The position numbers and the translations under genes were made by a program. Source: Prostheceraeus crozeri (taxonomy: Eukaryota; Platyhelminthes; Polycladida; Euryleptidae). Taken from it: a stretch of 64,000 nt of DNA. The notes beneath the pieces are model-generated. The model made no database searches, had not been told where the DNA came from, and worked only from the letters and a program-made list of their open reading frames with translations. The stretch is from contig CAJQUW010004409.1 of NCBI GenBank assembly GCA_907163375.1, forward strand, positions 124,001 to 188,000. Direction: 5' to 3'. How positions within the stretch are numbered: position 1 is the first letter of the stretch; each line of letters opens with the position of its first letter. Positions 1 through 64,000 of this stretch are shown here, piece by piece.

Positions 1-1678
1 AGCACGCACAATTATTAAGAAGCTGCTTAGCAGAAAAATATCCGTATTTCAATAAAGTTTCACTATGCTTATGCAGCTGCTTCTCAGCACTTTGCTTGAG
101 ATCTACGCTGTTATATCCTCTCTTAATGAGAGTAGTAGCTGTACGATTGACTTTTTGGATGAAATCTCTTTCCAATGTACAGATGCGCCCATATCTTAAA
201 ACTTGTCCAGCAAACACTCTAGCTCCTGTCCTGTAGGGCATACAGTTTTGCGGAAAGGTTAAAAGGGTGACAGGGAAATTAAAATGGTCGACTTTATGAA
301 AAACAGATGTAATTGTGCCACAGTCAGTGACATTTATGCTAATATCAAGATATTCTACTTGTTTGTTATTACTCCCACTTCTGCTGGCTTCTAGACTAGG
401 TGGGTAAATCTGTGGTATCAAGGAATCAAACTTTTTATAATTAATAATGCATAAATCGTCGATGTATCTAGAAGTATTAGATAATAATCTAGCTAGACCG
501 TACTTCTGATTCTTCATTAAATTAGTCATAAAAATAAATTCACAATGTAAAAGAAACAAATCCGCAAGAAGAGGACTGCAATTACCACCCATAGGAATGC
601 CTCTTACTTGTTGAAAGACTAAACCTCCGAAAGTAACAAAAACTTCGCTTATAATGAACTTAATGGCTTCTTTAAATTTATCCTTAGTGAATACGCTATA
701 ACCTTGATACCTGACACCTGATAAAAAACTTTTTTCAAAACCTACACACAAATATTTCCTATTAGAATCGTTGAAAATTAAGTCGAGCAGGTCGGAAATG
801 TGAGTAATGACATCTTTATGATCCAGATTGGTGTACAAAGTGGAAAAATCGAAAATTTGTACGTCATATGCTGTAATGTTTTGAATTTTATTGAGGAATT
901 CAGCGGACGATACTATGCTCCAATAACAGTTTATACCACTATTACTATGAATTGCGTTGCAATACTTCCTAAAATGGTCTCTGATAACAGACAAACCTTT
1001 ATTAATCTTAATGGAAAGTTGCTTAGTAGTACAGTGCCTAGAACCAGCTATAAAGCGAAATTTGAAGGGATTTTTATGTAATTTTGGTATCCAATATAAT
1101 TTTGGGAGTTTTTCATCATCTTTTCTACAAAGGGTGCTGAATAATTTACTCATAGAATCCTTATGCCTCTTAACTAAATCACTAGGAGACACATCATATG
1201 GAATGTAAGTACTATAACCCATAGGGGTTAGGGAGTTAAGATCGAATCCAAGTTCTTGTAATAAGACCATAACGTAAAATTTTTTACAGATGAATGCGTA
1301 ATTACTATTAGCTTTGTCTACGGTAGTTATTATAAAATGCTGATGATAATACTTCAAATCTCTGCCGAAATTACGAAAAGATTTAAATTTCGTTTGTAAA
1401 TTATCTACATTTTTATTTTTATGTATTCTATCTTTAGCTAATACTAGTATCCTGTTTTTCCAAGCCTGAAAGTCACTGACTGAAAGTTTAAACTTATTGC
1501 ACATCTTTGTGATGTGCTTATCTATGGATACAGTTATGCTATCTATAACGTCGTTGTGACGAACGGGAAGGGACAAACGGTGCTTAGAGCCTAATGAAAG
1601 TAACTCTTTCAGGTCTGGTTGCTCAATAAAATCCAAATCACCAGTAAATACATGTTTGTGATGCTCATTGATGTGAGA
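1..1678 (-). CDS. Naiad-type Penelope-like element, copy 1: reverse transcriptase half (runs off the window)
   Basis: Read on the minus strand, this is the RT half of a Penelope-like retroelement; its N-terminal half is at 4131-5221, separated by an inserted LINE. It matches copy 2 (6152-7829) almost base for base. Visible RT features are a fingers segment KLPKLYWIPKLHKNPFKFRF, the palm motif with GIPMGGNCSPLLADLF, and the catalytic motif RYIDDL. At about position 333 copy 1 keeps the frame through YLDISINVTDC, whereas copy 2 has one extra T there and is frameshifted. I saw no stop in the parts I compared, so copy 1 may have been intact before the LINE landed. The C-terminus lies beyond position 1. 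The RT would copy the element's RNA at an endonuclease-nicked target. Confidence 0.85.
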
Positions 1679-4130
1679 ATGTCAAGTTCATAATGCCACT
1701 CATAATAGAGGTGGCATGCTTGATGTTGTATTCTCAAGATCTGACGCTCAGCCACTCAATGTTCAGATATCGGATCCTGGAATTTCTGACCATAGTCTAC
1801 TATCTTGGACATTACCAATTCATAGGCCTGCTCCTTTGTATGAGGAAATTCGTTTTCGAAAATGGCGACAGATTGACGTTTCTCACCTGCGAGCGTCACT
1901 GATGGAGACTAAGTTGTGCGGCCCTGCTAATTGGACTGATTGTGATGTTGATCAGCTCGCTCTTCTGTTTGACTCCACCATCAAGTCTATCGTCGATCAA
2001 ATGGCTCCTCTTAAGGTGGTCAATATTCGACGAAGGTCGTCTGATCCATGGTTCGATGAGGACTGTCGGGTAGCAAAGCGCAGTGTTCGACAGCATGAAC
2101 GTCGTTTCCGATCTCTGCAGCGATCTCTTCCATCCACGGATCAAAATACTTTGCTGGTTTCTGAAGCTTTCCTTAAGTGGAAGTAAGTGACCAAGTCATA
2201 CAGAGAAATGCTCAAATCCAAACGCCAATCTTTTTGGTGTGATAAGCTGAAATCACCGAAAGAACTCTGGCGGTCCATCGATAGTATCATGGGTCGTGGT
2301 CGTCCCAAACCTAACCCAGATTTAAAGGCAAGTGATTTTCTCAATTATTATGATCAAAAGATCTCGATGATCAGGCAGCAGACTGGTAATATCTGTCCAG
2401 GAATTACTTCGCAGACTCCAAACTCTATCTTTGAACGATTCGACCCTGTATCGATTGCAGATGTATTCGACGCTTTCCGTGGTCTTCCGAACAAGAGCTC
2501 TACCAGTGATGCTCTACCTGTGAACCTCTTGAAGGACTGTTTGGATATCGTGGCTCCGTTCATTACTTATCTATACAATCTTTCGTTCTCTACTGGAGTC
2601 TTCCCACAATTATGGAAAGTCACTGTCATCACACCTACACTGAAAAATGACAAAATGGATACATCACAAGCTGCATCGTACCGGCCAATTTCAAAACTTA
2701 ATACCCTCTCTAAAGTCATAGAGCGAATTATATCCAATCAGTGTCGAACTTATTTGTTCTCAAACAACTTGTTTCCTGACGTGCAATCGGCTTATCGGAG
2801 ATATCATTCAACGGAAACATCGATACTGAAATTATCCACGGATATTCTCTCGTCATTGGATAATGGTGAATTGTGTCTTTTGGCTTTTTTGGACCTTACC
2901 GCTGCGTTTGACTCCATTGACCATGGAATTCTTACACAACGCCTGAGACTATCCTTTGGTTTTTCTGGTCTAGTTATTTCATGGATACAATCATTCTTGA
3001 GTGATCGACCAGTGTCTGTTCGTGTAGGCGCTTCAACTTCCGATTCCAAGATGTGGAACTGGGGTGTTCCTCAAGGCTCAGTGATGGGGCCGCTTCTTTT
3101 TGTTTTGTATATGGTAGAAGTTATCAATGTTGTTCGTGATCATAACTTCAAGTTGCATATTTACGCGGATGATGTGCAGATTTATGGAGCGTGTTCGCCA
3201 AATGCGACTGATGATCTAGCTGCCGAGATGGCATGTTGTCTAGATGATGTTGTTCAATGGTGCAGTGCAAATCGTCTTCTATTGAATACAGAGAAAACTG
3301 AATTTCTATGGTGTCACTCAGGCAAACGTCGGCGTTCTGTCCCAACAGCGCCCTTGAGAATAGGATCCTCTCATATCCTTCCATCAAATTCAGTGCGCTG
3401 TCTTGGAGTATTCTTGGACTCAGAACTTTCATTCAAGCTAAATATCTCGAAATGTGTGTCATCGTGCTTTGGGATGATGCGCCAGATTCGCAGTATAATC
3501 CCTTATATCCCACGTGATCTACTCCTGACATTGATTACTTCCATGGTCATCTCAAAGTTGGATTACTGCATTCCTGTCATGTATGGAATCCCTGAGCAAC
3601 AAGTGAAGCGATTACAATCTGTGCTAAATGCAGCCGCCCGTATGATTTACGGCACTTCCCGCTATTCGTCAATAACTCCTTTGTTAAATGAATTACAGTG
3701 GCTGCCTATTCGTCAACGTATTGCTTATAGACTATCAGTTCTGACCTTCTGTTGTCGTCGAGAGTGTGCTCCTGATTATCTCAGCTGCTCCCTGGTGGAT
3801 GTCTCCTCTATGCCTGGAAGATCCCGATTGCGGTCTGCAGATTCATTCTGCATTGCGGTCCCATCTTATCGATGCCCAACTTTTGGTGGTAGATCATTTC
3901 CGGTAGCTGCTGCGAGGAGTTGGAACTCACTTCCCCAGAACTTGCGAGCGATTGACAATATGCGTTCCTTCAAGAAACAAGTGAAGAAATACCTTATCGA
4001 TCTTACCTATAAATGACTTTCCTTTGTATCTCTTTTATTTCTATTCTTATATTGTAAATTGTAAAGTGGCCTTGAAGCCTCGTAGCATAATGCCACTCTA
4101 AATATAGTGCATATTTGATTTGATTTGATT
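1679..4130 (+). mobile_element. 5'-truncated CR1/L2-like LINE inserted in Naiad copy 1
   Basis: The left junction follows ..gatgTGAGA and the right junction precedes TGAGAagggtg, a probable 5-bp target duplication at 1674-1678 and 4131-4135. Naiad copy 2 reads straight through this point, so the empty site is visible in the same window. The 3' end is a short TTTGA tandem tail, as expected for a LINE that primes on its own repeats. It is about 99% identical by eye to the full copy at 47736-51204, so the insertion is recent. Confidence 0.9.
1716..4016 (+). pseudogene. CR1/L2-like LINE ORF, 5'-truncated: endonuclease end plus reverse transcriptase
   Basis: The reading frame starts inside the AP-endonuclease domain, where it still shows the catalytic-type GISDHSLLSW motif. 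It continues through the linker into a complete RT with SYRPISKLNTLSKVIER, LDLTAAFDSIDHG, WGVPQGSVMGPLLF and the catalytic HIYADDVQIYG. The end (RSWNSLPQNLRAIDN...) is the usual C-terminus of this LINE group. Compared with the long copy at 47950-51090 it has a TAA stop at about 2185 (Gln codon in the other copy) and an in-frame 12-base loss near 2250. It lacks the N-terminal third, so it is dead on arrival, but its EN keeps SDH where the full-length copy has SDQ. Confidence 0.88.
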
Positions 4131-5221
4131 TGAGAAGGGTGCTGACTACACTTACAGTCTGAATGGACAATATTTTGTAAGTTGGTTCTATCCAACTTGT
4201 TGAGGAATTTGTTATAGTTGCAAATTTTCAATGAGACAGGGTTATTCAGAGAAAAATAGGTTTTGGGCGGGTACTGTTCCCGAACTTTATCAGGTACTAA
4301 ACGATTGAGGCTTTTATCGTGTAAAATACTAGAGATGTCAACCTTGTCCATGATTTTATTTTTGAAATCAAAGACAATATTAGTTTTTTGGACTGCAGGC
4401 TTTCTGGACTCATTGCTAATCACTTTATTGTAGAAATAAGCTGAAAAAATGTAAGCAAACTCGCTAGACACGTTAGTGAGCTTTTGTTTAATGATACGCA
4501 TAGTATCAAAACTCAGAGATCTCAGACATTGATAAAATTTTGACAAGTCTTTGTTGTCAAAGAAATATTTTAATTTGGTCAAAGTATCATTATTATTATT
4601 TCTGTTTCTACTAGATTTCCTAACTCTAATACCATGACTGCGCTTGCGTCTAGGAATTGGACTATTGAAGTAGCTACTTAAATCAACTGTGCCTTTTGAC
4701 ACACATCTGCCTCCTGCTAACTTATCGTTAAGACCTAAAGGATGCAGTGTATTAAGTGTACGAATGTAGTAATCTTCTTGTTTATTAAGCTCCTGTACTA
4801 ATGCAGCTTTATCATTAACATCCTCGATGACGTCAATAATCTGAATGGACATGTCATTACAAGTATGGCTATCATTGCGAAAATGATTAATAATAAAAGT
4901 GCTTTTATTTCCTTTAGAGATGCTATTACGATGTCCATTTAACCTACAATGCAAAGCTTGAGTAGTTTGACCTACGTACTGCAAACCACACTTTTTACAC
5001 GAAATCAGATAAATAACGTTTTTTGTTTTACAATTGAATTTACCCGTCTTATCGAACAAGAACTTTCCACCTGTACTAAAACTAGTGAATGAAGTAGATG
5101 AATCAAAAGCATTACAACATAAACACCTATTGGTCTGACAAGCCTTGAGAGACGTTTGGTTGGTGGGCGCTACCCAATCCTTCGCACTAACACTATATCC
5201 TTTATTAGACTTTGAACCCAT
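4131..5221 (-). CDS. Naiad-type Penelope-like element, copy 1: N-terminal GIY-YIG endonuclease half
   Basis: The minus-strand ORF starts with ATG at 5221. It has Cys-rich residues (NRCLCCNAF) and then a GIY-YIG nuclease: CKTKNVIYLISCKKC, GLQYVGQT, the arginine segment HCRLNGHR, a histidine pair in the NHFRNDSHTC region, and a catalytic-type glutamate in NKQEDYYI. After a basic stretch (PRRKRSHGIRVRKSSRNR) comes the linker with SDCKCSQHPS, the CxC motif, and then the LINE insertion. Endonuclease before RT is the permuted order described for Naiad/Chlamys Penelope elements; canonical Penelopes have it after RT. The nuclease should nick target DNA to prime reverse transcription. The reading frame runs about 120 bases into the LINE, so a protein made now would be a chimera. 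Confidence 0.88.
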
Positions 5222-6050
5222 AATAAAGATGATTATATTTTGTGACCAAGAAAAGTCAGAATTTGACTCTGAATACGGAATGCGTAAAAAAATAACAGGC
5301 TAAACTACATGTATGATAAGACTTAGAAAATATTGTAAACACTGCTACTTTAACTGTGGGTATATTAAATAAAAATCAAAACGTGACAAGACCTATAATT
5401 CTGACGTGCATGGTAATGTAATAGAAAAGTGGCACAAAATAGTATGCTGGCGTAAGGTAAAGCACAAAAGGACTAAATCCAGCTAGCAGCGGTCAAAAGG
5501 CGGGGAACTAGTCCACCTTCAACTTATGACTTGCTATGAAAGTAATCAAATTAGCAAGGGCTAACCTTAGGCGAAACACAGTTAATAATGAATTAAATCA
5601 CAAATCAAACTAATCAGTAAGTAAAACCAATGTGAAAAATAAAAAATAAAACACAAATGTAAATGTTGAAAATATTCAAATGGTAGGTAATGAAAAAAAA
5701 GTACTGTGTAAATATAAGTGAGAAAAAAAATTGATGACTTACTCGAGAACTCCTGCCTGTCTGCCACACTGTGTGTTGGGCAGTGTAGTAATTGCGGAAA
5801 CAGCTTATATCTATTGACAAAACTTACTCTGCAGGTCTCGTCGCCCAGCTGCTTGCACATGTCAATTGCGTCAGAATGAAATTAAATGCTTTGATTGAGT
5901 AGAAGATGAAGTAGAAGATAACGATAAGTGTAAAGAATTTGATCCCTCAAAAGGACCCATGTGGCGTTCCCTACAGGTTAAAGGAAATAACAACTACAAC
6001 AGATTACCTAATTGAAAAAATGTGCAATTGAGGTCATCAGCAGGAACTTA
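5222..6050. other. Non-coding stretch between the two Naiad copies
   Basis: No convincing gene. It is AT-rich and should hold the 5' leader of Naiad copy 1 and, nearer 6050, the far 3' part of copy 2. The piece around 5955-5985 (GGACCCATGTGGCGTTCCCT) has a recognisable relative at about 9948-9967 next to the third Naiad fragment, which supports a shared element end rather than host sequence. Confidence 0.5.
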
Positions 6051-6055
6051 GGTAA

Positions 6056-6113
6056 GGATTCGCGTTTCGGCCCCTACTCCTGAACGCTCAAACTCACCCA
6101 AGCGGGGCCCTGC
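6056..6113 (-). ncRNA. Candidate structured RNA element in the Naiad 3' region, copy A
   Basis: On the minus strand the segment begins GCAGGGCCCC and ends TAGGGGCCGAAACGCGAATC. The GGCCCC and GGGGCC arms can pair and enclose a small TTGA/TCAG-type hairpin. A related copy lies at 10030-10088, also a few hundred bases downstream of a Naiad RT end. The GAAACGCG part resembles the 3' half of hammerhead ribozymes, but I find no CTGANGA box before the stem, so it is not a canonical hammerhead. Function unknown. Confidence 0.45.
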
Positions 6114-6143
6114 TATATGAAAGCAGCCTCGAAATCAATTAAA

Positions 6144-8635
6144 TCAATGAAAGCACGCACAATTATTAAGAAGCTGCTTAGCAGAAAAATATCCGTATTT
6201 CAATAAAGTTTCACTATGCTTATGCAGCTGCTTCTCAGCACTTTGCTTGAGATCTACGCTGTTATATCCTCTCTTAATGAGAGTAGTAGCTGTACGATTG
6301 ACTTTTTGGATGAAATCTCTTTCCAATGTACAGATGCGCCCATATCTTAAAACTTGTCCAGCAAACACTCTAGCTCCTGTCCTGTAGGGCATACAGTTTT
6401 GCGGAAAGGTTAAAAGGGTGACAGGGAAATTAAAATGGTCGACTTTATGAAAAACAGATGTAATTGTGCCACAGTCAGTGACATTTATTGCTAATATCAA
6501 GATATTCTACTTGTTTGTTATTACTCCCACTTCTGCTGGCTTCTAGACTAGGTGGGTAAATCTGTGGTATCAAGGAATCAAACTTTTTATAATTAATAAT
6601 GCATAAATCGTCGATGTATCTAGAAGTATTAGATAATAATCTAGCTAGACCGTACTTCTGATTCTTCATTAAATTAGTCATAAAAATAAATTCACAATGT
6701 AAAAGAAACAAATCCGCAAGAAGAGGACTGCAATTACCACCCATAGGAATGCCTCTTACTTGTTGAAAGACTAAACCTCCGAAAGTAACAAAAACTTCGC
6801 TTATAATGAACTTAATGGCTTCTTTAAATTTATCCTTAGTGAATACGCTATAACCTTGATACCTGACACCTGATAAAAAACTTTTTTCAAAACCTACACA
6901 CAAATATTTCCTATTAGAATCGTTGAAAATTAAGTCGAGCAGGTCGGAAATGTGAGTAATGACATCTTTATGATCCAGATTGGTGTACAAAGTGGAAAAA
7001 TCGAAAATTTGTACGTCATATGCTGTAATGTTTTGAATTTTATTGAGGAATTCAGCGGACGATACTATGCTCCAATAACAGTTTATACCACTATTACTAT
7101 GAATTGCGTTGCAATACTTCCTAAAATGGTCTCTGAAAACAGACAAACCTTTATTAATCTTAATGGAAAGTTGCTTAGTAGTACAGTGCCTAGCACCAGC
7201 TATAAAGCGAAATTTGAAGGGATTTTTATGTAATTTTGGTATCCAATATAATTTTGGGAGTTTTTCATCATCTTTTCTACAAAGGGTGCTGAATAATTTA
7301 CTCATAGAATCCTTATGCCTCTTAACTAAATCACTAGGAGACACATCATATGGAATGTAAGTACTATTACCAATAGGGGTTAGTGAGTTAAGATCGAATC
7401 CAAGTTCTTGTAATAAGACCATAACGTAAAATTTTTTACAGATGAATGCGTAATTACTATTAGCTTTGTCTACGGTAGTTATTATAAAATGCTGATGATA
7501 ATACTTCAAATCTCTGCCGAAATTACGAAAAGATTTAAATTTCGTTTGTAAATTATCTACATTTTTATTTTTATGTATTCTATCTTTAGCTAATACTAGT
7601 ATCCTGTTTTTCCAAGCCTGAAAGTCACTGACTGAAAGTTTAAACTTATTGCACATCTTTGTGATGTGCTTATCTATGGATACAGTTATGCTATCTATAA
7701 CGTCGTTGTGACGAACGGGAAGGGACAAACGGTGCTTAGAGCCTAATGAAAGTAACTCTTTCAGGTCTGGTTGCTCAATAAAATCCAAATCACCAGTAAA
7801 TACATGTTTGTGATGCTCATTGATGTGAGAAGGGTGCTGACTACACTTACAGTCTGAATGGACAATATTTTGTAAGTTGGTTCTATCCAACTTGTTGAGG
7901 AATTTGTTATAGTTGCAAATTTTCAATGAGACAGGGTTATTCAGAGAAAAATAGGTTTTGGGCGGGTACTGTTCCCGAACTTTATCAGTCAACCTTGTCC
8001 ATGATTTTATTTTTGAAATCAAAGACAATATTAGTTTTTTGGACTGCAGGCTTTCTGGACTCATTGCTAATCACTTTATTGTAGAAATAAGCTGAAAAAA
8101 TGTAAGCAAACTCGCTAGACACGTTAGTGAGCTTTTGTTTAATGATACGCATAGTATCAAAACTCAGAGATCTCAGACATTGATAAAATTTTGACAAGTC
8201 TTTGTTGTCAAAGAAATATTTTAATTTGGTCAAAGTATCATTATTATTATTTCTGTTTCTACTAGATTTCCTAACTCTAATACCATGACTGCGCTTGCGT
8301 CTAGGAATTGGACTATTGAAGTAGCTACTTAAATCAACTGTGCCTTTTGACACACATCTGCCTCCTGCTAACTTATCGTTAAGACCTAAAGGATGCAGTG
8401 TATTAAGTGTACGAATGTAGTAATCTTCTTGTTTATTAAGCTCCTGTACTAATGCAGCTTTATCATTAACATCCTCGATGACGTCAATAATCTGAATGGA
8501 CATGTCATTACAAGTATGGCTATCATTGCGAAAATGATTAATAATAAAAGTGCTTTTATTTCCTTTAGAGATGCTATTACGATGTCCATTTAACCTACAA
8601 TGCAAAGCTTGAGTAGTTTGACCTACGTACTGCAA
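6144..8635 (-). pseudogene. Naiad-type Penelope-like element, copy 2: GIY-YIG endonuclease plus RT with frame breaks
   Basis: This minus-strand copy has the same domain order as copy 1: GIY-YIG (starting within GLQYVGQT), basic region, CxC linker (DCKCSQHPS), then a complete RT with RYIDDL and GIPMGGNCSPL, and a C-terminal tail ending at 6144. Three breaks are visible: the 5' end is cut off near 8675 before the first Cys-rich part; 44 bases present in copy 1 near 4287-4330 are missing at about 7987, shifting the frame; and one extra T at about 6487 shifts the frame after YLDIS. It is therefore an inactive, 5'-truncated copy. It preserves the uninterrupted site that shows where the LINE entered copy 1. 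Confidence 0.88.
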
Positions 8636-8781
8636 ACCACACTTTTTACACGAAATCAGATAAATAACGTTTTTTAATAACGTTAAGTTAAGGAATAACG
8701 TTAAGTAATTTCCAAATAATTGAAAATAAAGAAGTCACTCCCTTCTATTTACGACTTTTTATTCCAATAAGTTAAAAAGAA

Positions 8782-8820
8782 GCACCCGACGCGTTTCGTC
8801 CGAAGACAGTCTCAAGGGTG
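8782..8820 (-). ncRNA. Degenerate hammerhead-ribozyme-like motif
   Basis: Minus strand: CACCC (8820-8816) pairs with GGGTG (8787-8783) as stem I; GTC-TTCG-GAC forms a short stem II; then come GAAA, a minimal CG-rich stem III and a GTC cleavage-type site at 8790-8788. The catalytic box reads CTTGAGA instead of CTGANGA, with two core positions off, so cleavage activity is doubtful. Such minimal hammerheads are known from canonical Penelope elements, and this one lies about 160 bases beyond the endonuclease end of the fragment at 8978-9525. Confidence 0.55.
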
Positions 8821-8977
8821 GCGTACAAATGTAGAAGGATCCTTAAATACTGATTAGGCATAGTTGTGGCAACTCATTAAACTTGTTCATGACGTCTATT
8901 AAGTTTTGGCATTTTCATCGCTATGAAGCGTGCTTCAGCCATTAATCGCATTAAATTGTTGAATAAGGATCTCACAA

Positions 8978-9525
8978 CTAAAAGTCAGTTATTCCCATCT
9001 CTCTATCAGCATGAAATTTTAGATGATGCTCGCTCAAAGCACTTTTAGAATCTCTGTTGCGAATACTACGTTCGTGTTCTTGATAGCGCAACTTGAAAGG
9101 TCGACAACTTTGTCCAACATGGAGGTCATTGCACCAAAAGTAATTAAAACAATAAACTAGATATCTGCTTTTGCAGTTGTATTTAGGACCAATGGCGCTA
9201 CACACATACATCAGAACTGCGATCATCAATGTATTTTATACTGTTTTTGAGAAAATTATTTTTTACTATATTTGGAAGCCAACTATCTCTATGTAGAGTT
9301 ATGCCTGAATGAAATGTCTTACTAAACCATTTGTATTTAAGGTTGCCATTCACTGATATGCTTAGGTCTAGAAAGTTAATATAATTATCCCTAGGGACTT
9401 CTATAGTGAACTGAATGTTCTTGTCAATCGAGTTAAACACTTCAATTATGTTAGAAAATATTTTCACATCCTTGTAAAACGGATCCATGATGATATCATC
9501 AATGTACCGCTTGTAGCATTCTTGT
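8978..9525 (-). pseudogene. Fragment of a canonical Penelope-like element (RT end, then C-terminal GIY-YIG)
   Basis: On the minus strand the fragment opens in the RT catalytic motif (KRYIDDIIMDPFYKDVKIF), continues through the RT thumb region (NFLDLSISV, GITLHRDSWLP) and, after a frame change near 9215, enters a GIY-YIG-type domain with YNCKSRYLVYCFNYFWCNDL, HVGQSCRPFKLRYQEHERSI and a HHLKFH histidine cluster. Here the endonuclease follows the RT, the opposite order from the Naiad copies next door. It is truncated upstream of the YIDD motif at about 9525 and frameshifted, so it is a relic. The exact clade (Penelope/Poseidon, Neptune, Nematis or Hydra) is not resolved. Confidence 0.75.
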
Positions 9526-10029
9526 AATCAGCTTTGTAATATTCTTTTTGTTAATTGTTAATTATAATAAAGTCTGAAAATTCAATGCAAAGTAAAAACA
9601 CAGTACATTATAAATTTAAGTGATATAATTGCATAATTTGCAAAAATGATGTGATATAAATATAATGCAACGATGATATACTAGTAATTATAATATGCAA
9701 TACAATAACTAAAATATGTTATAATCATGTTATATAAGTACACGTATGTAATGTAATTTGATAATTTCGATGATTTAATGAATATTATAGCATATCATTA
9801 CTATCATTCAATATATGGCATATATTTGAAAATTGACACCGCACAGATCCGTCATCTGCCGACTAAGTCTCCCTGCTGTGATTGAGTAGGAAGATAGACG
9901 TGTTTGAGAGTAAGATGAAGACAAAGTTATGAAATCCTGACAAGGACGCATGGTTCGTTCTCTACAGATGTTAAGAATCATTCAAAAGTTCAGCAAAACG
10001 TGTCTAAGAACTCGGAAGGAACTCGACCA
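9526..10029. other. AT-rich non-coding stretch
   Basis: No gene seen. From about 9540 to 9830 it is very AT-rich with many short ATAAT/TAATAT runs. From about 9890 it resembles the sequence at 5890-6050, so the last part is probably the outer 3' region of the third Naiad fragment. Confidence 0.5.
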
Positions 10030-10088
10030 GGATTCGCGTTTCGGCCCCTAAATCCTGAACGCTCAGACCTGTTTGAGTGGGGCCCTGC
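10030..10088 (-). ncRNA. Candidate structured RNA element in the Naiad 3' region, copy B
   Basis: Second copy of the element at 6056-6113. The minus strand keeps GGGCCCC, TGAGCGTTCAGGA and TAGGGGCCGAAACGCGAATC, while the bases between GGCCCC and TGAGCG differ. Both pairing arms are unchanged, which is what a conserved stem would show, although compensatory changes are not available from two copies. Confidence 0.45.
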
Positions 10089-10539
10089 GCATCCATCATG
10101 TAGGCTACAGACTCAATGACACTGACTCTAAATGCTAATGCAAGTGAAACAGTAAATAAAATGTACGATGAAAATGAAAGAAAATTAATTATAAATAGCG
10201 GTAACTATTCTGACTGAAGAAAAATCACATAATAAATAATTAAATTGAAAATAAATAAGTAATTACGATGATAATGAACCAATAGCGGAAAAAATCAGAA
10301 TAAAGGAAAATGACATGATAAAAGATAATTGAAAATAAATATGTAGATAATTACAAAATTATAATCGAAACTGTTATGGCATTACAAGCAAGAAAGGTTT
10401 GTCACAATCGGCAAAAGGACAGTGTACGGAAGTCTGGAGTCAAGGAATCCGGAATCTTTCATACATGTAGTCATGATCGGTAGCTCATGTTAAAGTCGAT
10501 TAATTTGTTGTGTTGAAGGATTTGTAATCATGCATCTTG

Positions 10540-11111
10540 CCATATGTTCGTTGCTTAAAGGTTTCTATTATCATAAAAGCGTGCAGTAGTTTGTTTATCG
10601 GCATAAAGTCCGAATTTTCTCAAAATCTTGTCATGTCTATGCAGTGCTCTTTCTGCGGATATTAGTAATTCCTTGCTGCTTTATCCTCTTGATCTTAGTA
10701 ATCTGAAACTTTTCTTCGATTTCATGACGAAATCTTCTAATGAGGAGAAGATGCGACCATATGAGCTGACTGCTGAAAACGTTAACTCCAATTTTGTGGT
10801 GCATTCTCAGGAGATGTCAAAAGTGTTACTGGAAAGTTGAAGTCGTCCACTTTGTGATATACAGCAGTCTTAAGGTAAGTGCTGGTAACTTTCAGCTTGA
10901 CGTCAAGATAATCTGCTTCTTTATTATCAAGTCCGCATCTGTTAGCTTCTAAGCTATCTGGATAGATACTTGGAATAATTTTGTTCAAGCGCTTGTAATT
11001 GAAGATACATAAGTCATCGATGTATCTGGTGGTCTTGGACAGTAGTCGTGCTACTCCAATCTTTTTCTGTTTTATAGTCAATGCCTTGAACTGATGAAAA
11101 TGATCTATCAA
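10540..11111 (-). pseudogene. Diverged Naiad RT fragment (third copy)
   Basis: The minus-strand ORF from 11111 carries GVARLLSKTTRYIDDLCIF, then IIPSIYPDSLEANRCGLDNK, DYLDVKL and FNFPVTLLTSPEN. This aligns residue by residue with Naiad copies 1 and 2 (GLARLLSNTSRYIDDLCII and onward) but is clearly a different family. Downstream, at about 10540-10800, frame-broken remains of the C-terminal tail follow (a basic stretch and a LHRHDKILRKFG-like part). Everything before the catalytic motif is missing, so it is a 5'-truncated relic. Its 3' flank contains structured element copy B. Confidence 0.75.
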
Positions 11112-12200
11112 TATCGTTACCTGAATAGTCAGAAATTTAGGATTGAATTTTATGAACTACAGGGGTGGACAATTTTCCGAATTGTTTTCATAAATTGGCA
11201 GCTCGTGTTTTTTGCCCAGGCAGCAACCGCCAAAACACGAGCTCCCAAATGTCTGAATACTTCATAAAGAACTCAGTTTTATTGCCGGTGTAGTGCTTAT
11301 TTAATTAAGCTTGGGCATCGAAGCGATGTTTTATCAAAGCCCAACAGAAGTGTCAGTGGCACTAAGCGCCGGCTATTTTAATCACAACACTTCATTTTTC
11401 AGATTGGTCAATTAAGTGGAGGAGTGATAAAATCTTTTGGAATTTTCTTTTTCCTTGCCTGACCATAGTAAATAGTAGATAGTCTGATCTATAGCAAAAA
11501 TGAATAGCTCAATATTTTTGAATAGAATGCATTAAAACTGTTTATGAAGACATTTTCAAATTTCCTATTGATGTCTACGAAGCATAAGTAGAATCGTTTA
11601 AGTTTGCTCTAAGAATCTATAGAGTTATAGCTTATGGACTCTGGAACCGCATGCAGACGATTAAAAGTATGCGAAATGTTGATTTTGTCAGTCTTCATCA
11701 TAGCAGAGGATAGCATTCATCAAATATTAAGTATTGAATCGCTTTAAATTTTCATCTTATTCAATGATTTTTCATTTCATGGAACTTGTAAACTTGGCAC
11801 GTCTTTTCATGTCATAAGGCTTGATATGGATTAAGTTTATTCAAATATTTAATAAGTTAAAAAAATTAAATTGCCTAAGCTCTATATTCAATGCCTTGAA
11901 CTGATGAAAAATGATCGATCAATCTCGCTAACGATATTTACATTCTGAAACAAGTTGTAAAAAAATAGTACTCAAACAATATTTCTGTTTCAGAATGCAT
12001 TGAACCTCCGATAAATAGTAGTCATGAACTGGACAGTTGCCCAATCATAAGTGAAATTTTTAAGTCCTGTTCACATCCTGATCTGTATTAAATATTAGTG
12101 TTTATGTGCACGCATTCGTGCCATGTAGCATCGCCCTCTCAAGGCCGAAGTACTGGTTATTGCTTCTATTGTAAATTATCGACCATAAAAATAAAACGGA
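11112..12200. other. Intergenic stretch with a small hairpin and a short direct repeat
   Basis: No gene seen. Positions 11200-11211 and 11232-11243 form a 12-bp inverted repeat (AGCTCGTGTTTT). A segment starting CAATGCCTTGAACTGATGAA at about 11091 recurs at about 11890 with few changes; this roughly 40-bp direct repeat sits at the truncated end of the Naiad fragment. Confidence 0.4.
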
Positions 12201-12210
12201 GCTTGCACAT

Positions 12211-12889
12211 CATGTCTTCTGAAAACATAAATTCGCTCCCGATCAGACTGGTCAACTCAAGTACCGGTATGTATAATGAATGTTCATCTATTTGTTTAGA
12301 AGTTCATGTCATCGCGACGAATTAACAAACATTACAGTAGACCATAAAGTTTCTTTCATCACTGTCACATACGAGTACATGCAATTTTCCGCATGCAGCA
12401 TTGTTCTTTTTATGATACAAAGCAGCGGTAAGTCTATCGAAGACGCCCCTATCCGCGGGACGGGGTCGGGTAACACCAGCCAGCCCGTCGAAGACATCAC
12501 TCAGCAGCAAGGCTTATCTAAATGTATTTTCTGTGTTTCCCACTGGAAACAAACATTCGTTACTCATTACCATACACTACTAATTCCTCGCATCTTTATT
12601 TTCAGATTCTCTAAGAGAAGAGAAAATTGGGAATGAGAAGACGATTGAAGAGGTGATCGAGAAAATGTTGAAGGATGCAACTGATCGCGGCAGTGGGAGG
12701 AGGAGGCGACAGTCCTGGTCGAACAAATTCTCTTTGCCAAAGCCATTGCGGGTGGAAGCAATTGCCTGCTACACCAACGAGCTAGGAGTCGCAGAGCCTG
12801 CACTGGAAGGACGAGATGTTCTGGAGGAGAAGTTGAATCGAACAATTTCGCCTAAAATCACATTGGACTTGTTATCCGAACATTTTTAG
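12211..12889 (+). CDS. Possible small spliced host gene, unknown function
   Basis: Not recognised. The best-supported part is the last exon, 12606-12889, preceded by a good acceptor (TTTATTTTCAG). It reads SLREEKIGNEKTIEEVIEKM, a basic RRRRQSW patch, then a leucine- and glutamate-rich tail ending LLSEHF. An upstream open stretch (about 12426-12523, GKSIEDAPIRGTGSG...) ends at a GTATTT donor whose phase joins the last exon in frame. A further candidate first exon starts with ATG at 12211 (MSSENINSLPIRLVNSS) and ends at a GTATGT donor, but its phase does not fit exon 2 as drawn. The composition (charged, no TE motif) favours a real protein, but intron positions are guesses. Confidence 0.3.
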
Positions 12890-13104
12890 TTTTAGTATAG
12901 AAATCCAGATGATTGTTGATACAGATTGTGTAGTGCGCTATTTCTAGATTTCATACATGTATTTTTTGTAATATGATGTTATTGAATGAATGCTGTCTTC
13001 GTTTTCAACGATTGTTAATTGGCCTAGCACAGGTTATAGTTCAGGACTAGGAAAAGCGTGTGTAGATAGCGGTATAATTTTTATACGAGTGATTCAGATT
13101 GTAA

Positions 13105-13440
13105 ATTAATCGGCTTATCGTCTCAAGTCCAATAGCGAATATAGAGGGACAAAGCAGGTGGGATGCCGCATATGTAGCGATTAATCGGCCAAAATCCGAT
13201 ATCGGATATAGAGCGACAAAACAGGTGGGATACCGCATATGTAGCGATTAATCGGCCAAAATCCGATATCGGATATAGAGCGACAAAACAGGTGGGATAC
13301 CGCATATGTAGCGATTAATCGGCCAAAATCCGATATCGGAAATAGAGCGACAAAACAGGTGGGATACCGCATATGTAGCGATTAATCGGCCAAAATCCGA
13401 TATCGAAAATAGAGCGAAATATCAGGTGCAATGCCGAGAC
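13105..13440. repeat. 67-bp tandem repeat, about 5 copies
   Basis: Units contain GCGATTAATCGGCCAAAATC followed by a palindromic CGATATCGG part and GGTGGGATACCGCATATG. The central copies are nearly identical and the outer ones drift. Overlapping short ORFs on the minus strand (MRYPTCFVAL...) come only from the repetition and are not genes. Confidence 0.9.
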
Positions 13441-14439
13441 GAATTCTCGGGAATCGGCAAGGCATCGATTTTATGGGAAATCGACGCCGCGATGCCGAAA
13501 CGAGATTTCATGCATCGGCCCGATGAAATTTTTACCACCGGGATGCCAACTGACGTGTGGTTTTACAAGGCGGCATGGTTGGCAGTCGTCACATGGGAAG
13601 ACCAAGAACCCAATACATCAATAACATAACGAAGTGGTCAAGACTCAGCGTTCTAGAGCTGAATAGGACGACGTGCAATCGCAAATTGTGGCGTGCAATT
13701 TCCAACGGGTCGGTTTAAGTTCAGCAATGAATATGCCGCATAAAGTAAATTAAGTACGCGAATGAATGACGTGTAAACTGAAATGCGAGGAAATATGCTC
13801 CATAAACCAAAATGCCATTGATCATGTGTCAGGACTGGAAAATGCTCTCACATGCAGCAATTGCTGCTTCTAAAGAAGATTAAGCACCGGTTATAATGCC
13901 GATTCCAGTTGTTTATGTTAAGCAATTTAGACATCATAACAGCCATACTTGAAAAACACTTGTCTAAATTTGATGCATTTCACTATGTAATATTTGGATT
14001 CATGCATATCCAAGCTTGCATAGACCGTTTGAACAATTTAAAATTTTCTCAAAATACAAATATGAAAGCTGTTTATGCATTGCATCATCATGGGATGCAA
14101 CCACTGTGCTCCATCTTATCTGTGTCGATGCATCTTCGTAGCAGCTTGTTCAGTTTACATGCATATGTACATATTTGCAAATCATCGATGTCAATTAATT
14201 GCGATATTGCACAGAATTGAAGGATGGTTGTAGATAAAATTAAATGATTGCAGCTGCTGAGTCCTTATGTACTTCTAATGATTTCCTGAGCATTCTTGAT
14301 ATGTTTTTTTCTTCTTAGACAGGAAATACAGATGTTTTACGAAAAACGATCATGTGTAAGGATCCATATATTTGTTTACGTACAGACATGCACACTCGGA
14401 AGTGCAGTAAATTTTGGTTGAATCATATGAATCATTGAA
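13441..14439. other. Intergenic stretch
   Basis: Nothing recognisable. The first 150 bases continue the CGATGCC-rich composition of the tandem repeat; the rest is ordinary AT-rich sequence with short ORFs that show no family features. Confidence 0.4.
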
Positions 14440-17400
14440 TCATTCTTCGCCTTGCGCTTGGGCAGGACGGTTGTCCGTCTTCGCCTCTCGCGTTCAGTTT
14501 TCCCCCAAATCAACATTTTCCATATTTCTTCGTCTATTATTGACATCTCTTCTTTCTTTTTGGTATCATCGTGTTCCTCTTTCGAAACCCTATCATCGTA
14601 TCATACTGATTTACCTATTAATCAAGTTTCAAGCAGTGTTTTTTGACAATTTTCAACTTTTTCCTCGCCACTATCAATATGTCTGCTGCATCAACTCGCT
14701 TTGTCTACTCCCGGGAAACTTTGCTACGGCTTCGCCCACATGCTGCTCCACTTTCGCGCCTTGTCCGACGAAGGCTGTGGTTTCATCGCATCCGTCGCTC
14801 TCCGCATGTGAATCATTACACTGAGGCAGCCTCTCCATGCCTGCTAGCTCCGTTTATGTCACAAGCTCCTCGCCCACGCAATGGTGATTTCCCAGCTCCC
14901 AATTTTCCACGTCACTCACCACTGACGTTTTCCTTTGACCACTCGCCCATGCTGCAGCCTCACAACATACAAGTACTTCAACACTTGATAACTGCGTCGC
15001 CTATCCCTGTGCGCATCACTCGCCGCCATGGCGACGGGATTTCCTCTCGCCACGGAAGGAATCCCCATTGCAATTCTATACAGAAGAATTTGATTACTAT
15101 TCCACGTGGACCCAGATCTCAGCATAATACTCAGGATATATACAACAATTCATTGGAAAAGAAACCTACAAAAATCCATTTCCTTTCTTCCGTTTTACTT
15201 TCAAATGTACGATCATTAAATAACAAGTACGACGAAATTGCCATGAAGATGAATGAACTTTTACCGAGTGTTGCTTTCTTCACGGAATCATGGCTGGATA
15301 GTGACATCCCTAACACAAGTCTAGAAATCTCAGGATATTCTATTGTAAGGAAGGACAGGAACCGAAATGGTGGAGGAATAATGTCTTACATTGACGATAA
15401 CCTTCGTTACCGTTTTATAAGTCATGACGATGTTCCCATCCTCAATCAATGCGCGACTGAATTTCTCCCTCTGTTATTTTGCAATGTATCATTACTCATC
15501 ATATGTCTTTATCATCCATTTTGGAACGATACACCACGTGATGATGAATGTATCGAGTGTATTACTGAAATAATGGATTACGCGAATCTACACGTCTCAA
15601 ATAGCTCCGAGAAACTGCGCAGTGGCGATTTCAACGGATTACGTCATAATTACAACAAAGTGGAATGTACTGCCCTTTTGAAACCCGTCGTCTGTTCACC
15701 CACGCGAAATGACAATATTCTCGATCAGATTTTCGTTAACTTTTGTTCTGATACTAAAGCCAGTGTTCTACCTCCAATCGGCAAATCTGATCATGGGTTG
15801 GTTATTTGGAAACTTCCTAAAGCTATACGTTTTTGCAATAACATAAAGATTCGGAAGAAAACGGTCCGCAAGATAACGAAATCAAAATTGGCCTACTTCT
15901 ATGAGTTTGTCAATTCTGTTGATTGGATTGGGTTGTTTCAATCGTTTGACTATAATCCTGAAGATGAATTTATCAGGCACTTGAGAGCTCTGTATGATTT
16001 TTGTTTTCCTGAACGGACCGTGCGTTTTCGATCTGACGATCCTCCATGGATGTGTTCTACATTGAAAATACTGATGGATGACAGAGACCAAGCCTTCCAT
16101 AACAACCAGATGGAAAAGTACAAGCGCCTTCGACAGGAAGTCATTGTCACTATCAAGTATCTGAAGTCAAGTTACTTCTCGAAAATTGAGAAACTTGCAA
16201 AGCCAGCTGATACATGGAATGCTATACGTAAACTATCAAGAAGTAATAAGATATCAAAACCTACTGATTTGTTCAATGTGGAAGAATTGAATGACTACTT
16301 TGCATCGGTTATGTCAGAATCATCATCTTTCCCTACTATACCAACTAACTTGCCAACTCATCCACTTTCTTTGACGGAATTTGAAGTGGAGTTAGAACTG
16401 TCCAAACTTCGACGGAAGGCATGTGGTACAGATGGGCTTCCATACTGGGTATTCAAGAATTCTGCGTCTGTGCTATCACCGGTGATAACTATGATTTTTA
16501 ACAAAAGTTTGGAAGATGGTGTGGTGCCATCGTGTTTTAAATCATCCAATATTTGTGTTATCCCTAAAAAGACTCGCCCACAGCATCTTGCAGATTATCG
16601 ACCTATTTCCCTGTTACCTATATTGTCCAAGGTTCTAGAGAAGTTTGTGGCGAGAAGATGGATTATTCCATATATCAAAGATAACCTCGACAGTCAGCAA
16701 TTTGCTTACATACCAGGAAATGGACGTGGTACAACCTGTGCCCTTACGTTGATTAATCACGATATTCTCAAACATCTTGACACACAATCTGGTGCTGTTC
16801 GAATGTTGAGTTCAGATTTCTCCAAGGCCTATGATAAATTGGATCATGGGTTCATAATGTCGTGTATATTACATATTCTTCCCTTTGAGCCATGTGTCTG
16901 GATTCAGAACTTCCTAACTTCGCGAACACAAAGAGTACGAAATGGCAATGAACTCTCTTCTTGGTCTTCCGTTAATAGTGGGGTGCCTCAGGGAAGTGTC
17001 CTGGGGCCCCTACTGTTCTGTATCGCTGTGAGCAGTTTCTCTGTAGTGAATTCCAATTCTATGGTGTATAAATATGCTGACGACTTCACTATACTGCATT
17101 TTGTTGACAGGTCACAGAATGATAATTTGCAGATGGAATGGAACGAACTTGAATTGTGGTCTGAAACTGCGATGTTGCCTCTAAATACAGCTAAGTGTAA
17201 GGTTCTCGACATTGTCACAAATAAGAACATCAATTTAGGCCCAATTCTAACTTCCGATGGTAAAGCTATAGAAACAGTTGAACGGCTTGCCCTTCTTGGC
17301 CTGACATTTTCCAATACCTTGACTTGGAATCATCATGTGTACAACATAGTGAAAGCTGCTTCTCGGAGAGTTTATATCATTATAAATCTGAAACGTTCCG

Positions 17401-17888
17401 GTTGTCCGACGTATATAATTCAAAAAGTGTATGTTTCGTGTATACAAAGTTTACTGTCATATGCATATCCCAGCTTTTGCAATTTAACTAAATATCTTTT
17501 TCGAGAGTTTGATGTCTGTTGAACGCCGTGTGTACAGAATAGTTGGCTTACCGCATGACTCCTCGAATTCTCCGTTGTTGAATGCCACAACTAAATTATG
17601 TACAAATCTATTTCATAACATTTGCATGTCTCAGGATCATTCTCTCAGACGTATGTTTGAGGAACGTCCAATTCGTTCTAGACTCAAGATACCTTTAAGG
17701 AAACCTTTTACTCGCACTAGGCGTCTCCGAGATTCATTTGTAAAGTTTTGTCCTTAACACTGCTTTCATATACATGTACGTATTACTATTCCTCCTATCA
17801 TTTCTCATTTGTCATGTACTTCCTTTCTATGTAATGTGCTCATTGATTTATTGAGACAATAAAGAGTTATCTATTCTATTCTATTCTA
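14440..17888 (+). mobile_element. Nearly full-length CR1-like LINE
   Basis: About 200 bases of leader precede the long ORF, and the element ends in a TTCTA/TATTC pentamer tail (17870-17888) after an ACAATAAAGAG signal. Pentamer-like tails are usual for CR1/L2-group LINEs. The exact 5' border and the target duplication could not be fixed. Confidence 0.75.
14643..17757 (+). CDS. LINE polyprotein: AP endonuclease plus reverse transcriptase (one frameshift near the end)
   Basis: A 959-residue ORF runs to 17522, and an overlapping frame at 17509-17757 supplies the natural C-terminus (ERRVYRIVGLPHD...), so one frameshift lies near 17505-17520. The N-terminal 170 residues are basic and proline-rich. 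The endonuclease shows LSNVRSLNNKYDE, FFTESWLDSD, GGGIMSYIDDN, the SGDFNG motif and GKSDHGLVIW. The RT shows [46 protein letters not shown] and KYADDFTILHF. All catalytic signatures are present, so apart from the frameshift the element looks recently active. It is a third LINE family, distinct from the two in the gypsy element. The endonuclease would nick target DNA and the RT would prime from the nick. Confidence 0.88.
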
Positions 17889-19374
17889 TGATAACTGACC
17901 GCCAACTATGACAGATATAAAGTATCCAATCTGTCTTTGGTATCAGTAACACCTGTTAACATGTTCTCATGAACTTTAAAAGAGTGATTATCATTCTGTG
18001 AAAAAAAACAATTAGCCAAATAATAGAAACCTAAACATACTAAATACTGTATAATTGTATGGTAACTAAAGAAATCTGCTTTTGTGAAAGCACCAAACAT
18101 GGAACACAGCTCCGTTTTGAAAACCAAATATAATAAAAACGAAAGTTTATCTAGTAGGAAATTTCCTACTAGGAATCAACGATGAGTCATAACTCGAGAA
18201 CATTATCAGGTGATTGATGGCTAACTACTGCCGTAGTCAGGGCGAGACAATTATCTACCGGGACATATGACGTATGCGAAACAGTCGCCACTGAATGAAA
18301 ATTCTAAAAAAGTGAGACAATGGTAAACATTGCGGATTATTAACTTTAGATATTCAATTATAAGTAAAATATATGAATAACAGAAATATGCTGTTGATAA
18401 TTTTGCATAAAATCTTAACGTATTAGAAGTATACGTACTTGCATCACTAAGCAAATAAACAGTATTTTCTTATCACATGAAATGTAGAAAAATATTGTGA
18501 ATGCACCAAGAGCAAAATTAATCAAGCTGCTGATTCTCAAAGTAGGGATCTTTCTGAAATATCGAGTATCAACTTTTCTTCTTTATGATAGCGAATGGCG
18601 ACTACATCCGTTCGACAATGCGATAATGAGATTACATTAATATTTTCAGGAAGATCGCTTAGGTAAAATGTCTAATTAGAGACATTCCAGATTCATGAGA
18701 AGACGTTGGATTTTCGCCGCCTGACTGTCAACCGATTGAATCGGATTACGCGACATTGGTTTCTAGAATCATCCAGTATATGAAAGAGATTTACATTCTG
18801 AACTATGACAAATAGTCTTGGCAAACGAACGATCAGGTATTCACAGAGGTGCAGTAAAAAAATAATAGCGATACGGAAGTATGCATCATCATAATATACA
18901 ATCCATCAATGCATTGTCTGAAGGCAGATTTTTCACAGCAGTAGCAGCGGTAGCGGCAACTGGCAACACCGAATCTGTGAGGGCTTTTGGTCTAGTTTGA
19001 GACAAAATGTTCTGCTGACAAAAGCATGTGTCGGCGGGTTAAAATAGCTTTATAGTATCTGTCGACTCCGTGGTGGTGTGACAGGCCGCCCATAGTTCAA
19101 ACCACCGTATTGGTGCTTCGCTTTCTTGTCTGATGGTTTAAGTATCTGGAACAACAAAGGATTGTTAGGAGATGAGTTATAAAAGATGGATGATAACACG
19201 TAAGGTGAAAGCATCTTCATATTTGACATGAAAATGTAAGTACATTACCATCGAGCGATTCACAATACAGAATCGTCCCATCTAGAAATAATGTTTGTTT
19301 CAACAAAAAGGACATGAATATGACACATAATAAAGCACGAGATTTGTACTTATTCATCCCTCAACCAAACCACT
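17889..19374. other. Intergenic stretch with a perfect 22-bp palindrome
   Basis: No gene seen. Positions 18151-18172 form a perfect palindrome whose half is CTAGTAGGAAA. The segment at about 19070-19130 has weak tRNA-like boxes but was not called. Confidence 0.4.
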
Positions 19375-19500
19375 AAACCATATTAGCAAGCTCGAGGTAG
19401 CACAGCCTTCTGACAATCGCAACTCTCACCAGGTTAGGGCTAGTAACCTAGGGAGCGGTGGTGCCTCCCAAAACGGAAAGCTCGAGCCATAGACCTTTTG
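19375..19500 (-). repeat. tRNA-derived SINE, copy 1 (partial)
   Basis: On the minus strand it reads GGCTCGAG (B-box-like), GGGAGGC, CCACCGCT, then CTAGCCCTAACCTGGTGAGA and TTGCGA. The same order occurs at 41335-41530 on the plus strand. The tRNA-like head is incomplete here. Confidence 0.6.
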
Positions 19501-20965
19501 AACTTCCATGCCGAAGAGCAGCCCTTATAAAAAAACTGAAATTATCCTGCGCCTTTAACTAAGAGTGCTTTCAAGACATTGTTTTGATGCATTGCTCGCC
19601 GAAATCAGGACACTAGTGAAGAGCTGCTGAAATCGCTGATCAATCACGAAATCAAAACGTTTCAGAAGTTTCTCGCTGATAACTTATTATACATCGTCTT
19701 CCAAATAAGATTGTAGTGCTTCGTCTCGTACGAATTCATAAGAAGCAAAATTATGTATTGAATACGATTAAAATATGCGCCTTGGGAAAATTTGTTCAAT
19801 TTTCTTTTTAAATAGTTTCTCAAGACCGAGAAAAATCACTAAATGAAGATCAATAATGATTCTAAATTCTCAGTCGAGTCTTGCATAAGCTCGGGTGACG
19901 CTACGATTCGTGGAGTTGTGACTTTACTTTCTCTCTGCCCGGATCGCAACAGCTCACTGTTCATTCACACTTATCAATAAACCAGTTAACAGCAATGATA
20001 TCGCCTTCATCGGACATGAGAAACTAACGTTTCAAGGAAGTTTGAAGAAAACTGATCAAATGATTTCAATAAAGCTTACATACTCTTGCTCCTTACATCG
20101 CAAGGTTTCTGACAAGTTGAAACACTAGCATATTTTATGAAAAATTGAGACAAGAAACTGTTGAGCAAAAAGATGTCTTAAGAAACGGTACAATTTTGTG
20201 ATTAACGTTGTCACCATTTGTCTCCTAGTCCTATGCAACATTTCAAAGGAATTTTCAGAAAGCCTGCAATATTTCTCCTCGTGCCTGATTCGCTATTCAC
20301 ATACATCAAAGACATTGGTGTATGATTGCTTATCTGAAAGCCGAGAAAGCAATCTCTCAAATGATGTATGACACAATGACACGAATAGAAGGCACGAGGA
20401 TCGAATGAATTTTTAAATTACGCATGTTCTCCGCTTCACATGATAATCTCTACAGTCTGTACTACTCGCTTTTGCTTATTACTGCTCCGTGATTAATCCA
20501 TTAACTTTGTCCTTCCAATTCCCAAAGCGACTGCATGTTATTGGTCGCAATAGGACGCACGGCATGCATATAACTATAATACAAATACGGATATGTAGCA
20601 TTAATTAATTAATTAAATCAAGCCACACCGACACATGATCTCGCTATTTCGATGAATAACTTCGCGCAGAAAAATCAAGGGAAATTTCTTTGCATCGTCC
20701 CTAATTAAGCAGGCATGCCTAAAAACTCGATTGATCGAAGGGAAATGAATTTAGAGAATGCTAAGAGAATGCCTCATGAGATATCCATGTGATAGTAAGC
20801 GTGGTGCCAAAATACAGGAATGAGGGAGCATCAGCTGAGATATGTAGTTCAAGCATCTTTTATTACTAGCTTAAATATCCTTCGAAATTTATAAATGTTG
20901 AAATTTCTATGATGCAAGTATACAGTGGTCATATGCATGGTAATGCGAAATGTGGAAGTGGGTTC
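19501..20965. other. Intergenic stretch
   Basis: No gene or repeat family recognised; AT-rich with scattered short inverted words such as TTAATTAATTAATTAA at about 20603. Confidence 0.4.
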
Positions 20966-22050
20966 TTAACACTAGAAGCACCAAAATTTTGTCACACCTT
21001 TAAGCACCAATGAGTCAAAAATGACTCACATCTATTTTTCTGGTATTTTGCGGTTTTTTATCCAAGTGAAATGCTTTTGTATTGATATTCATTGCAATTT
21101 CTCGTAATAAAGAGTGTTGCTAAGCAGTTTCACAAAAAGCTGTGATTTTTTTTACATTGCAGGAGGGGATTACAATGGCCTAGCTATAATTTCATATGTA
21201 GAATTAAGAGAGAACAATCAACATGAAGAAATATCATTTAATGTACTTATCTCAACCATTTAATCCTAGGCAAAACGGCAAGTTTTGACACATCAATATA
21301 CATGTATTCAATAGGACATAAACAAGTCAGCGGTCTACTTTCTAAAGTAGGCCTATTTACTTACATGTACATAACAACATATAACCACAAAAGTTCTACT
21401 GGGAGCAAAGTTCAAATATTTTCGCAAATGCTGCAAATGGTAAAACACATCTTCGAGCCATCGGAGTGCTTCCCACAGACATGCTTTGAGCACTTCAAAC
21501 ATTTGGTTGATGACATATTTGTACATTTCTGGATGAGACAATGTGTGCGCTTGCGTGATTCACTCCTCTGAATAGGAAGTGCGGGACGGTTCTCTGCAGC
21601 TTGAAGCCCTGAGCACAATTCTTTTACGAGCAACAGCTGAAATTCGCGACGCGAAATATCACAGTTGTTTGCCAGTTTGTAGATAATCCACGCGTTCAGC
21701 GCACACATGTCTAAAACATTATAAAACACACATACCGGCCACCTGCGTGTTTGACAACGAGTGGACAGCTGTCGAAGCATTTGGTCAACATTGTCAACAC
21801 CACATTTAGTTTGATTATAGAAGTGTATGATTTCTGGCTTTTTCTTTTTGGTCTCTCTCGTCAGTTGAAATATCATCATGCAAAGAACTCAAGAGACAAA
21901 CGGTCTTGCTTTTCTTGCATTTGTATGCTGTGAGAACAGTCTTGCTGCCAGATAAGAAGAATCGAGAATCAAAAATTTGACAGTTCTTCATCAGATTATC
22001 CACATCTGGCTTTTTATTTATTTCTTTTTCTTGTGCCGTCTTAAGCATAA
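20966..22050 (-). mobile_element. piggyBac-like transposon remnant with one end preserved
   Basis: The 20966-20969 TTAA is followed by CACTAGAAGCACCAAAATTT, the type of terminus seen at piggyBac-family ends, and a subterminal GAGTCAAAAATGACTC palindrome. The transposase C-terminus is encoded inside on the minus strand. The other end is missing; a SINE-like segment begins where the coding part ends. Confidence 0.75.
21412..22048 (-). pseudogene. piggyBac-like transposase, C-terminal part
   Basis: Two overlapping minus-strand frames give a continuous C-terminal piggyBac transposase. The upstream frame (21815-22048) has FFLSGSKTVLTAYKCKKSK and CLLSSLHDD. The downstream frame (21412-21879) has KPEIIHFYNQTKCGVDNVDQ, LSTRCQTRRWPVCVFYNVLD and ALNAWIIYK, then a Cys-rich tail with KCTNMSSTKCLKCSKHVCGKH, like the cross-brace zinc finger that binds transposon ends. 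The aspartate of GVDNVDQ, characteristic of the family, is present, but the N-terminal catalytic half is lost and the frame is shifted, so it is inactive. Confidence 0.8.
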
Positions 22051-22054
22051 AACT

Positions 22055-22150
22055 ATACTAGCAAGATATGGTTCAGTTCCGACCTCTACCACCTCAGGTG
22101 AGAGCGGTGGTACTCCCAGGCAAACAAACTCGAACCTTCTGCACCATCAT
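22055..22150 (-). repeat. tRNA-derived SINE-like segment, copy 2 (partial)
   Basis: The minus strand has GGTTCGAG (B-box-like), TTGCCTGGGAGTACCACCGCT and CTCACCTGAGG, in the same order as the SINE copies at 19375-19500 and 41335-41530 but more diverged. Confidence 0.45.
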
Positions 22151-23081
22151 ACCCTTTATCGACTGCGCTGTCAAGTTACCTAAATAATTTGTGAAACAAA
22201 AGCGTAAGCGGAAAAGTTAAACAGCTAAAAATGGATCTTAGGGATGACTGCACCCCCTTATGGTGCGAATGCCACTATCAAACGTAACGAAGGACGAGAA
22301 TTCCAATAATTGAGCTTTCAAGTTGTCAATCTTATGGTGTCGAAGACGATGAAAATAATATAAATTATATAGTTTGGAAGACGACAGTAGATAATATGAA
22401 ACTAATCTTATCACAAAATTGCTTGTAACGACCATTACGACTGCATATCCTTCATGCCTCAAGGGTGTATCGTAGAACTTTACAAGCAAAATGACTGCTT
22501 ATTATCATCCCATTCATTCCTTCTGTCGCCTCATAAATTGCCATATTCGTAGAAAGTATCGAATCCTTTGTATTCTATATCACTTAATAGCAAGGTCTTT
22601 TCATGTGTATATTGAGTGAGTTGACTGTTCAATGACAATTTCTCTCCATAATATCTTGACGTTTCTCATCATGTTCACATTTCTTATCATATCTTTCATC
22701 TTCCAATGCTACTTATTAATACTTCGTGGTTTGTAACTTAACCCCACGTCACACATTATTGGTCATTTTGTGCTTCTTGATAAACCATTATAATAATCGC
22801 AGAATTATGATTATCACTAATTGTTCATATCATTTTGCAACTTCACAAGTCAATCAGCTCAAGTAAAAAAGCAAGTATATTTATCGGATTTTGGAGGGAA
22901 GAGCATCAGCTAAAATATTTCTTCCCCTATCATTTCAACTCGCATTGATGGGCGTGCTACTTGAATAACAACAACCGCATGAAAACGTGTAGATAATTTC
23001 GGTGAACCATTTGAAAAAATCCGAAAAGATAAACGCTTTCTAGATAATGATCGAGCACTAAATCGTCAAACTTCACAGATT
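22151..23081. other. Intergenic stretch
   Basis: No gene or repeat recognised; plain AT-rich sequence. Confidence 0.4.
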
Positions 23082-23794
23082 TGATAATTAGGAGTGCATC
23101 GGATTTCTAATCCGGCCGGATTGACACTTTTCCAAATCCGGCCCGGAATTACAGCATCTGAAATGCTGGCATTTTACCCACTGCCGTTATTTATCGTTCT
23201 TCTAAGGAGCTCTAGGAAACATTTTTTATTTCCTAATTTGTGATTTTATTTATTTCCAGTATATAGTACAAAATACTTCATGTATTTTTATATCAATGCT
23301 CATCGTACAATCTACATGTACATGTGGGTTATTTGGATGGACATTCCATTTTTTATGTAGGCAACATCTAATTCATCATTCATCACGTGACGACAGCCCG
23401 ATTTTTTACCGAGCGGCATTAAGTTCTGGAGGGCCACTTGTAAAAGGAAATGACTGAAACGCATGTTGCGCTACGGTGAGAAGGGAGAATGTGTGAGAAG
23501 GTTGTGTGGTAGATCCGCCGATATCTACATGTCACTAATTCTATTGCTGCCAAACCTGAGTAAATCAGTCTGCGGTTAATTAAACATGAAATTAAGGATA
23601 ATTCTTTGGTAAGGCAACTTATCTTTCAAATATGACTTTCAAACGTCCAATTCAGTAACTACTATACATGAATTGTAGGCCTACTATTTAGGAAAAAATA
23701 AATTTGCATAATGTAATGTAGATTTGTTTTATCTCAAAATCCGGTTCCGGCTGGATTTAAAAATGTTAAATCCGGAGCACCCCTTGTGATAATT
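23082..23794. mobile_element. Non-autonomous hAT-like MITE with 8-bp target duplication
   Basis: TGATAATT occurs at 23082-23089 and again at 23787-23794, directly outside imperfect inverted ends: left AGGAGTGCATCGGATTT, right (reversed) CAAGGGGTGCTCCGGATTT, both followed by ATCCGGCCGGA-type subterminal repeats. An 8-bp duplication and an (A)GGGGTGC start are typical of hAT elements. No transposase is encoded in the 697 bases. Confidence 0.75.
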
Positions 23795-23884
23795 CGGTGA
23801 AACGTTTCCTTCCGAATGGGAATTGAATTACGTAATATTACTGGCGGTAGACTATTAGAATAATGGGACATTGTTTATCAGAGA

Positions 23885-26070
23885 TTGAATTTGAGACCGA
23901 CATATGAGGTCAACCCAAATCATACATTTACACAGTGCAGTGGTCCTATTAACAATGATCATGTGTCACATCTGATCATACTCGTCTCATTTGAAACGTT
24001 AACGCCCAGTCGCCTCTTTTCAAACATCCTCCGCCCCGACTGCTTTGGTCTGCGCTTGATGAGCCAGCATATAGAGCTGCTTTCCTTGACGATCTTCATT
24101 TGGACAAACTCGACTTTGCAGAGTGTTTCAGCAGAGCGGTTGAGTCTGCATCGTCTATCCTTCCACGTCACAAGGCCAACACTCATAAGACATGCTGGGA
24201 ATGTGACTCTAACATCGTCTCGACGTACATTGCAAAGTGCGATTGCTAGACACGGTTTTGATAGTGATGAGGCTAGATCTGCCATCGAATACCTAGAGTC
24301 TACACATGCCAACGCCCTTGAAAAATACGTTACTGAAAGTGTGTGCGTTACTGAAAATTGCCATCATAGCGCTGCGTGGAATGCCATCAACCTTCTCACT
24401 AATAGGGGCCCCCTGCCAAGCCGCCGTACTCGGCGCTTCATCGTTCAGTCATCGCAAGGTTCTCCTCCTCTCCCATTACCGCACAATTCTGAATTCACCC
24501 CCGCTCCCTCCACTCCTTTACTTCCCATTCAAGACTTTGTACCAGCTCATCCTTCAACGTTCAATACCGGACCAATATCTATTGAAGAAGTGAAACATGC
24601 AACCAAAACTACACGCGCGAACACATCTGCTGGTGTGGATGGTATTCCCTCAAGAGTACTGAAGCTACCAGAACTGCTCGAACTAATCTCCAGGGTCCTG
24701 AAAAAACATTGCAGCTTAGGAGGAGATGTGAACGCTAGCATACGTCTACTTTGGCGAACGTCTAGAATAGTCTCTATTCCAAAGAAATCCGACTCCATTT
24801 CTCTAGACAACCAACGTGGAATCGCAATAGAATGCTGTCTGGCAAAACTCCTCAATTCTGTTCTTCGCAACCGTATCTTGCCCTATCTCAATCTCATCCT
24901 TTTGAGTCTGCAAAGCGGTTTTCGTCCAGGACATTCAGCAGTTGAACAGATTGCTTACATCAGAGCTTTAATTGACACCTGCATCCACTGTCTTTATAGA
25001 CTTTCGGAAAGCATTCGACTCTGTAAGCAGGCCGGCTATCTCCTGGATATTGAGTTAATACGGCGTTCCTCCCGCATTAGTCTCCCCTATAATGGATTTT
25101 TACAATAACTCTAGATCGTTCATCCAAACCTCCAGCGGCCCGACTGAGATGTTCGGAACAAGCTCCGGGGTCCTTCAAGGCGACACTTTGTCGCCTTTCC
25201 TCTTCATTGTAGTAGACTACGTTCTTCGTCGGTGCCTCAACGAGGACAACTTCGTTCTAACCCAACGCAGAAGCTCTAGACATCCTGCGATCTCCCTCCC
25301 TGCCTTAGCGTACGCAGATGATATCGCACTTATCTGCAACAAGCTTCCGGCAGCCCAACTCGCGCTCTTAAAGCTGTGTGAAGAGTGTGCACGTGTCGGT
25401 CTTCAAATTAACGCTAGAAAGACCAAGGTCCTATACCTTGGTTTCAACAACACTCCATCACTTTCTCTTACTTCCGGAGAGACAAGTTCTGTATGTAAGG
25501 AATTTAAGTACCTCGGCAGCTGCATCATGTCACAGGACTCCATCTTACACGAGAGAAAATGCTTGGCCTGGCGAGCATCTCACCTTTTGAAGATCTTCAA
25601 CTCCACTGCCCGAGACCGTCTGAAAATACAATTATTTCAATCCATCGTAGAACCCATACTCCTCTACGGTTTAGAAGCAGTTCCAGCTTCTAAGAAGGCA
25701 GGTCATGGATGCTGCTCATAGGTCTCTCCTCCGCAACGCTCTGGGCATGCACTACCCGCAGAAAATCTCGAATAAAGTGCTATTGGCGTGAACTGGTGTT
25801 GCCCCTCTGAGTGTCACCTTTGCGGCAACGTCTGATTGGCCACTGCCTGTGAAGTTTCGGCAGAGGTAGCAAAATTTCGCTTTCCTTGCTCCTCCGAATC
25901 AACCCTCTGAGCATTTTCGAAGAGGAAAAGGCCGGACTCAGACCATAATTGACTGCTTCAAGTCAGACCTACAGGCTCTCAATCTCACTTTTCAGTCTGC
26001 TGTTTGTTGTCCTTCTGTAACTTTCTGTCAGCGTGTGCGCGCAAGGTTGTAACCTCTCGTTAAATATATA
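23885..26070 (+). pseudogene. Decayed LINE reverse transcriptase (clade not resolved)
   Basis: The first frame (to about 25108) has ANTSAGVDGIPSRVLKL, SIPKKSDSISLDNQRGIAIE and LQSGFRPGHSAVEQIAYIRA, a typical non-LTR RT start. The motif FIDFRKAFDSV is still encoded at about 24992-25026 but in another frame, with a stop after WILS. A second frame (25092-25721) carries SSGVLQGDTLSPFLFIVVDY, the catalytic LAYADDIALIC and EFKYLGSCIM. Beyond 25721 more frameshifted C-terminal remains follow to about 26070. The LQGDTLSPFLF wording differs from the CR1-like copies and fits R4/RTE-like LINEs better. No endonuclease domain is visible, so the copy is 5'-truncated. Confidence 0.75.
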
Positions 26071-26364
26071 TAACAATGATCACTGAAGGGAGTCAAGGAA
26101 AAGTGGTCGTTGTAGGGGAGGCTGTCTTTTCAGCATATACAGCGTGTACTGTTTGTGATAAATAGCCAACATGCACTTCCAGCACCGACGTTAAATCTCA
26201 ACAGAAAGTGATTATCCATGACTTATACACATTTTCTTTTAATAAATCGAACATTTTAAAAATTAAGCTTCTTAAAATTAGGCCTACGGTAATATGTAAG
26301 GTAAACATGACTAAAGTTAAATAATGTTGGATATGAATGCTGTGTTTGCAGCAGATTTTAAAAG

Positions 26365-27727
26365 TACAAGGTGGGCCATATAAAACCGCCGATTAAAACT
26401 GCTTGTAACGTTTATGTTACTCTGCCATTTTCTATGAAATTTTTACACAAGTTGCGTGCAAACATGCAATTTACGTTTTTCTGACATGTTACGGTTTTGT
26501 ATGCATGTATCTGTCATTTTAACTGTATTAGTCAAAAGCATCTTCTTTATTAGATTTTGATGACCAAAATCTATATTTTAAAAGAGTGAAAAGTTTTCGT
26601 GTCGAATATCTGTAATAAGTTATAATGTCTGTATCAAATTTGTTTTATGTTTTAGAATAGTTCCTCCCATCTAGTTTTTTAACTTTCCGTTCATGACAAA
26701 ACATTATTAGAGAACGTGGAAAGCAGATTGCATACAGAGCCTAGTTTTCTGATTTGAATGGAACAACATCATCGCTATGTTAAATTGATTGAAAATTTTA
26801 AAATTGGTCTCTACTGTAGAAATCAACAGATTTCAAACTTATAATTACGAGAATTCCTTCTTTTCCATCAATAGAAGATGTTGTTCACGACAAGAGAGCG
26901 CTCAAAGTGTGCGGTGTGATTTGATTAAATACAGAGCATTGTTTTGGTGCAGCGCAAGCTTCGTACTGAATTCTGCAAGGCACGACATGATTCGATTCCG
27001 TCAGACGATTCCATTAGGTGGCATGCGGCGCTGATGAACACTGGAGGCGTCTTGAATGCACCACATAGTCGAACCAGAACACGGAGGAGTGATGAGGATA
27101 TCAACTGAGAAAACAACTGTATGGACGGTTGTTTGGGATGAAGGAATCATTGAACCATTCTTCTTTGACGAAACTGTAAATGGTGAGCGCTACTTAGCTA
27201 TGCTGAAGGAGCAATTTTGGCCAGCAGTGAGGCGACTCGGCCTAGGGGAGAGACTCATTTTCATGCATCATTGAAGTCGAGCGGTTCGCAAAAGGTTGGA
27301 TGAAAAGTTTCCTGCCAGGTAGATGGGCCGTGGAGGTTCGATGCGCTGGCCGGCGCGGTCGCCGGATATAACGCCCCGTGACTTTTCCTGTGGGGCTTTA
27401 TAAAGTCCAAAGTCTACGGTACTCGTCCGAGGGACATTACGGAAATAAAGGAGCGCATTATGACTGATTTTGGTAAAGTGACTGACGAGATACGACACAA
27501 GACGATGGAAGAAGATCATCAGTGTCGGTTGGAAAAAGTGAAACAAACTGACGGCCATCATGTCGAGGTTCATATCGCGTGAAAATCTTGTCTTCTTAGA
27601 GTTTAAACATATTGGACATAAATTGCAAGTTTGTACGTAACTTGTGCGAATATTTTGCTGACATTCATTGAGTATCAAAAAAGTTGCAATCAATTAGAAT
27701 CGGCGGTTTTAAATGGCCCTCCCTGTA
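26365..27727 (+). mobile_element. Tc1/mariner-type DNA transposon with 30-bp inverted ends
   Basis: The left end reads TA then CAAGGTGGGCCATATAAAAC; the right end, reversed, reads TA then CAGGGAGGGCCATTTAAAAC, and both continue CGCCGATT. The duplicated TA is at 26365-26366 and 27726-27727. The size (about 1.36 kb) fits a complete mariner-type element carrying a decayed transposase. Confidence 0.88.
26985..27582 (+). pseudogene. Tc1/mariner superfamily transposase, frame-broken
   Basis: Frames combine into a DDE transposase: a segment around 26990-27110 with HWRRLE-like remains and an arginine-rich ending, then TVWTVVWDEGIIEPFFFDET and NGERYLAMLKEQFWPAV, a damaged LIFMH(Q)D motif with its aspartate lost near 27270, RWPARSPDITPRDFSCGAL holding the third acidic position, and a C-terminal helix region (YGTRPRDITEIKERI...). 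Several stops and shifts make it inactive. The YSPDLTP-type motif and the TA duplication agree on the superfamily. Confidence 0.78.
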
Positions 27728-28062
27728 TGTCTAAAGATATACCAGGCCACAAGTTCTTCGTGGCGCTTTCTAACAACAGTGATTGGCAAAATGTAATTTT
27801 TATTTGCCAGTCACACGCATTAATTACTTCATTCTACGGTTAGTCACTATTCTCTATTTCTTACCTCAATTCTCATTTTACATACGAACGAACAAAAATT
27901 TTGTTGAAGCTGTGAAGCAAGAAAACTAGGATTAGGAAGTTAGGAAAGTGAGGTCAGAAAGGTACGCGATTAACCTCCTTTCACTCATTTTGGCGATTTT
28001 CATAAAGCTGTCGGTCTTTATGTGTTCGTTGGAGAGGGGAAAATTCAAAAAATCTCGTCTGC
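27728..28062. other. Intergenic stretch
   Basis: About 330 bases without a gene or recognised repeat, lying between the mariner element and the left end of the CATACGTATG element. Confidence 0.4.
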
Positions 28063-28440
28063 CCGCACGAAAATAAATGGGTGTGTTCTTACGTATGATT
28101 CATACACTTTATCATACGTATGCGAAAAGGGGTATGAAACATGGTATGTTCATACGTGTGAAATGTAACGCTTTTCATACGTATGAATATGTATGTGAAA
28201 TGCATACCTTTGCATACACCGTGCGAAATCAGGCCGTATTAATACGTATGTTCGCATATGCACTTTGCATACCCTTTCATACGTGTGCAAGGGTATGCTT
28301 TTAGCATACGTATGCAGGAACGGCTAATCATACGTACTTTTGCACGTGCGAAATCAGGCCTGGAAGTACTTATGTTCGCATATGCACTTGACATACCCTT
28401 TCATACGTATGCCAGGGTATGCATTTAACATAGTTTTTCA
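28063..28440. repeat. Left subterminal cluster of CATACGTATG palindromes
   Basis: Within about 350 bases there are many copies of CATACGTATG and of close forms (CATACGTGTG, ATACGTATG, GCATATGC). Two sub-blocks are related: GTGCGAAATCAGGCC at about 28220 and again at 28346, each followed by TATGTTCGCATATGCACTT and then CATACCCTTTCATACGT. So a roughly 126-bp unit is duplicated inside the cluster. Confidence 0.85.
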
Positions 28441-28810
28441 TGTTAGTGCTATGAACAGCTAACATACACGTGCTTTTGCTAATGCATACGCGTAGATCCC
28501 ACGTTTAGAAACCCATTATTTGGACGCATGCATTTTGGAAATTGCAATACAAATGAAATTGATTCATGAAGCGCACAGCTTAAAGTACAACTTAGATTGG
28601 ACTGAAGTTGTCCAGAAAAGCTCAATTTGTCTTTGGATGCAACACTCATAAAACTCGGAAAAGGCAGGAGAACATTATATTCTGCAAAAGACTCTATTAC
28701 TAATTACTTTTGTGATGATTGAGAAAATCAAGTCCTTGCGGCACCAAATTGTGCGCTTTTCATCTGTCATTATTGGGTTAAAAAATGGATTACAAATCTG
28801 TTTAGTCTAT

Positions 28811-30898
28811 TCAAAGTTCTTCCAAATCTTCGTTATTTTCACATTCTTCGTCATCTTCTTCGTTTTCTTCAACACTATCCACATCGTCTCCACTTTGCCC
28901 TCCCTTCCGTCGCTTCGCCTCTTGATTCATCTTTCTGACTACTTCATTGACCTTTGTCCCTGTCACTTCAACACCTAAGATCTTCGTCGCCATCGCTGGA
29001 AAGTAAAAAAATGGCATGCATAATATTAATATGCTATAATTAATACATGTACACATGGAAGGCCTGTATAAAAAATTAATCAAATATTCTCAAAATATAT
29101 AATTCTATCTCTATGCATACGTGCTTGACTACACGTGTATACATAATAATCATATAAACAATAATAATAACGTTTATTTCATAAAGTTCCATTAATTGAA
29201 ATCGTAGGGTACAGATATACATGCATTATGTCAAAAAGACAAAATCAGTATGTATTTATACGCATCTTACTAGAATTAACTACAGACATGTTTTCAAGTC
29301 CAAGCAAACAAATGACATATACTGGAGGACTCAGTTACGCATAAGCCACTTACATTCTACTGCGAGCATTCTCTTCCTGTCCATTGCAGGCTTTCCATCA
29401 AAACCTTTAGGGGTTTGAGTTTTCAGCTCTGCCACAGTGAACGCCTCGTTTATCCCTCTTCTGATTGCCCGGGATGCCGAGGCAGCAACCTTTGGCAACA
29501 TGTCCACGCTGTCGATGCATCTTCTGGAGAAGGTCACACCGTTGTAGGTGCACTCCTGAACCGCAGGCGATGGTGTCGACTGCATGGCCTCCAGGCGCTG
29601 GGTCACGGCCGATAGGCGGTCGAAGATCATGCCGATGTCTACACAACAAGAAAAATGCTCTAGAGTCAACTGCATGAATGTCTGAATTGCGGGCGTTGTG
29701 GCATATAAGCAATCTATCTAAGAAATGGAGTCGATAACTTCGGCAATATTTTCAAGCATTTTTGTATTCACACGCATTTCCTGTATGATTTCAATATATT
29801 TATAAAGAAATCGATGAAAAAGTTAATTTTCATGCTTTCAATATACGCGTCTCTTCATGAGGAGGAAAGAAGTTCAGGGCATGCATGAATTTTTATTGTC
29901 AATCAATTACACGTTTGGCATATTTAATGATTATCAATTCGAAGTACAGGCCTCAAAGCAACTAAGCATGCAAAAATAGGAGGTTAAATGTAGTAGTGTA
30001 AAATGGGTCAAAAAGAGGACAATGAACATGTTTTTCGACCAATTCTTATTTTTTTTGTTGATTTTCTTGCGGTTTTCAGCTCTCTCCAAATTAATTCAAA
30101 TTAAAAAATACTGAGAGTTCAACAAATTCCAAACAAGTGTCATGAGTTTTTTTAATTAATGGGATGCGATTAATGGCAGCCGAATTTTGATTTCTTCAAT
30201 CGAAGATGAAAACAGTACTCAAGTAGCATTTATGCTATGGAGAAGAAAAGTCTCTATACGATTTAACAAAACACTAACTTAAATCAGCGAATATTTGTCG
30301 ACGTCATCAACGTCATTGAATATACCTTAAGTCATGAGCCTTAGAAAACTATTGTTCCATTGACGCTTATTTGATTTCTTAGGGCACTATAGAAAAATAT
30401 TCACACTATAAAAAAAACACGAGGAAAAAATGGCGTAAATTCAACTATCAAAAAATCCAGATAGAATAAAGTGGAAAATAATAGAATAAGTTCCAGTGTA
30501 GAGGCTACGTTATCAAAAATGTGCACTGTAGATATTTAAAGGCACCTGATATTGGCCAACTTTATGGGCTTCGTCAATGTCCCAATGTACGAATTTGTCT
30601 CTCAGGCACTGATGAAGTACAGCAAATTCCGAAAAATAGGAGAAAACCAGAAAATAGGAGACCCTAACCGAAAAAATAGGACAAATCTTCAAAAAGTAGG
30701 AATAATAGGAAAAATAGGAGGTCTGTGAGGCCTGGAAGTATATATATGAAAAATGCGGGAACAAGTACCTGACAATTGCCGAATGTTGTCTGCTTGATTA
30801 GAATTCCGCTCTTCCAAAATCGTGTCGAGGAGCACCTTCTCCGTTGCATGGAGCGACCGCCCCTTCACGCGTGTCGAGGAGCACCTTCTCCGTTGCAT
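28811..30898 (-). CDS. Three-exon gene for a BEN-domain-like protein, about 199 residues
   Basis: Model on the minus strand: exon A 30898-30769 (ATG at 30898, donor GTACTTG), exon B 29638-29354 (acceptor TTGTTGTGTAG, donor GTAAGTGG), exon C 28995-28811 (acceptor ACTTTCCAG, TGA stop). All three joins are phase 1 and in frame. The product has a coiled-coil-like start (ILEERNSNQADNIRQL, MIFDRLSAVTQRLEAM), then a domain with RAIRRGINEAFTVAELKTQ, DGKPAMDRKRMLAVE and KVNEVVRKMNQEAKRRK, and a very acidic tail (DDVDSVEENEEDDEE). Spacing and wording (F..EEL, K.ALD..K, ..IN.KCR) resemble BEN DNA-binding domains; this is my reading, not a search result. The first 26 codons lie in the 49-bp minisatellite, so the true start may be elsewhere. 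Likely nuclear and DNA-binding if the call holds. Confidence 0.5.
29999..30768. other. Intron of the BEN-like gene, partly made of AAAATAGGAG repeats
   Basis: No coding sequence. Between about 30630 and 30725 the plus strand repeats AAAATAGGAG-like words five to six times. The rest is AT-rich intron sequence between exon B (ends upstream at 29638) and exon A (30769). Confidence 0.45.
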
Positions 30899-31147
30899 GG
30901 AGCGACCGCCCCTTCACGCGTGTCGAGGAGCACCTTCTCCGTTGCATGGAGCGACCGCCCCTTCACGCGTGTCGAGGAGCACCTTCTCCGTTGCATGGAG
31001 CGACCGCCCCTTCACGCGTGTCGAGGAGCACCTTCTCCGTTGCATGGAGCGACCGCCCCTTCACGCGTGTCGAGGAGCACCTTCTCCGTTGCATGGAGCG
31101 ACCGCCCCTTCACGCGTGTCGAGGAGCACCTTCTCCGTTGCATGGAG
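30822..31147. repeat. 49-bp minisatellite, about 6.6 identical copies
   Basis: The unit starts GTGTCGAGGAGCACCTTCTC and contains GTTGCATGGAGCGACCGCC. Copies are identical by eye. Because 49 is not a multiple of three, successive copies change frame; long plus-strand ORFs here arise from that and are not genes. The last copy merges into exon A of the BEN-like gene. Confidence 0.95.
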
Positions 31148-31487
31148 AACTAGCTGCTTCCTCCTGTTTCATTATCATCAGTGCATTCGAACGAATGACA
31201 CTGATAAAAATCAAAACTCAATCGAACGAACGAACGAATAACATACAGAGACCATGTGATAATGCACTGAAGCCGAGGTGCAGTCCAGGGCCATGAGTCG
31301 ATATCCTTTGTAGACATCTCACTGAAGAGATTCCGGAAGTATGTGACTTTCCGAAATAGACCAATTGTGAATGTAAACGCATAAAAGACAATACAGTAGG
31401 CCTAACTGTATTTTAATTGCATTGTAACTGCACAGTAACTGAATTGTCTTGTATGCGTGTATATGCCCAATTCCACTGATTTTGTTG

Positions 31488-31538
31488 CTAAAATGGAAAT
31501 CTAGTATCATCATCTCCTGCTTCAGTACAATCAAGGTT
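31488..31538 (-). CDS. PP1c: Tentative last exon of the PP1 gene
   Basis: On the minus strand a good acceptor (GCTATTTGCAG) is followed by 17 codons ending in TAG: NLDCTEAGDDDTRFPF. The upstream PP1 exon ends in phase 0 after TTTCAG, so the join is in frame. The tail is unlike the usual ILKPADK... ending and lies inside the transposon-like unit, so it may be an exonised new C-terminus or a chance match. Confidence 0.3.
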   Translation of the reverse strand, partial: NLDCTEAGDDDTRFPF

Positions 31539-31664
31539 CTGCAAATAGCAAAGGCAATTCTCTGCCTTAACATTTAACATGTCAACATTCACACTGGACG
31601 CTTACCTGCTCAGGTTCTTCAGTTGAAACACGCAGCGCATGTGAAAGAAACATTGAAAAGTGTT

Positions 31665-31793
31665 TAAATGCATACTGAACAGACGCATGAATAGGTATGA
31701 ATTTTGCATATCGTTTCATACGCACGATATGGTATGAAAACTTCATACGTATGCTGAATAAGCATGAAAACATACCCATTTATTTTCGTGCGG
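31665..31793. repeat. Right subterminal cluster of CATACGTATG palindromes
   Basis: Contains CATACGTATG at about 31744, several TATGAAA/TTTCATA words, GCATAT and CATACGCACG, and ends in the inverted copy of the left 20-bp terminus. It is shorter than the left cluster. Confidence 0.8.
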
Positions 31794-32032
31794 ATGAACT
31801 CAGACGTGGTTGCAAAGAAGTGGTCGCTGGTGGGGAGTCAATACATTGGAAAATTGTTTTGAGCATGGGAGAGCGGTCGCTGTCTAGGAGTGGTCGCTAT
31901 CGGGTGGAACCACTAAATAAGGTCACATTGCAGGCATCACATGACTATGAATGCATAAAAACAATGAAGCAGTTTATTACATTCATATCAGACTTGCGTA
32001 TTCTCAAGACGAATTCAAGCACATTCTCTTAC

Positions 32033-32391
32033 CTGAAAGAAGCACATTAAATTTTCATCCACTGACATCATTCCCGCTGCATTATCAAATTCTCCACAAT
32101 AGTTGGGAGCACTGAAGAGAGTGACGAGTTGCCTACCGGCAAAAAATTCGTAGCCATCTTCCACTACTTGATGCGCGCGACATATCAGATCTAAATCGTG
32201 TCGATTGAGAAATTTAGCTACAACATCACGACCAAACGTGAACGATACTCCGCGATCATTCTCTCCCCAACCATTCACATCCTTGTCTGGATCTGACCAT
32301 AGAAGATCGCACAGTAGTCCAGTATCTGGCACGTCAGTGGGACGCATAATTCGTCGGATTTGCTCCATAGTTTGAAGGTCGGGTGACAATC
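32033..32391 (-). CDS. PP1c: PP1 catalytic subunit, exon with the C-terminal half of the catalytic core
   Basis: Exon of 359 bases between acceptor ATCCGTTTCAG and donor GTAAGAG. It begins in phase 1 and completes HGG-LSPDL, then has [58 protein letters not shown] with the metal-binding histidine of RAHQ, and [15 protein letters not shown]. It ends LMCFFQ, keeping residues that form the binding groove for RVxF regulators. PP1 dephosphorylates Ser/Thr on many nuclear and cytoplasmic proteins. If this donor is not used, translation adds VRECA and stops, and an AATAAA-like signal follows at about 31980. Small differences from textbook PP1 (for example AGRQLV for AKRQLV) suggest a lineage-specific but functional enzyme. 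Confidence 0.93.
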
Positions 32392-33222
32392 CTGAAACGG
32401 ATAAGTTCACTATTCAAATGAATTGTTTGCTTTATTTCACTTAGAATGGGTGCTGTGAATGTGATGCGTCATATCGAACCAGAAATGACATGCTCAGATA
32501 TTTGTGTAATTGTTCACTATAATATATTTCTCCACCTTTGTAACACTACATGATTTGTACTACGGAATTTGTTAATTAACAAAAAATTTTCAATATTTGA
32601 AGACCAATACCTAAGTTTCTGGATAAGAGAAATAGCGTCGTGTCTAATATGAGCCTATTACCAGGAAAATGAATTGAATGCGAAAATTTCGGATAAAAGC
32701 AAGCAATTAACTATCTTGCCATTTTACCGATCAAAGCTGGTTTCGTAAATCTCATTTTGAATTAATAAGTGTTGCTAGATGCTTATCTGCTCTAACAAAA
32801 ACACACTTTCTTTAGCCGCTCACAAAATTCCCAGAGGAAATGGAGTTCAGAATCATCTCTTAAAAGAATGAGATGTCTTTCTCTATCACTAATTCAGTCC
32901 TATGTTTCAATCTCGTCATCCCTTTTTGTTAGTGCGATGTTTTCGCCCTAATGCAGTGCTTTTCATTGTCACTGATTCCAGGAATCATTCATTGTTGGCT
33001 CTTTCACGCATCAAATAGTTCACTTCTAAATAAAATCACATTCAGCTTGCATGACGTCTTCGGATGATAACATCATACAAGTTGATTCTGATTGCGTTAT
33101 ATGCATTCAAGTCTGACACCTTTCCACCTTGCATTTTCTTGTTGCTAGAGTAGTAACTCAGTATTAATTAAATCCCCAATTTGCATGCAGTTTCGATTTT
33201 ATTCTATGAACTTGAGGTGTGA
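32392..33222. other. PP1 intron, first part
   Basis: Intron sequence between the exons ending at 34032 and starting at 32391; AT-rich, with no ORF or repeat recognised before the small MITE at 33232. Confidence 0.5.
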
Positions 33223-33311
33223 CCCAGTACCCAGGGAACCCTAGTTGTCTCCGCTTCGCTACGAAGCGAGCGTAGCGAAGAGGAGACAACTAGGGTTCCC
33301 TGCCCAGTACC
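33223..33311. mobile_element. 71-bp palindromic MITE with 9-bp target duplication
   Basis: The element at 33232-33302 is two 32-base arms (CAGGGAACCCTAGTTGTCTC... and its reverse complement, one mismatch) around a 7-base loop. It is flanked by direct repeats CCCAGTACC at 33223-33231 and 33303-33311. The inner part CTTCGCTACGAAG is itself palindromic. A 9-bp duplication (8 if one C is assigned to the element) fits hAT or Mutator-like transposition. Confidence 0.9.
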
Positions 33312-33846
33312 AAATGTGAGATAATTAAATTTTTACAGTTGTGAAGAAATTACCATGGAATTGACTGATCACGATAACAATGCAGAATAGTATTTGACAA
33401 ATCCTCCGAGTCATGACAACCTTGGGGAGGCGATGTTCATTAAACTAGCATCGATTCTCAACTGCCTTACTTTAAGGTGCAGTTCGATCAATTTTAGAAA
33501 CGAATTTTGCCTCTGATAATTAAAGTATTCGGCCACTACAACGATTACCTGTCACTTTATCACTTATCTGTTCGCTAGGTTGCGAATCAGCTTTTCTAGA
33601 AGATTTAGACGGTTTAAAATGAGCTCGTCACATGCTATTACACAATTATTTTATCAGTATTTTGACTTTCGGAAACCTGCAGAAGGCAAGATCTTTTGGA
33701 TTGTACGCTTTGCACAACACCATTGTGGCGATTTCGCATGTGGTCAATGAACATTAACAAATGACTTCCTGTTCATTTTCTTCCTGTGCGTTGATTGTCG
33801 TGCGTATAGCTAATTCGTCACGAAATATGCTAGCAATGGCGCATCA

Positions 33847-34167
<321 letters not shown>

Positions 34168-34544
34168 TTATACAATGTATGTAGAAGGCCATTTCCAATT
34201 TCAAGCGGACATGACCTCTGAAAATTTAATTTGGTTTTTATTGTAAATTTGCTACGGTATCCTAACTAAAATACACTGAGGCGTCTTAAAAAAGGTCAAT
34301 TTTCCGTGATGATGACCGGAAGGCGTCCATATAAACTCCGAATAGTATACGCCTCGACAAGAAATTCTGGTGGTTTCGTGAATACTATCAAAATACTTCG
34401 GTTTTGACACTACATAATCGCTTTAGGACATCCCAAAATATCTTTTTTTAATATTAAGACATTTAATTACATAATGTGACAGTGGTGATATATTTTCGAC
34501 AACAAGTATGTGCGTGACGCATCATCGAAATCCATCGATTCTTT

Positions 34545-35739
34545 GTAGTGTCGCTCACAATTTTCGACTTATTTTCAATTTTTCTCCTTGATTAAGCTGA
34601 ATCAGGATAACATACTTAGTACTTCTATTACATAATGTATGCCAACTCCAAATGTATGCAGCATTCAGATTTTACCTAACACGTAGTTGCAGAAAAAATG
34701 ACCTAATATGTGTAGTGTCGCTCACGAACAAATTTTGACAACAGCGTCGTATATTCTTCTCCTTGGCTGCCATCACGGGAAGACCAGCAGCTATTTTTAG
34801 ATTTCTGTGCTTTCCTGAAATCGATCGTCGTGGTGACTCTTACAGCGCATGAAAATTCTGGTAAAAATATACTTTGAGACGGAAGCGATTGTCTTTTGTG
34901 CTAGTACATACACGTACATATGTATATTCTAGGAAATAATTGGGTATGAAGAACTATTAATTCTTTTAGAGGAATACCCATTATTGGAACCATAGTTGGA
35001 ATATATATTTTTTATAATTTTTTTATTAGAGATCTTTCGATCATCACCGATAACTATGTTCACTTTTAATCATATATAGGCCTAAAACATTAAAAATGAG
35101 CAACATCATTGGTTATGATCAAAAGGTCTCTAAAAAATTACAAGTTTTTTTATTCCAACAATCAATGGTTATACCTCAAAAAGAATTAAATTATATGTAT
35201 ATTCCGTTACTTAACTGAATCCAATAGTAGCACAAAGAACCAGTAGGCCTACTTGATAAGTTTTAGTACATGCATCATCAAATAGATATCAGATTTGACT
35301 TGTTTCTATGCCACATTATTTACAAAAATGGATTGTTTATAACATTATTACGAAAAATTTTATTGCCTACCGTAGTGTCGCTCACAGGGAAATAAATGCT
35401 CTGATTATGCCCAACGAAAGAATTCTTAGAAAAAAATGTAGATGCATATGCGTTGGAACGTCATTGAAATACATGAGCAGGATAAACGACGTAGCATATA
35501 TATTGGGACAGGAAATGACGAACAATTGAGTAGTACTTCAAACCTATGTCCGAAAATGGTAGTGTCGCTCACGCATATATTTCTCAAGATATATCTAAAT
35601 AGACAAGCGACCTTTCTAAATCAAAGTACATTTGAATGACAACTAACATAGCCGGGAAAGATCAAGTAAGAATAATCTTCACTCGTGTTTTGTGTTCAGA
35701 GATATAGACCTTTGAATTCACAATTGTAGTGTCGCTCAC
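34545..35739 (+). repeat. Five exact copies of the 14-bp motif GTAGTGTCGCTCAC at near-regular spacing
   Basis: Copies start at 34545, 34712, 35372, 35559 and 35726. The steps are 167, 660, 187 and 167 bases; 660 is close to four steps of 165. Sequence between the motifs is AT-rich and not visibly repeated. All lie in the large PP1 intron. Confidence 0.9.
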
Positions 35740-37892
35740 AATTTGGAAATGGCCAGAAGTTTCCGAAAATCTATTATTAAGTGAAAATAACACGAGGACT
35801 AATGCGAGAAACCTTGAAAGAAGAGAAGAATGCTTACAAAAAGTTTGAATCGATGCATAGATTCACTGAATTATTATATGCACTCATCATTAGAGTGGAT
35901 GAGTTGACCGAAATGGCGGTAACTACTACACGTAAGTGGAGCAAAGCTTGACAACACTATGACTTTAAAATTTGCCGAAGTGAAAGAGTGTGAAATAAAC
36001 TGTACTGATATTAAGCATAAATTGCTGCACTCCCGAGTTTACTTAAGTGTTTCAGTTTACTACAAGGGCATGCCCGACAGTCTAATTTAAGACGATGGCA
36101 CATGCAGGAACTTAGTAAGTGGGCAAAAAGGAATTCCTAATGCCTTGCTGCGATATGAAAAATACGTGCGTTGCTTGGGGATTGCTGTAAATTCCTTCAA
36201 AATAATTGGATTCGAAGAATACCAGTCCTTGCGCACTTGATTTCTCGATAGTGTTGGTCCGTCAGATTCTTTGTTTAGAAGCTGACAGGCGTTAGAAATT
36301 GAGTTCACTTAGTCTCTTCGCAGAATTCATCTGTGAAAGGAACTATGACAGCAATGTGGTATGACTCCTCCCTTCTACGAAACGAGGACTATAAAAGAGT
36401 TGTCTAATTCTGTGGCTGTAATATAGCATTGTCATGTAAGATCACAGTTAAGTGGTCGCTTCTTCGTTACGCCTCAACAAAGACATTACCGGAGCAGCTT
36501 CCTGTAATAGGCACTGCTGACTGTGGAGTTAGGAAGCAGATGATGAACCGCAATAATGTCGTAGGTCACAATCAGTATGAAAACTGCCTGAAACGGCTTT
36601 TTAATCTTAAAAATTTAAGGGTAACTTAATAGAAAAGCACGATGATGCCACCGACTGCTTTTTCAACTCTGGCTCGAAATACCTTGTCAAGTTTCATACA
36701 AATTTATGATTCTGTGAAAGATGGCATCACCTTTCTCATGACGTTTTTCATGATAACAGAAATAGCTCAAATGTACATGGTGCTTCTGTTGCTCCTCTAT
36801 CAGGCAATGTGGAACCGATCGAGTAGATGTTGCGTGTGCTTAGTCAGTTTCGCGAAGACGGATGTTGTATCACGACAATATTTGACAATTGCATTTGTAC
36901 GACCTCAAATATTTTAGTACCGCATATTTTTGTCACCGCATCTGGGCTGAGCTGCATTTGGTCAAAATCAAAAACTTTCAAAATCTATGTGATAGGACAT
37001 TTAGTCTTTATACTCACCAAATCATCCATTTTGACCTTCACCGGCCATTTAACTTAAATCGCATGTCACTCAAGGGCCGCTCAAGGGATTGTCAAAGGAA
37101 AGTTGAAAGGGGACAACAAAGTATGCCAATTCCCTATGAAATGACCAGCAATTTCACCGTCGTGCGTAGATCACGAATCTACTGTGATTTTAAGTTTACA
37201 AATTAGTCACAAATTTATGTGGGCGCTTTGGAGCTTCATGAGGGCAAATTTGAGGATTTTCATGGCGGCATTTTTGAGAACGGGGAAGAGCTACCCCTTT
37301 ATACCAATGTTTTTAGAATTTAACCATCTAAGTACCATGAAAAATTTAACGTTAATTACCGCTGGGATTGCTAGCGACCCCAAATGTTTTGCTGCACAAG
37401 GATGCACGCCAAACGCACAACCTGACCGGAACTCATCACTGACAGTAGACACATTAATTATATAAGCATAAACTAATTAAATCTTGGAAAAATATGAATG
37501 TTGCATTTTTTGGATGACTATAAATGCACTCAATTCTTATGGAAATATGCACAATGATAGTAAGTAGTCCTACATCTAGCAACAGCATGTCCTTGAGTGT
37601 GCCTGTACACTTGTAGGAATAAGTAATTCAATCCTCAAATATTCTTTTGTAGGTCACCTTACCACATGCATGGTATCTTTCATTTGTCCTACTACCTAGG
37701 AAATGCATCACAGCGAGCTCCCTTTTTGTGAACGACTTGCAAACACGATCGCCTTCCTCATTTGTACATGTAAGAATGACCAAATGTTCAGAGTCTCATT
37801 CGTTATGAAGCAGGAAAAGGAGGCAAAAGGAAAATCGCAGTCTTATTACAGTCCTGCTGTTTGTCGTACTAAATAAACAGATAAATGAATGC
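35740..37892. other. PP1 intron, middle part
   Basis: No gene, exon or recognised transposon. Scattered short ORFs lack family features. Confidence 0.4.
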
Positions 37893-38262
37893 ATCATGCA
37901 GGGTGTCCGCGCAAATTTGAATGAAAATTTCCAGGTATTTTCCACAATTTCCAGGGTAAAATTCATTTTCCAGGAAAATACATCAAAAAGGGGGTCAAAT
38001 TTGAACGAAAATTTCCAGACTTTCTGCAAGGGAATTTTGTTCAAATGCACGCGTCAAATTTAAAAATTTCCGGGAAAAATCTACCCAAAGTTCTGTGGCT
38101 AAGGAGCTTACACACCATATAATTAATATGATTGACGAAATGAATTGAAAAGTGGCGTGAGATTGGTTAAATTTTTAAGGCGCAGGTGATTCTAAATAAA
38201 AAATACCAATATATGCATCAGACGTCTACAATATACATGTATATGAAATATAATCGATCGCA

Positions 38263-38412
38263 ACAAAATAGAAAAAGAGTATAACAATATATAACAAAAA
38301 ATGTAAGACTTAACAATGAAATGTAACATTAACGGAATATCTGTAAAGTCACATTCATTGTTAAGTCTTATATTTTTCGTAATTAATTGTTATACTCTTT
38401 CTCTATTTTGTT
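38263..38412. repeat. Inverted repeat (likely nested MITE) with about 55-bp arms
   Basis: The left arm starts ACAAAATAGAAAAAGAGTAT and runs to GTAAGACTTAACAATG; the right arm is its reverse complement with a few mismatches, ending TATACTCTTTCTCTATTTTG. The spacer is about 35 bases. Confidence 0.8.
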
Positions 38413-38764
38413 CTCCTACTTGAACTGAAGCATTGCAGTGTGAATCCGTGGAAGGTGGAAGACCAAGAGCCAGAAAGAGGAACATAATGGTTGATGTGCT
38501 ACATATGCATGAGAGTAATCACAATCAGTTTAAGAGAATGACACAGGGAAGAATTGACCGAGGAAAGCTCATTGGCGCACGACGTGTCGGGAATAATATA
38601 TCTACATATTGAAAACCTACTTGAAATGTGTTGGAAAATATTCGATATTAGCCTAGGATCAGTCGGAACAAGCCTGGTGCCTAAATAGTTTATATGTTCT
38701 GTACCATTCTGCGTCAGTAGATTCTGGCACACGGCAATCAAGTGTGTAATAGCATTAATCGTAG

Positions 38765-39060
38765 ATAACGGCTCCTAGTTCCCCATACCACACGACGTTA
38801 ATGAGGGAGCCTACAACTCAGAGTCCACCATTACACACGACGTTCATGAGGGAGTTTACAGCTCATAGTTCGCCATTCCGTACGTTAATAAAGGAGTTTA
38901 CGGCTCCTAGTTCCCCATACCACACGACGTTAATGAGGGAATTTACAACTTTTAGTTCACCATACCGCGCAGCGTTTGTGAGGGAATTCACAGCTACTAA
39001 TTCACCATACTGTACAACGACTAGGAGTTCGACAACAGTTCATAGTCAACCATACCACGC
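38765..39060. repeat. Degenerate 45-60-bp minisatellite
   Basis: Repeats of GTTAATGAGGGAGTTTACAG-like followed by CTCCTAGTTCCCCATACCAC-like sequence, about six copies with variable length. The ORF through it (MREFTAHSSP-type repeats) is a consequence of the tandem structure. Confidence 0.75.
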
Positions 39061-39397
39061 AGTTCAGTCTCATTCATGTTGTATACGTTATGATAGGAGA
39101 TTGCAGTCACTGAAATAGTCTAAAAGCAAAAAATTGTATGCGAATGAAGGCTATAATTGTAACAAATAAGTAGAGATATGAAGAATAAAATCTGGAAAAA
39201 TAGAAAACACTTCAACCATGGAGTATGACTTCAACAACTTGCAATTAGTGTTTTAATTAGTCTCAATATTTCCAGGAGTTTTTCAGGATTTCCAGGTTTT
39301 CCAGGGTAAATTTTCATTTTCCTGGAGTATTCCAGGTTTTCCAGGATAAAATTCATTTTCCAGGTGTTTTCCAGGGGGCGCGGACACCCTGATCATG

Positions 39398-40653
<1,256 letters not shown>

Positions 40654-40745
40654 TCATCACACTATGTTAACAATTATTTGAAAAATTGAGAGCACTAAAA
40701 TTGATATGTTTAAAATGCAACAATTGTGCACACACATGCGCTTAC

Positions 40746-40877
40746 CACAAATTTTCAGAGGTGCTTCAAGTTCCAAAAGAATTGGCAGAGAAAGAAATAT
40801 TTCCCGAGACCTCAAACAAAGTCCTCGGATTTCGTCCTCACTCATGTTGACTGTTTTGCCAGACCGACATCCTCTCA
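40746..40877 (-). CDS. PP1c: PP1 catalytic subunit, exon upstream of the active site
   Basis: Exon of 132 bases; acceptor AATTTCTTTATTGCAG, donor GTAAGCGC. It encodes [38 protein letters not shown] and PLKICG, joining GDIHG of the next exon through a split Gly codon. In most PP1s FLSQPILLE is found where this has FLSLPILLE. The exon starts in phase 1, so a first exon with the start Met and the DSIIxRLLEV-type helix must lie upstream (above 40877); I could not find it, and the gypsy element lies in that direction. Confidence 0.93.
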
Positions 40878-41334
40878 CTGCAATAAAGAAATTTAAGCAT
40901 GACTACATAGCAGCTCGAAAAATTTCAAGCAGGTACATACAACCAAAATTAATCATGCTCTGCTACTTATTGATACGAGAAGACAGTTCTTGCATAAAAT
41001 ACACCATTTTCTAACGTGTTTCTTAAAGATTACTTAGGCGTTAGCTTGACATGATCTGTTACTTAGGTGTTCACTGTTCATTCCACATGTAATCTGTAAC
41101 GCTGGCGTGTGCGTCTGTTTAATAATCCACATGTTTGATTGTTTTTGTCTGTCTATATATCTATGTCCTTCGATATTCGTGGATTGCTTGAATTAGTGAT
41201 AAGTCACTAGTTCATCAACGGTCCCGATTTTACAGGAAGTACAACTGCAATTGTTGCTACTGTGGCAATATTATCTTCTAATTTTGCATTCCAGCAGTGA
41301 CTAACCGGTGAAAGTATAATTCACATAATATATG
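40878..41334. other. PP1 intron or upstream region
   Basis: No exon found; AT-rich. Confidence 0.4.
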
Positions 41335-41530
41335 CGGAGTTGGCTGATAGGATAGTTCAGTTAGCTAAGGGCCGCGCTTCAGTACCCAAGTGATGAAAGT
41401 CAAGGGCTCGAGACTGTTCGCCTCGGGAGGCATTACCGCTTTCACTAGAGGCTGCTAGCCCTAACCTAGTGAGAATTGCGAGTGTGTGTGAAAGCTGCCC
41501 TATCCGTAGCTTTCGGTAGAAAATATAAAA
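41335..41530 (+). repeat. tRNA-derived SINE, most complete copy
   Basis: A tRNA-like head with A-box-like TAGTTCAGTTAGCTAAGGG and B-box-like GGGCTCGAGACTG is followed by a body with CGGGAGGCATTACCGCT, GCTAGCCCTAACCTAGTGAG and GCTTTCGG. Related minus-strand segments are at 19375-19500 and 22055-22150. Would be transcribed by Pol III and mobilised by a LINE. Confidence 0.65.
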
Positions 41531-42920
41531 GTTTACAAATATGCGATGTTAAGTTCCGATACGCATTTCATCGATCACCGGTTAATATAATCATTGAGTA
41601 TAAAAAGATGACTTCATAAAGAGAATAAAATTACTACTGCTAAGCGTCGACCAGAGTTTGGTCGAATTTTTGACTTTGTCTTAATACGAACTCTGTCTCC
41701 TCCTGTTAAACGGGACACCTGTCGCCATGCCAAGTAGCGTCCTTGCGAACAGCAGGCGAAAACAGGATTGATGATGACGTCACTACGGACAAACCAATCA
41801 TACGCCGCTTGGTGCTGCAGAGAAGGTTACAGCAAGGCGTTGAATAGTGCCTTGAGACTGCACACGGAAGTAAAATTCATTTACTCATTGTCCGTGAACA
41901 TTCGACTACCACCAAGAGGCAGTGTTGCGCCCCTAATTGGAAGAATAAGAGAGATAATAATATCAATAATATATGCTTCTATAAATCTCCAATAGACAAG
42001 AAAATGCAGAAATTTTAAGAGTAATAAAATTGAAAGAGCGGTGTCAAAAAGCGAACAATGCACACTAAAGCCTGCTAGTTCCAGTACATATGACAAGTGA
42101 ACGGAAACAGCAATTCCTACATGCAAAGCTGCAGCTTTCTGGCGAATGCCAGTAATGCTGCACATAAGGTACCGGTACCCTAAATCATCCATTCTTTCGT
42201 TGTAGATGAGTGGTATAAGTGATGTATCTCACACAAATCAGGCCAGACACAGATTACAACTTTCTCGTATACTTCGAATTTACATTTCCGACTCTGCATG
42301 AGTCTCCAAAAATGCATGGAACATCGTGCAGCAAGCGTAATGTTACATAAATATGTTCCAAGTTTGGTCGTCTATACCTACTTGAAAATTGCAGAACAAA
42401 TGTCTATTGCAATCGCAGAAAGTTCGCACCGTCATTTGGAGCAGCACCAGCACCTTTGTCAAGCAAAAGCACTCAAGACGCGGCCGGCTGGTCTGTTCCA
42501 CAAGAGGCAATACGTGTGATAACCTTCAAACATTGCAAAACTTCACAGACAATGAGTCTAAGGACGTCTATACGACGCAAAACCGTGACTGGAGATTCAA
42601 ACGTTCTTACCAGTTACGAGATGCATGCAGACTATGGATATATAATTGAATGTGTTCACGCAAACGAACGCAAACAAATAATATCACTTTCCGGAAATAG
42701 GAGACGACACGGAAAAAAGCAAGAAGTTGCAAACAATCCCAATTCATCATTGCATTTGCCTCTGCATGTTAAAAGAACTTTGATGTGCGTTATATCATGC
42801 ATTCAGAAATTAGAACTACATTTCTGCATGTTTTTGTAATATGAATGTGCAAATAACTATCTTCAAGACACAATAATACTGTAGTAGTATTGTTTTACTA
42901 TGATAATATTGATTACGTGA
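41531..42920. other. Intergenic or intron stretch before the gypsy LTR
   Basis: No gene recognised. The segment near 42835-42920 occupies the place where the first ~180 bases of the LTR would be expected, but does not match the 3' LTR. Confidence 0.4.
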
Positions 42921-43824
42921 CACTTCAAGGAAACTATAATGTTAGTTTCGTTTTTAAATGGCATGAAAATGTGTACATTTAAATGTATTACTTATGCTTA
43001 TTGATGGTACTGGGAAACAACGAATTATATATAGTCATGATATATATAGGTGCCGAATAATAGAAGGCATGCAATATCCAAATGATTGCCAATAACAAAA
43101 TGAACGACGCTGTCGTTTAAATATGCTTTATAAGTCGATTTAATAAATTTGGTGAACTCTGTTCACGACTAGAACGAAACAATCAGTAACAAAGTATACG
43201 GCAAAGTGGTATGTGACTTGTCCGGTGTGATTGTGTTATATGTTTATGTATAGAGAATAGTTACACATTTGTTTATTAAATAAATTGTATAGTAAGTGTA
43301 GTGGCCGAGTAAACTTATAACTTCACGAGTTGGGTTTGCTCTGCTACATAAGTTAAATATAATAACAACAAACCTATAGCTCTCCGAGTTGGGTTTGCTA
43401 TTTCACGTACATAGTATTAATAATAATAATAATAGACCTATAGCTCTTCGGAGTTGGGTTAGACTTAAAGTCATTCACGTGTTAATAATAACTAGCTTAT
43501 AGCCTTCGATACGGTTGGTCTGGTAATTTGATATTGTCCTACCTATATCCCCTTGGGTTGGTTAAAATTAGTGCCGTGAATAATACCTATAGGCCTTCTG
43601 GTTTGGGTATTGTTCTCAGAATAATAATAAATAATCTTAATAGTGAACTACTGCTGCTCCTGCTGCTCCTGCGACTGCTTCTACGACAAGAGCTAAAGGA
43701 TTGGAGACTGCTGAGGATTCAAAGGACACCACTGGCAGCAATCGGTAGGTTTATAACGTAACACTTACAGTACGCGCATCATACCTATCCAACTAATTTA
43801 CATCTACTAGCTCGCCCCGTTACA
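42921..43824 (+). repeat. 5' LTR of the gypsy element, U3 start missing or replaced
   Basis: Matches 62042-62932 nearly base for base, including blocks with CGAGTTGGGTTTGCT, and ends CCCCGTTACA. The first ~180 bases of the 3' LTR (from TGTAATGTACGCGC) have no counterpart here. A few indels (for example in the CTCCTGCTGCTCC run) separate the two LTRs. Confidence 0.88.
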
Positions 43825-43842
43825 CTTGGTGGCAGCGGTATA
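43825..43842 (+). promoter_or_regulatory. Probable primer-binding site region of the gypsy element
   Basis: Directly after the LTR-ending TTACA comes CTTGGTGGCAGCGGTATA, the position and style of a tRNA primer-binding site. The tRNA was not assigned. Confidence 0.5.
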
Positions 43843-43870
43843 GAACCGATCAATATTCCATTAGGCCCCT

Positions 43871-44118
43871 ATGTCGCACTATGGCTTTGGTTCGACGGAG
43901 TTTTCAGCTACACCATTCCGGGGTAGGAGTCAGCAGGAATCACGTGTCAAAACGGATGGTGAACCTGTTTTGAACGCTGATGACCTTGATTTTTTTACTA
44001 GACGAGAAGCAGAAGGGAAAGGTATTGCAAACATGAACTTAACTTCTGACATAGTCCACGATCTGGCTAAGCTCCAGACAAAAATCGATACCATTGAACA
44101 CAAAAGCACCTCTTTATT
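43871..44118 (+). pseudogene. gypsy gag, N-terminal fragment
   Basis: The ORF starts MSHYGFGSTEFSATPFRGRS, about 45 bases after the LTR, and contains SDIVHDLAKLQTKIDTIEHK, a likely coiled coil. It is cut by the 3' end of the reverse-oriented LINE. The rest of gag resumes near 51500. Start codon and position fit gag; no motif identifies it on its own. Confidence 0.65.
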
Positions 44119-47100
44119 TATTTTTTTACTGAATTTTCACCCCTAGCACAGCTATGAGCCATGAACGAAGCTAGGGGTTACTCAATTAAAAGTAAAAATT
44201 GTATTATTTTAAATAAATAAAATAAAAAAAAACAGATCTTCTAATCTGATTAAACTGTCCCCATCAGAAACATGTTCGCACGCCTCTTGAAAGTATCAAG
44301 ATTGTATTGGTCAGGGAAAGTGGTCTGGGGAAGCTGATTCCAAAGCTGTGCCGTGCGAACAAAAAAGCTTTTCGAGCGACTCACAGTACGTGCGCGTTCT
44401 AAGCTCACATTATAGCATGTGAGTGCATTAGCTCTGCGTGTGCTTCTGGAGAAGATCTTAGGTTTGGGTACGCACTCATTTACTGCAGAGCTGCTTCTAC
44501 CGAAATAGTACCTGTAGAAGAGACTGAGTGAAGCAACATCCCGTCTGACGGAGAGCGGCTGCAACTTGCTAGCAAGTTTTTCACCCATGAGATTCTTGAC
44601 ACGTTTCTCAACCCGTTCAAGGAGGTTAAGATGCGTTTGTGGGGCGCCTGCCCACAGATGACAACAATACTCCATCAGAGGACGAATAGTGGACTTGTAA
44701 AGATAGCAGACAGTCTGTGGTGGAAGATAGCTGCTGGCACGATAGAGACTACCAATGCGTTGAGCTGCCTGCTTGCTAATGGATTGGATGTACGGTTTCC
44801 ATGACAAGTCTTTCGTAACCGCCAATCCAAGGAAGGAGATGGAATCTTGTTCTCTGATCCTATTATCTGACATCTTAATGCTATGATCATCATCTCCTTT
44901 AAGTCGTGAGTGCAGAATACTCTGAGTTTTTGAAGGATTGAAGGAAACAAGCCAATTGGCGCCCCATTCTGAGACCCTGCGTAAGTCTTCATTAAGAACG
45001 TCGCATAGCTGCTGACGTTGCTGAGTGTTCTTAGCGAGTCGCTCATTGGAATTGAAGAGTGTTGTGTCATCTGCATACATCACCAATTTACTCACTAGAC
45101 AGTCTGGGAGGTCGTTGATGTACAGCAGAAAAAGAGTGGGTCCCAAAATTGACCCTTGAGGAACTCCTGCATTGACAAACTTGGTGGAAGACTTTTGGCC
45201 ATCTAAGACGACAGATATCTGCCGGTCAGTAAGAAAAGAAGCAAGAAGTTTGTGGAGTTGATTAGCAACTCCATAGGACTTGAGCTTCACAAGGAGTCCC
45301 TGATGCCAGACTTTATCGAATGCCTTGGAAATATCCAAGGCAACTGATCTCGTCTCACCTTGTCTGTCAAGGACACGACTCACATGTTCAGTGACATATG
45401 AAAGAAGATCTGCAGTTGATCGAGAGTGCCTGAAGCCATACTGTTCTTCTGATAGAAGGTTCTGAGTTTCAAGGAAGTTAACAATGTGTTGGTTAATCAC
45501 TGCTTCAAAAATCTTGCCAGCAATTGGAAGCAGGCTGATAGGACGGTAACTAGATGGAAGAGATGAGTCAGAACCTTTCTTTGGAACTGGAATCACGGAA
45601 GCTACTTTCCAACAAGAGGGAAACTCACCGGTGAATACACATGTACTGAACAGTTTAGATAAAAGTGGAGAAAGCTCAGGTGAGAGATGCTTGAAGACCG
45701 AAACCGGGATGCCATCTGGTCCACTAGACTTAGAGCTATCGAGACCGGCGATGATCTTTTTGACGTTTCGGACTGTGACTGAAGGAGGACTAACTGTCTC
45801 ATCAGTGCGCGTGGGAATTGGAGGTGGAATTCTACCTCCATCGTCTAATGACGAATTCTTCGCAAACTCTTTGCAAAGAAGCTCGGCTTTGTCTGCTGAG
45901 GTTGTCGCCATAGAAGTACTGACTTCGGCATGACGGAGTGCTGGGATGGAGGATTTGTTCCTATTGGTGACACTGTTGTAAATCCTCCAGAAGTCCTTAG
46001 AGCCAAGCTTTTGGGTAGCAATGGATTTCCGTACATACAAAGCGTAACGGCTTTTGGCCTGATGTATGGTTTCCTTGCAATATCTACGTGCGGTTTTGTA
46101 CAATTCAAGATTGCCAGCGCTACTGTCACGCTTATACTTATGGAAAAAGTGGTCACGCTGGCAAGTTGCAGCTGCACATTCTGGTGTAAACCAAGGTTGT
46201 GAGTGGGGCTTCATTTGGAAAGTACGGTGAGGAATGTAGGCCAACATCCCTATCTGAAGCCACTCTGTCAGTTCTTGCGCCGACTTGTGGACGTTCTCGC
46301 TCAGAATCAAATTCTCAGCTTGAACTTGACTAAGAAAAGTGCGGAAGCCACACCAGTCTGCTTTGGAGAATTGATAAACTGTTCTATGGAAGGGTGCAGA
46401 CGGTGTGGAGCAAACTTGTTTGCCAGAAACTGTGATAACACAGTGATCAGACGTGCCGAGGGGAGAAGTAACCTTGTGTGAAAAACAAGTTGGATTTGAG
46501 GTGAGAAACAGGTCAAGGAGATATCCAGTATCCCCAGCTCGGTCAGGCACTCTGGTAGGACAAGTGACAATTTGACTAAGGTTGTGAGAGACAGCGAAAT
46601 CCTGGGCTGCCTGACCGGAGAGATCGGTGGTGCGTGAGTGCACAAGCCAGTCAACATTGTGCACGTTGAAGTCACCAAAATCGGCAACTTCAGCGCTGGG
46701 ATACTCTTGTAGAAGAGAATCGATCTTGTCTGAAAGAACATTGAAAATATCCGCATTAGTTGATGGAGAGCGGTATAGGAAAAATAGAAGAAGTGTGGTC
46801 TTCTGCAGCGGCGCAATGAAGGCAAGATACTCATGCCTTGGATCCTCTGAGCTACAAAGCCTTCTCAAGGGAAGGCTTGTCTTGGCATAGATTCCAAGAC
46901 CATGACAAGGTGCTTTATCCATCCGGTGAAATATGTATCCATCAGGAGTAACGTCGCTTGATGACACACTGGGATCTAACCTGGTTTCCGACAGGGCTAG
47001 AAGATCTGGTGACTTACCTTGCAGGAAGATGTTGATGTCGTCGTAATTGGACCTCAGTCCTCTTACGTTGCTGAAGCTGATCCTGAGAGGGGTTTTGAGC

Positions 47101-47535
47101 TTGACGGCTTGACTACGTTTCTTGTGTGTCTTTCTCATTTTCATAATTTCTCATAGAATATCAATCAAATAAACGAAAATTATACTGTACAACAAAGTGA
47201 TACAAGAAACTTTGGAAGGCATCAGAAAAACGTAAATAATAGCAACAAAGCTGCAATAAATAATACGCAAAAAAAGACACTTATAGGCACAGTTCATGTC
47301 GCAAAAGCTTGAAGAAACCCAAATGAGAACCCCTTTGCCGTAACAATGGGTACAAGTCAGGTAGGCCACAGAGGAACCGGATACAGCTACACGGGCTAAA
47401 CCCCTCAGTAAAGCTACCCACGCATGTCCGTGGCAGTGGAACTGTACCGCCTTTTTTCGAGCAGTTGACCGGGCCTGCCTCCCAAAGCATTACCAGTGGG
47501 TTCGGGACCCTCGAACTACCTGACGCCCGTATGCC
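44119..47535 (-). mobile_element. Full-length CR1/jockey-like LINE in gypsy gag
   Basis: Its 3' end (ACTGAATTTTCACCCC on the plus strand, bounded by a T run) is also the end of the truncated copy at 54288-55117. A CAGCTATGAGCC...CTAGGGGTTACTC hairpin (TAGGGGT/ACCCCTA) lies in the 3' UTR of both copies. The 5' border is estimated from about 400 bases of leader. Confidence 0.8.
44250..47144 (-). CDS. LINE polyprotein, intact: AP endonuclease plus reverse transcriptase, 964 residues
   Basis: A single uninterrupted minus-strand ORF. The endonuclease has [40 protein letters not shown] and [14 protein letters not shown], so all catalytic positions are present. The RT has [72 protein letters not shown] and [11 protein letters not shown]. 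It ends [20 protein letters not shown] and a short basic tail, as in many CR1/jockey LINEs. This is the most intact coding element in the window and could be active, given a suitable ORF1 or none. It was inserted opposite to the gypsy direction. Confidence 0.93.
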
Positions 47536-47735
47536 GTGAATACGTTGGATCTGTCACACCTTAACCTGCAACAAATGGGGAAGTGCAAAAGAGAGCAGTG
47601 GAAGGAAGTTCGATCACAAATGAGCCAAATAAGTGCCATGCCCAAAAACCTGATTCAACAACATGAAACATCTGATGACTGTTCATATCTTATATTTTGT
47701 TTGCAGAATCGGGAATAATAGCGTATGTCTCTCGC
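47536..47735 (+). other. Short segment between the two gag-inserted LINEs
   Basis: About 200 bases, possibly leftover gag (an open stretch LQQMGKCKREQWKEVRSQMS) or the pre-insertion target of the second LINE; it ends in CTCGC, duplicated at 51206-51210. Confidence 0.4.
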
Positions 47736-47744
47736 GCAGACTCG

Positions 47745-47822
47745 TCAACCGTGTGATGGTCTAGCGGTACAGTGCCCAACTCACCCGCGGAGGTTTGACT
47801 GTTCGATCCCCCTTTTTGCCAT
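47745..47822 (+). promoter_or_regulatory. tRNA-like segment (A and B boxes) at the 5' end of the LINE
   Basis: ATGGTCTAGCGGTACAG resembles a tRNA A-box region (tRNA-Glu style) and CTGTTCGATCCCCC a B box. The anticodon and acceptor stems do not pair well, so it is not a functional tRNA. It may act as an internal Pol III promoter or be a captured SINE head. Confidence 0.45.
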
Positions 47823-47949
47823 CGAGAACAGTCTTGTTTTGCTCTACGCGTTCTCTCATTTGCATGTCTGCACAGCACCCTACATACAGATACTTTTCGA
47901 TCGTTCGCAGTCAGAGTGAACAGTCGGATGGTTAGCGCGCCTCCAGCCG

Positions 47950-50900
47950 TTGTTGCTTCTACCTACAATCGTCATGTCTGTCCGTTATCGGTATAAAATC
48001 GATGATCTGCGTGACTTTCAACGGAAGCCGTGTGTCTGTGTATCAAGGCAGACAAGACGCCGCCTATGGTACTACGGCATCTATATTAGACATATTCCAT
48101 CTCACACAACGTACAACCATGCTAGTAAGAATTCCTTGTCGTCAAATGATCCGGAACCTCGTCGACAGCAATTTTTGAGAACATTGCAAAGAACTCATCG
48201 CCATATCTTTTCCCCGAGCAAATATCTGACTTTTGGTATGCTCAATGTTCGATCCTTACATCACAAAGTGGATGATGTATTGCAACTTCAGCGTGATAGT
48301 GGTATAAATGTATTCATGATGGTAGAGACCTGGCATGATGACGATTCGGTCTGTATTCGGAAATTTGCACAACATGGGTTTTCTGTGGTCCATCAACCAA
48401 GAGTTCGTGCTAATCCGTATATCCTGACAGTCAACCATGGTGGAGTGGCCGTCGTGAGCACTGGTGTCCGACTTACACGCCTACAAATTGGTGTAGATAC
48501 GAAATCCTTTGAAAATGTATGTGTGAAGATCACGAGTGATTCATTTACTGTCATCATTCTCGTTATTTATCGCACTGGTTCATTATCTGGATTTTTCTCT
48601 GAATTATCATCATTGATGGATCAATTGAGCACCTTCTCTTGTTCAGTTGTAGTGACTGGTGACTTGAATGTTCATTTGGAGAAATCAGATGATCGTAATA
48701 CACGGATGTTAGTTGATTTGTTCCAATCATATGGCTTCGAATGTCAAGTTCATAATGCCACTCATAATAGAGGTGGCATGCTTGATGTTGTATTCTCAAG
48801 ATCTGACGCTCAGCCACTCAATGTTCAGATATCGGATCCTGGAATTTCCGACCAGAGTCTACTATCTTGGACATTACCAATTCATAGGCCTGCTCCTTTG
48901 TATGAGGAAATTCGTTTTCGAAAATGGCGACAGATTGACGTTTCTCACCTGCGAGCGTCACTGATGGAGACTAAGCTGTGCGGCCCTGCTAATTGGACTG
49001 ATTGTGATGTTGATCAGCTCGCTCTTCTGTTTGACTCCACCATCAAGTCTATCGTCGATCAAATGGCTCCTCTTAAGGTGGTCAATATTCGACGAAGGTC
49101 GTCTGATCCATGGTTCGATGAGGACTGTCGGGTAGCAAAGCGCAGTGTTCGACAGCATGAACGTCGTTTCCGATCTCTGCAGCGATCTCTTCCATCCACG
49201 GATCAAAATACTTTGCTGGTTTCTGAAGCTTTCTTTAAGTGGAAGCAAGTGACCAAGTCATACAGAGAAATGCTCAAATCCAAACGCCAATCTTTTTGGT
49301 GTGATAAGCTGAAATCCGAGTTAAAGTCACCGAAAGAACTCTGGCGGTCCATCGATAGTATCATGGGTCGTGGTCGACCCAAACCTAACCCAAATTTAAA
49401 GGCAAGTGATTTTCTCAATTATTATGATCAAAAGATCTCGATGATCAGGCAGCAGACTGGTAATATCTGTCCAGGAATTACTTCGCAGACTCCAAACTCT
49501 ATCTTTGAACGATTCGACCCTGTATCGATTGCAGATGTATTCGACGCTTTCCGTGGTCTTCCGAACAAGAGCTCTACCAGTGATGCTCTACCTGTGAACC
49601 TCTTGAAGGACTGTTTGGATATCGTGGCTCCGTTCATTACTTATCTATACAATCTTTCGTTCTCTACTGGAGTCTTCCCACAATTATGGAAAGTCACTGT
49701 CATCACACCTACACTGAAAAATGACAAAATGGATACATCACAAGCTGCATCGTACCGGCCAATTTCAAAACTTAATACCCTCTCTAAAGTCATAGAGCGA
49801 ATTATATCCAATCAGTGTCGAACTTATTTGTTCTCAAACAACTTGTTTCCTGACGTGCAATCGGCTTATCGGAGATATCATTCAACGGAAACATCGATAC
49901 TGAAATTATCCACGGATATTCTCTCGTCATTGGATAATGGTGAATTGTGTCTTTTGGCTTTTTTGGACCTTACCGCTGCGTTTGACTCCATTGACCATGG
50001 AATTCTTACACAACGCCTGAGACTATCCTTTGGTTTTTCTGGTCTAGTTATTTCATGGATACAATCATTCTTGAGTGATCGACCAGTGTCTGTTCGTGTA
50101 GGCGCTTCAACTTCCGATTCCAAGATGTGGAACTGGGGTGTTCCTCAAGGCTCAGTGATGGGGCCGCTTCTTTTTGTTTTGTATATGGTAGAAGTTATCA
50201 ATGTTGTTCGTGATCATAACTTCAAGTTGCATATTTACGCGGATGATGTGCAGATTTATGGAGCGTGTTCGCCAAATGCGACTGATGATCTAGCTGCCGA
50301 GATGGCATGTTGTCTAGATGATGTTGTTCAATGGTGCAGTGCAAATCGTCTTCTATTGAATACAGAGAAAACTGAATTTCTATGGTGTCACTCAGGCAAA
50401 CGTCGGCGTTCTGTCCCAACAGCGCCCTTGAGAATAGGATCCTCTCATATCCTTCCATCAAATTCAGTGCGCTGTCTTGGAGTATTCTTGGACTCAGAAC
50501 TTTCATTCAAGCTAAATATCTCGAAATGTGTGTCATCGTGCTTTGGGATGATGCGCCAGATTCGCAGTATAATCCCTTATATCCCACGTGATCTACTCCT
50601 GACATTGATTACTTCCATGGTCATCTCAAAGTTGGATTACTGCATTCCTGTCATGTATGGAATCCCTGAGCAACAAGTGAAGCGATTACAATCTGTGCTA
50701 AATGCAGCCGCCCGTATGATTTACGGCACTTCCCGCTATTCGTCAATAACTCCTTTGTTAAATGAATTACAGTGGCTGCCTATTCGTCAACGTATTGCTT
50801 ATAGACTATCATTTCTGACCTTCTGTTGTCGTCGAGAGTGTGCTCCTGATTATCTCAGCTGCTCCCTGGTGGATGTCTCCTCTATGCCTGGAAGATCCCG

Positions 50901-51090
50901 ATTGCGGTCTGCAGATTCATTCTGCATTGCGGTCCCATCTTATCGATGCCCAACTTTTGGTGGTAGATCATTTCCGGTAGCTGCTGCGAGGAGTTGGAAC
51001 TCACTTCCCCAGAACTTGCGAGCGATTGACAATATGCGTTCCTTCAAGAAACAAGTGAAGAAATACCTTATCGATCTTACCTATAAATGA
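47950..51090 (+). CDS. CR1/L2-like LINE polyprotein, 1046 residues, endonuclease His replaced by Gln
   Basis: One open frame. Residues 1-90 are basic. The endonuclease follows: FGMLNVRSLHHKVDD, FMMVETWHDDD, VVVTGDLNVHLEK and GISDQSLLSW. The last motif should be SDH; here CAG encodes Gln, while the truncated sister copy at 1781-1800 has CAT (His). The RT is complete: SYRPISKLNTLSKVIER, LDLTAAFDSIDHG, WGVPQGSVMGPLLF, HIYADDVQIYG. The C-terminus RSWNSLPQNLRAIDN matches copy 1. The frame is intact, but loss of the catalytic histidine predicts a nicking-dead endonuclease, so this copy probably cannot start new insertions by itself. Confidence 0.93.
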   Translation: MLLLPTIVMSVRYRYKIDDLRDFQRKPCVCVSRQTRRRLWYYGIYIRHIPSHTTYNHASKNSLSSNDPEPRRQQFLRTLQRTHRHIFSPSKYLTFGMLNVRSLHHKVDDVLQLQRDSGINVFMMVETWHDDDSVCIRKFAQHGFSVVHQPRVRANPYILTVNHGGVAVVSTGVRLTRLQIGVDTKSFENVCVKITSDSFTVIILVIYRTGSLSGFFSELSSLMDQLSTFSCSVVVTGDLNVHLEKSDDRNTRMLVDLFQSYGFECQVHNATHNRGGMLDVVFSRSDAQPLNVQISDPGISDQSLLSWTLPIHRPAPLYEEIRFRKWRQIDVSHLRASLMETKLCGPANWTDCDVDQLALLFDSTIKSIVDQMAPLKVVNIRRRSSDPWFDEDCRVAKRSVRQHERRFRSLQRSLPSTDQNTLLVSEAFFKWKQVTKSYREMLKSKRQSFWCDKLKSELKSPKELWRSIDSIMGRGRPKPNPNLKASDFLNYYDQKISMIRQQTGNICPGITSQTPNSIFERFDPVSIADVFDAFRGLPNKSSTSDALPVNLLKDCLDIVAPFITYLYNLSFSTGVFPQLWKVTVITPTLKNDKMDTSQAASYRPISKLNTLSKVIERIISNQCRTYLFSNNLFPDVQSAYRRYHSTETSILKLSTDILSSLDNGELCLLAFLDLTAAFDSIDHGILTQRLRLSFGFSGLVISWIQSFLSDRPVSVRVGASTSDSKMWNWGVPQGSVMGPLLFVLYMVEVINVVRDHNFKLHIYADDVQIYGACSPNATDDLAAEMACCLDDVVQWCSANRLLLNTEKTEFLWCHSGKRRRSVPTAPLRIGSSHILPSNSVRCLGVFLDSELSFKLNISKCVSSCFGMMRQIRSIIPYIPRDLLLTLITSMVISKLDYCIPVMYGIPEQQVKRLQSVLNAAARMIYGTSRYSSITPLLNELQWLPIRQRIAYRLSFLTFCCRRECAPDYLSCSLVDVSSMPGRSRLRSADSFCIAVPSYRCPTFGGRSFPVAAARSWNSLPQNLRAIDNMRSFKKQVKKYLIDLTYK

Positions 51091-51204
51091 CTTTCCTTTG
51101 TATCTCTTTTATTTCTATTTCTTATATTGTAAATTGTAAAGTGGCCTTGAAGCCTCGTAGCATAATGCCACTCTAAATATAGTGCATATTTGAATTGAAT
51201 TGAA

Positions 51205-51522
51205 TCTCGCAAACCAGGGGGTGGTGTTAATTGGGACGGCCGAAGCCTACCACACATTTAAAATAAACAAACGTGGAGAAAAAGAATGAAAAATTAATCA
51301 AACATAAATAAATTCAATGACCAGTAAAATAAAAATAATATTCCAGAGCCTGCTAGTTAGCCGGAGCACGGTCACAAACCGCCGACAATAAACCTTTCCG
51401 ACAAGGTAGAACCCAAAGAAGCATGAGCTTCAGACGACAAAGCCTTATTGCGACTCCGTTTTCACCCTTTCACCGCTTTGAGGCCGCAGGTTGAGTGAGA
51501 AAGGGAACATTTATTACATTTA
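51205..51522 (+). other. Segment between the LINE and resumed gag
   Basis: No ORF with a recognised motif. CTCGCAAACCAGGGGGTGG continues the target site of the LINE. Toward the end a GGAACATTTATTACA word is duplicated (about 51507 and 51525), just before the gag reading frame is clear. Confidence 0.4.
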
Positions 51523-52494
51523 TTGGAACATTTATTACAGAATAAGCCATCAAATACAAGTAAAATCCCGGATGATTTAAATGCTTTGCAAAAATTTGAT
51601 GGAAAATTAGCCTTTGATCGTTGGCTCAGGGTCTTCGAGTTGCTCGCCGATAACTTTTCAGATTCACGTAAATTGCGTTTGTTATTGATCAAAACCGTTG
51701 GTAGGCCTAATGAAATTGTTGTGGATCGAGCAGATACCCACACTTACGCAGAAGTGATCCACGAATTGCGATGTAGGTATTGCCCGTTTGCAACAAACGT
51801 AGAGGCGGAAGCGGCGTACGAGTCGCGCATGCGGACGAAAGATGAGACAATCCGCGATTACGCTGATGTACTTCTGCGCATTGGCAGACACGCATTCCCA
51901 GATTTGCGTACGGATGACTTGGAGCGTCGAGTTTTGAATACGCTAATGTCACGAGATACAAGTAGGGATGTTAAATTGTCAATGTGCAGGTTTCCACCAA
52001 ATTCATTGAACGACTACTTGGATGTCGTCACTCGATTTGAAAGGGTAGATGCAAATGTTCCCCAGACACGGACTTCTACTATTTCTGCTTCTAATTCTTC
52101 CATACGTTGCTATAAGTGCAATAACTTTGGCCACATTGCTGCCTCCGGTACTTCACCGTTCCGATCCATTACGTCGGCAACGACTCCAGTAGAGCGTCGA
52201 AATTTTCGACAACCAGTGTATCAATATGGTTCTCGAGGCGCTCAGTCGTCACCACAACATCAAATATGGCCAAACAATGTCTCTGTACCTTGGCGCTCTG
52301 CATCACATGATCGCCAGATAAGACAATTACCGCTTATTTCTCAAAATGTTTACACACCTCCACAGGGTAGACAATTAGGTTATTCTTCACCAACCTCGGC
52401 TGTACACAGGACGAGCGACCTTCCAACTACAGCACAACCCCATGTTGACGTGCCTACAATTTCTAGGTGGTTCATCACTTGGTTTACTTATTGA
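51523..52494 (+). pseudogene. gypsy gag, main part with nucleocapsid-like CCHC remnant
   Basis: The frame has ALQKFDGKLAFDRWLRVFEL, LLLIKTVGRPNEIVVDRA, YESRMRTKDETIRDYADVLL and LRTDDLERRVLNTLMSR, typical of gypsy capsid (retrotransposon gag domain). It then has a zinc knuckle CYKCNNFGHIAA in which the fourth ligand cysteine is missing (SGTS follows). A proline/glutamine-rich tail leads to the protease frame. The next ORF is in the +1 frame and overlaps by about 50 bases (52442-52494), so pol is reached either by +1 frameshifting or only after a mutation. Confidence 0.82.
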
Positions 52495-53404
52495 CACAGG
52501 AGCTTCCATGAATATAGTCGATGAAGAGACATGGAACAGGCTGAAGGATAGTGGGATCCACTGTGAGTCGTGGAAGGTTGAAAATGAAAAGATTTACTCC
52601 TATGGTCATCGAGAGGGATTGAATGTTAAAGGTAGATTTACGACCAAGGTCAGTGTAGGTGACAGATCTGTTGACGCTGAGTTTCTTGTATTCGTCGGAG
52701 AAGACATACCTATTTTAGGGAAAAGGACAGCCAGCGAACTAGGACTTGTTTCGTTAAATGTCAACTCTGTGGGAAGGAGCTCTGATCTAGATAACATGCT
52801 CTTAAAGCATGAATCATTATTCTCAGGATTAGGAAAACTGGTTAATTATCAGCTAGATTTATCCATCGATAAAACAGTTAGTCCTGTAGCGCAGAAAGTT
52901 CGTCCAATCCCATTTCAGCTGCAAGAGCAGGTTAAACAGGCACTGAACGAGTTGGTCGAGGCCGACGTCATAGAACCCGTGAACAAACCGTCTAAGTGGA
53001 TAAGTCCAATAGTCGTGGTACCGAAGTGTGACGGCCGTGTACGTATCTGTGTTGACATGCGACAGGCTAATAAGGCAATAGAAAGAATCAAGTACCCATT
53101 CCCCTTGGTAAATGACTCAGTTACAAAGCTTTGCACAGGAAAAGTTTTCTCCAGACTTGATATGAACCTAGGATTCCATCAGATTGAATTAGCTCCAGAG
53201 TCACGTAATATAACCACGTTCATCACCCCATTCGGTATTTTCCAGTACAAGCGACTTATGTTTGGCATCAATGCCGCACCAGAAATATACCATCATATCA
53301 TAAGCCAGCTTCTTGCTCAGTGTGAGGGTGTTGTAAGCTACATGGATGACATAGTGGTGTTCGGCTCGGATGAAAAGGAACACAGGGAACGTCTGGAGAA
53401 GGTT
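52442..53404 (+). pseudogene. gypsy protease and first part of reverse transcriptase
   Basis: The protease starts at GLLIDTGASMNIVDEETW with the catalytic DTGA, and IPILGKRTASELGLV matches its C-terminal part. RT follows: VIEPVNKPSKWISPIVVVPK, RVRICVDMRQANKAIE, FSRLDMNLGFHQIEL, ITTFITPFGIFQYKRLMFGI and the catalytic VVSYMDDIVVFG. The frame is cut at LEKVL exactly at a TTAA by the piggyBac element; RT resumes at 59322. This layout (PR-RT-RNH-IN) is that of Ty3/gypsy. Confidence 0.92.
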
Positions 53405-54087
53405 TTAACCCATTTTTGACCACAGTTCCAGAAGTGGAACAAAATTTTAAAATTAAGTTGGAGAGGCAATGAAAACAGATTGTATAAAAATTTGTATACT
53501 AGACATAATAATTGAAGCAGCCGATGATATAAAATCTAAAACATGACATTCTTCATAACCACAATGCTTCTGAAATGCATGAATACATGAGTTATTCCAA
53601 AAATTTCATAAGATAAAATACGTCTTTTTCTTTTTGTTCCTAATCTGATATAAAAAATATGTTTAACAACGAAATAGCACTTTAAATGTATTGTTCGCAT
53701 CGAGGTTGTCATGATTTAATGCAATCTCAGTCTTGAAACAGATCCTACGCTGTTAAATTTGAAATTCAAAATTTGTTCCACTTGTGGAACTGTGGGCATG
53801 ACAGGTATCAGTACTTTCGAAACATGATATTATCAACAGCTACTTCTGCTGACTCAGCGATCGTTGAAAGATTGAATAAAATCAGTTATCACACGTGCAA
53901 TATCTACGCCACAGATGGAATAAGCCTTTCGAAACTCTCATAGGTGCATGGATATCTTCCCTTCATATGACGTTGGAATCTGACGTCTGCCACCACAGCG
54001 CTTGTTGAAAGAAATTACCTGTCACTCGATAGCCAATAGGTGTCACTGCCGTGCATAAACGCTATCTATCTTCATTTTTTAACTAAG

Positions 54088-54287
54088 ATGTCGAAAAGAT
54101 ACACGCTCGATGAAGTTGTCAGCATTATTAAAAACGACGATGATATTGCTAGCGCCCAGATTATAATGGAACCGCCAGGTGACGGCCAAGAGTCTGATGA
54201 GGACAGTGGGAGTGAGGATGAGTGTTTTAGTGTGAACAATTTATCAAGACGACAACTGACTGCTCCGGTTGAAGGACATTTCTGTAC
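54088..54287 (+). pseudogene. piggyBac transposase, N-terminal part
   Basis: Starts MSKRYTLDEVVSIIKNDDDI and has the acidic stretch DGQESDEDSGSEDECF usual before the piggyBac catalytic domain. It ends at PVEGHFCTR where the LINE fragment is inserted; across the insertion the frame resumes as [10 protein letters not shown]. An upstream in-frame ATG at 54040 is less likely. Confidence 0.82.
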
Positions 54288-55117
54288 ACGATTTTTTTTA
54301 CTGAATTTTCACCCCTAGCACAGCTATGAGCCATGAACGAAGCTAGGGGTTACTCAATGAAAAACTAATAAAATGTATTACTTTGAATAAATAAAAGAAA
54401 AAAAACAGATCTTCTAATCTGATTAAGCTGCCCCCATCAGAAACCTATTCGCACGCCTCTTGAAAGTATCAAGATTGTATTGGTCAGGGAAAGTGGTCTG
54501 GGGAAGCTGATTCCAAAGCTGTGCCGTGCGAACAAAAAAACTTTTCGAGCGACTCACAGTACGTGCGCGTTCTAAGCTCACATTATAGCATGTGAGTGCA
54601 TTAGCTCTGCGTGTGCTTCTGGAGAAGATCTTAGGTTTGGGTACGCACTCATTTACTGCAGAGCTGCTTCTACCGAAATAGTACCTGTAGAAGAGACTGA
54701 GTGAAGCAACATCCCGTCTGACGGAGAGCGGCTGCAACTTGCTAGCAAGTTTTTCACCCATGAGATTCTTGACACGTTTCTCAACCCGTTCAAGGAGGTT
54801 AAGATGCGTTTGTGGGGCGCCTGCCCACAGATGACAACAATACTCCATCAGAGGACGAATAGTGGACTTGTAAAGATAGCAGACAGTCTGTGGTGGAAGA
54901 TAGCTGCTGGCACGATAGAGACTACCAATGCGTTGAGCTGCCTGCTTGCTAATGGATTGGATGTACGGTTTCCATGACAAGTCTTTCGTAACCGCTAATC
55001 CAAGGAAGGAGATGGAATCTTGTTCTCTGATCCTATTATCTGACATCTTAATGCTATGATCATCATCTCCTTTAAGTCGTGAGTGCAGAATACTCTTGAG
55101 TTTTTGAAGGATTGAAC
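54288..55117 (-). mobile_element. 5'-truncated copy of the gag-inserted LINE, inside piggyBac
   Basis: The minus-strand ORF ([20 protein letters not shown] ... [16 protein letters not shown]) is nearly identical to the C-terminal 230 residues at 44250-44945. The 3' end is marked by a run of seven T on the plus strand. CGAT borders both sides (about 54286 and 55117), a short target duplication. Confidence 0.9.
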
Positions 55118-56082
55118 GATCACATGAAATCAACGAATTACCTTCGGTTCATACGAATGCTGATGTGCCTACATGTGTGTCAGAGTCGGTGATCTCCTGG
55201 GTCAAGCGTGACCTAAATCCAAAAGAGCGGGGACTTTTTCCAACTGAAAATTCTTTGCAGCTTCCAAATAATCCTGTTGAATGTTTTGAATCGGTGATGA
55301 CTGATGAAATGATTGAGTAGATAGTGGACATGTTCAAAATCGATGCTGCGCAGCGCTACCATGATTTTACGTTTCAGACTGACAAGGTCGAAATTCGTGC
55401 TTTTCTCGGAATTCTTTTTATCTCCGGTTACATCAGTGTTCCACGATGGAGGATGATGTGGCAAGATGATACTGAAACAACAAATTCCTTCGTTTGTAAT
55501 GCGATGTCCAGAGCTCGTTTCGAACTGCTGAAAAAGTATTCACATTTCAGTGACAATGATCAATTGGATAAAAACGACAAGTATGCCAAAGTTCGTCCTT
55601 TATTCGACAAGCTGAGAACCATTTATTCAAATTTAATCAAGGATCACATTCCAGAAAACCTGTGTGTTGATGAAGCAATGGCAAAATATTACGGCAAACA
55701 CAGTGGTAAGCAGTACATTCATAATAAGCCTCAGAAATATGGGTATAAGATTTGGTGTTTATGTGACTCGAAAGGTTACTTAATTGATTTTGATCCTTAT
55801 CAAGGTAAATCGCAGATTGATCCTGAGCTTGGATTGGGAGCAAGTGTAGTTTTGCGTTTGTTAAAAGGTGTACCAGATCTTCCCTGCAATATTTATTGTG
55901 ATCGTTTCTTTATTTCGCTGAAGTTATGTAATCGACTTCTCCGGCAAAATATTAGTTTGACAGGTACCATCATGTCGAACAGAACAACGAAATGCCCATT
56001 GAAAGATCAAAAGGAACTTAAAAAAGAACCAAGGGGCTCTTTTGACTATCGTGTTAACACTATACCATTTCCAATCCAATTT
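55118..56082 (+). pseudogene. piggyBac transposase, catalytic middle part
   Basis: After the LINE fragment the frame reads [19 protein letters not shown]..., with an in-frame TAG at about 55318 before IVDMFKIDAAQRYHDFT. The DDE core follows: FLGILFISGYISVPRWRMMW, NLCVDEAMAKYYGKHSGK with the first aspartate of the VDE motif, QKYGYKIWCLCDSKGYLIDF with the second-domain signature, and LPCNIYCDRFFISLKLCNRL with the next aspartate. It continues to RGSFDYRV, where the IS630-like transposon interrupts it. Family residues are retained, so damage is due mainly to insertions. Confidence 0.9.
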
Positions 56083-56591
56083 CACATAAGTGAAATTCAA
56101 TTTCTCATTAGTGAAATTCAAATTCTCATTCGCGAAATCCTATTTCTCATTCGCGAAATTCGAATTCTCATTCGTGAAACTCAATTTCTCATTCGTGAAA
56201 CTCTATTTCACACTTTATTTTTTAGATAATGTTTTCTCCATTTTAATGCATCTGAATCCTTTCCTAGTCACCAAAGTTAGCGTTGCCTGCTTCAAATAGA
56301 CTTCAGCGCACTTTTGTCATTACTTTAAAGATGTCATTGCGGCATGTTGTGACGTTAACTTGTAAAATCTTCGGGAAGACCATCAAAATCACACGAGTGA
56401 CGGTATCCGCCCAGTCGCATCACTGTGACGTACTGATGTGCAACAATATACGCCTGAACTTAAAATCAGATTTCAATATTTCTGCTGATGAAATAATGTC
56501 TCTTCCGCCTGGTTACGAATGGATTGGCTGTAGAATATAACTATGGCTGTTCATTCTTCGTACTCATGATTCCACTCGCATCTATTCTGAA

Positions 56592-57629
56592 GATGCCTCG
56601 ACAACGACGGTACAACCGTATCAGTCAAACAGTTAGAGAAAAGGTCATGAAATGTTATGAAATGAAGGAGACTGGAAATTGATGTACCGTGTATTGGATG
56701 TTAACACCAGAACCGCATACGAATGGATTAAGAATCAACAAGATAAGCCAAAGCCGAAAGCTGGATCAAATGCAACAAAGAAGATACCTGAGATTATGGA
56801 AAATTTGATGACATGGATTGAAGACGAACCAACGATGTGTGTTGACCGTATTCAGCAACAATTTCACGTCATCGTAGGTAAGAACACCATCAAAAATTGG
56901 TTGGATTGTAAACTCATTTCCCTCGAGAAATTGAGACCTCTTGTTCACAATGTCAACAGCGAAGAAAACAAAGCTCGTCGCATGGTTTATACTGAACGCC
57001 TCATTGAAGCAAGATCGAGTTGTCGAACAATTATTTGGTTGGATGAAGCAAATTTAAATTTATTTTGTGGTCGTACCGAGGGCCGTTCGAAGATCGGATC
57101 GGATCTTGTGTAGTTACATCCTACTTGAAAGGAAGTAACTTGCACTGTATTGCAGCTATGTCGAGTTCCCAGTTGCTCAATTTTACTATTAGGCGTGGTT
57201 CATTCAAGTTGGAAATTTCAATGAATGGTTTCGTGGACTGATCGACTTATGCAACGTTCAAGGCATTGAAAACCTTACATTCGTGATCGACAGCGCCCTT
57301 GCTCGAGCGGAGAATGTGGTGTGCGTGGATGAAAATGTTCAAGTTCTTCGGTTGGCTCCATACTCGTATCTCTTAAATCCCGTCAAGCTGGCATGATTGT
57401 ATTTAAATCGGCAGTGAAGAGAAAATTACGAGAAGCAATGCCCGAAATTTTGAACTGTATACGACAAACAAATGGTCCAACGATCGCTGAATTCCGGATA
57501 CAAACTATGGAGGGCATCGCCATGGAAGCAAAGGATACATTGACAGGTAATAAACTACTGGGGTTTTCCAATCAAGTCGAGAAATATTATCCACGTGTCA
57601 TTCGGATTGATAGTTTATCTGACTTGTGA
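56592..57629 (+). pseudogene. IS630/Tc1-like transposase, several breaks
   Basis: Begins MPRQRRYNRISQTVREKVMK (helix-turn-helix region), stops after ETGN, and continues in another frame with MYRVLDVNTRTAYEWIKNQQ and HVIVGKNTIKNWLDCKL. The DDE core is damaged: RTIIWLDEANLNLFCGRTEG has the first aspartate; a stop follows at 57113; NLTFVIDSALARAENV has the second aspartate (the usual DNAP is DSAL); LAPYSYLLNPVKLA has Lys where the family has Glu. The remainder (SAVKRKLREAMPEIL ...) is in a third frame. The element is inactive. Confidence 0.85.
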
Positions 57630-57977
57630 ATCTTCTGATAATGACACGATTATTCTGTAAAAATTGTTATAATAATAATAATAATGATAATTTATTTATC
57701 ATTAATTGTTATGAATATTGCGTCAACTAATAGACACTAATAGATAAGAACGAACACTACTATATTAGTAATTTATACAAAAAAGTGGCCTTAACATCTT
57801 GTATCTATGACATATGTAACTTATTATATATATTTGTTAATATCCAGCGCTTGTATTTCAATGTGTTAACTAAATAAGATGAATAAGTAATCAAATAATT
57901 TATAGTCCATGAATTGTACTTAATTGATTATTGGTGCTCTTTTCTAAGTATATTTTTAGAAGTTAGCGCCACAACAA
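57630..57977. other. Non-coding interior of the IS630-like element
   Basis: AT-rich; includes an AATAATAATAATAATGATAAT microsatellite-like run at about 57670. No gene. Confidence 0.5.
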
Positions 57978-58259
57978 GCCGCAATGACATCTTTAAAGTA
58001 ATGACAAAAGTGCGCTGAAGTCTATTTGAAGCAGGCAACGCTAACTTTGGTGACTAGGAAAGGATTCAGATGCATTAAAATGGAGAAAACATTATCTAAA
58101 AAATAAAGTGTGAAATAGAGTTTCACGAATGAGAAATTGAATTTCGCGAATGAGAAATAGGATTTCACGAATGAGAAATTGAGTTTCACGAATGAGAATT
58201 CGAATTTCGCGAATGAGAAATAGAGTTTCACGAATGAGAAATTGAATTTCACTGATGTG

Positions 58260-58843
58260 ACCATCGTAGTTGTTTTTAACGATAATAAAGTTTTTCACGT
58301 CGTCAGCACGGCACACGGCATCGAACCTATGTCTGCAGCTTCCCGATGGTCAGCGGCGTCGAAGAAGAAGGTAGCAATAAAACAACCACGATTGATCCAT
58401 GAGTATAACAAATACATGGGGGGTGTAGACAGGATGGACCAATGTCATATTACGCCACTTCCATTCGTTCAAAGAAGTGGTGGTGGCCGTTGTTTTTATT
58501 TGCGATAGAGTCGGCGATGCAAAATGCATGGCAATTACATCGAAAATCTGGACATGATCTGGATCAACTTGCGTTTCGAAGAAATATCGTTCAGAATTAT
58601 CTGTCTCTGGCGCGAACAAAACGACCATATCGAGGAAAACCTCCACAAGCAAAGCACATGAGCCTCGAAAAACGAGTGCCTTTGACTTTGAGGAAATCCA
58701 ATGTGGGTGATCATAACATTGGACCAGCATTTAAACAGAACAGGTGTGCTATGTGTCGAGCAAACATTGAGAAGATGTGTTTGAAATGCTCAGTGAATTT
58801 GCATGAAAGATGTTTTGCTGATTTTCATTCTGTTGGAAACTAA
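58260..58843 (+). pseudogene. piggyBac transposase, C-terminal part with zinc-binding tail
   Basis: Resumes as VTIVVVFNDNKVFHVVSTAHG, then RLIHEYNKYMGGVDRMDQ, the highly conserved piggyBac GGVDRMDQ motif with the third catalytic aspartate. The frame shifts just after MDQ (about 58445) into SYYATSIRSKKWWWPLFLF, MQNAWQLHRKSGHDLDQLAF, and a Cys-rich end NRCAMCRANIEKMCLKCSVN, LHERCFADFH, the cross-brace zinc domain. Stop at 58843. Confidence 0.9.
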
Positions 58844-59317
58844 TTTTGAAGTGAACTTTTAAAACCTGAGTGTTAGTTTGTGTTTATTCTTGATTCTGTT
58901 GTTTCATTGAAAAAATTAAGTTTGATAATGGTCTATTGATATTTGAAAACTGAATTGCGTTTCATTGATTATAATGTGTTGCTTTTCACCGTCTGTGTTG
59001 CCTCTAAGCAATCAATAAATTTTGAAAATTTAACGTCAATGAGAATATCTTTGAATTGACTGTTCCTTCAGAGCTCATAGTTCCACTTGTGGAGGACAAA
59101 GTGAATGTTACCTTTCATGCTCACAGTTTCACTTGTGGAACAAAGTGAATGTTACCTTTCATGCTCACAGTTCCACTTATGGAACAAAATTTGAATTTCA
59201 AATATTGAGCGCAATAATGAAATTCCGAAATAAATAATAGTGAATTCGGTATGTACCAAGGTAAAATATATCAAAATTACTGCTAATATAAAAATCAAAA
59301 ATTCGGTCAAAAATGGG
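58844..59317. repeat. Right subterminal region of piggyBac with repeated GTTCCACTTGTGGAAC-type units
   Basis: A unit with CACTTGTGGAACAAAGTGAATGTTACCTTTCATGCTCACAGT is repeated at about 59085-59170 (about 50-bp period, three partial copies). Palindromes GTTCCACTT[G/A]TGGAAC recur at the left end. Confidence 0.8.
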
Positions 59318-59321
59318 TTAA

Positions 59322-60169
59322 GCAAGCTTAAGTCGTCAGGACTCACTTTGAATAGAGATAAGTGTCTTTTCGGATCTAAATCTTTCGACTTTCTTGGCCA
59401 CAAGATTTCTCCTGGAGGTATTTCTGTTACTGAGGACAAGGCGGATGCCATAATCAACTGTAGAGCTCCAAAGGACGTGTCTGAACTACGCTCATTTCTA
59501 GGCCTGATTAATTACTGTGGGAAATTTGTTCCAAATTTAGCCACCATCTCTGAACCTCTTAGAAAGCTTCTGAGGGGCACCCAGTTTTCTTGGGGTATTG
59601 ACCAAGAACGAGCTTTCAAGACTGTCAAGGAAGCTATAGGACGTGACGTGAAGCTCACTGCTTACGACCCGAAATCTCCCAAGACGCTGATAACTGACGC
59701 TAGTAGGGTAGGATTAGGGGCCGTCCTCATGCAGGATGTAGGAGGTGAACTCAGACCGATCGCTTACGCAAGTCGCGGATTAACTGAGGTTGAGAGGCGC
59801 TATTCAGCTACTGAGAAAGAAGCTTTAGGAATAGTCTGGGGCTGTGAATACTTCAAGACATACCTTCTCGGAGGTCCCTTTCATTTGAAGACTGATCACA
59901 GACCACTAATATACTTGTATTCTCCAAACTCCAAGCCTTCTGCACGTATTGAGCGATGGGTTTTACGACTTCAGTGTTTCCAATTCACGGTTGACTACAT
60001 TCCTGGCCATACGAACATTGCAGACTTTCTTTCTCGTTCTTCGAGCAAGCCGTCCAGAAGCACTGATAAAGACGACTACATATATTTTGTTGCACAATCT
60101 GCCGTCCCGAGAACCCTAACTCCCAGAGAGATTGAGGAAGCCTCTGCTGTCGACGAAGAGTTGAAGTAG
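59322..60169 (+). pseudogene. gypsy RT end and RNase H
   Basis: Continues pol after the piggyBac: LKSSGLTLNRDKCLFGSK, DFLGHKISPGGISVTEDKAD and SFLGLINYCGKFVPNLA (RT thumb and connection). RNase H follows with LITDASRVGLGAVLMQD, RRYSATEKEALGIVWGCE, LKTDHRPLIYLYSP and DYIPGHTNIADFLSR, keeping the catalytic Asp/Glu/Asp residues. A frame break near 60165 (EELK stop) separates it from integrase. Confidence 0.92.
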
Positions 60170-61264
60170 TCAGAGAAGCAGTGTTAGCAGATGATTGGGA
60201 TTCCTCTCTTGTCCCTCCTTCTTATAAGGCAATTCGGAATGAATTGACCGTCTTAGGTCATCTTTTACTCAGAGGTACCCGCTTGATAATTCCAGCTAGG
60301 TACCGGCAAAGGATCTTAGAGATCGGTCACGAAGGTCATCAGGGCATCGTCAAAACGAAGCAGCGCCTACGCACTAAGGTATGGTGGCCTGGTATTGATA
60401 GGGAAGCTGAGAAGATTTGCAAGTCATGCAAGGCATGCGTTCTTGTCTCTGTTGAAAGGGCTAACGTTGAACCTTTGTGCCGTAGCAAGTTGCCAGTAGG
60501 ACCTTGGAAAGCCGTCTCCATGGATTTTTTAGGACCCTTTCCAGATGGAAACCGACTCCTTGTTGTCGTTGACTATTTTAGCCGGTGGTTCGAGGCCAAG
60601 TGGATGGTTTAAGACGACCAGTGATGATGTGATAAGTACCCTTGATGAGATATGGGCGATGCATGGCTACCCAGACACTATCACTTCTGATAACGGTCCA
60701 CCTTTTCTCTCAGAGAAGTTGCAAGGCTATTTCAGTACCATAAATGTCTATCATCACCATACTACACCTTTGTGGCCACAAGCCAACTGCGAGGTAGAAC
60801 GCCAGAATCGTACTCTTATGAAGTTCTTAAGAATTGCCGATGCACAGAACCTTGATTTGAAGCAAGAATTGAATAAGTTTCTCCTGATCTATCGTACCAC
60901 TCCTCACTCCGTGACCGGACAAGTCCCACCATCTGTCATGCTTTTTAAGTGATCTCTGAAGACGAAATTACCTGAATTACAGGCTGTTCAGGAACACGAT
61001 CCATGTTTTGATAAGACTTTAGGCAGTTGCGCTGAAGGAGAGGTTAGAGATCGAGACTCGTTGTCGAAGGAAATGGGTAGGATGTACGCAGATTCAGCCC
61101 GAAATGCGAAACACGTTGAAATGCCAGTAGGATCGAAAGTTCTACTAAGGAACGAGGTCAAAGGTAAACTTGAGCCACGTTTTGAAAATATGGAGTACAC
61201 TATTGTTAAGGACGAGGGATCGAAGAAGACAGTTGTTTCCGAGACGGGAAAAGTAAAGAGTTAG
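60170..61264 (+). pseudogene. gypsy integrase, frame-broken
   Basis: Frame 1 (60181-60612) has the zinc-binding domain with GHEGHQGIVKTKQRLRTKVW and CKSCKACVL (HHCC), then GPWKAVSMDFLGPFPDGNRL with the first catalytic aspartate. It ends in a frameshift near 60600. Frame 2 (to 60952) has YPDTITSDNGPPFLSEKLQG with the second aspartate, NCEVERQNRTLMKFLRIADA with the catalytic glutamate, and IYRTTPHSVTG. Frame 3 (61061-61264) has the C-terminal DNA-binding part with GSKVLLRNEVKGKLEPRFEN. All DDE residues survive, but at least three frame breaks rule out a functional protein. Confidence 0.9.
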
Positions 61265-61859
61265 AATTTATCTGTAATGAAACCGATTCCTGAGCCTTCA
61301 GATTATTCCCAATCTTTAGTTGATTCTCCACGAACTACTGATACCCCAATCACATCGCACGACAGTGATTGTCCTCAGAGTCTCCCAACAGAACCTTTGA
61401 TAGTTTCTCCATCCATTCAGCGGATAGACGGTATCCTTTGCGAACTAATAGGTCTCGCCCAGCAAGATTCAACAACCATGAATTATACTGATGTGATATA
61501 ACGAATTGCATAGTTTTCCAGGTTTCTCTTGTTTTATTCTTGAGCTGTAAGGTCTACTTTTTTTTATACTTTATGTAACCTAATCGTAATTCAAGTTAGT
61601 AACTAGTGTAAATAGAGTAAGTACCTAATCGTTGGACAATGGACTATCGTGAGGACCTCGGAATGAACGAAGACGAAGATTGTGCGCCGCCGGATGTGTA
61701 TTCGAAATCTCAAAGAACTGTGTATTCGAAATCTCAAAGAACTGTGTATTCGAAATCTCAATGAACTGTGTATTCGAAATCTCAGAGAACTGTGTTTGAA
61801 GTTTCAAGAAACTGTGTTAGATAAGGAACCCCTTCACGTCTTCATTAAAGGGGGAGAGA
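61265..61859 (+). other. gypsy 3' tail with a 24-bp tandem repeat and polypurine tract
   Basis: An open serine/threonine/proline-rich stretch at 61277-61501 may be the end of pol or an accessory ORF. At 61698-61800 a 24-base unit, GTGTATTCGAAATCTCAAAG plus AACT, is repeated about four times. AAAGGGGGAGAGA at 61848-61859 sits directly before the LTR and is the likely polypurine tract priming second-strand synthesis. Confidence 0.75.
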
Positions 61860-62932
61860 TGTAATGTACGCGCTATCTATGGCTGCGAATATTTATGTTA
61901 TTAACCATCTCAAGGTCACGCTTGTTTATAACAGCATTGAATCTGAAATAAAAGGTATCACAATCGCTTACCGTGTGATAGTGAAACGATGTGTTTTTAC
62001 TTACCGCATGTACTTTGATAAGTGTATAACCACTCGTACGGCACAACTTCAAGGAAACTATAAATGTTAGTTTCGTTTTTAAATGGCATGAAAATGTGTA
62101 CATTTAAATGTATTATTTATGCTTATTGATGGTACTGGGAAACAACGAATTATATATAGTCATGATATATATAGGTGCCGAATAATAGAAGGCATGCAAT
62201 ATCCAAATGATTGCCAATAACAAAATGAACGACGCTGTCGTTTAAATATGCTTTATAAGTCGATTTAATAAATTTGGTGAACTCTGTTCACGAATAGTAC
62301 GGAACAATCAGTAACATATTATACGGCAAAAGTGGTATGTGACTTGTCCGGTGTGATTGTGTTATATGTTTATGTATAGAGAATAGTTACACATTTGTTT
62401 ATTAAATAAATTGTATAGTAAGTGTAGTGGCCGAGTAAACTTATAACTTCACGAGTTGGGTTTGCTCTGCTACATAAGTTAAATATAATAACAACAAACC
62501 TATAGCTCTCCGAGTTGGGTTTGCTATTTCACGTACATAGTATTAATAATAATAATAGACCTATAGCTCTTCGGAGTTGGGTTAGACTTAAAGTCATTCA
62601 CGTGTTAATAATAACTAGCTTATAGCCTTCGATACGGTTGGTCTGGTAATTTGATATTGTCCTACCTATATCCCCTTGGGTTGGTTAAAATTAGTGCCGT
62701 GAATAATACCTATAGGCCTTCTGGTTTGGGTATTGTTCTCAGAATAATAATAAATAATCTTAATAGTGAACTACTGCTGCTCCTGCTTCTACGACAAGAG
62801 CTAAAGGATTGGAGACTGCTGAGGATTCAAAGGACACCACTGGCAGCAATCGGTAGGTTTATAACGTAACACTTACAGTACGCGCATCATACCTATCCAA
62901 CTAATTTACATCTACTAGCTCGGCCCGTTACA
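61860..62932 (+). repeat. 3' LTR of the gypsy element, 1073 bases
   Basis: Starts TGTAATGTACGCGC and ends CCCGTTACA, i.e. TGT...ACA ends, following a purine tract. From 62042 on it matches the 5' LTR. It has an AATAAATTGTATAG signal near 62404. Confidence 0.92.
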
Positions 62933-63223
62933 ATACAAGGTGATACAGGACTCCATTTATTGTTTTACCTTTAAGTAATCGAGAAATTAAACTATCGACG
63001 TTCAGATTCGCCTCAGCCATTAATAACTAGCTTACAACAAAAAATGGGAACGTAGTAAAGACGTATTCGACTTTGAAAACGCATTTGCAAATGTTTAGAA
63101 GAATGTTCCATGATTGGTCCGTTTTTTAATCAGTAGTATCGTTTATTTACGGAATTATTACGGAAAACTTCAAATCATCTGATAAATTAAACAACTACAA
63201 TGCAAGTAATTTTTCTCTATTAT
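62933..63223. other. Flank of the gypsy element
   Basis: No gene or repeat seen in the 290 bases after the LTR. Confidence 0.4.
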
Positions 63224-63484
63224 TCAAACAAAGGTACTTACATAATAAGCCCTAATTTTTGCAATATTTGAGTTCAGAGAAGCAATAAACTCATATGATG
63301 GCACCAAAATGAAAAAATTGAACCATCCTACTCCTTCTTGACTGGCTTCAAAAACATCTACCTGCAGCCAGCTTATGCCCATGCTCCCTGCCTTTGCGTA
63401 TGCTTTTAACAGTGGCACATTCGAATACCGGTCATGGGGCGCGACATTCAGGCATGGGAAGGGGAAATTGTCTGAACATGGCAC
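63224..63484 (-). CDS. Unassigned ORF or exon
   Basis: The minus-strand ORF contains PHDRYSNVPLLKAYAKAGSM and GISWLQVDVFEASQEG. It shows no TE motif and less low-complexity character than neighbouring ORFs. A possible donor (CAG then GTAGATG) lies within it after GISWLQ, and a possible acceptor precedes the ATG. It could be a host exon; I cannot name a family. Confidence 0.2.
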   Translation of the reverse strand: MPCSDNFPFPCLNVAPHDRYSNVPLLKAYAKAGSMGISWLQVDVFEASQEGVGWFNFFILVPSYEFIASLNSNIAKIRAYYVSTFV

Positions 63485-64000
63485 CTGACATCACCAATGC
63501 TTATTTTGCAACAGTTTCAGTGATTGTACAATTGCAGACATCTGAGCAGAATCAGCGTGATGCAGCATAAATAGTAAGGAAAAAAATTTCATCTGCAGAA
63601 TTTCAATTTTTAGGATGTGAATGTTCTTGAAGTACCCCGGGCTTTGTTAGCAGAAATGGTGCATCAATGCTGGCACAGTCACGTAACAGCAAATTTAGAT
63701 ATTAAGATGATTATTCAGTGTTACATTAATGAAACTCATTTATATCGTGCAAAACTCACCATTTCTCTCAATCAAATTGCAACAGCAAGTTAATTACTAT
63801 GAATGATGATCATACTCTAGTAACCAGACGTTGGCCTGAGCCATGGCATTGTGGTACAAAAACACGTTTAACTCTTTCCTACGATATTTTGTGGTGTGTT
63901 GTTTTGGCTAATGTGCAATAATAGTAATTTGCAGCAACGCGCTCTTGTTGTATTTATAGTCTCTAGTTTGTAAGGTGCGCAGGTCTGGGATATTGTTACA
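63485..64000. other. Intergenic stretch to the window end
   Basis: Nothing recognised. Confidence 0.4.

What the first reader, a model, noticed from the sequence alone, without database searches (positions are those of the whole stretch)
28063..31793. Transposon-like unit carrying a BEN-like gene and dense CATACGTATG palindromes
Twenty identical inverted bases bound a 3.7-kb segment, both ends are filled with CATACGTATG-like palindromes, and the only gene inside has a three-exon model whose product resembles BEN DNA-binding domains. BEN proteins bind palindromic DNA, so the gene product might bind the element's own ends. No known transposase is present. This could be a new type of DNA transposon or a captured host regulator.
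Basis: partly seen in the sequence, partly recalled or inferred. Interest (0 to 1): 0.8.

Follow-up and report, generated by a model that had tools for sequence, protein, structure and literature searches.

The report
Orphan DNA transposon with palindromic ends
A 3.7-kb stretch inside an intron of a probable phosphatase gene looks like one inserted DNA transposon whose ends are packed with palindromes and which seems to carry a small three-exon gene, but no transposase, no second copy and no measurable kinship to BEN proteins could be shown.

Summary
The DNA observation holds. Segment 28063-31793 has inverted ends of 20 exact bases (24 of 25 overall); among exact inverted pairs of 18 bases or more, 300-6000 bp apart, only one other, large structure in the window competes. 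CATAC/GTATG half-sites cluster at both ends and nowhere else. The segment lies in the probable last intron of a PP1-type phosphatase gene, among mobile-element remnants. A three-exon minus-strand gene (199 aa) is plausible: 0 of 1000 local shuffles gave an internal exon as long and well bounded as exon 2. Its 5' end is unsound: exon 1 runs into a perfect 49-bp minisatellite.

The BEN reading is not supported. Pfam finds no BEN domain while it finds 3 of 3 known ones; BEN profiles score the protein no better than its shuffles; the exon-2 model is low-confidence. No target duplication beyond 2 bp, no transposase in 23 frames, no second copy in the window; the genome is not held, so copy number is open.

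Best reading: a non-autonomous or two-component terminal-inverted-repeat transposon encoding a putative accessory DNA-binding protein. Unproven.

The parts
28063..28087 (+). left terminal inverted repeat, 24 of 25 identical to the right end; outer 20 bases exact
31769..31793 (-). right terminal inverted repeat
28088..28500 (.). left subterminal region: 4 exact CATACGTATG, dense CATAC/GTATG half-sites; contains two diverged, overlapping copies (76%) of about 160 bp, 28149-28308 and 28276-28432; as single strand (28083-28500) folds far better than shuffles (z -6.2)
31650..31768 (.). right subterminal region: 1 exact CATACGTATG and further half-sites; modest folding excess (31650-31773, z -2.5, 5 of 200 shuffles fold as well)
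30769..30898 (-). putative exon 1; the start codon lies inside the minisatellite, so the 5' end is uncertain
29354..29638 (-). putative exon 2, open, with strong acceptor and donor; 0 of 1000 local shuffles give an equal candidate
28811..28995 (-). putative exon 3, ending in an acidic tail and a stop codon
30821..31147 (.). minisatellite, 49-bp unit, 6.7 copies, 100% matches; no minus-strand frame is open through it, whereas three plus-strand frames are (126, 147 and 164 aa, no Pfam match at cut-off)

Best explanation
28063-31793 is one insertion of a terminal-inverted-repeat DNA transposon in the probable last intron of a PP1-type gene. It lacks a recognisable transposase, so it is non-autonomous, or one half of a two-component system, and would be moved in trans. 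Its asymmetric subterminal clusters of CATAC/GTATG half-sites are most likely the binding sites of the protein(s) that pair the ends. The three-exon gene most likely encodes a small accessory DNA-binding protein that recognises those sites and helps or represses an enzyme supplied elsewhere, as TNPA does in CACTA elements. Shown here: the ends, the clustering, the exon signals, the place in the gene. Inferred: that it moved, that the gene is expressed, that its product binds the ends.
For: Inverted ends rare by chance. Half-site clusters just inside both ends and nowhere else in 64 kb. A 27-bp stretch alike in direct orientation (85%) between the two subterminal regions, 28257-28283 and 31696-31722. 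Place between PP1 matches at 32392-32018 and 19151-19065, with a piggyBac fragment (21412-21888) and reverse-transcriptase frames (23864-25721) in the same interval. Exon 2: 0 of 1000 local shuffles have an internal exon candidate as long and as strong, thresholds taken from exon 2 itself. Precedent: CACTA elements have asymmetric palindromic subterminal repeats bound by poorly conserved element-encoded proteins (PMC2613891, passages).
Against: Single copy in hand. No target duplication longer than 2 bp at any of 20 boundary offsets tried, and 2-bp matches turn up at 5 of the 20. No transposase remnant. The protein has no detectable relative in what was searched, though none of those collections holds eukaryotic genomes. 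Codon scores favour the proposed frame over the two other forward frames in all three exons, but 30% of stop-free frames outside the training set score as high as exon 2, and for exon 1 one reverse frame scores higher. No AATAAA or ATTAAA between the stop codon and the left end. The minisatellite disrupts the 5' end.
Confidence: 0.45

Rival explanations
1. The gene is a host sequence captured between transposon ends (transduplication), so its product has nothing to do with the ends.
For: No transposase in the unit. The gene body holds no excess of half-sites: 6 in the middle 3149 bp, 5.4 expected. The model keeps introns.
Against: No source gene could be looked for: no eukaryotic genome is held, and the window has no second copy of the exons.
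Confidence: 0.25
2. Internally deleted derivative of an autonomous element of a known superfamily: the transposase is lost and the surviving exons are the accessory part.
For: If the ends are read as CACG...CGTG a 2-bp CG repeat flanks them. Asymmetric palindromic subterminal repeats recall CACTA elements (passages).
Against: A 2-bp match is weak; 5 of 20 offsets give one. The CACTA terminus and 3-bp duplication are absent. No transposase remnant.
Confidence: 0.2
3. A true BEN-domain transposon: the encoded BEN protein binds CATACGTATG at the ends.
For: By eye and in hhalign the stretch IRRGINEAFTVAELKTQTPKG lies on the BEN core. The low-confidence model has two strands then a long helix; two strands followed by helices is the order reported for NACC1 BEN (PMC11472053, passages). 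Some BEN domains bind palindromes (PMC7764960, passages), and a domain with a BEN-like fold reads the ends of Tn3 transposons (PMC9579193, passage).
Against: No Pfam BEN hit while 3 of 3 known BEN domains hit. 2845 of 20000 shuffles rank above the model on a BEN profile and 115 of 400 score at least as well in hhalign. No PDB sequence match; no usable fold match.
Confidence: 0.1
4. No element: chance or independent repeats, with a spurious gene model.
For: One copy only; no clear target duplication.
Against: Inverted ends and half-site clusters coincide at both boundaries far beyond the nulls.
Confidence: 0.1

Closest known systems
CACTA (En/Spm) transposons with TNPA-type accessory proteins
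   Same: Short inverted ends, asymmetric subterminal repeats able to form palindromes, and a poorly conserved element-encoded protein that binds them (PMC2613891, passages)
   Different: Ends do not begin CACTA, no 3-bp target duplication, no transposase
BEN-domain proteins (NACC1, Insensitive, Elba1, BEND6)
   Same: By eye, a short core stretch and a possible N-terminal strand pair
   Different: No significant profile or sequence match
Tn3-family transposase TnpA (bacterial)
   Same: Only an analogy: its DBD1, with a BEN-like fold, reads the inverted-repeat end (PMC9579193, passage)
   Different: The unit here encodes no recognisable transposase, and a BEN fold is not shown

Membership tests
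Terminal-inverted-repeat DNA transposon | paired terminal inverted repeats | tested here: met
   24 of 25 bases, 20 exact
Terminal-inverted-repeat DNA transposon | target site duplication | tested here: inconclusive
   nothing over 2 bp at 20 offsets, lengths 2-10 tried
Terminal-inverted-repeat DNA transposon | multiple copies with the same ends | not testable with these tools
   no second copy in the window; genome not held
Terminal-inverted-repeat DNA transposon | transposase (autonomous copies) | tested here: not met
   spliced model and 23 of 23 inner frames of 60 aa or more against Pfam: no transposase, no match at a curated cut-off; two frames that cross the ends were not scanned
CACTA (En/Spm) | CACTA-type termini with 3-bp target duplication | tested here: not met
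   ends CCGCACGAAAAT; no 3-bp repeat at 20 offsets
CACTA (En/Spm) | clustered subterminal repeats at both ends | tested here: met
   palindromic folding
BEN-domain protein | match to the BEN profile | tested here: not met
   no Pfam BEN hit, known BEN domains 3 of 3; at shuffle level
BEN-domain protein | BEN fold | tested here: inconclusive
   exon 2 alone, no alignment: pLDDT 54.8, pTM 0.22; two PDB matches, both E above 5 and neither BEN
BEN-domain protein | sequence-specific DNA binding | not testable with these tools
   needs a binding assay

The most novel reading that the evidence does not exclude
A eukaryotic DNA transposon family that encodes its own highly diverged BEN-type protein, whose CATACGTATG binding sites fill both ends, so that end recognition is carried by a protein separate from the (unknown or trans-acting) enzyme.
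Probability: 0.08. Interest if true: 0.7.

Novelty: new member of a known kind. Interest (0 to 1): 0.35.

Why it matters
If other copies carry the same gene and ends, this would be an unclassified transposon family with an element-encoded end-binding protein and no recognisable enzyme, a test case for how accessory proteins and binding-site arrays evolve together. If only the ends recur, it is an ordinary non-autonomous element with a captured gene.

Tried and rejected
BEN membership was tested five ways: Pfam on the whole model, on exon frames and on the putative domain, PDB sequences, a four-sequence BEN profile with 20000 shuffles, hhalign with 400 shuffles, and a structure of exon 2. None supports it. 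Limits: the BEN profile is thin (4 sequences, two of them incomplete); against the PDB it found the chains of the four proteins it was built from and otherwise only four weak matches (E 1.7-2.3), so a very distant BEN is not excluded.

Relatives: none in viral contigs with the model or exon 2, prokaryote genomes or plasmids. The known-BEN alignment found none in viral contigs either, so that collection has little reach here. The phage collection was not searched after the error. Pattern scans with the end: 2 exact hits in viral contigs with 17 bases, 10 with the inner 18, 0 in prokaryote genomes with 23. I judge the 12 viral stretches chance: in the DNA held, 0 of 12 have a CATACGTATG and 0 of 12 have both ends. 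Rfam, at gathering scores, found nothing in the window.

Considered and dropped: that the exons are alternative 3' exons of PP1. The preceding PP1 exon reads as ending in phase 0 (CAG|GTA) while exon 2 needs phase 1, so a direct join would shift the frame. A short CGTCTG/CAGACG match lies outside the ends at unequal distances; it may be chance or part of a longer, damaged inverted repeat.

Weak Pfam matches below every cut-off were ignored: DUF444, DUF2533, 7TM_GPCR_Srh and LntA_helical, DUF2533 and DUF2120, DUF5701, DUF3916 and NUP160_helical, ALE2_N, Sgf11, DUF3399, TerB, zf-HC2 and CX9C.

Full report
What is in the sequence. The ends at 28063-28087 and 31769-31793 are inverted repeats, 24 of 25 identical, the outer 20 exact. 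The 17-base core occurs at only these two places in the window, with up to 3 mismatches allowed. Among exact inverted pairs of 18 bases or more with arms 300-6000 bp apart, this pair stands alone except for one large structure at 56-58 kb; ten Markov nulls gave none at that length. CATACGTATG occurs 5 times in 64 kb, all inside: 4 on the left, 1 on the right. Half-sites CATAC/GTATG number 25 in the left 438 bp, 7 in the right 144 bp and 6 in the 3149 bp between, against 0.75, 0.25 and 5.4 expected from the rest of the window. A palindrome counts as two half-sites, so the Poisson values are too small, but elsewhere, at 10-bp steps, no 438-bp or 144-bp window holds more than 6 or 3. That the same short words crowd just inside both inverted ends is the best argument that the two ends belong to one thing. 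The left end has also grown by duplication (28149-28308 and 28276-28432, 76%), and as a single strand it folds far better than shuffles (z -6.2; right end z -2.5, with 5 of 200 shuffles folding as well).

Where it sits. The unit therefore lies in the probable last intron of a PP1 catalytic-subunit gene. The same interval holds a piggyBac fragment (21412-21888) and two reverse-transcriptase frames (23864-25721). In the window as a whole, 7 of 10 long frames first scanned belong to mobile-element families, 1 is PP1 and 2 have no match. A mobile insertion in an intron is an ordinary find in such a place.

The gene. On the minus strand, exons 30898-30769, 29638-29354 and 28995-28811 join in frame through GT-AG introns to a 199-aa protein with an acidic tail. 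Exon 2 has a strong acceptor and donor. With thresholds taken from exon 2 itself, 0 of 1000 block-wise shuffles gave an internal exon as long and as well bounded, and of 15 other tiles of the window only one did, a tile that holds a LINE reading frame. Codon scores favour the proposed frame over the other two forward frames in all three exons, but 30% of 2532 stop-free frames outside the training set score as high as exon 2, and for exon 1 a reverse frame scores higher, so this does not settle it. Exon 1 is weak: its start codon lies inside a perfect 49-bp minisatellite (30821-31147, 6.7 copies). No minus-strand frame crosses the array openly, while three plus-strand frames do (126, 147 and 164 aa; no Pfam match at cut-off). 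This copy may be damaged at its 5' end, or the true first exon was missed. No polyadenylation hexamer of the two tried was found between the stop codon and the left end.

Is it BEN? But Pfam reports no BEN domain for the model or the putative domain, at E up to 10, while three known BEN domains in the same call hit at 2.7e-20, 1.1e-9 and 1.9e-14. A profile of four BEN domains gives the model 1.5 bits, and 2845 of 20000 shuffles rank above it. hhalign scores the domain 11.7; 115 of 400 shuffles do as well (best 18.7), while the four BEN domains, each left out in turn, score 26.5 to 154.7. AlphaFold2 on exon 2 alone gives pLDDT 54.8, with a helix, two strands and a long helix; strands followed by helices is compatible with the NACC1 description, but the model is too poor to use, and Foldseek gave only two matches with E above 5. 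So BEN is neither shown nor firmly excluded.

How it may work. No reading frame of 60 aa or more wholly inside the unit resembles a transposase in Pfam (23 frames and the spliced model), so movement would need an enzyme in trans. The anatomy, short inverted ends plus asymmetric arrays of palindromic sites, is what CACTA elements show, where the accessory protein TNPA binds the subterminal repeats and such proteins are poorly conserved (PMC2613891, passages read). I infer that the small protein plays such a part. It is not filed as a CACTA member: the terminus and the 3-bp duplication are not met. No flanking duplication beyond 2 bp was found at any of 20 offsets.

What is known. Searches of the paper library for 'BEN domain' with 'transposon' and 'terminal inverted repeats' (1 paper), 'transposase' (12 papers), 'DNA transposon' (2 papers), 'transposable elements' and/or 'Hydra' (1352 papers with at least two terms, 20 listed) and 'Repbase' (0 papers) showed in their listings no BEN-carrying eukaryotic transposon. 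Of these I read single passages of the Tn3 paper and of the Lepidoptera paper (a reference-list entry only). Two further BEN papers were read in passages (PMC11472053; PMC7764960). The founding BEN paper is not held. In bacteria a BEN-like fold reads the ends of Tn3 transposons (PMC9579193, passage), an analogy only.

Verdict. The observation of a transposon-like unit with palindromic ends is sound; the gene is plausible; the BEN claim is not supported; novelty cannot be decided without the genome.

Noticed in passing
19065-40902, minus strand: PP1 catalytic-subunit gene (87% identical to human PP1 alpha over 125 residues) spread over more than 20 kb, with mobile-element remnants in between; the unit lies in its probable last intron.
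   Followed up: partly
55321-58843: A piggyBac transposase frame (55321-56229) seems to be interrupted by a unit with long inverted arms made partly of 21-bp tandem repeats (56073-56209, 58112-58252; longest exact arms 163 bases); by eye its further end may be 58409-58843, where Pfam found nothing.
   Followed up: partly
1677-4100 and 48739-51175: Two copies of one LINE-type element, 99.1% identical over 2437 aligned columns, suggesting recent activity.
   Followed up: partly
1-1679, 4125-5024, 6152-8675: Repeated stretches, 99.6% (1-1679 and 6152-7831) and 95% (4125-5024 and 7820-8675) identical, with a GIY-YIG domain; perhaps Penelope-like (recalled), but the frame 6475-8070 has no Pfam match.
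   Followed up: partly
13128-13428: 67-bp tandem repeat, 4.5 copies, 95% matches.
   Followed up: no
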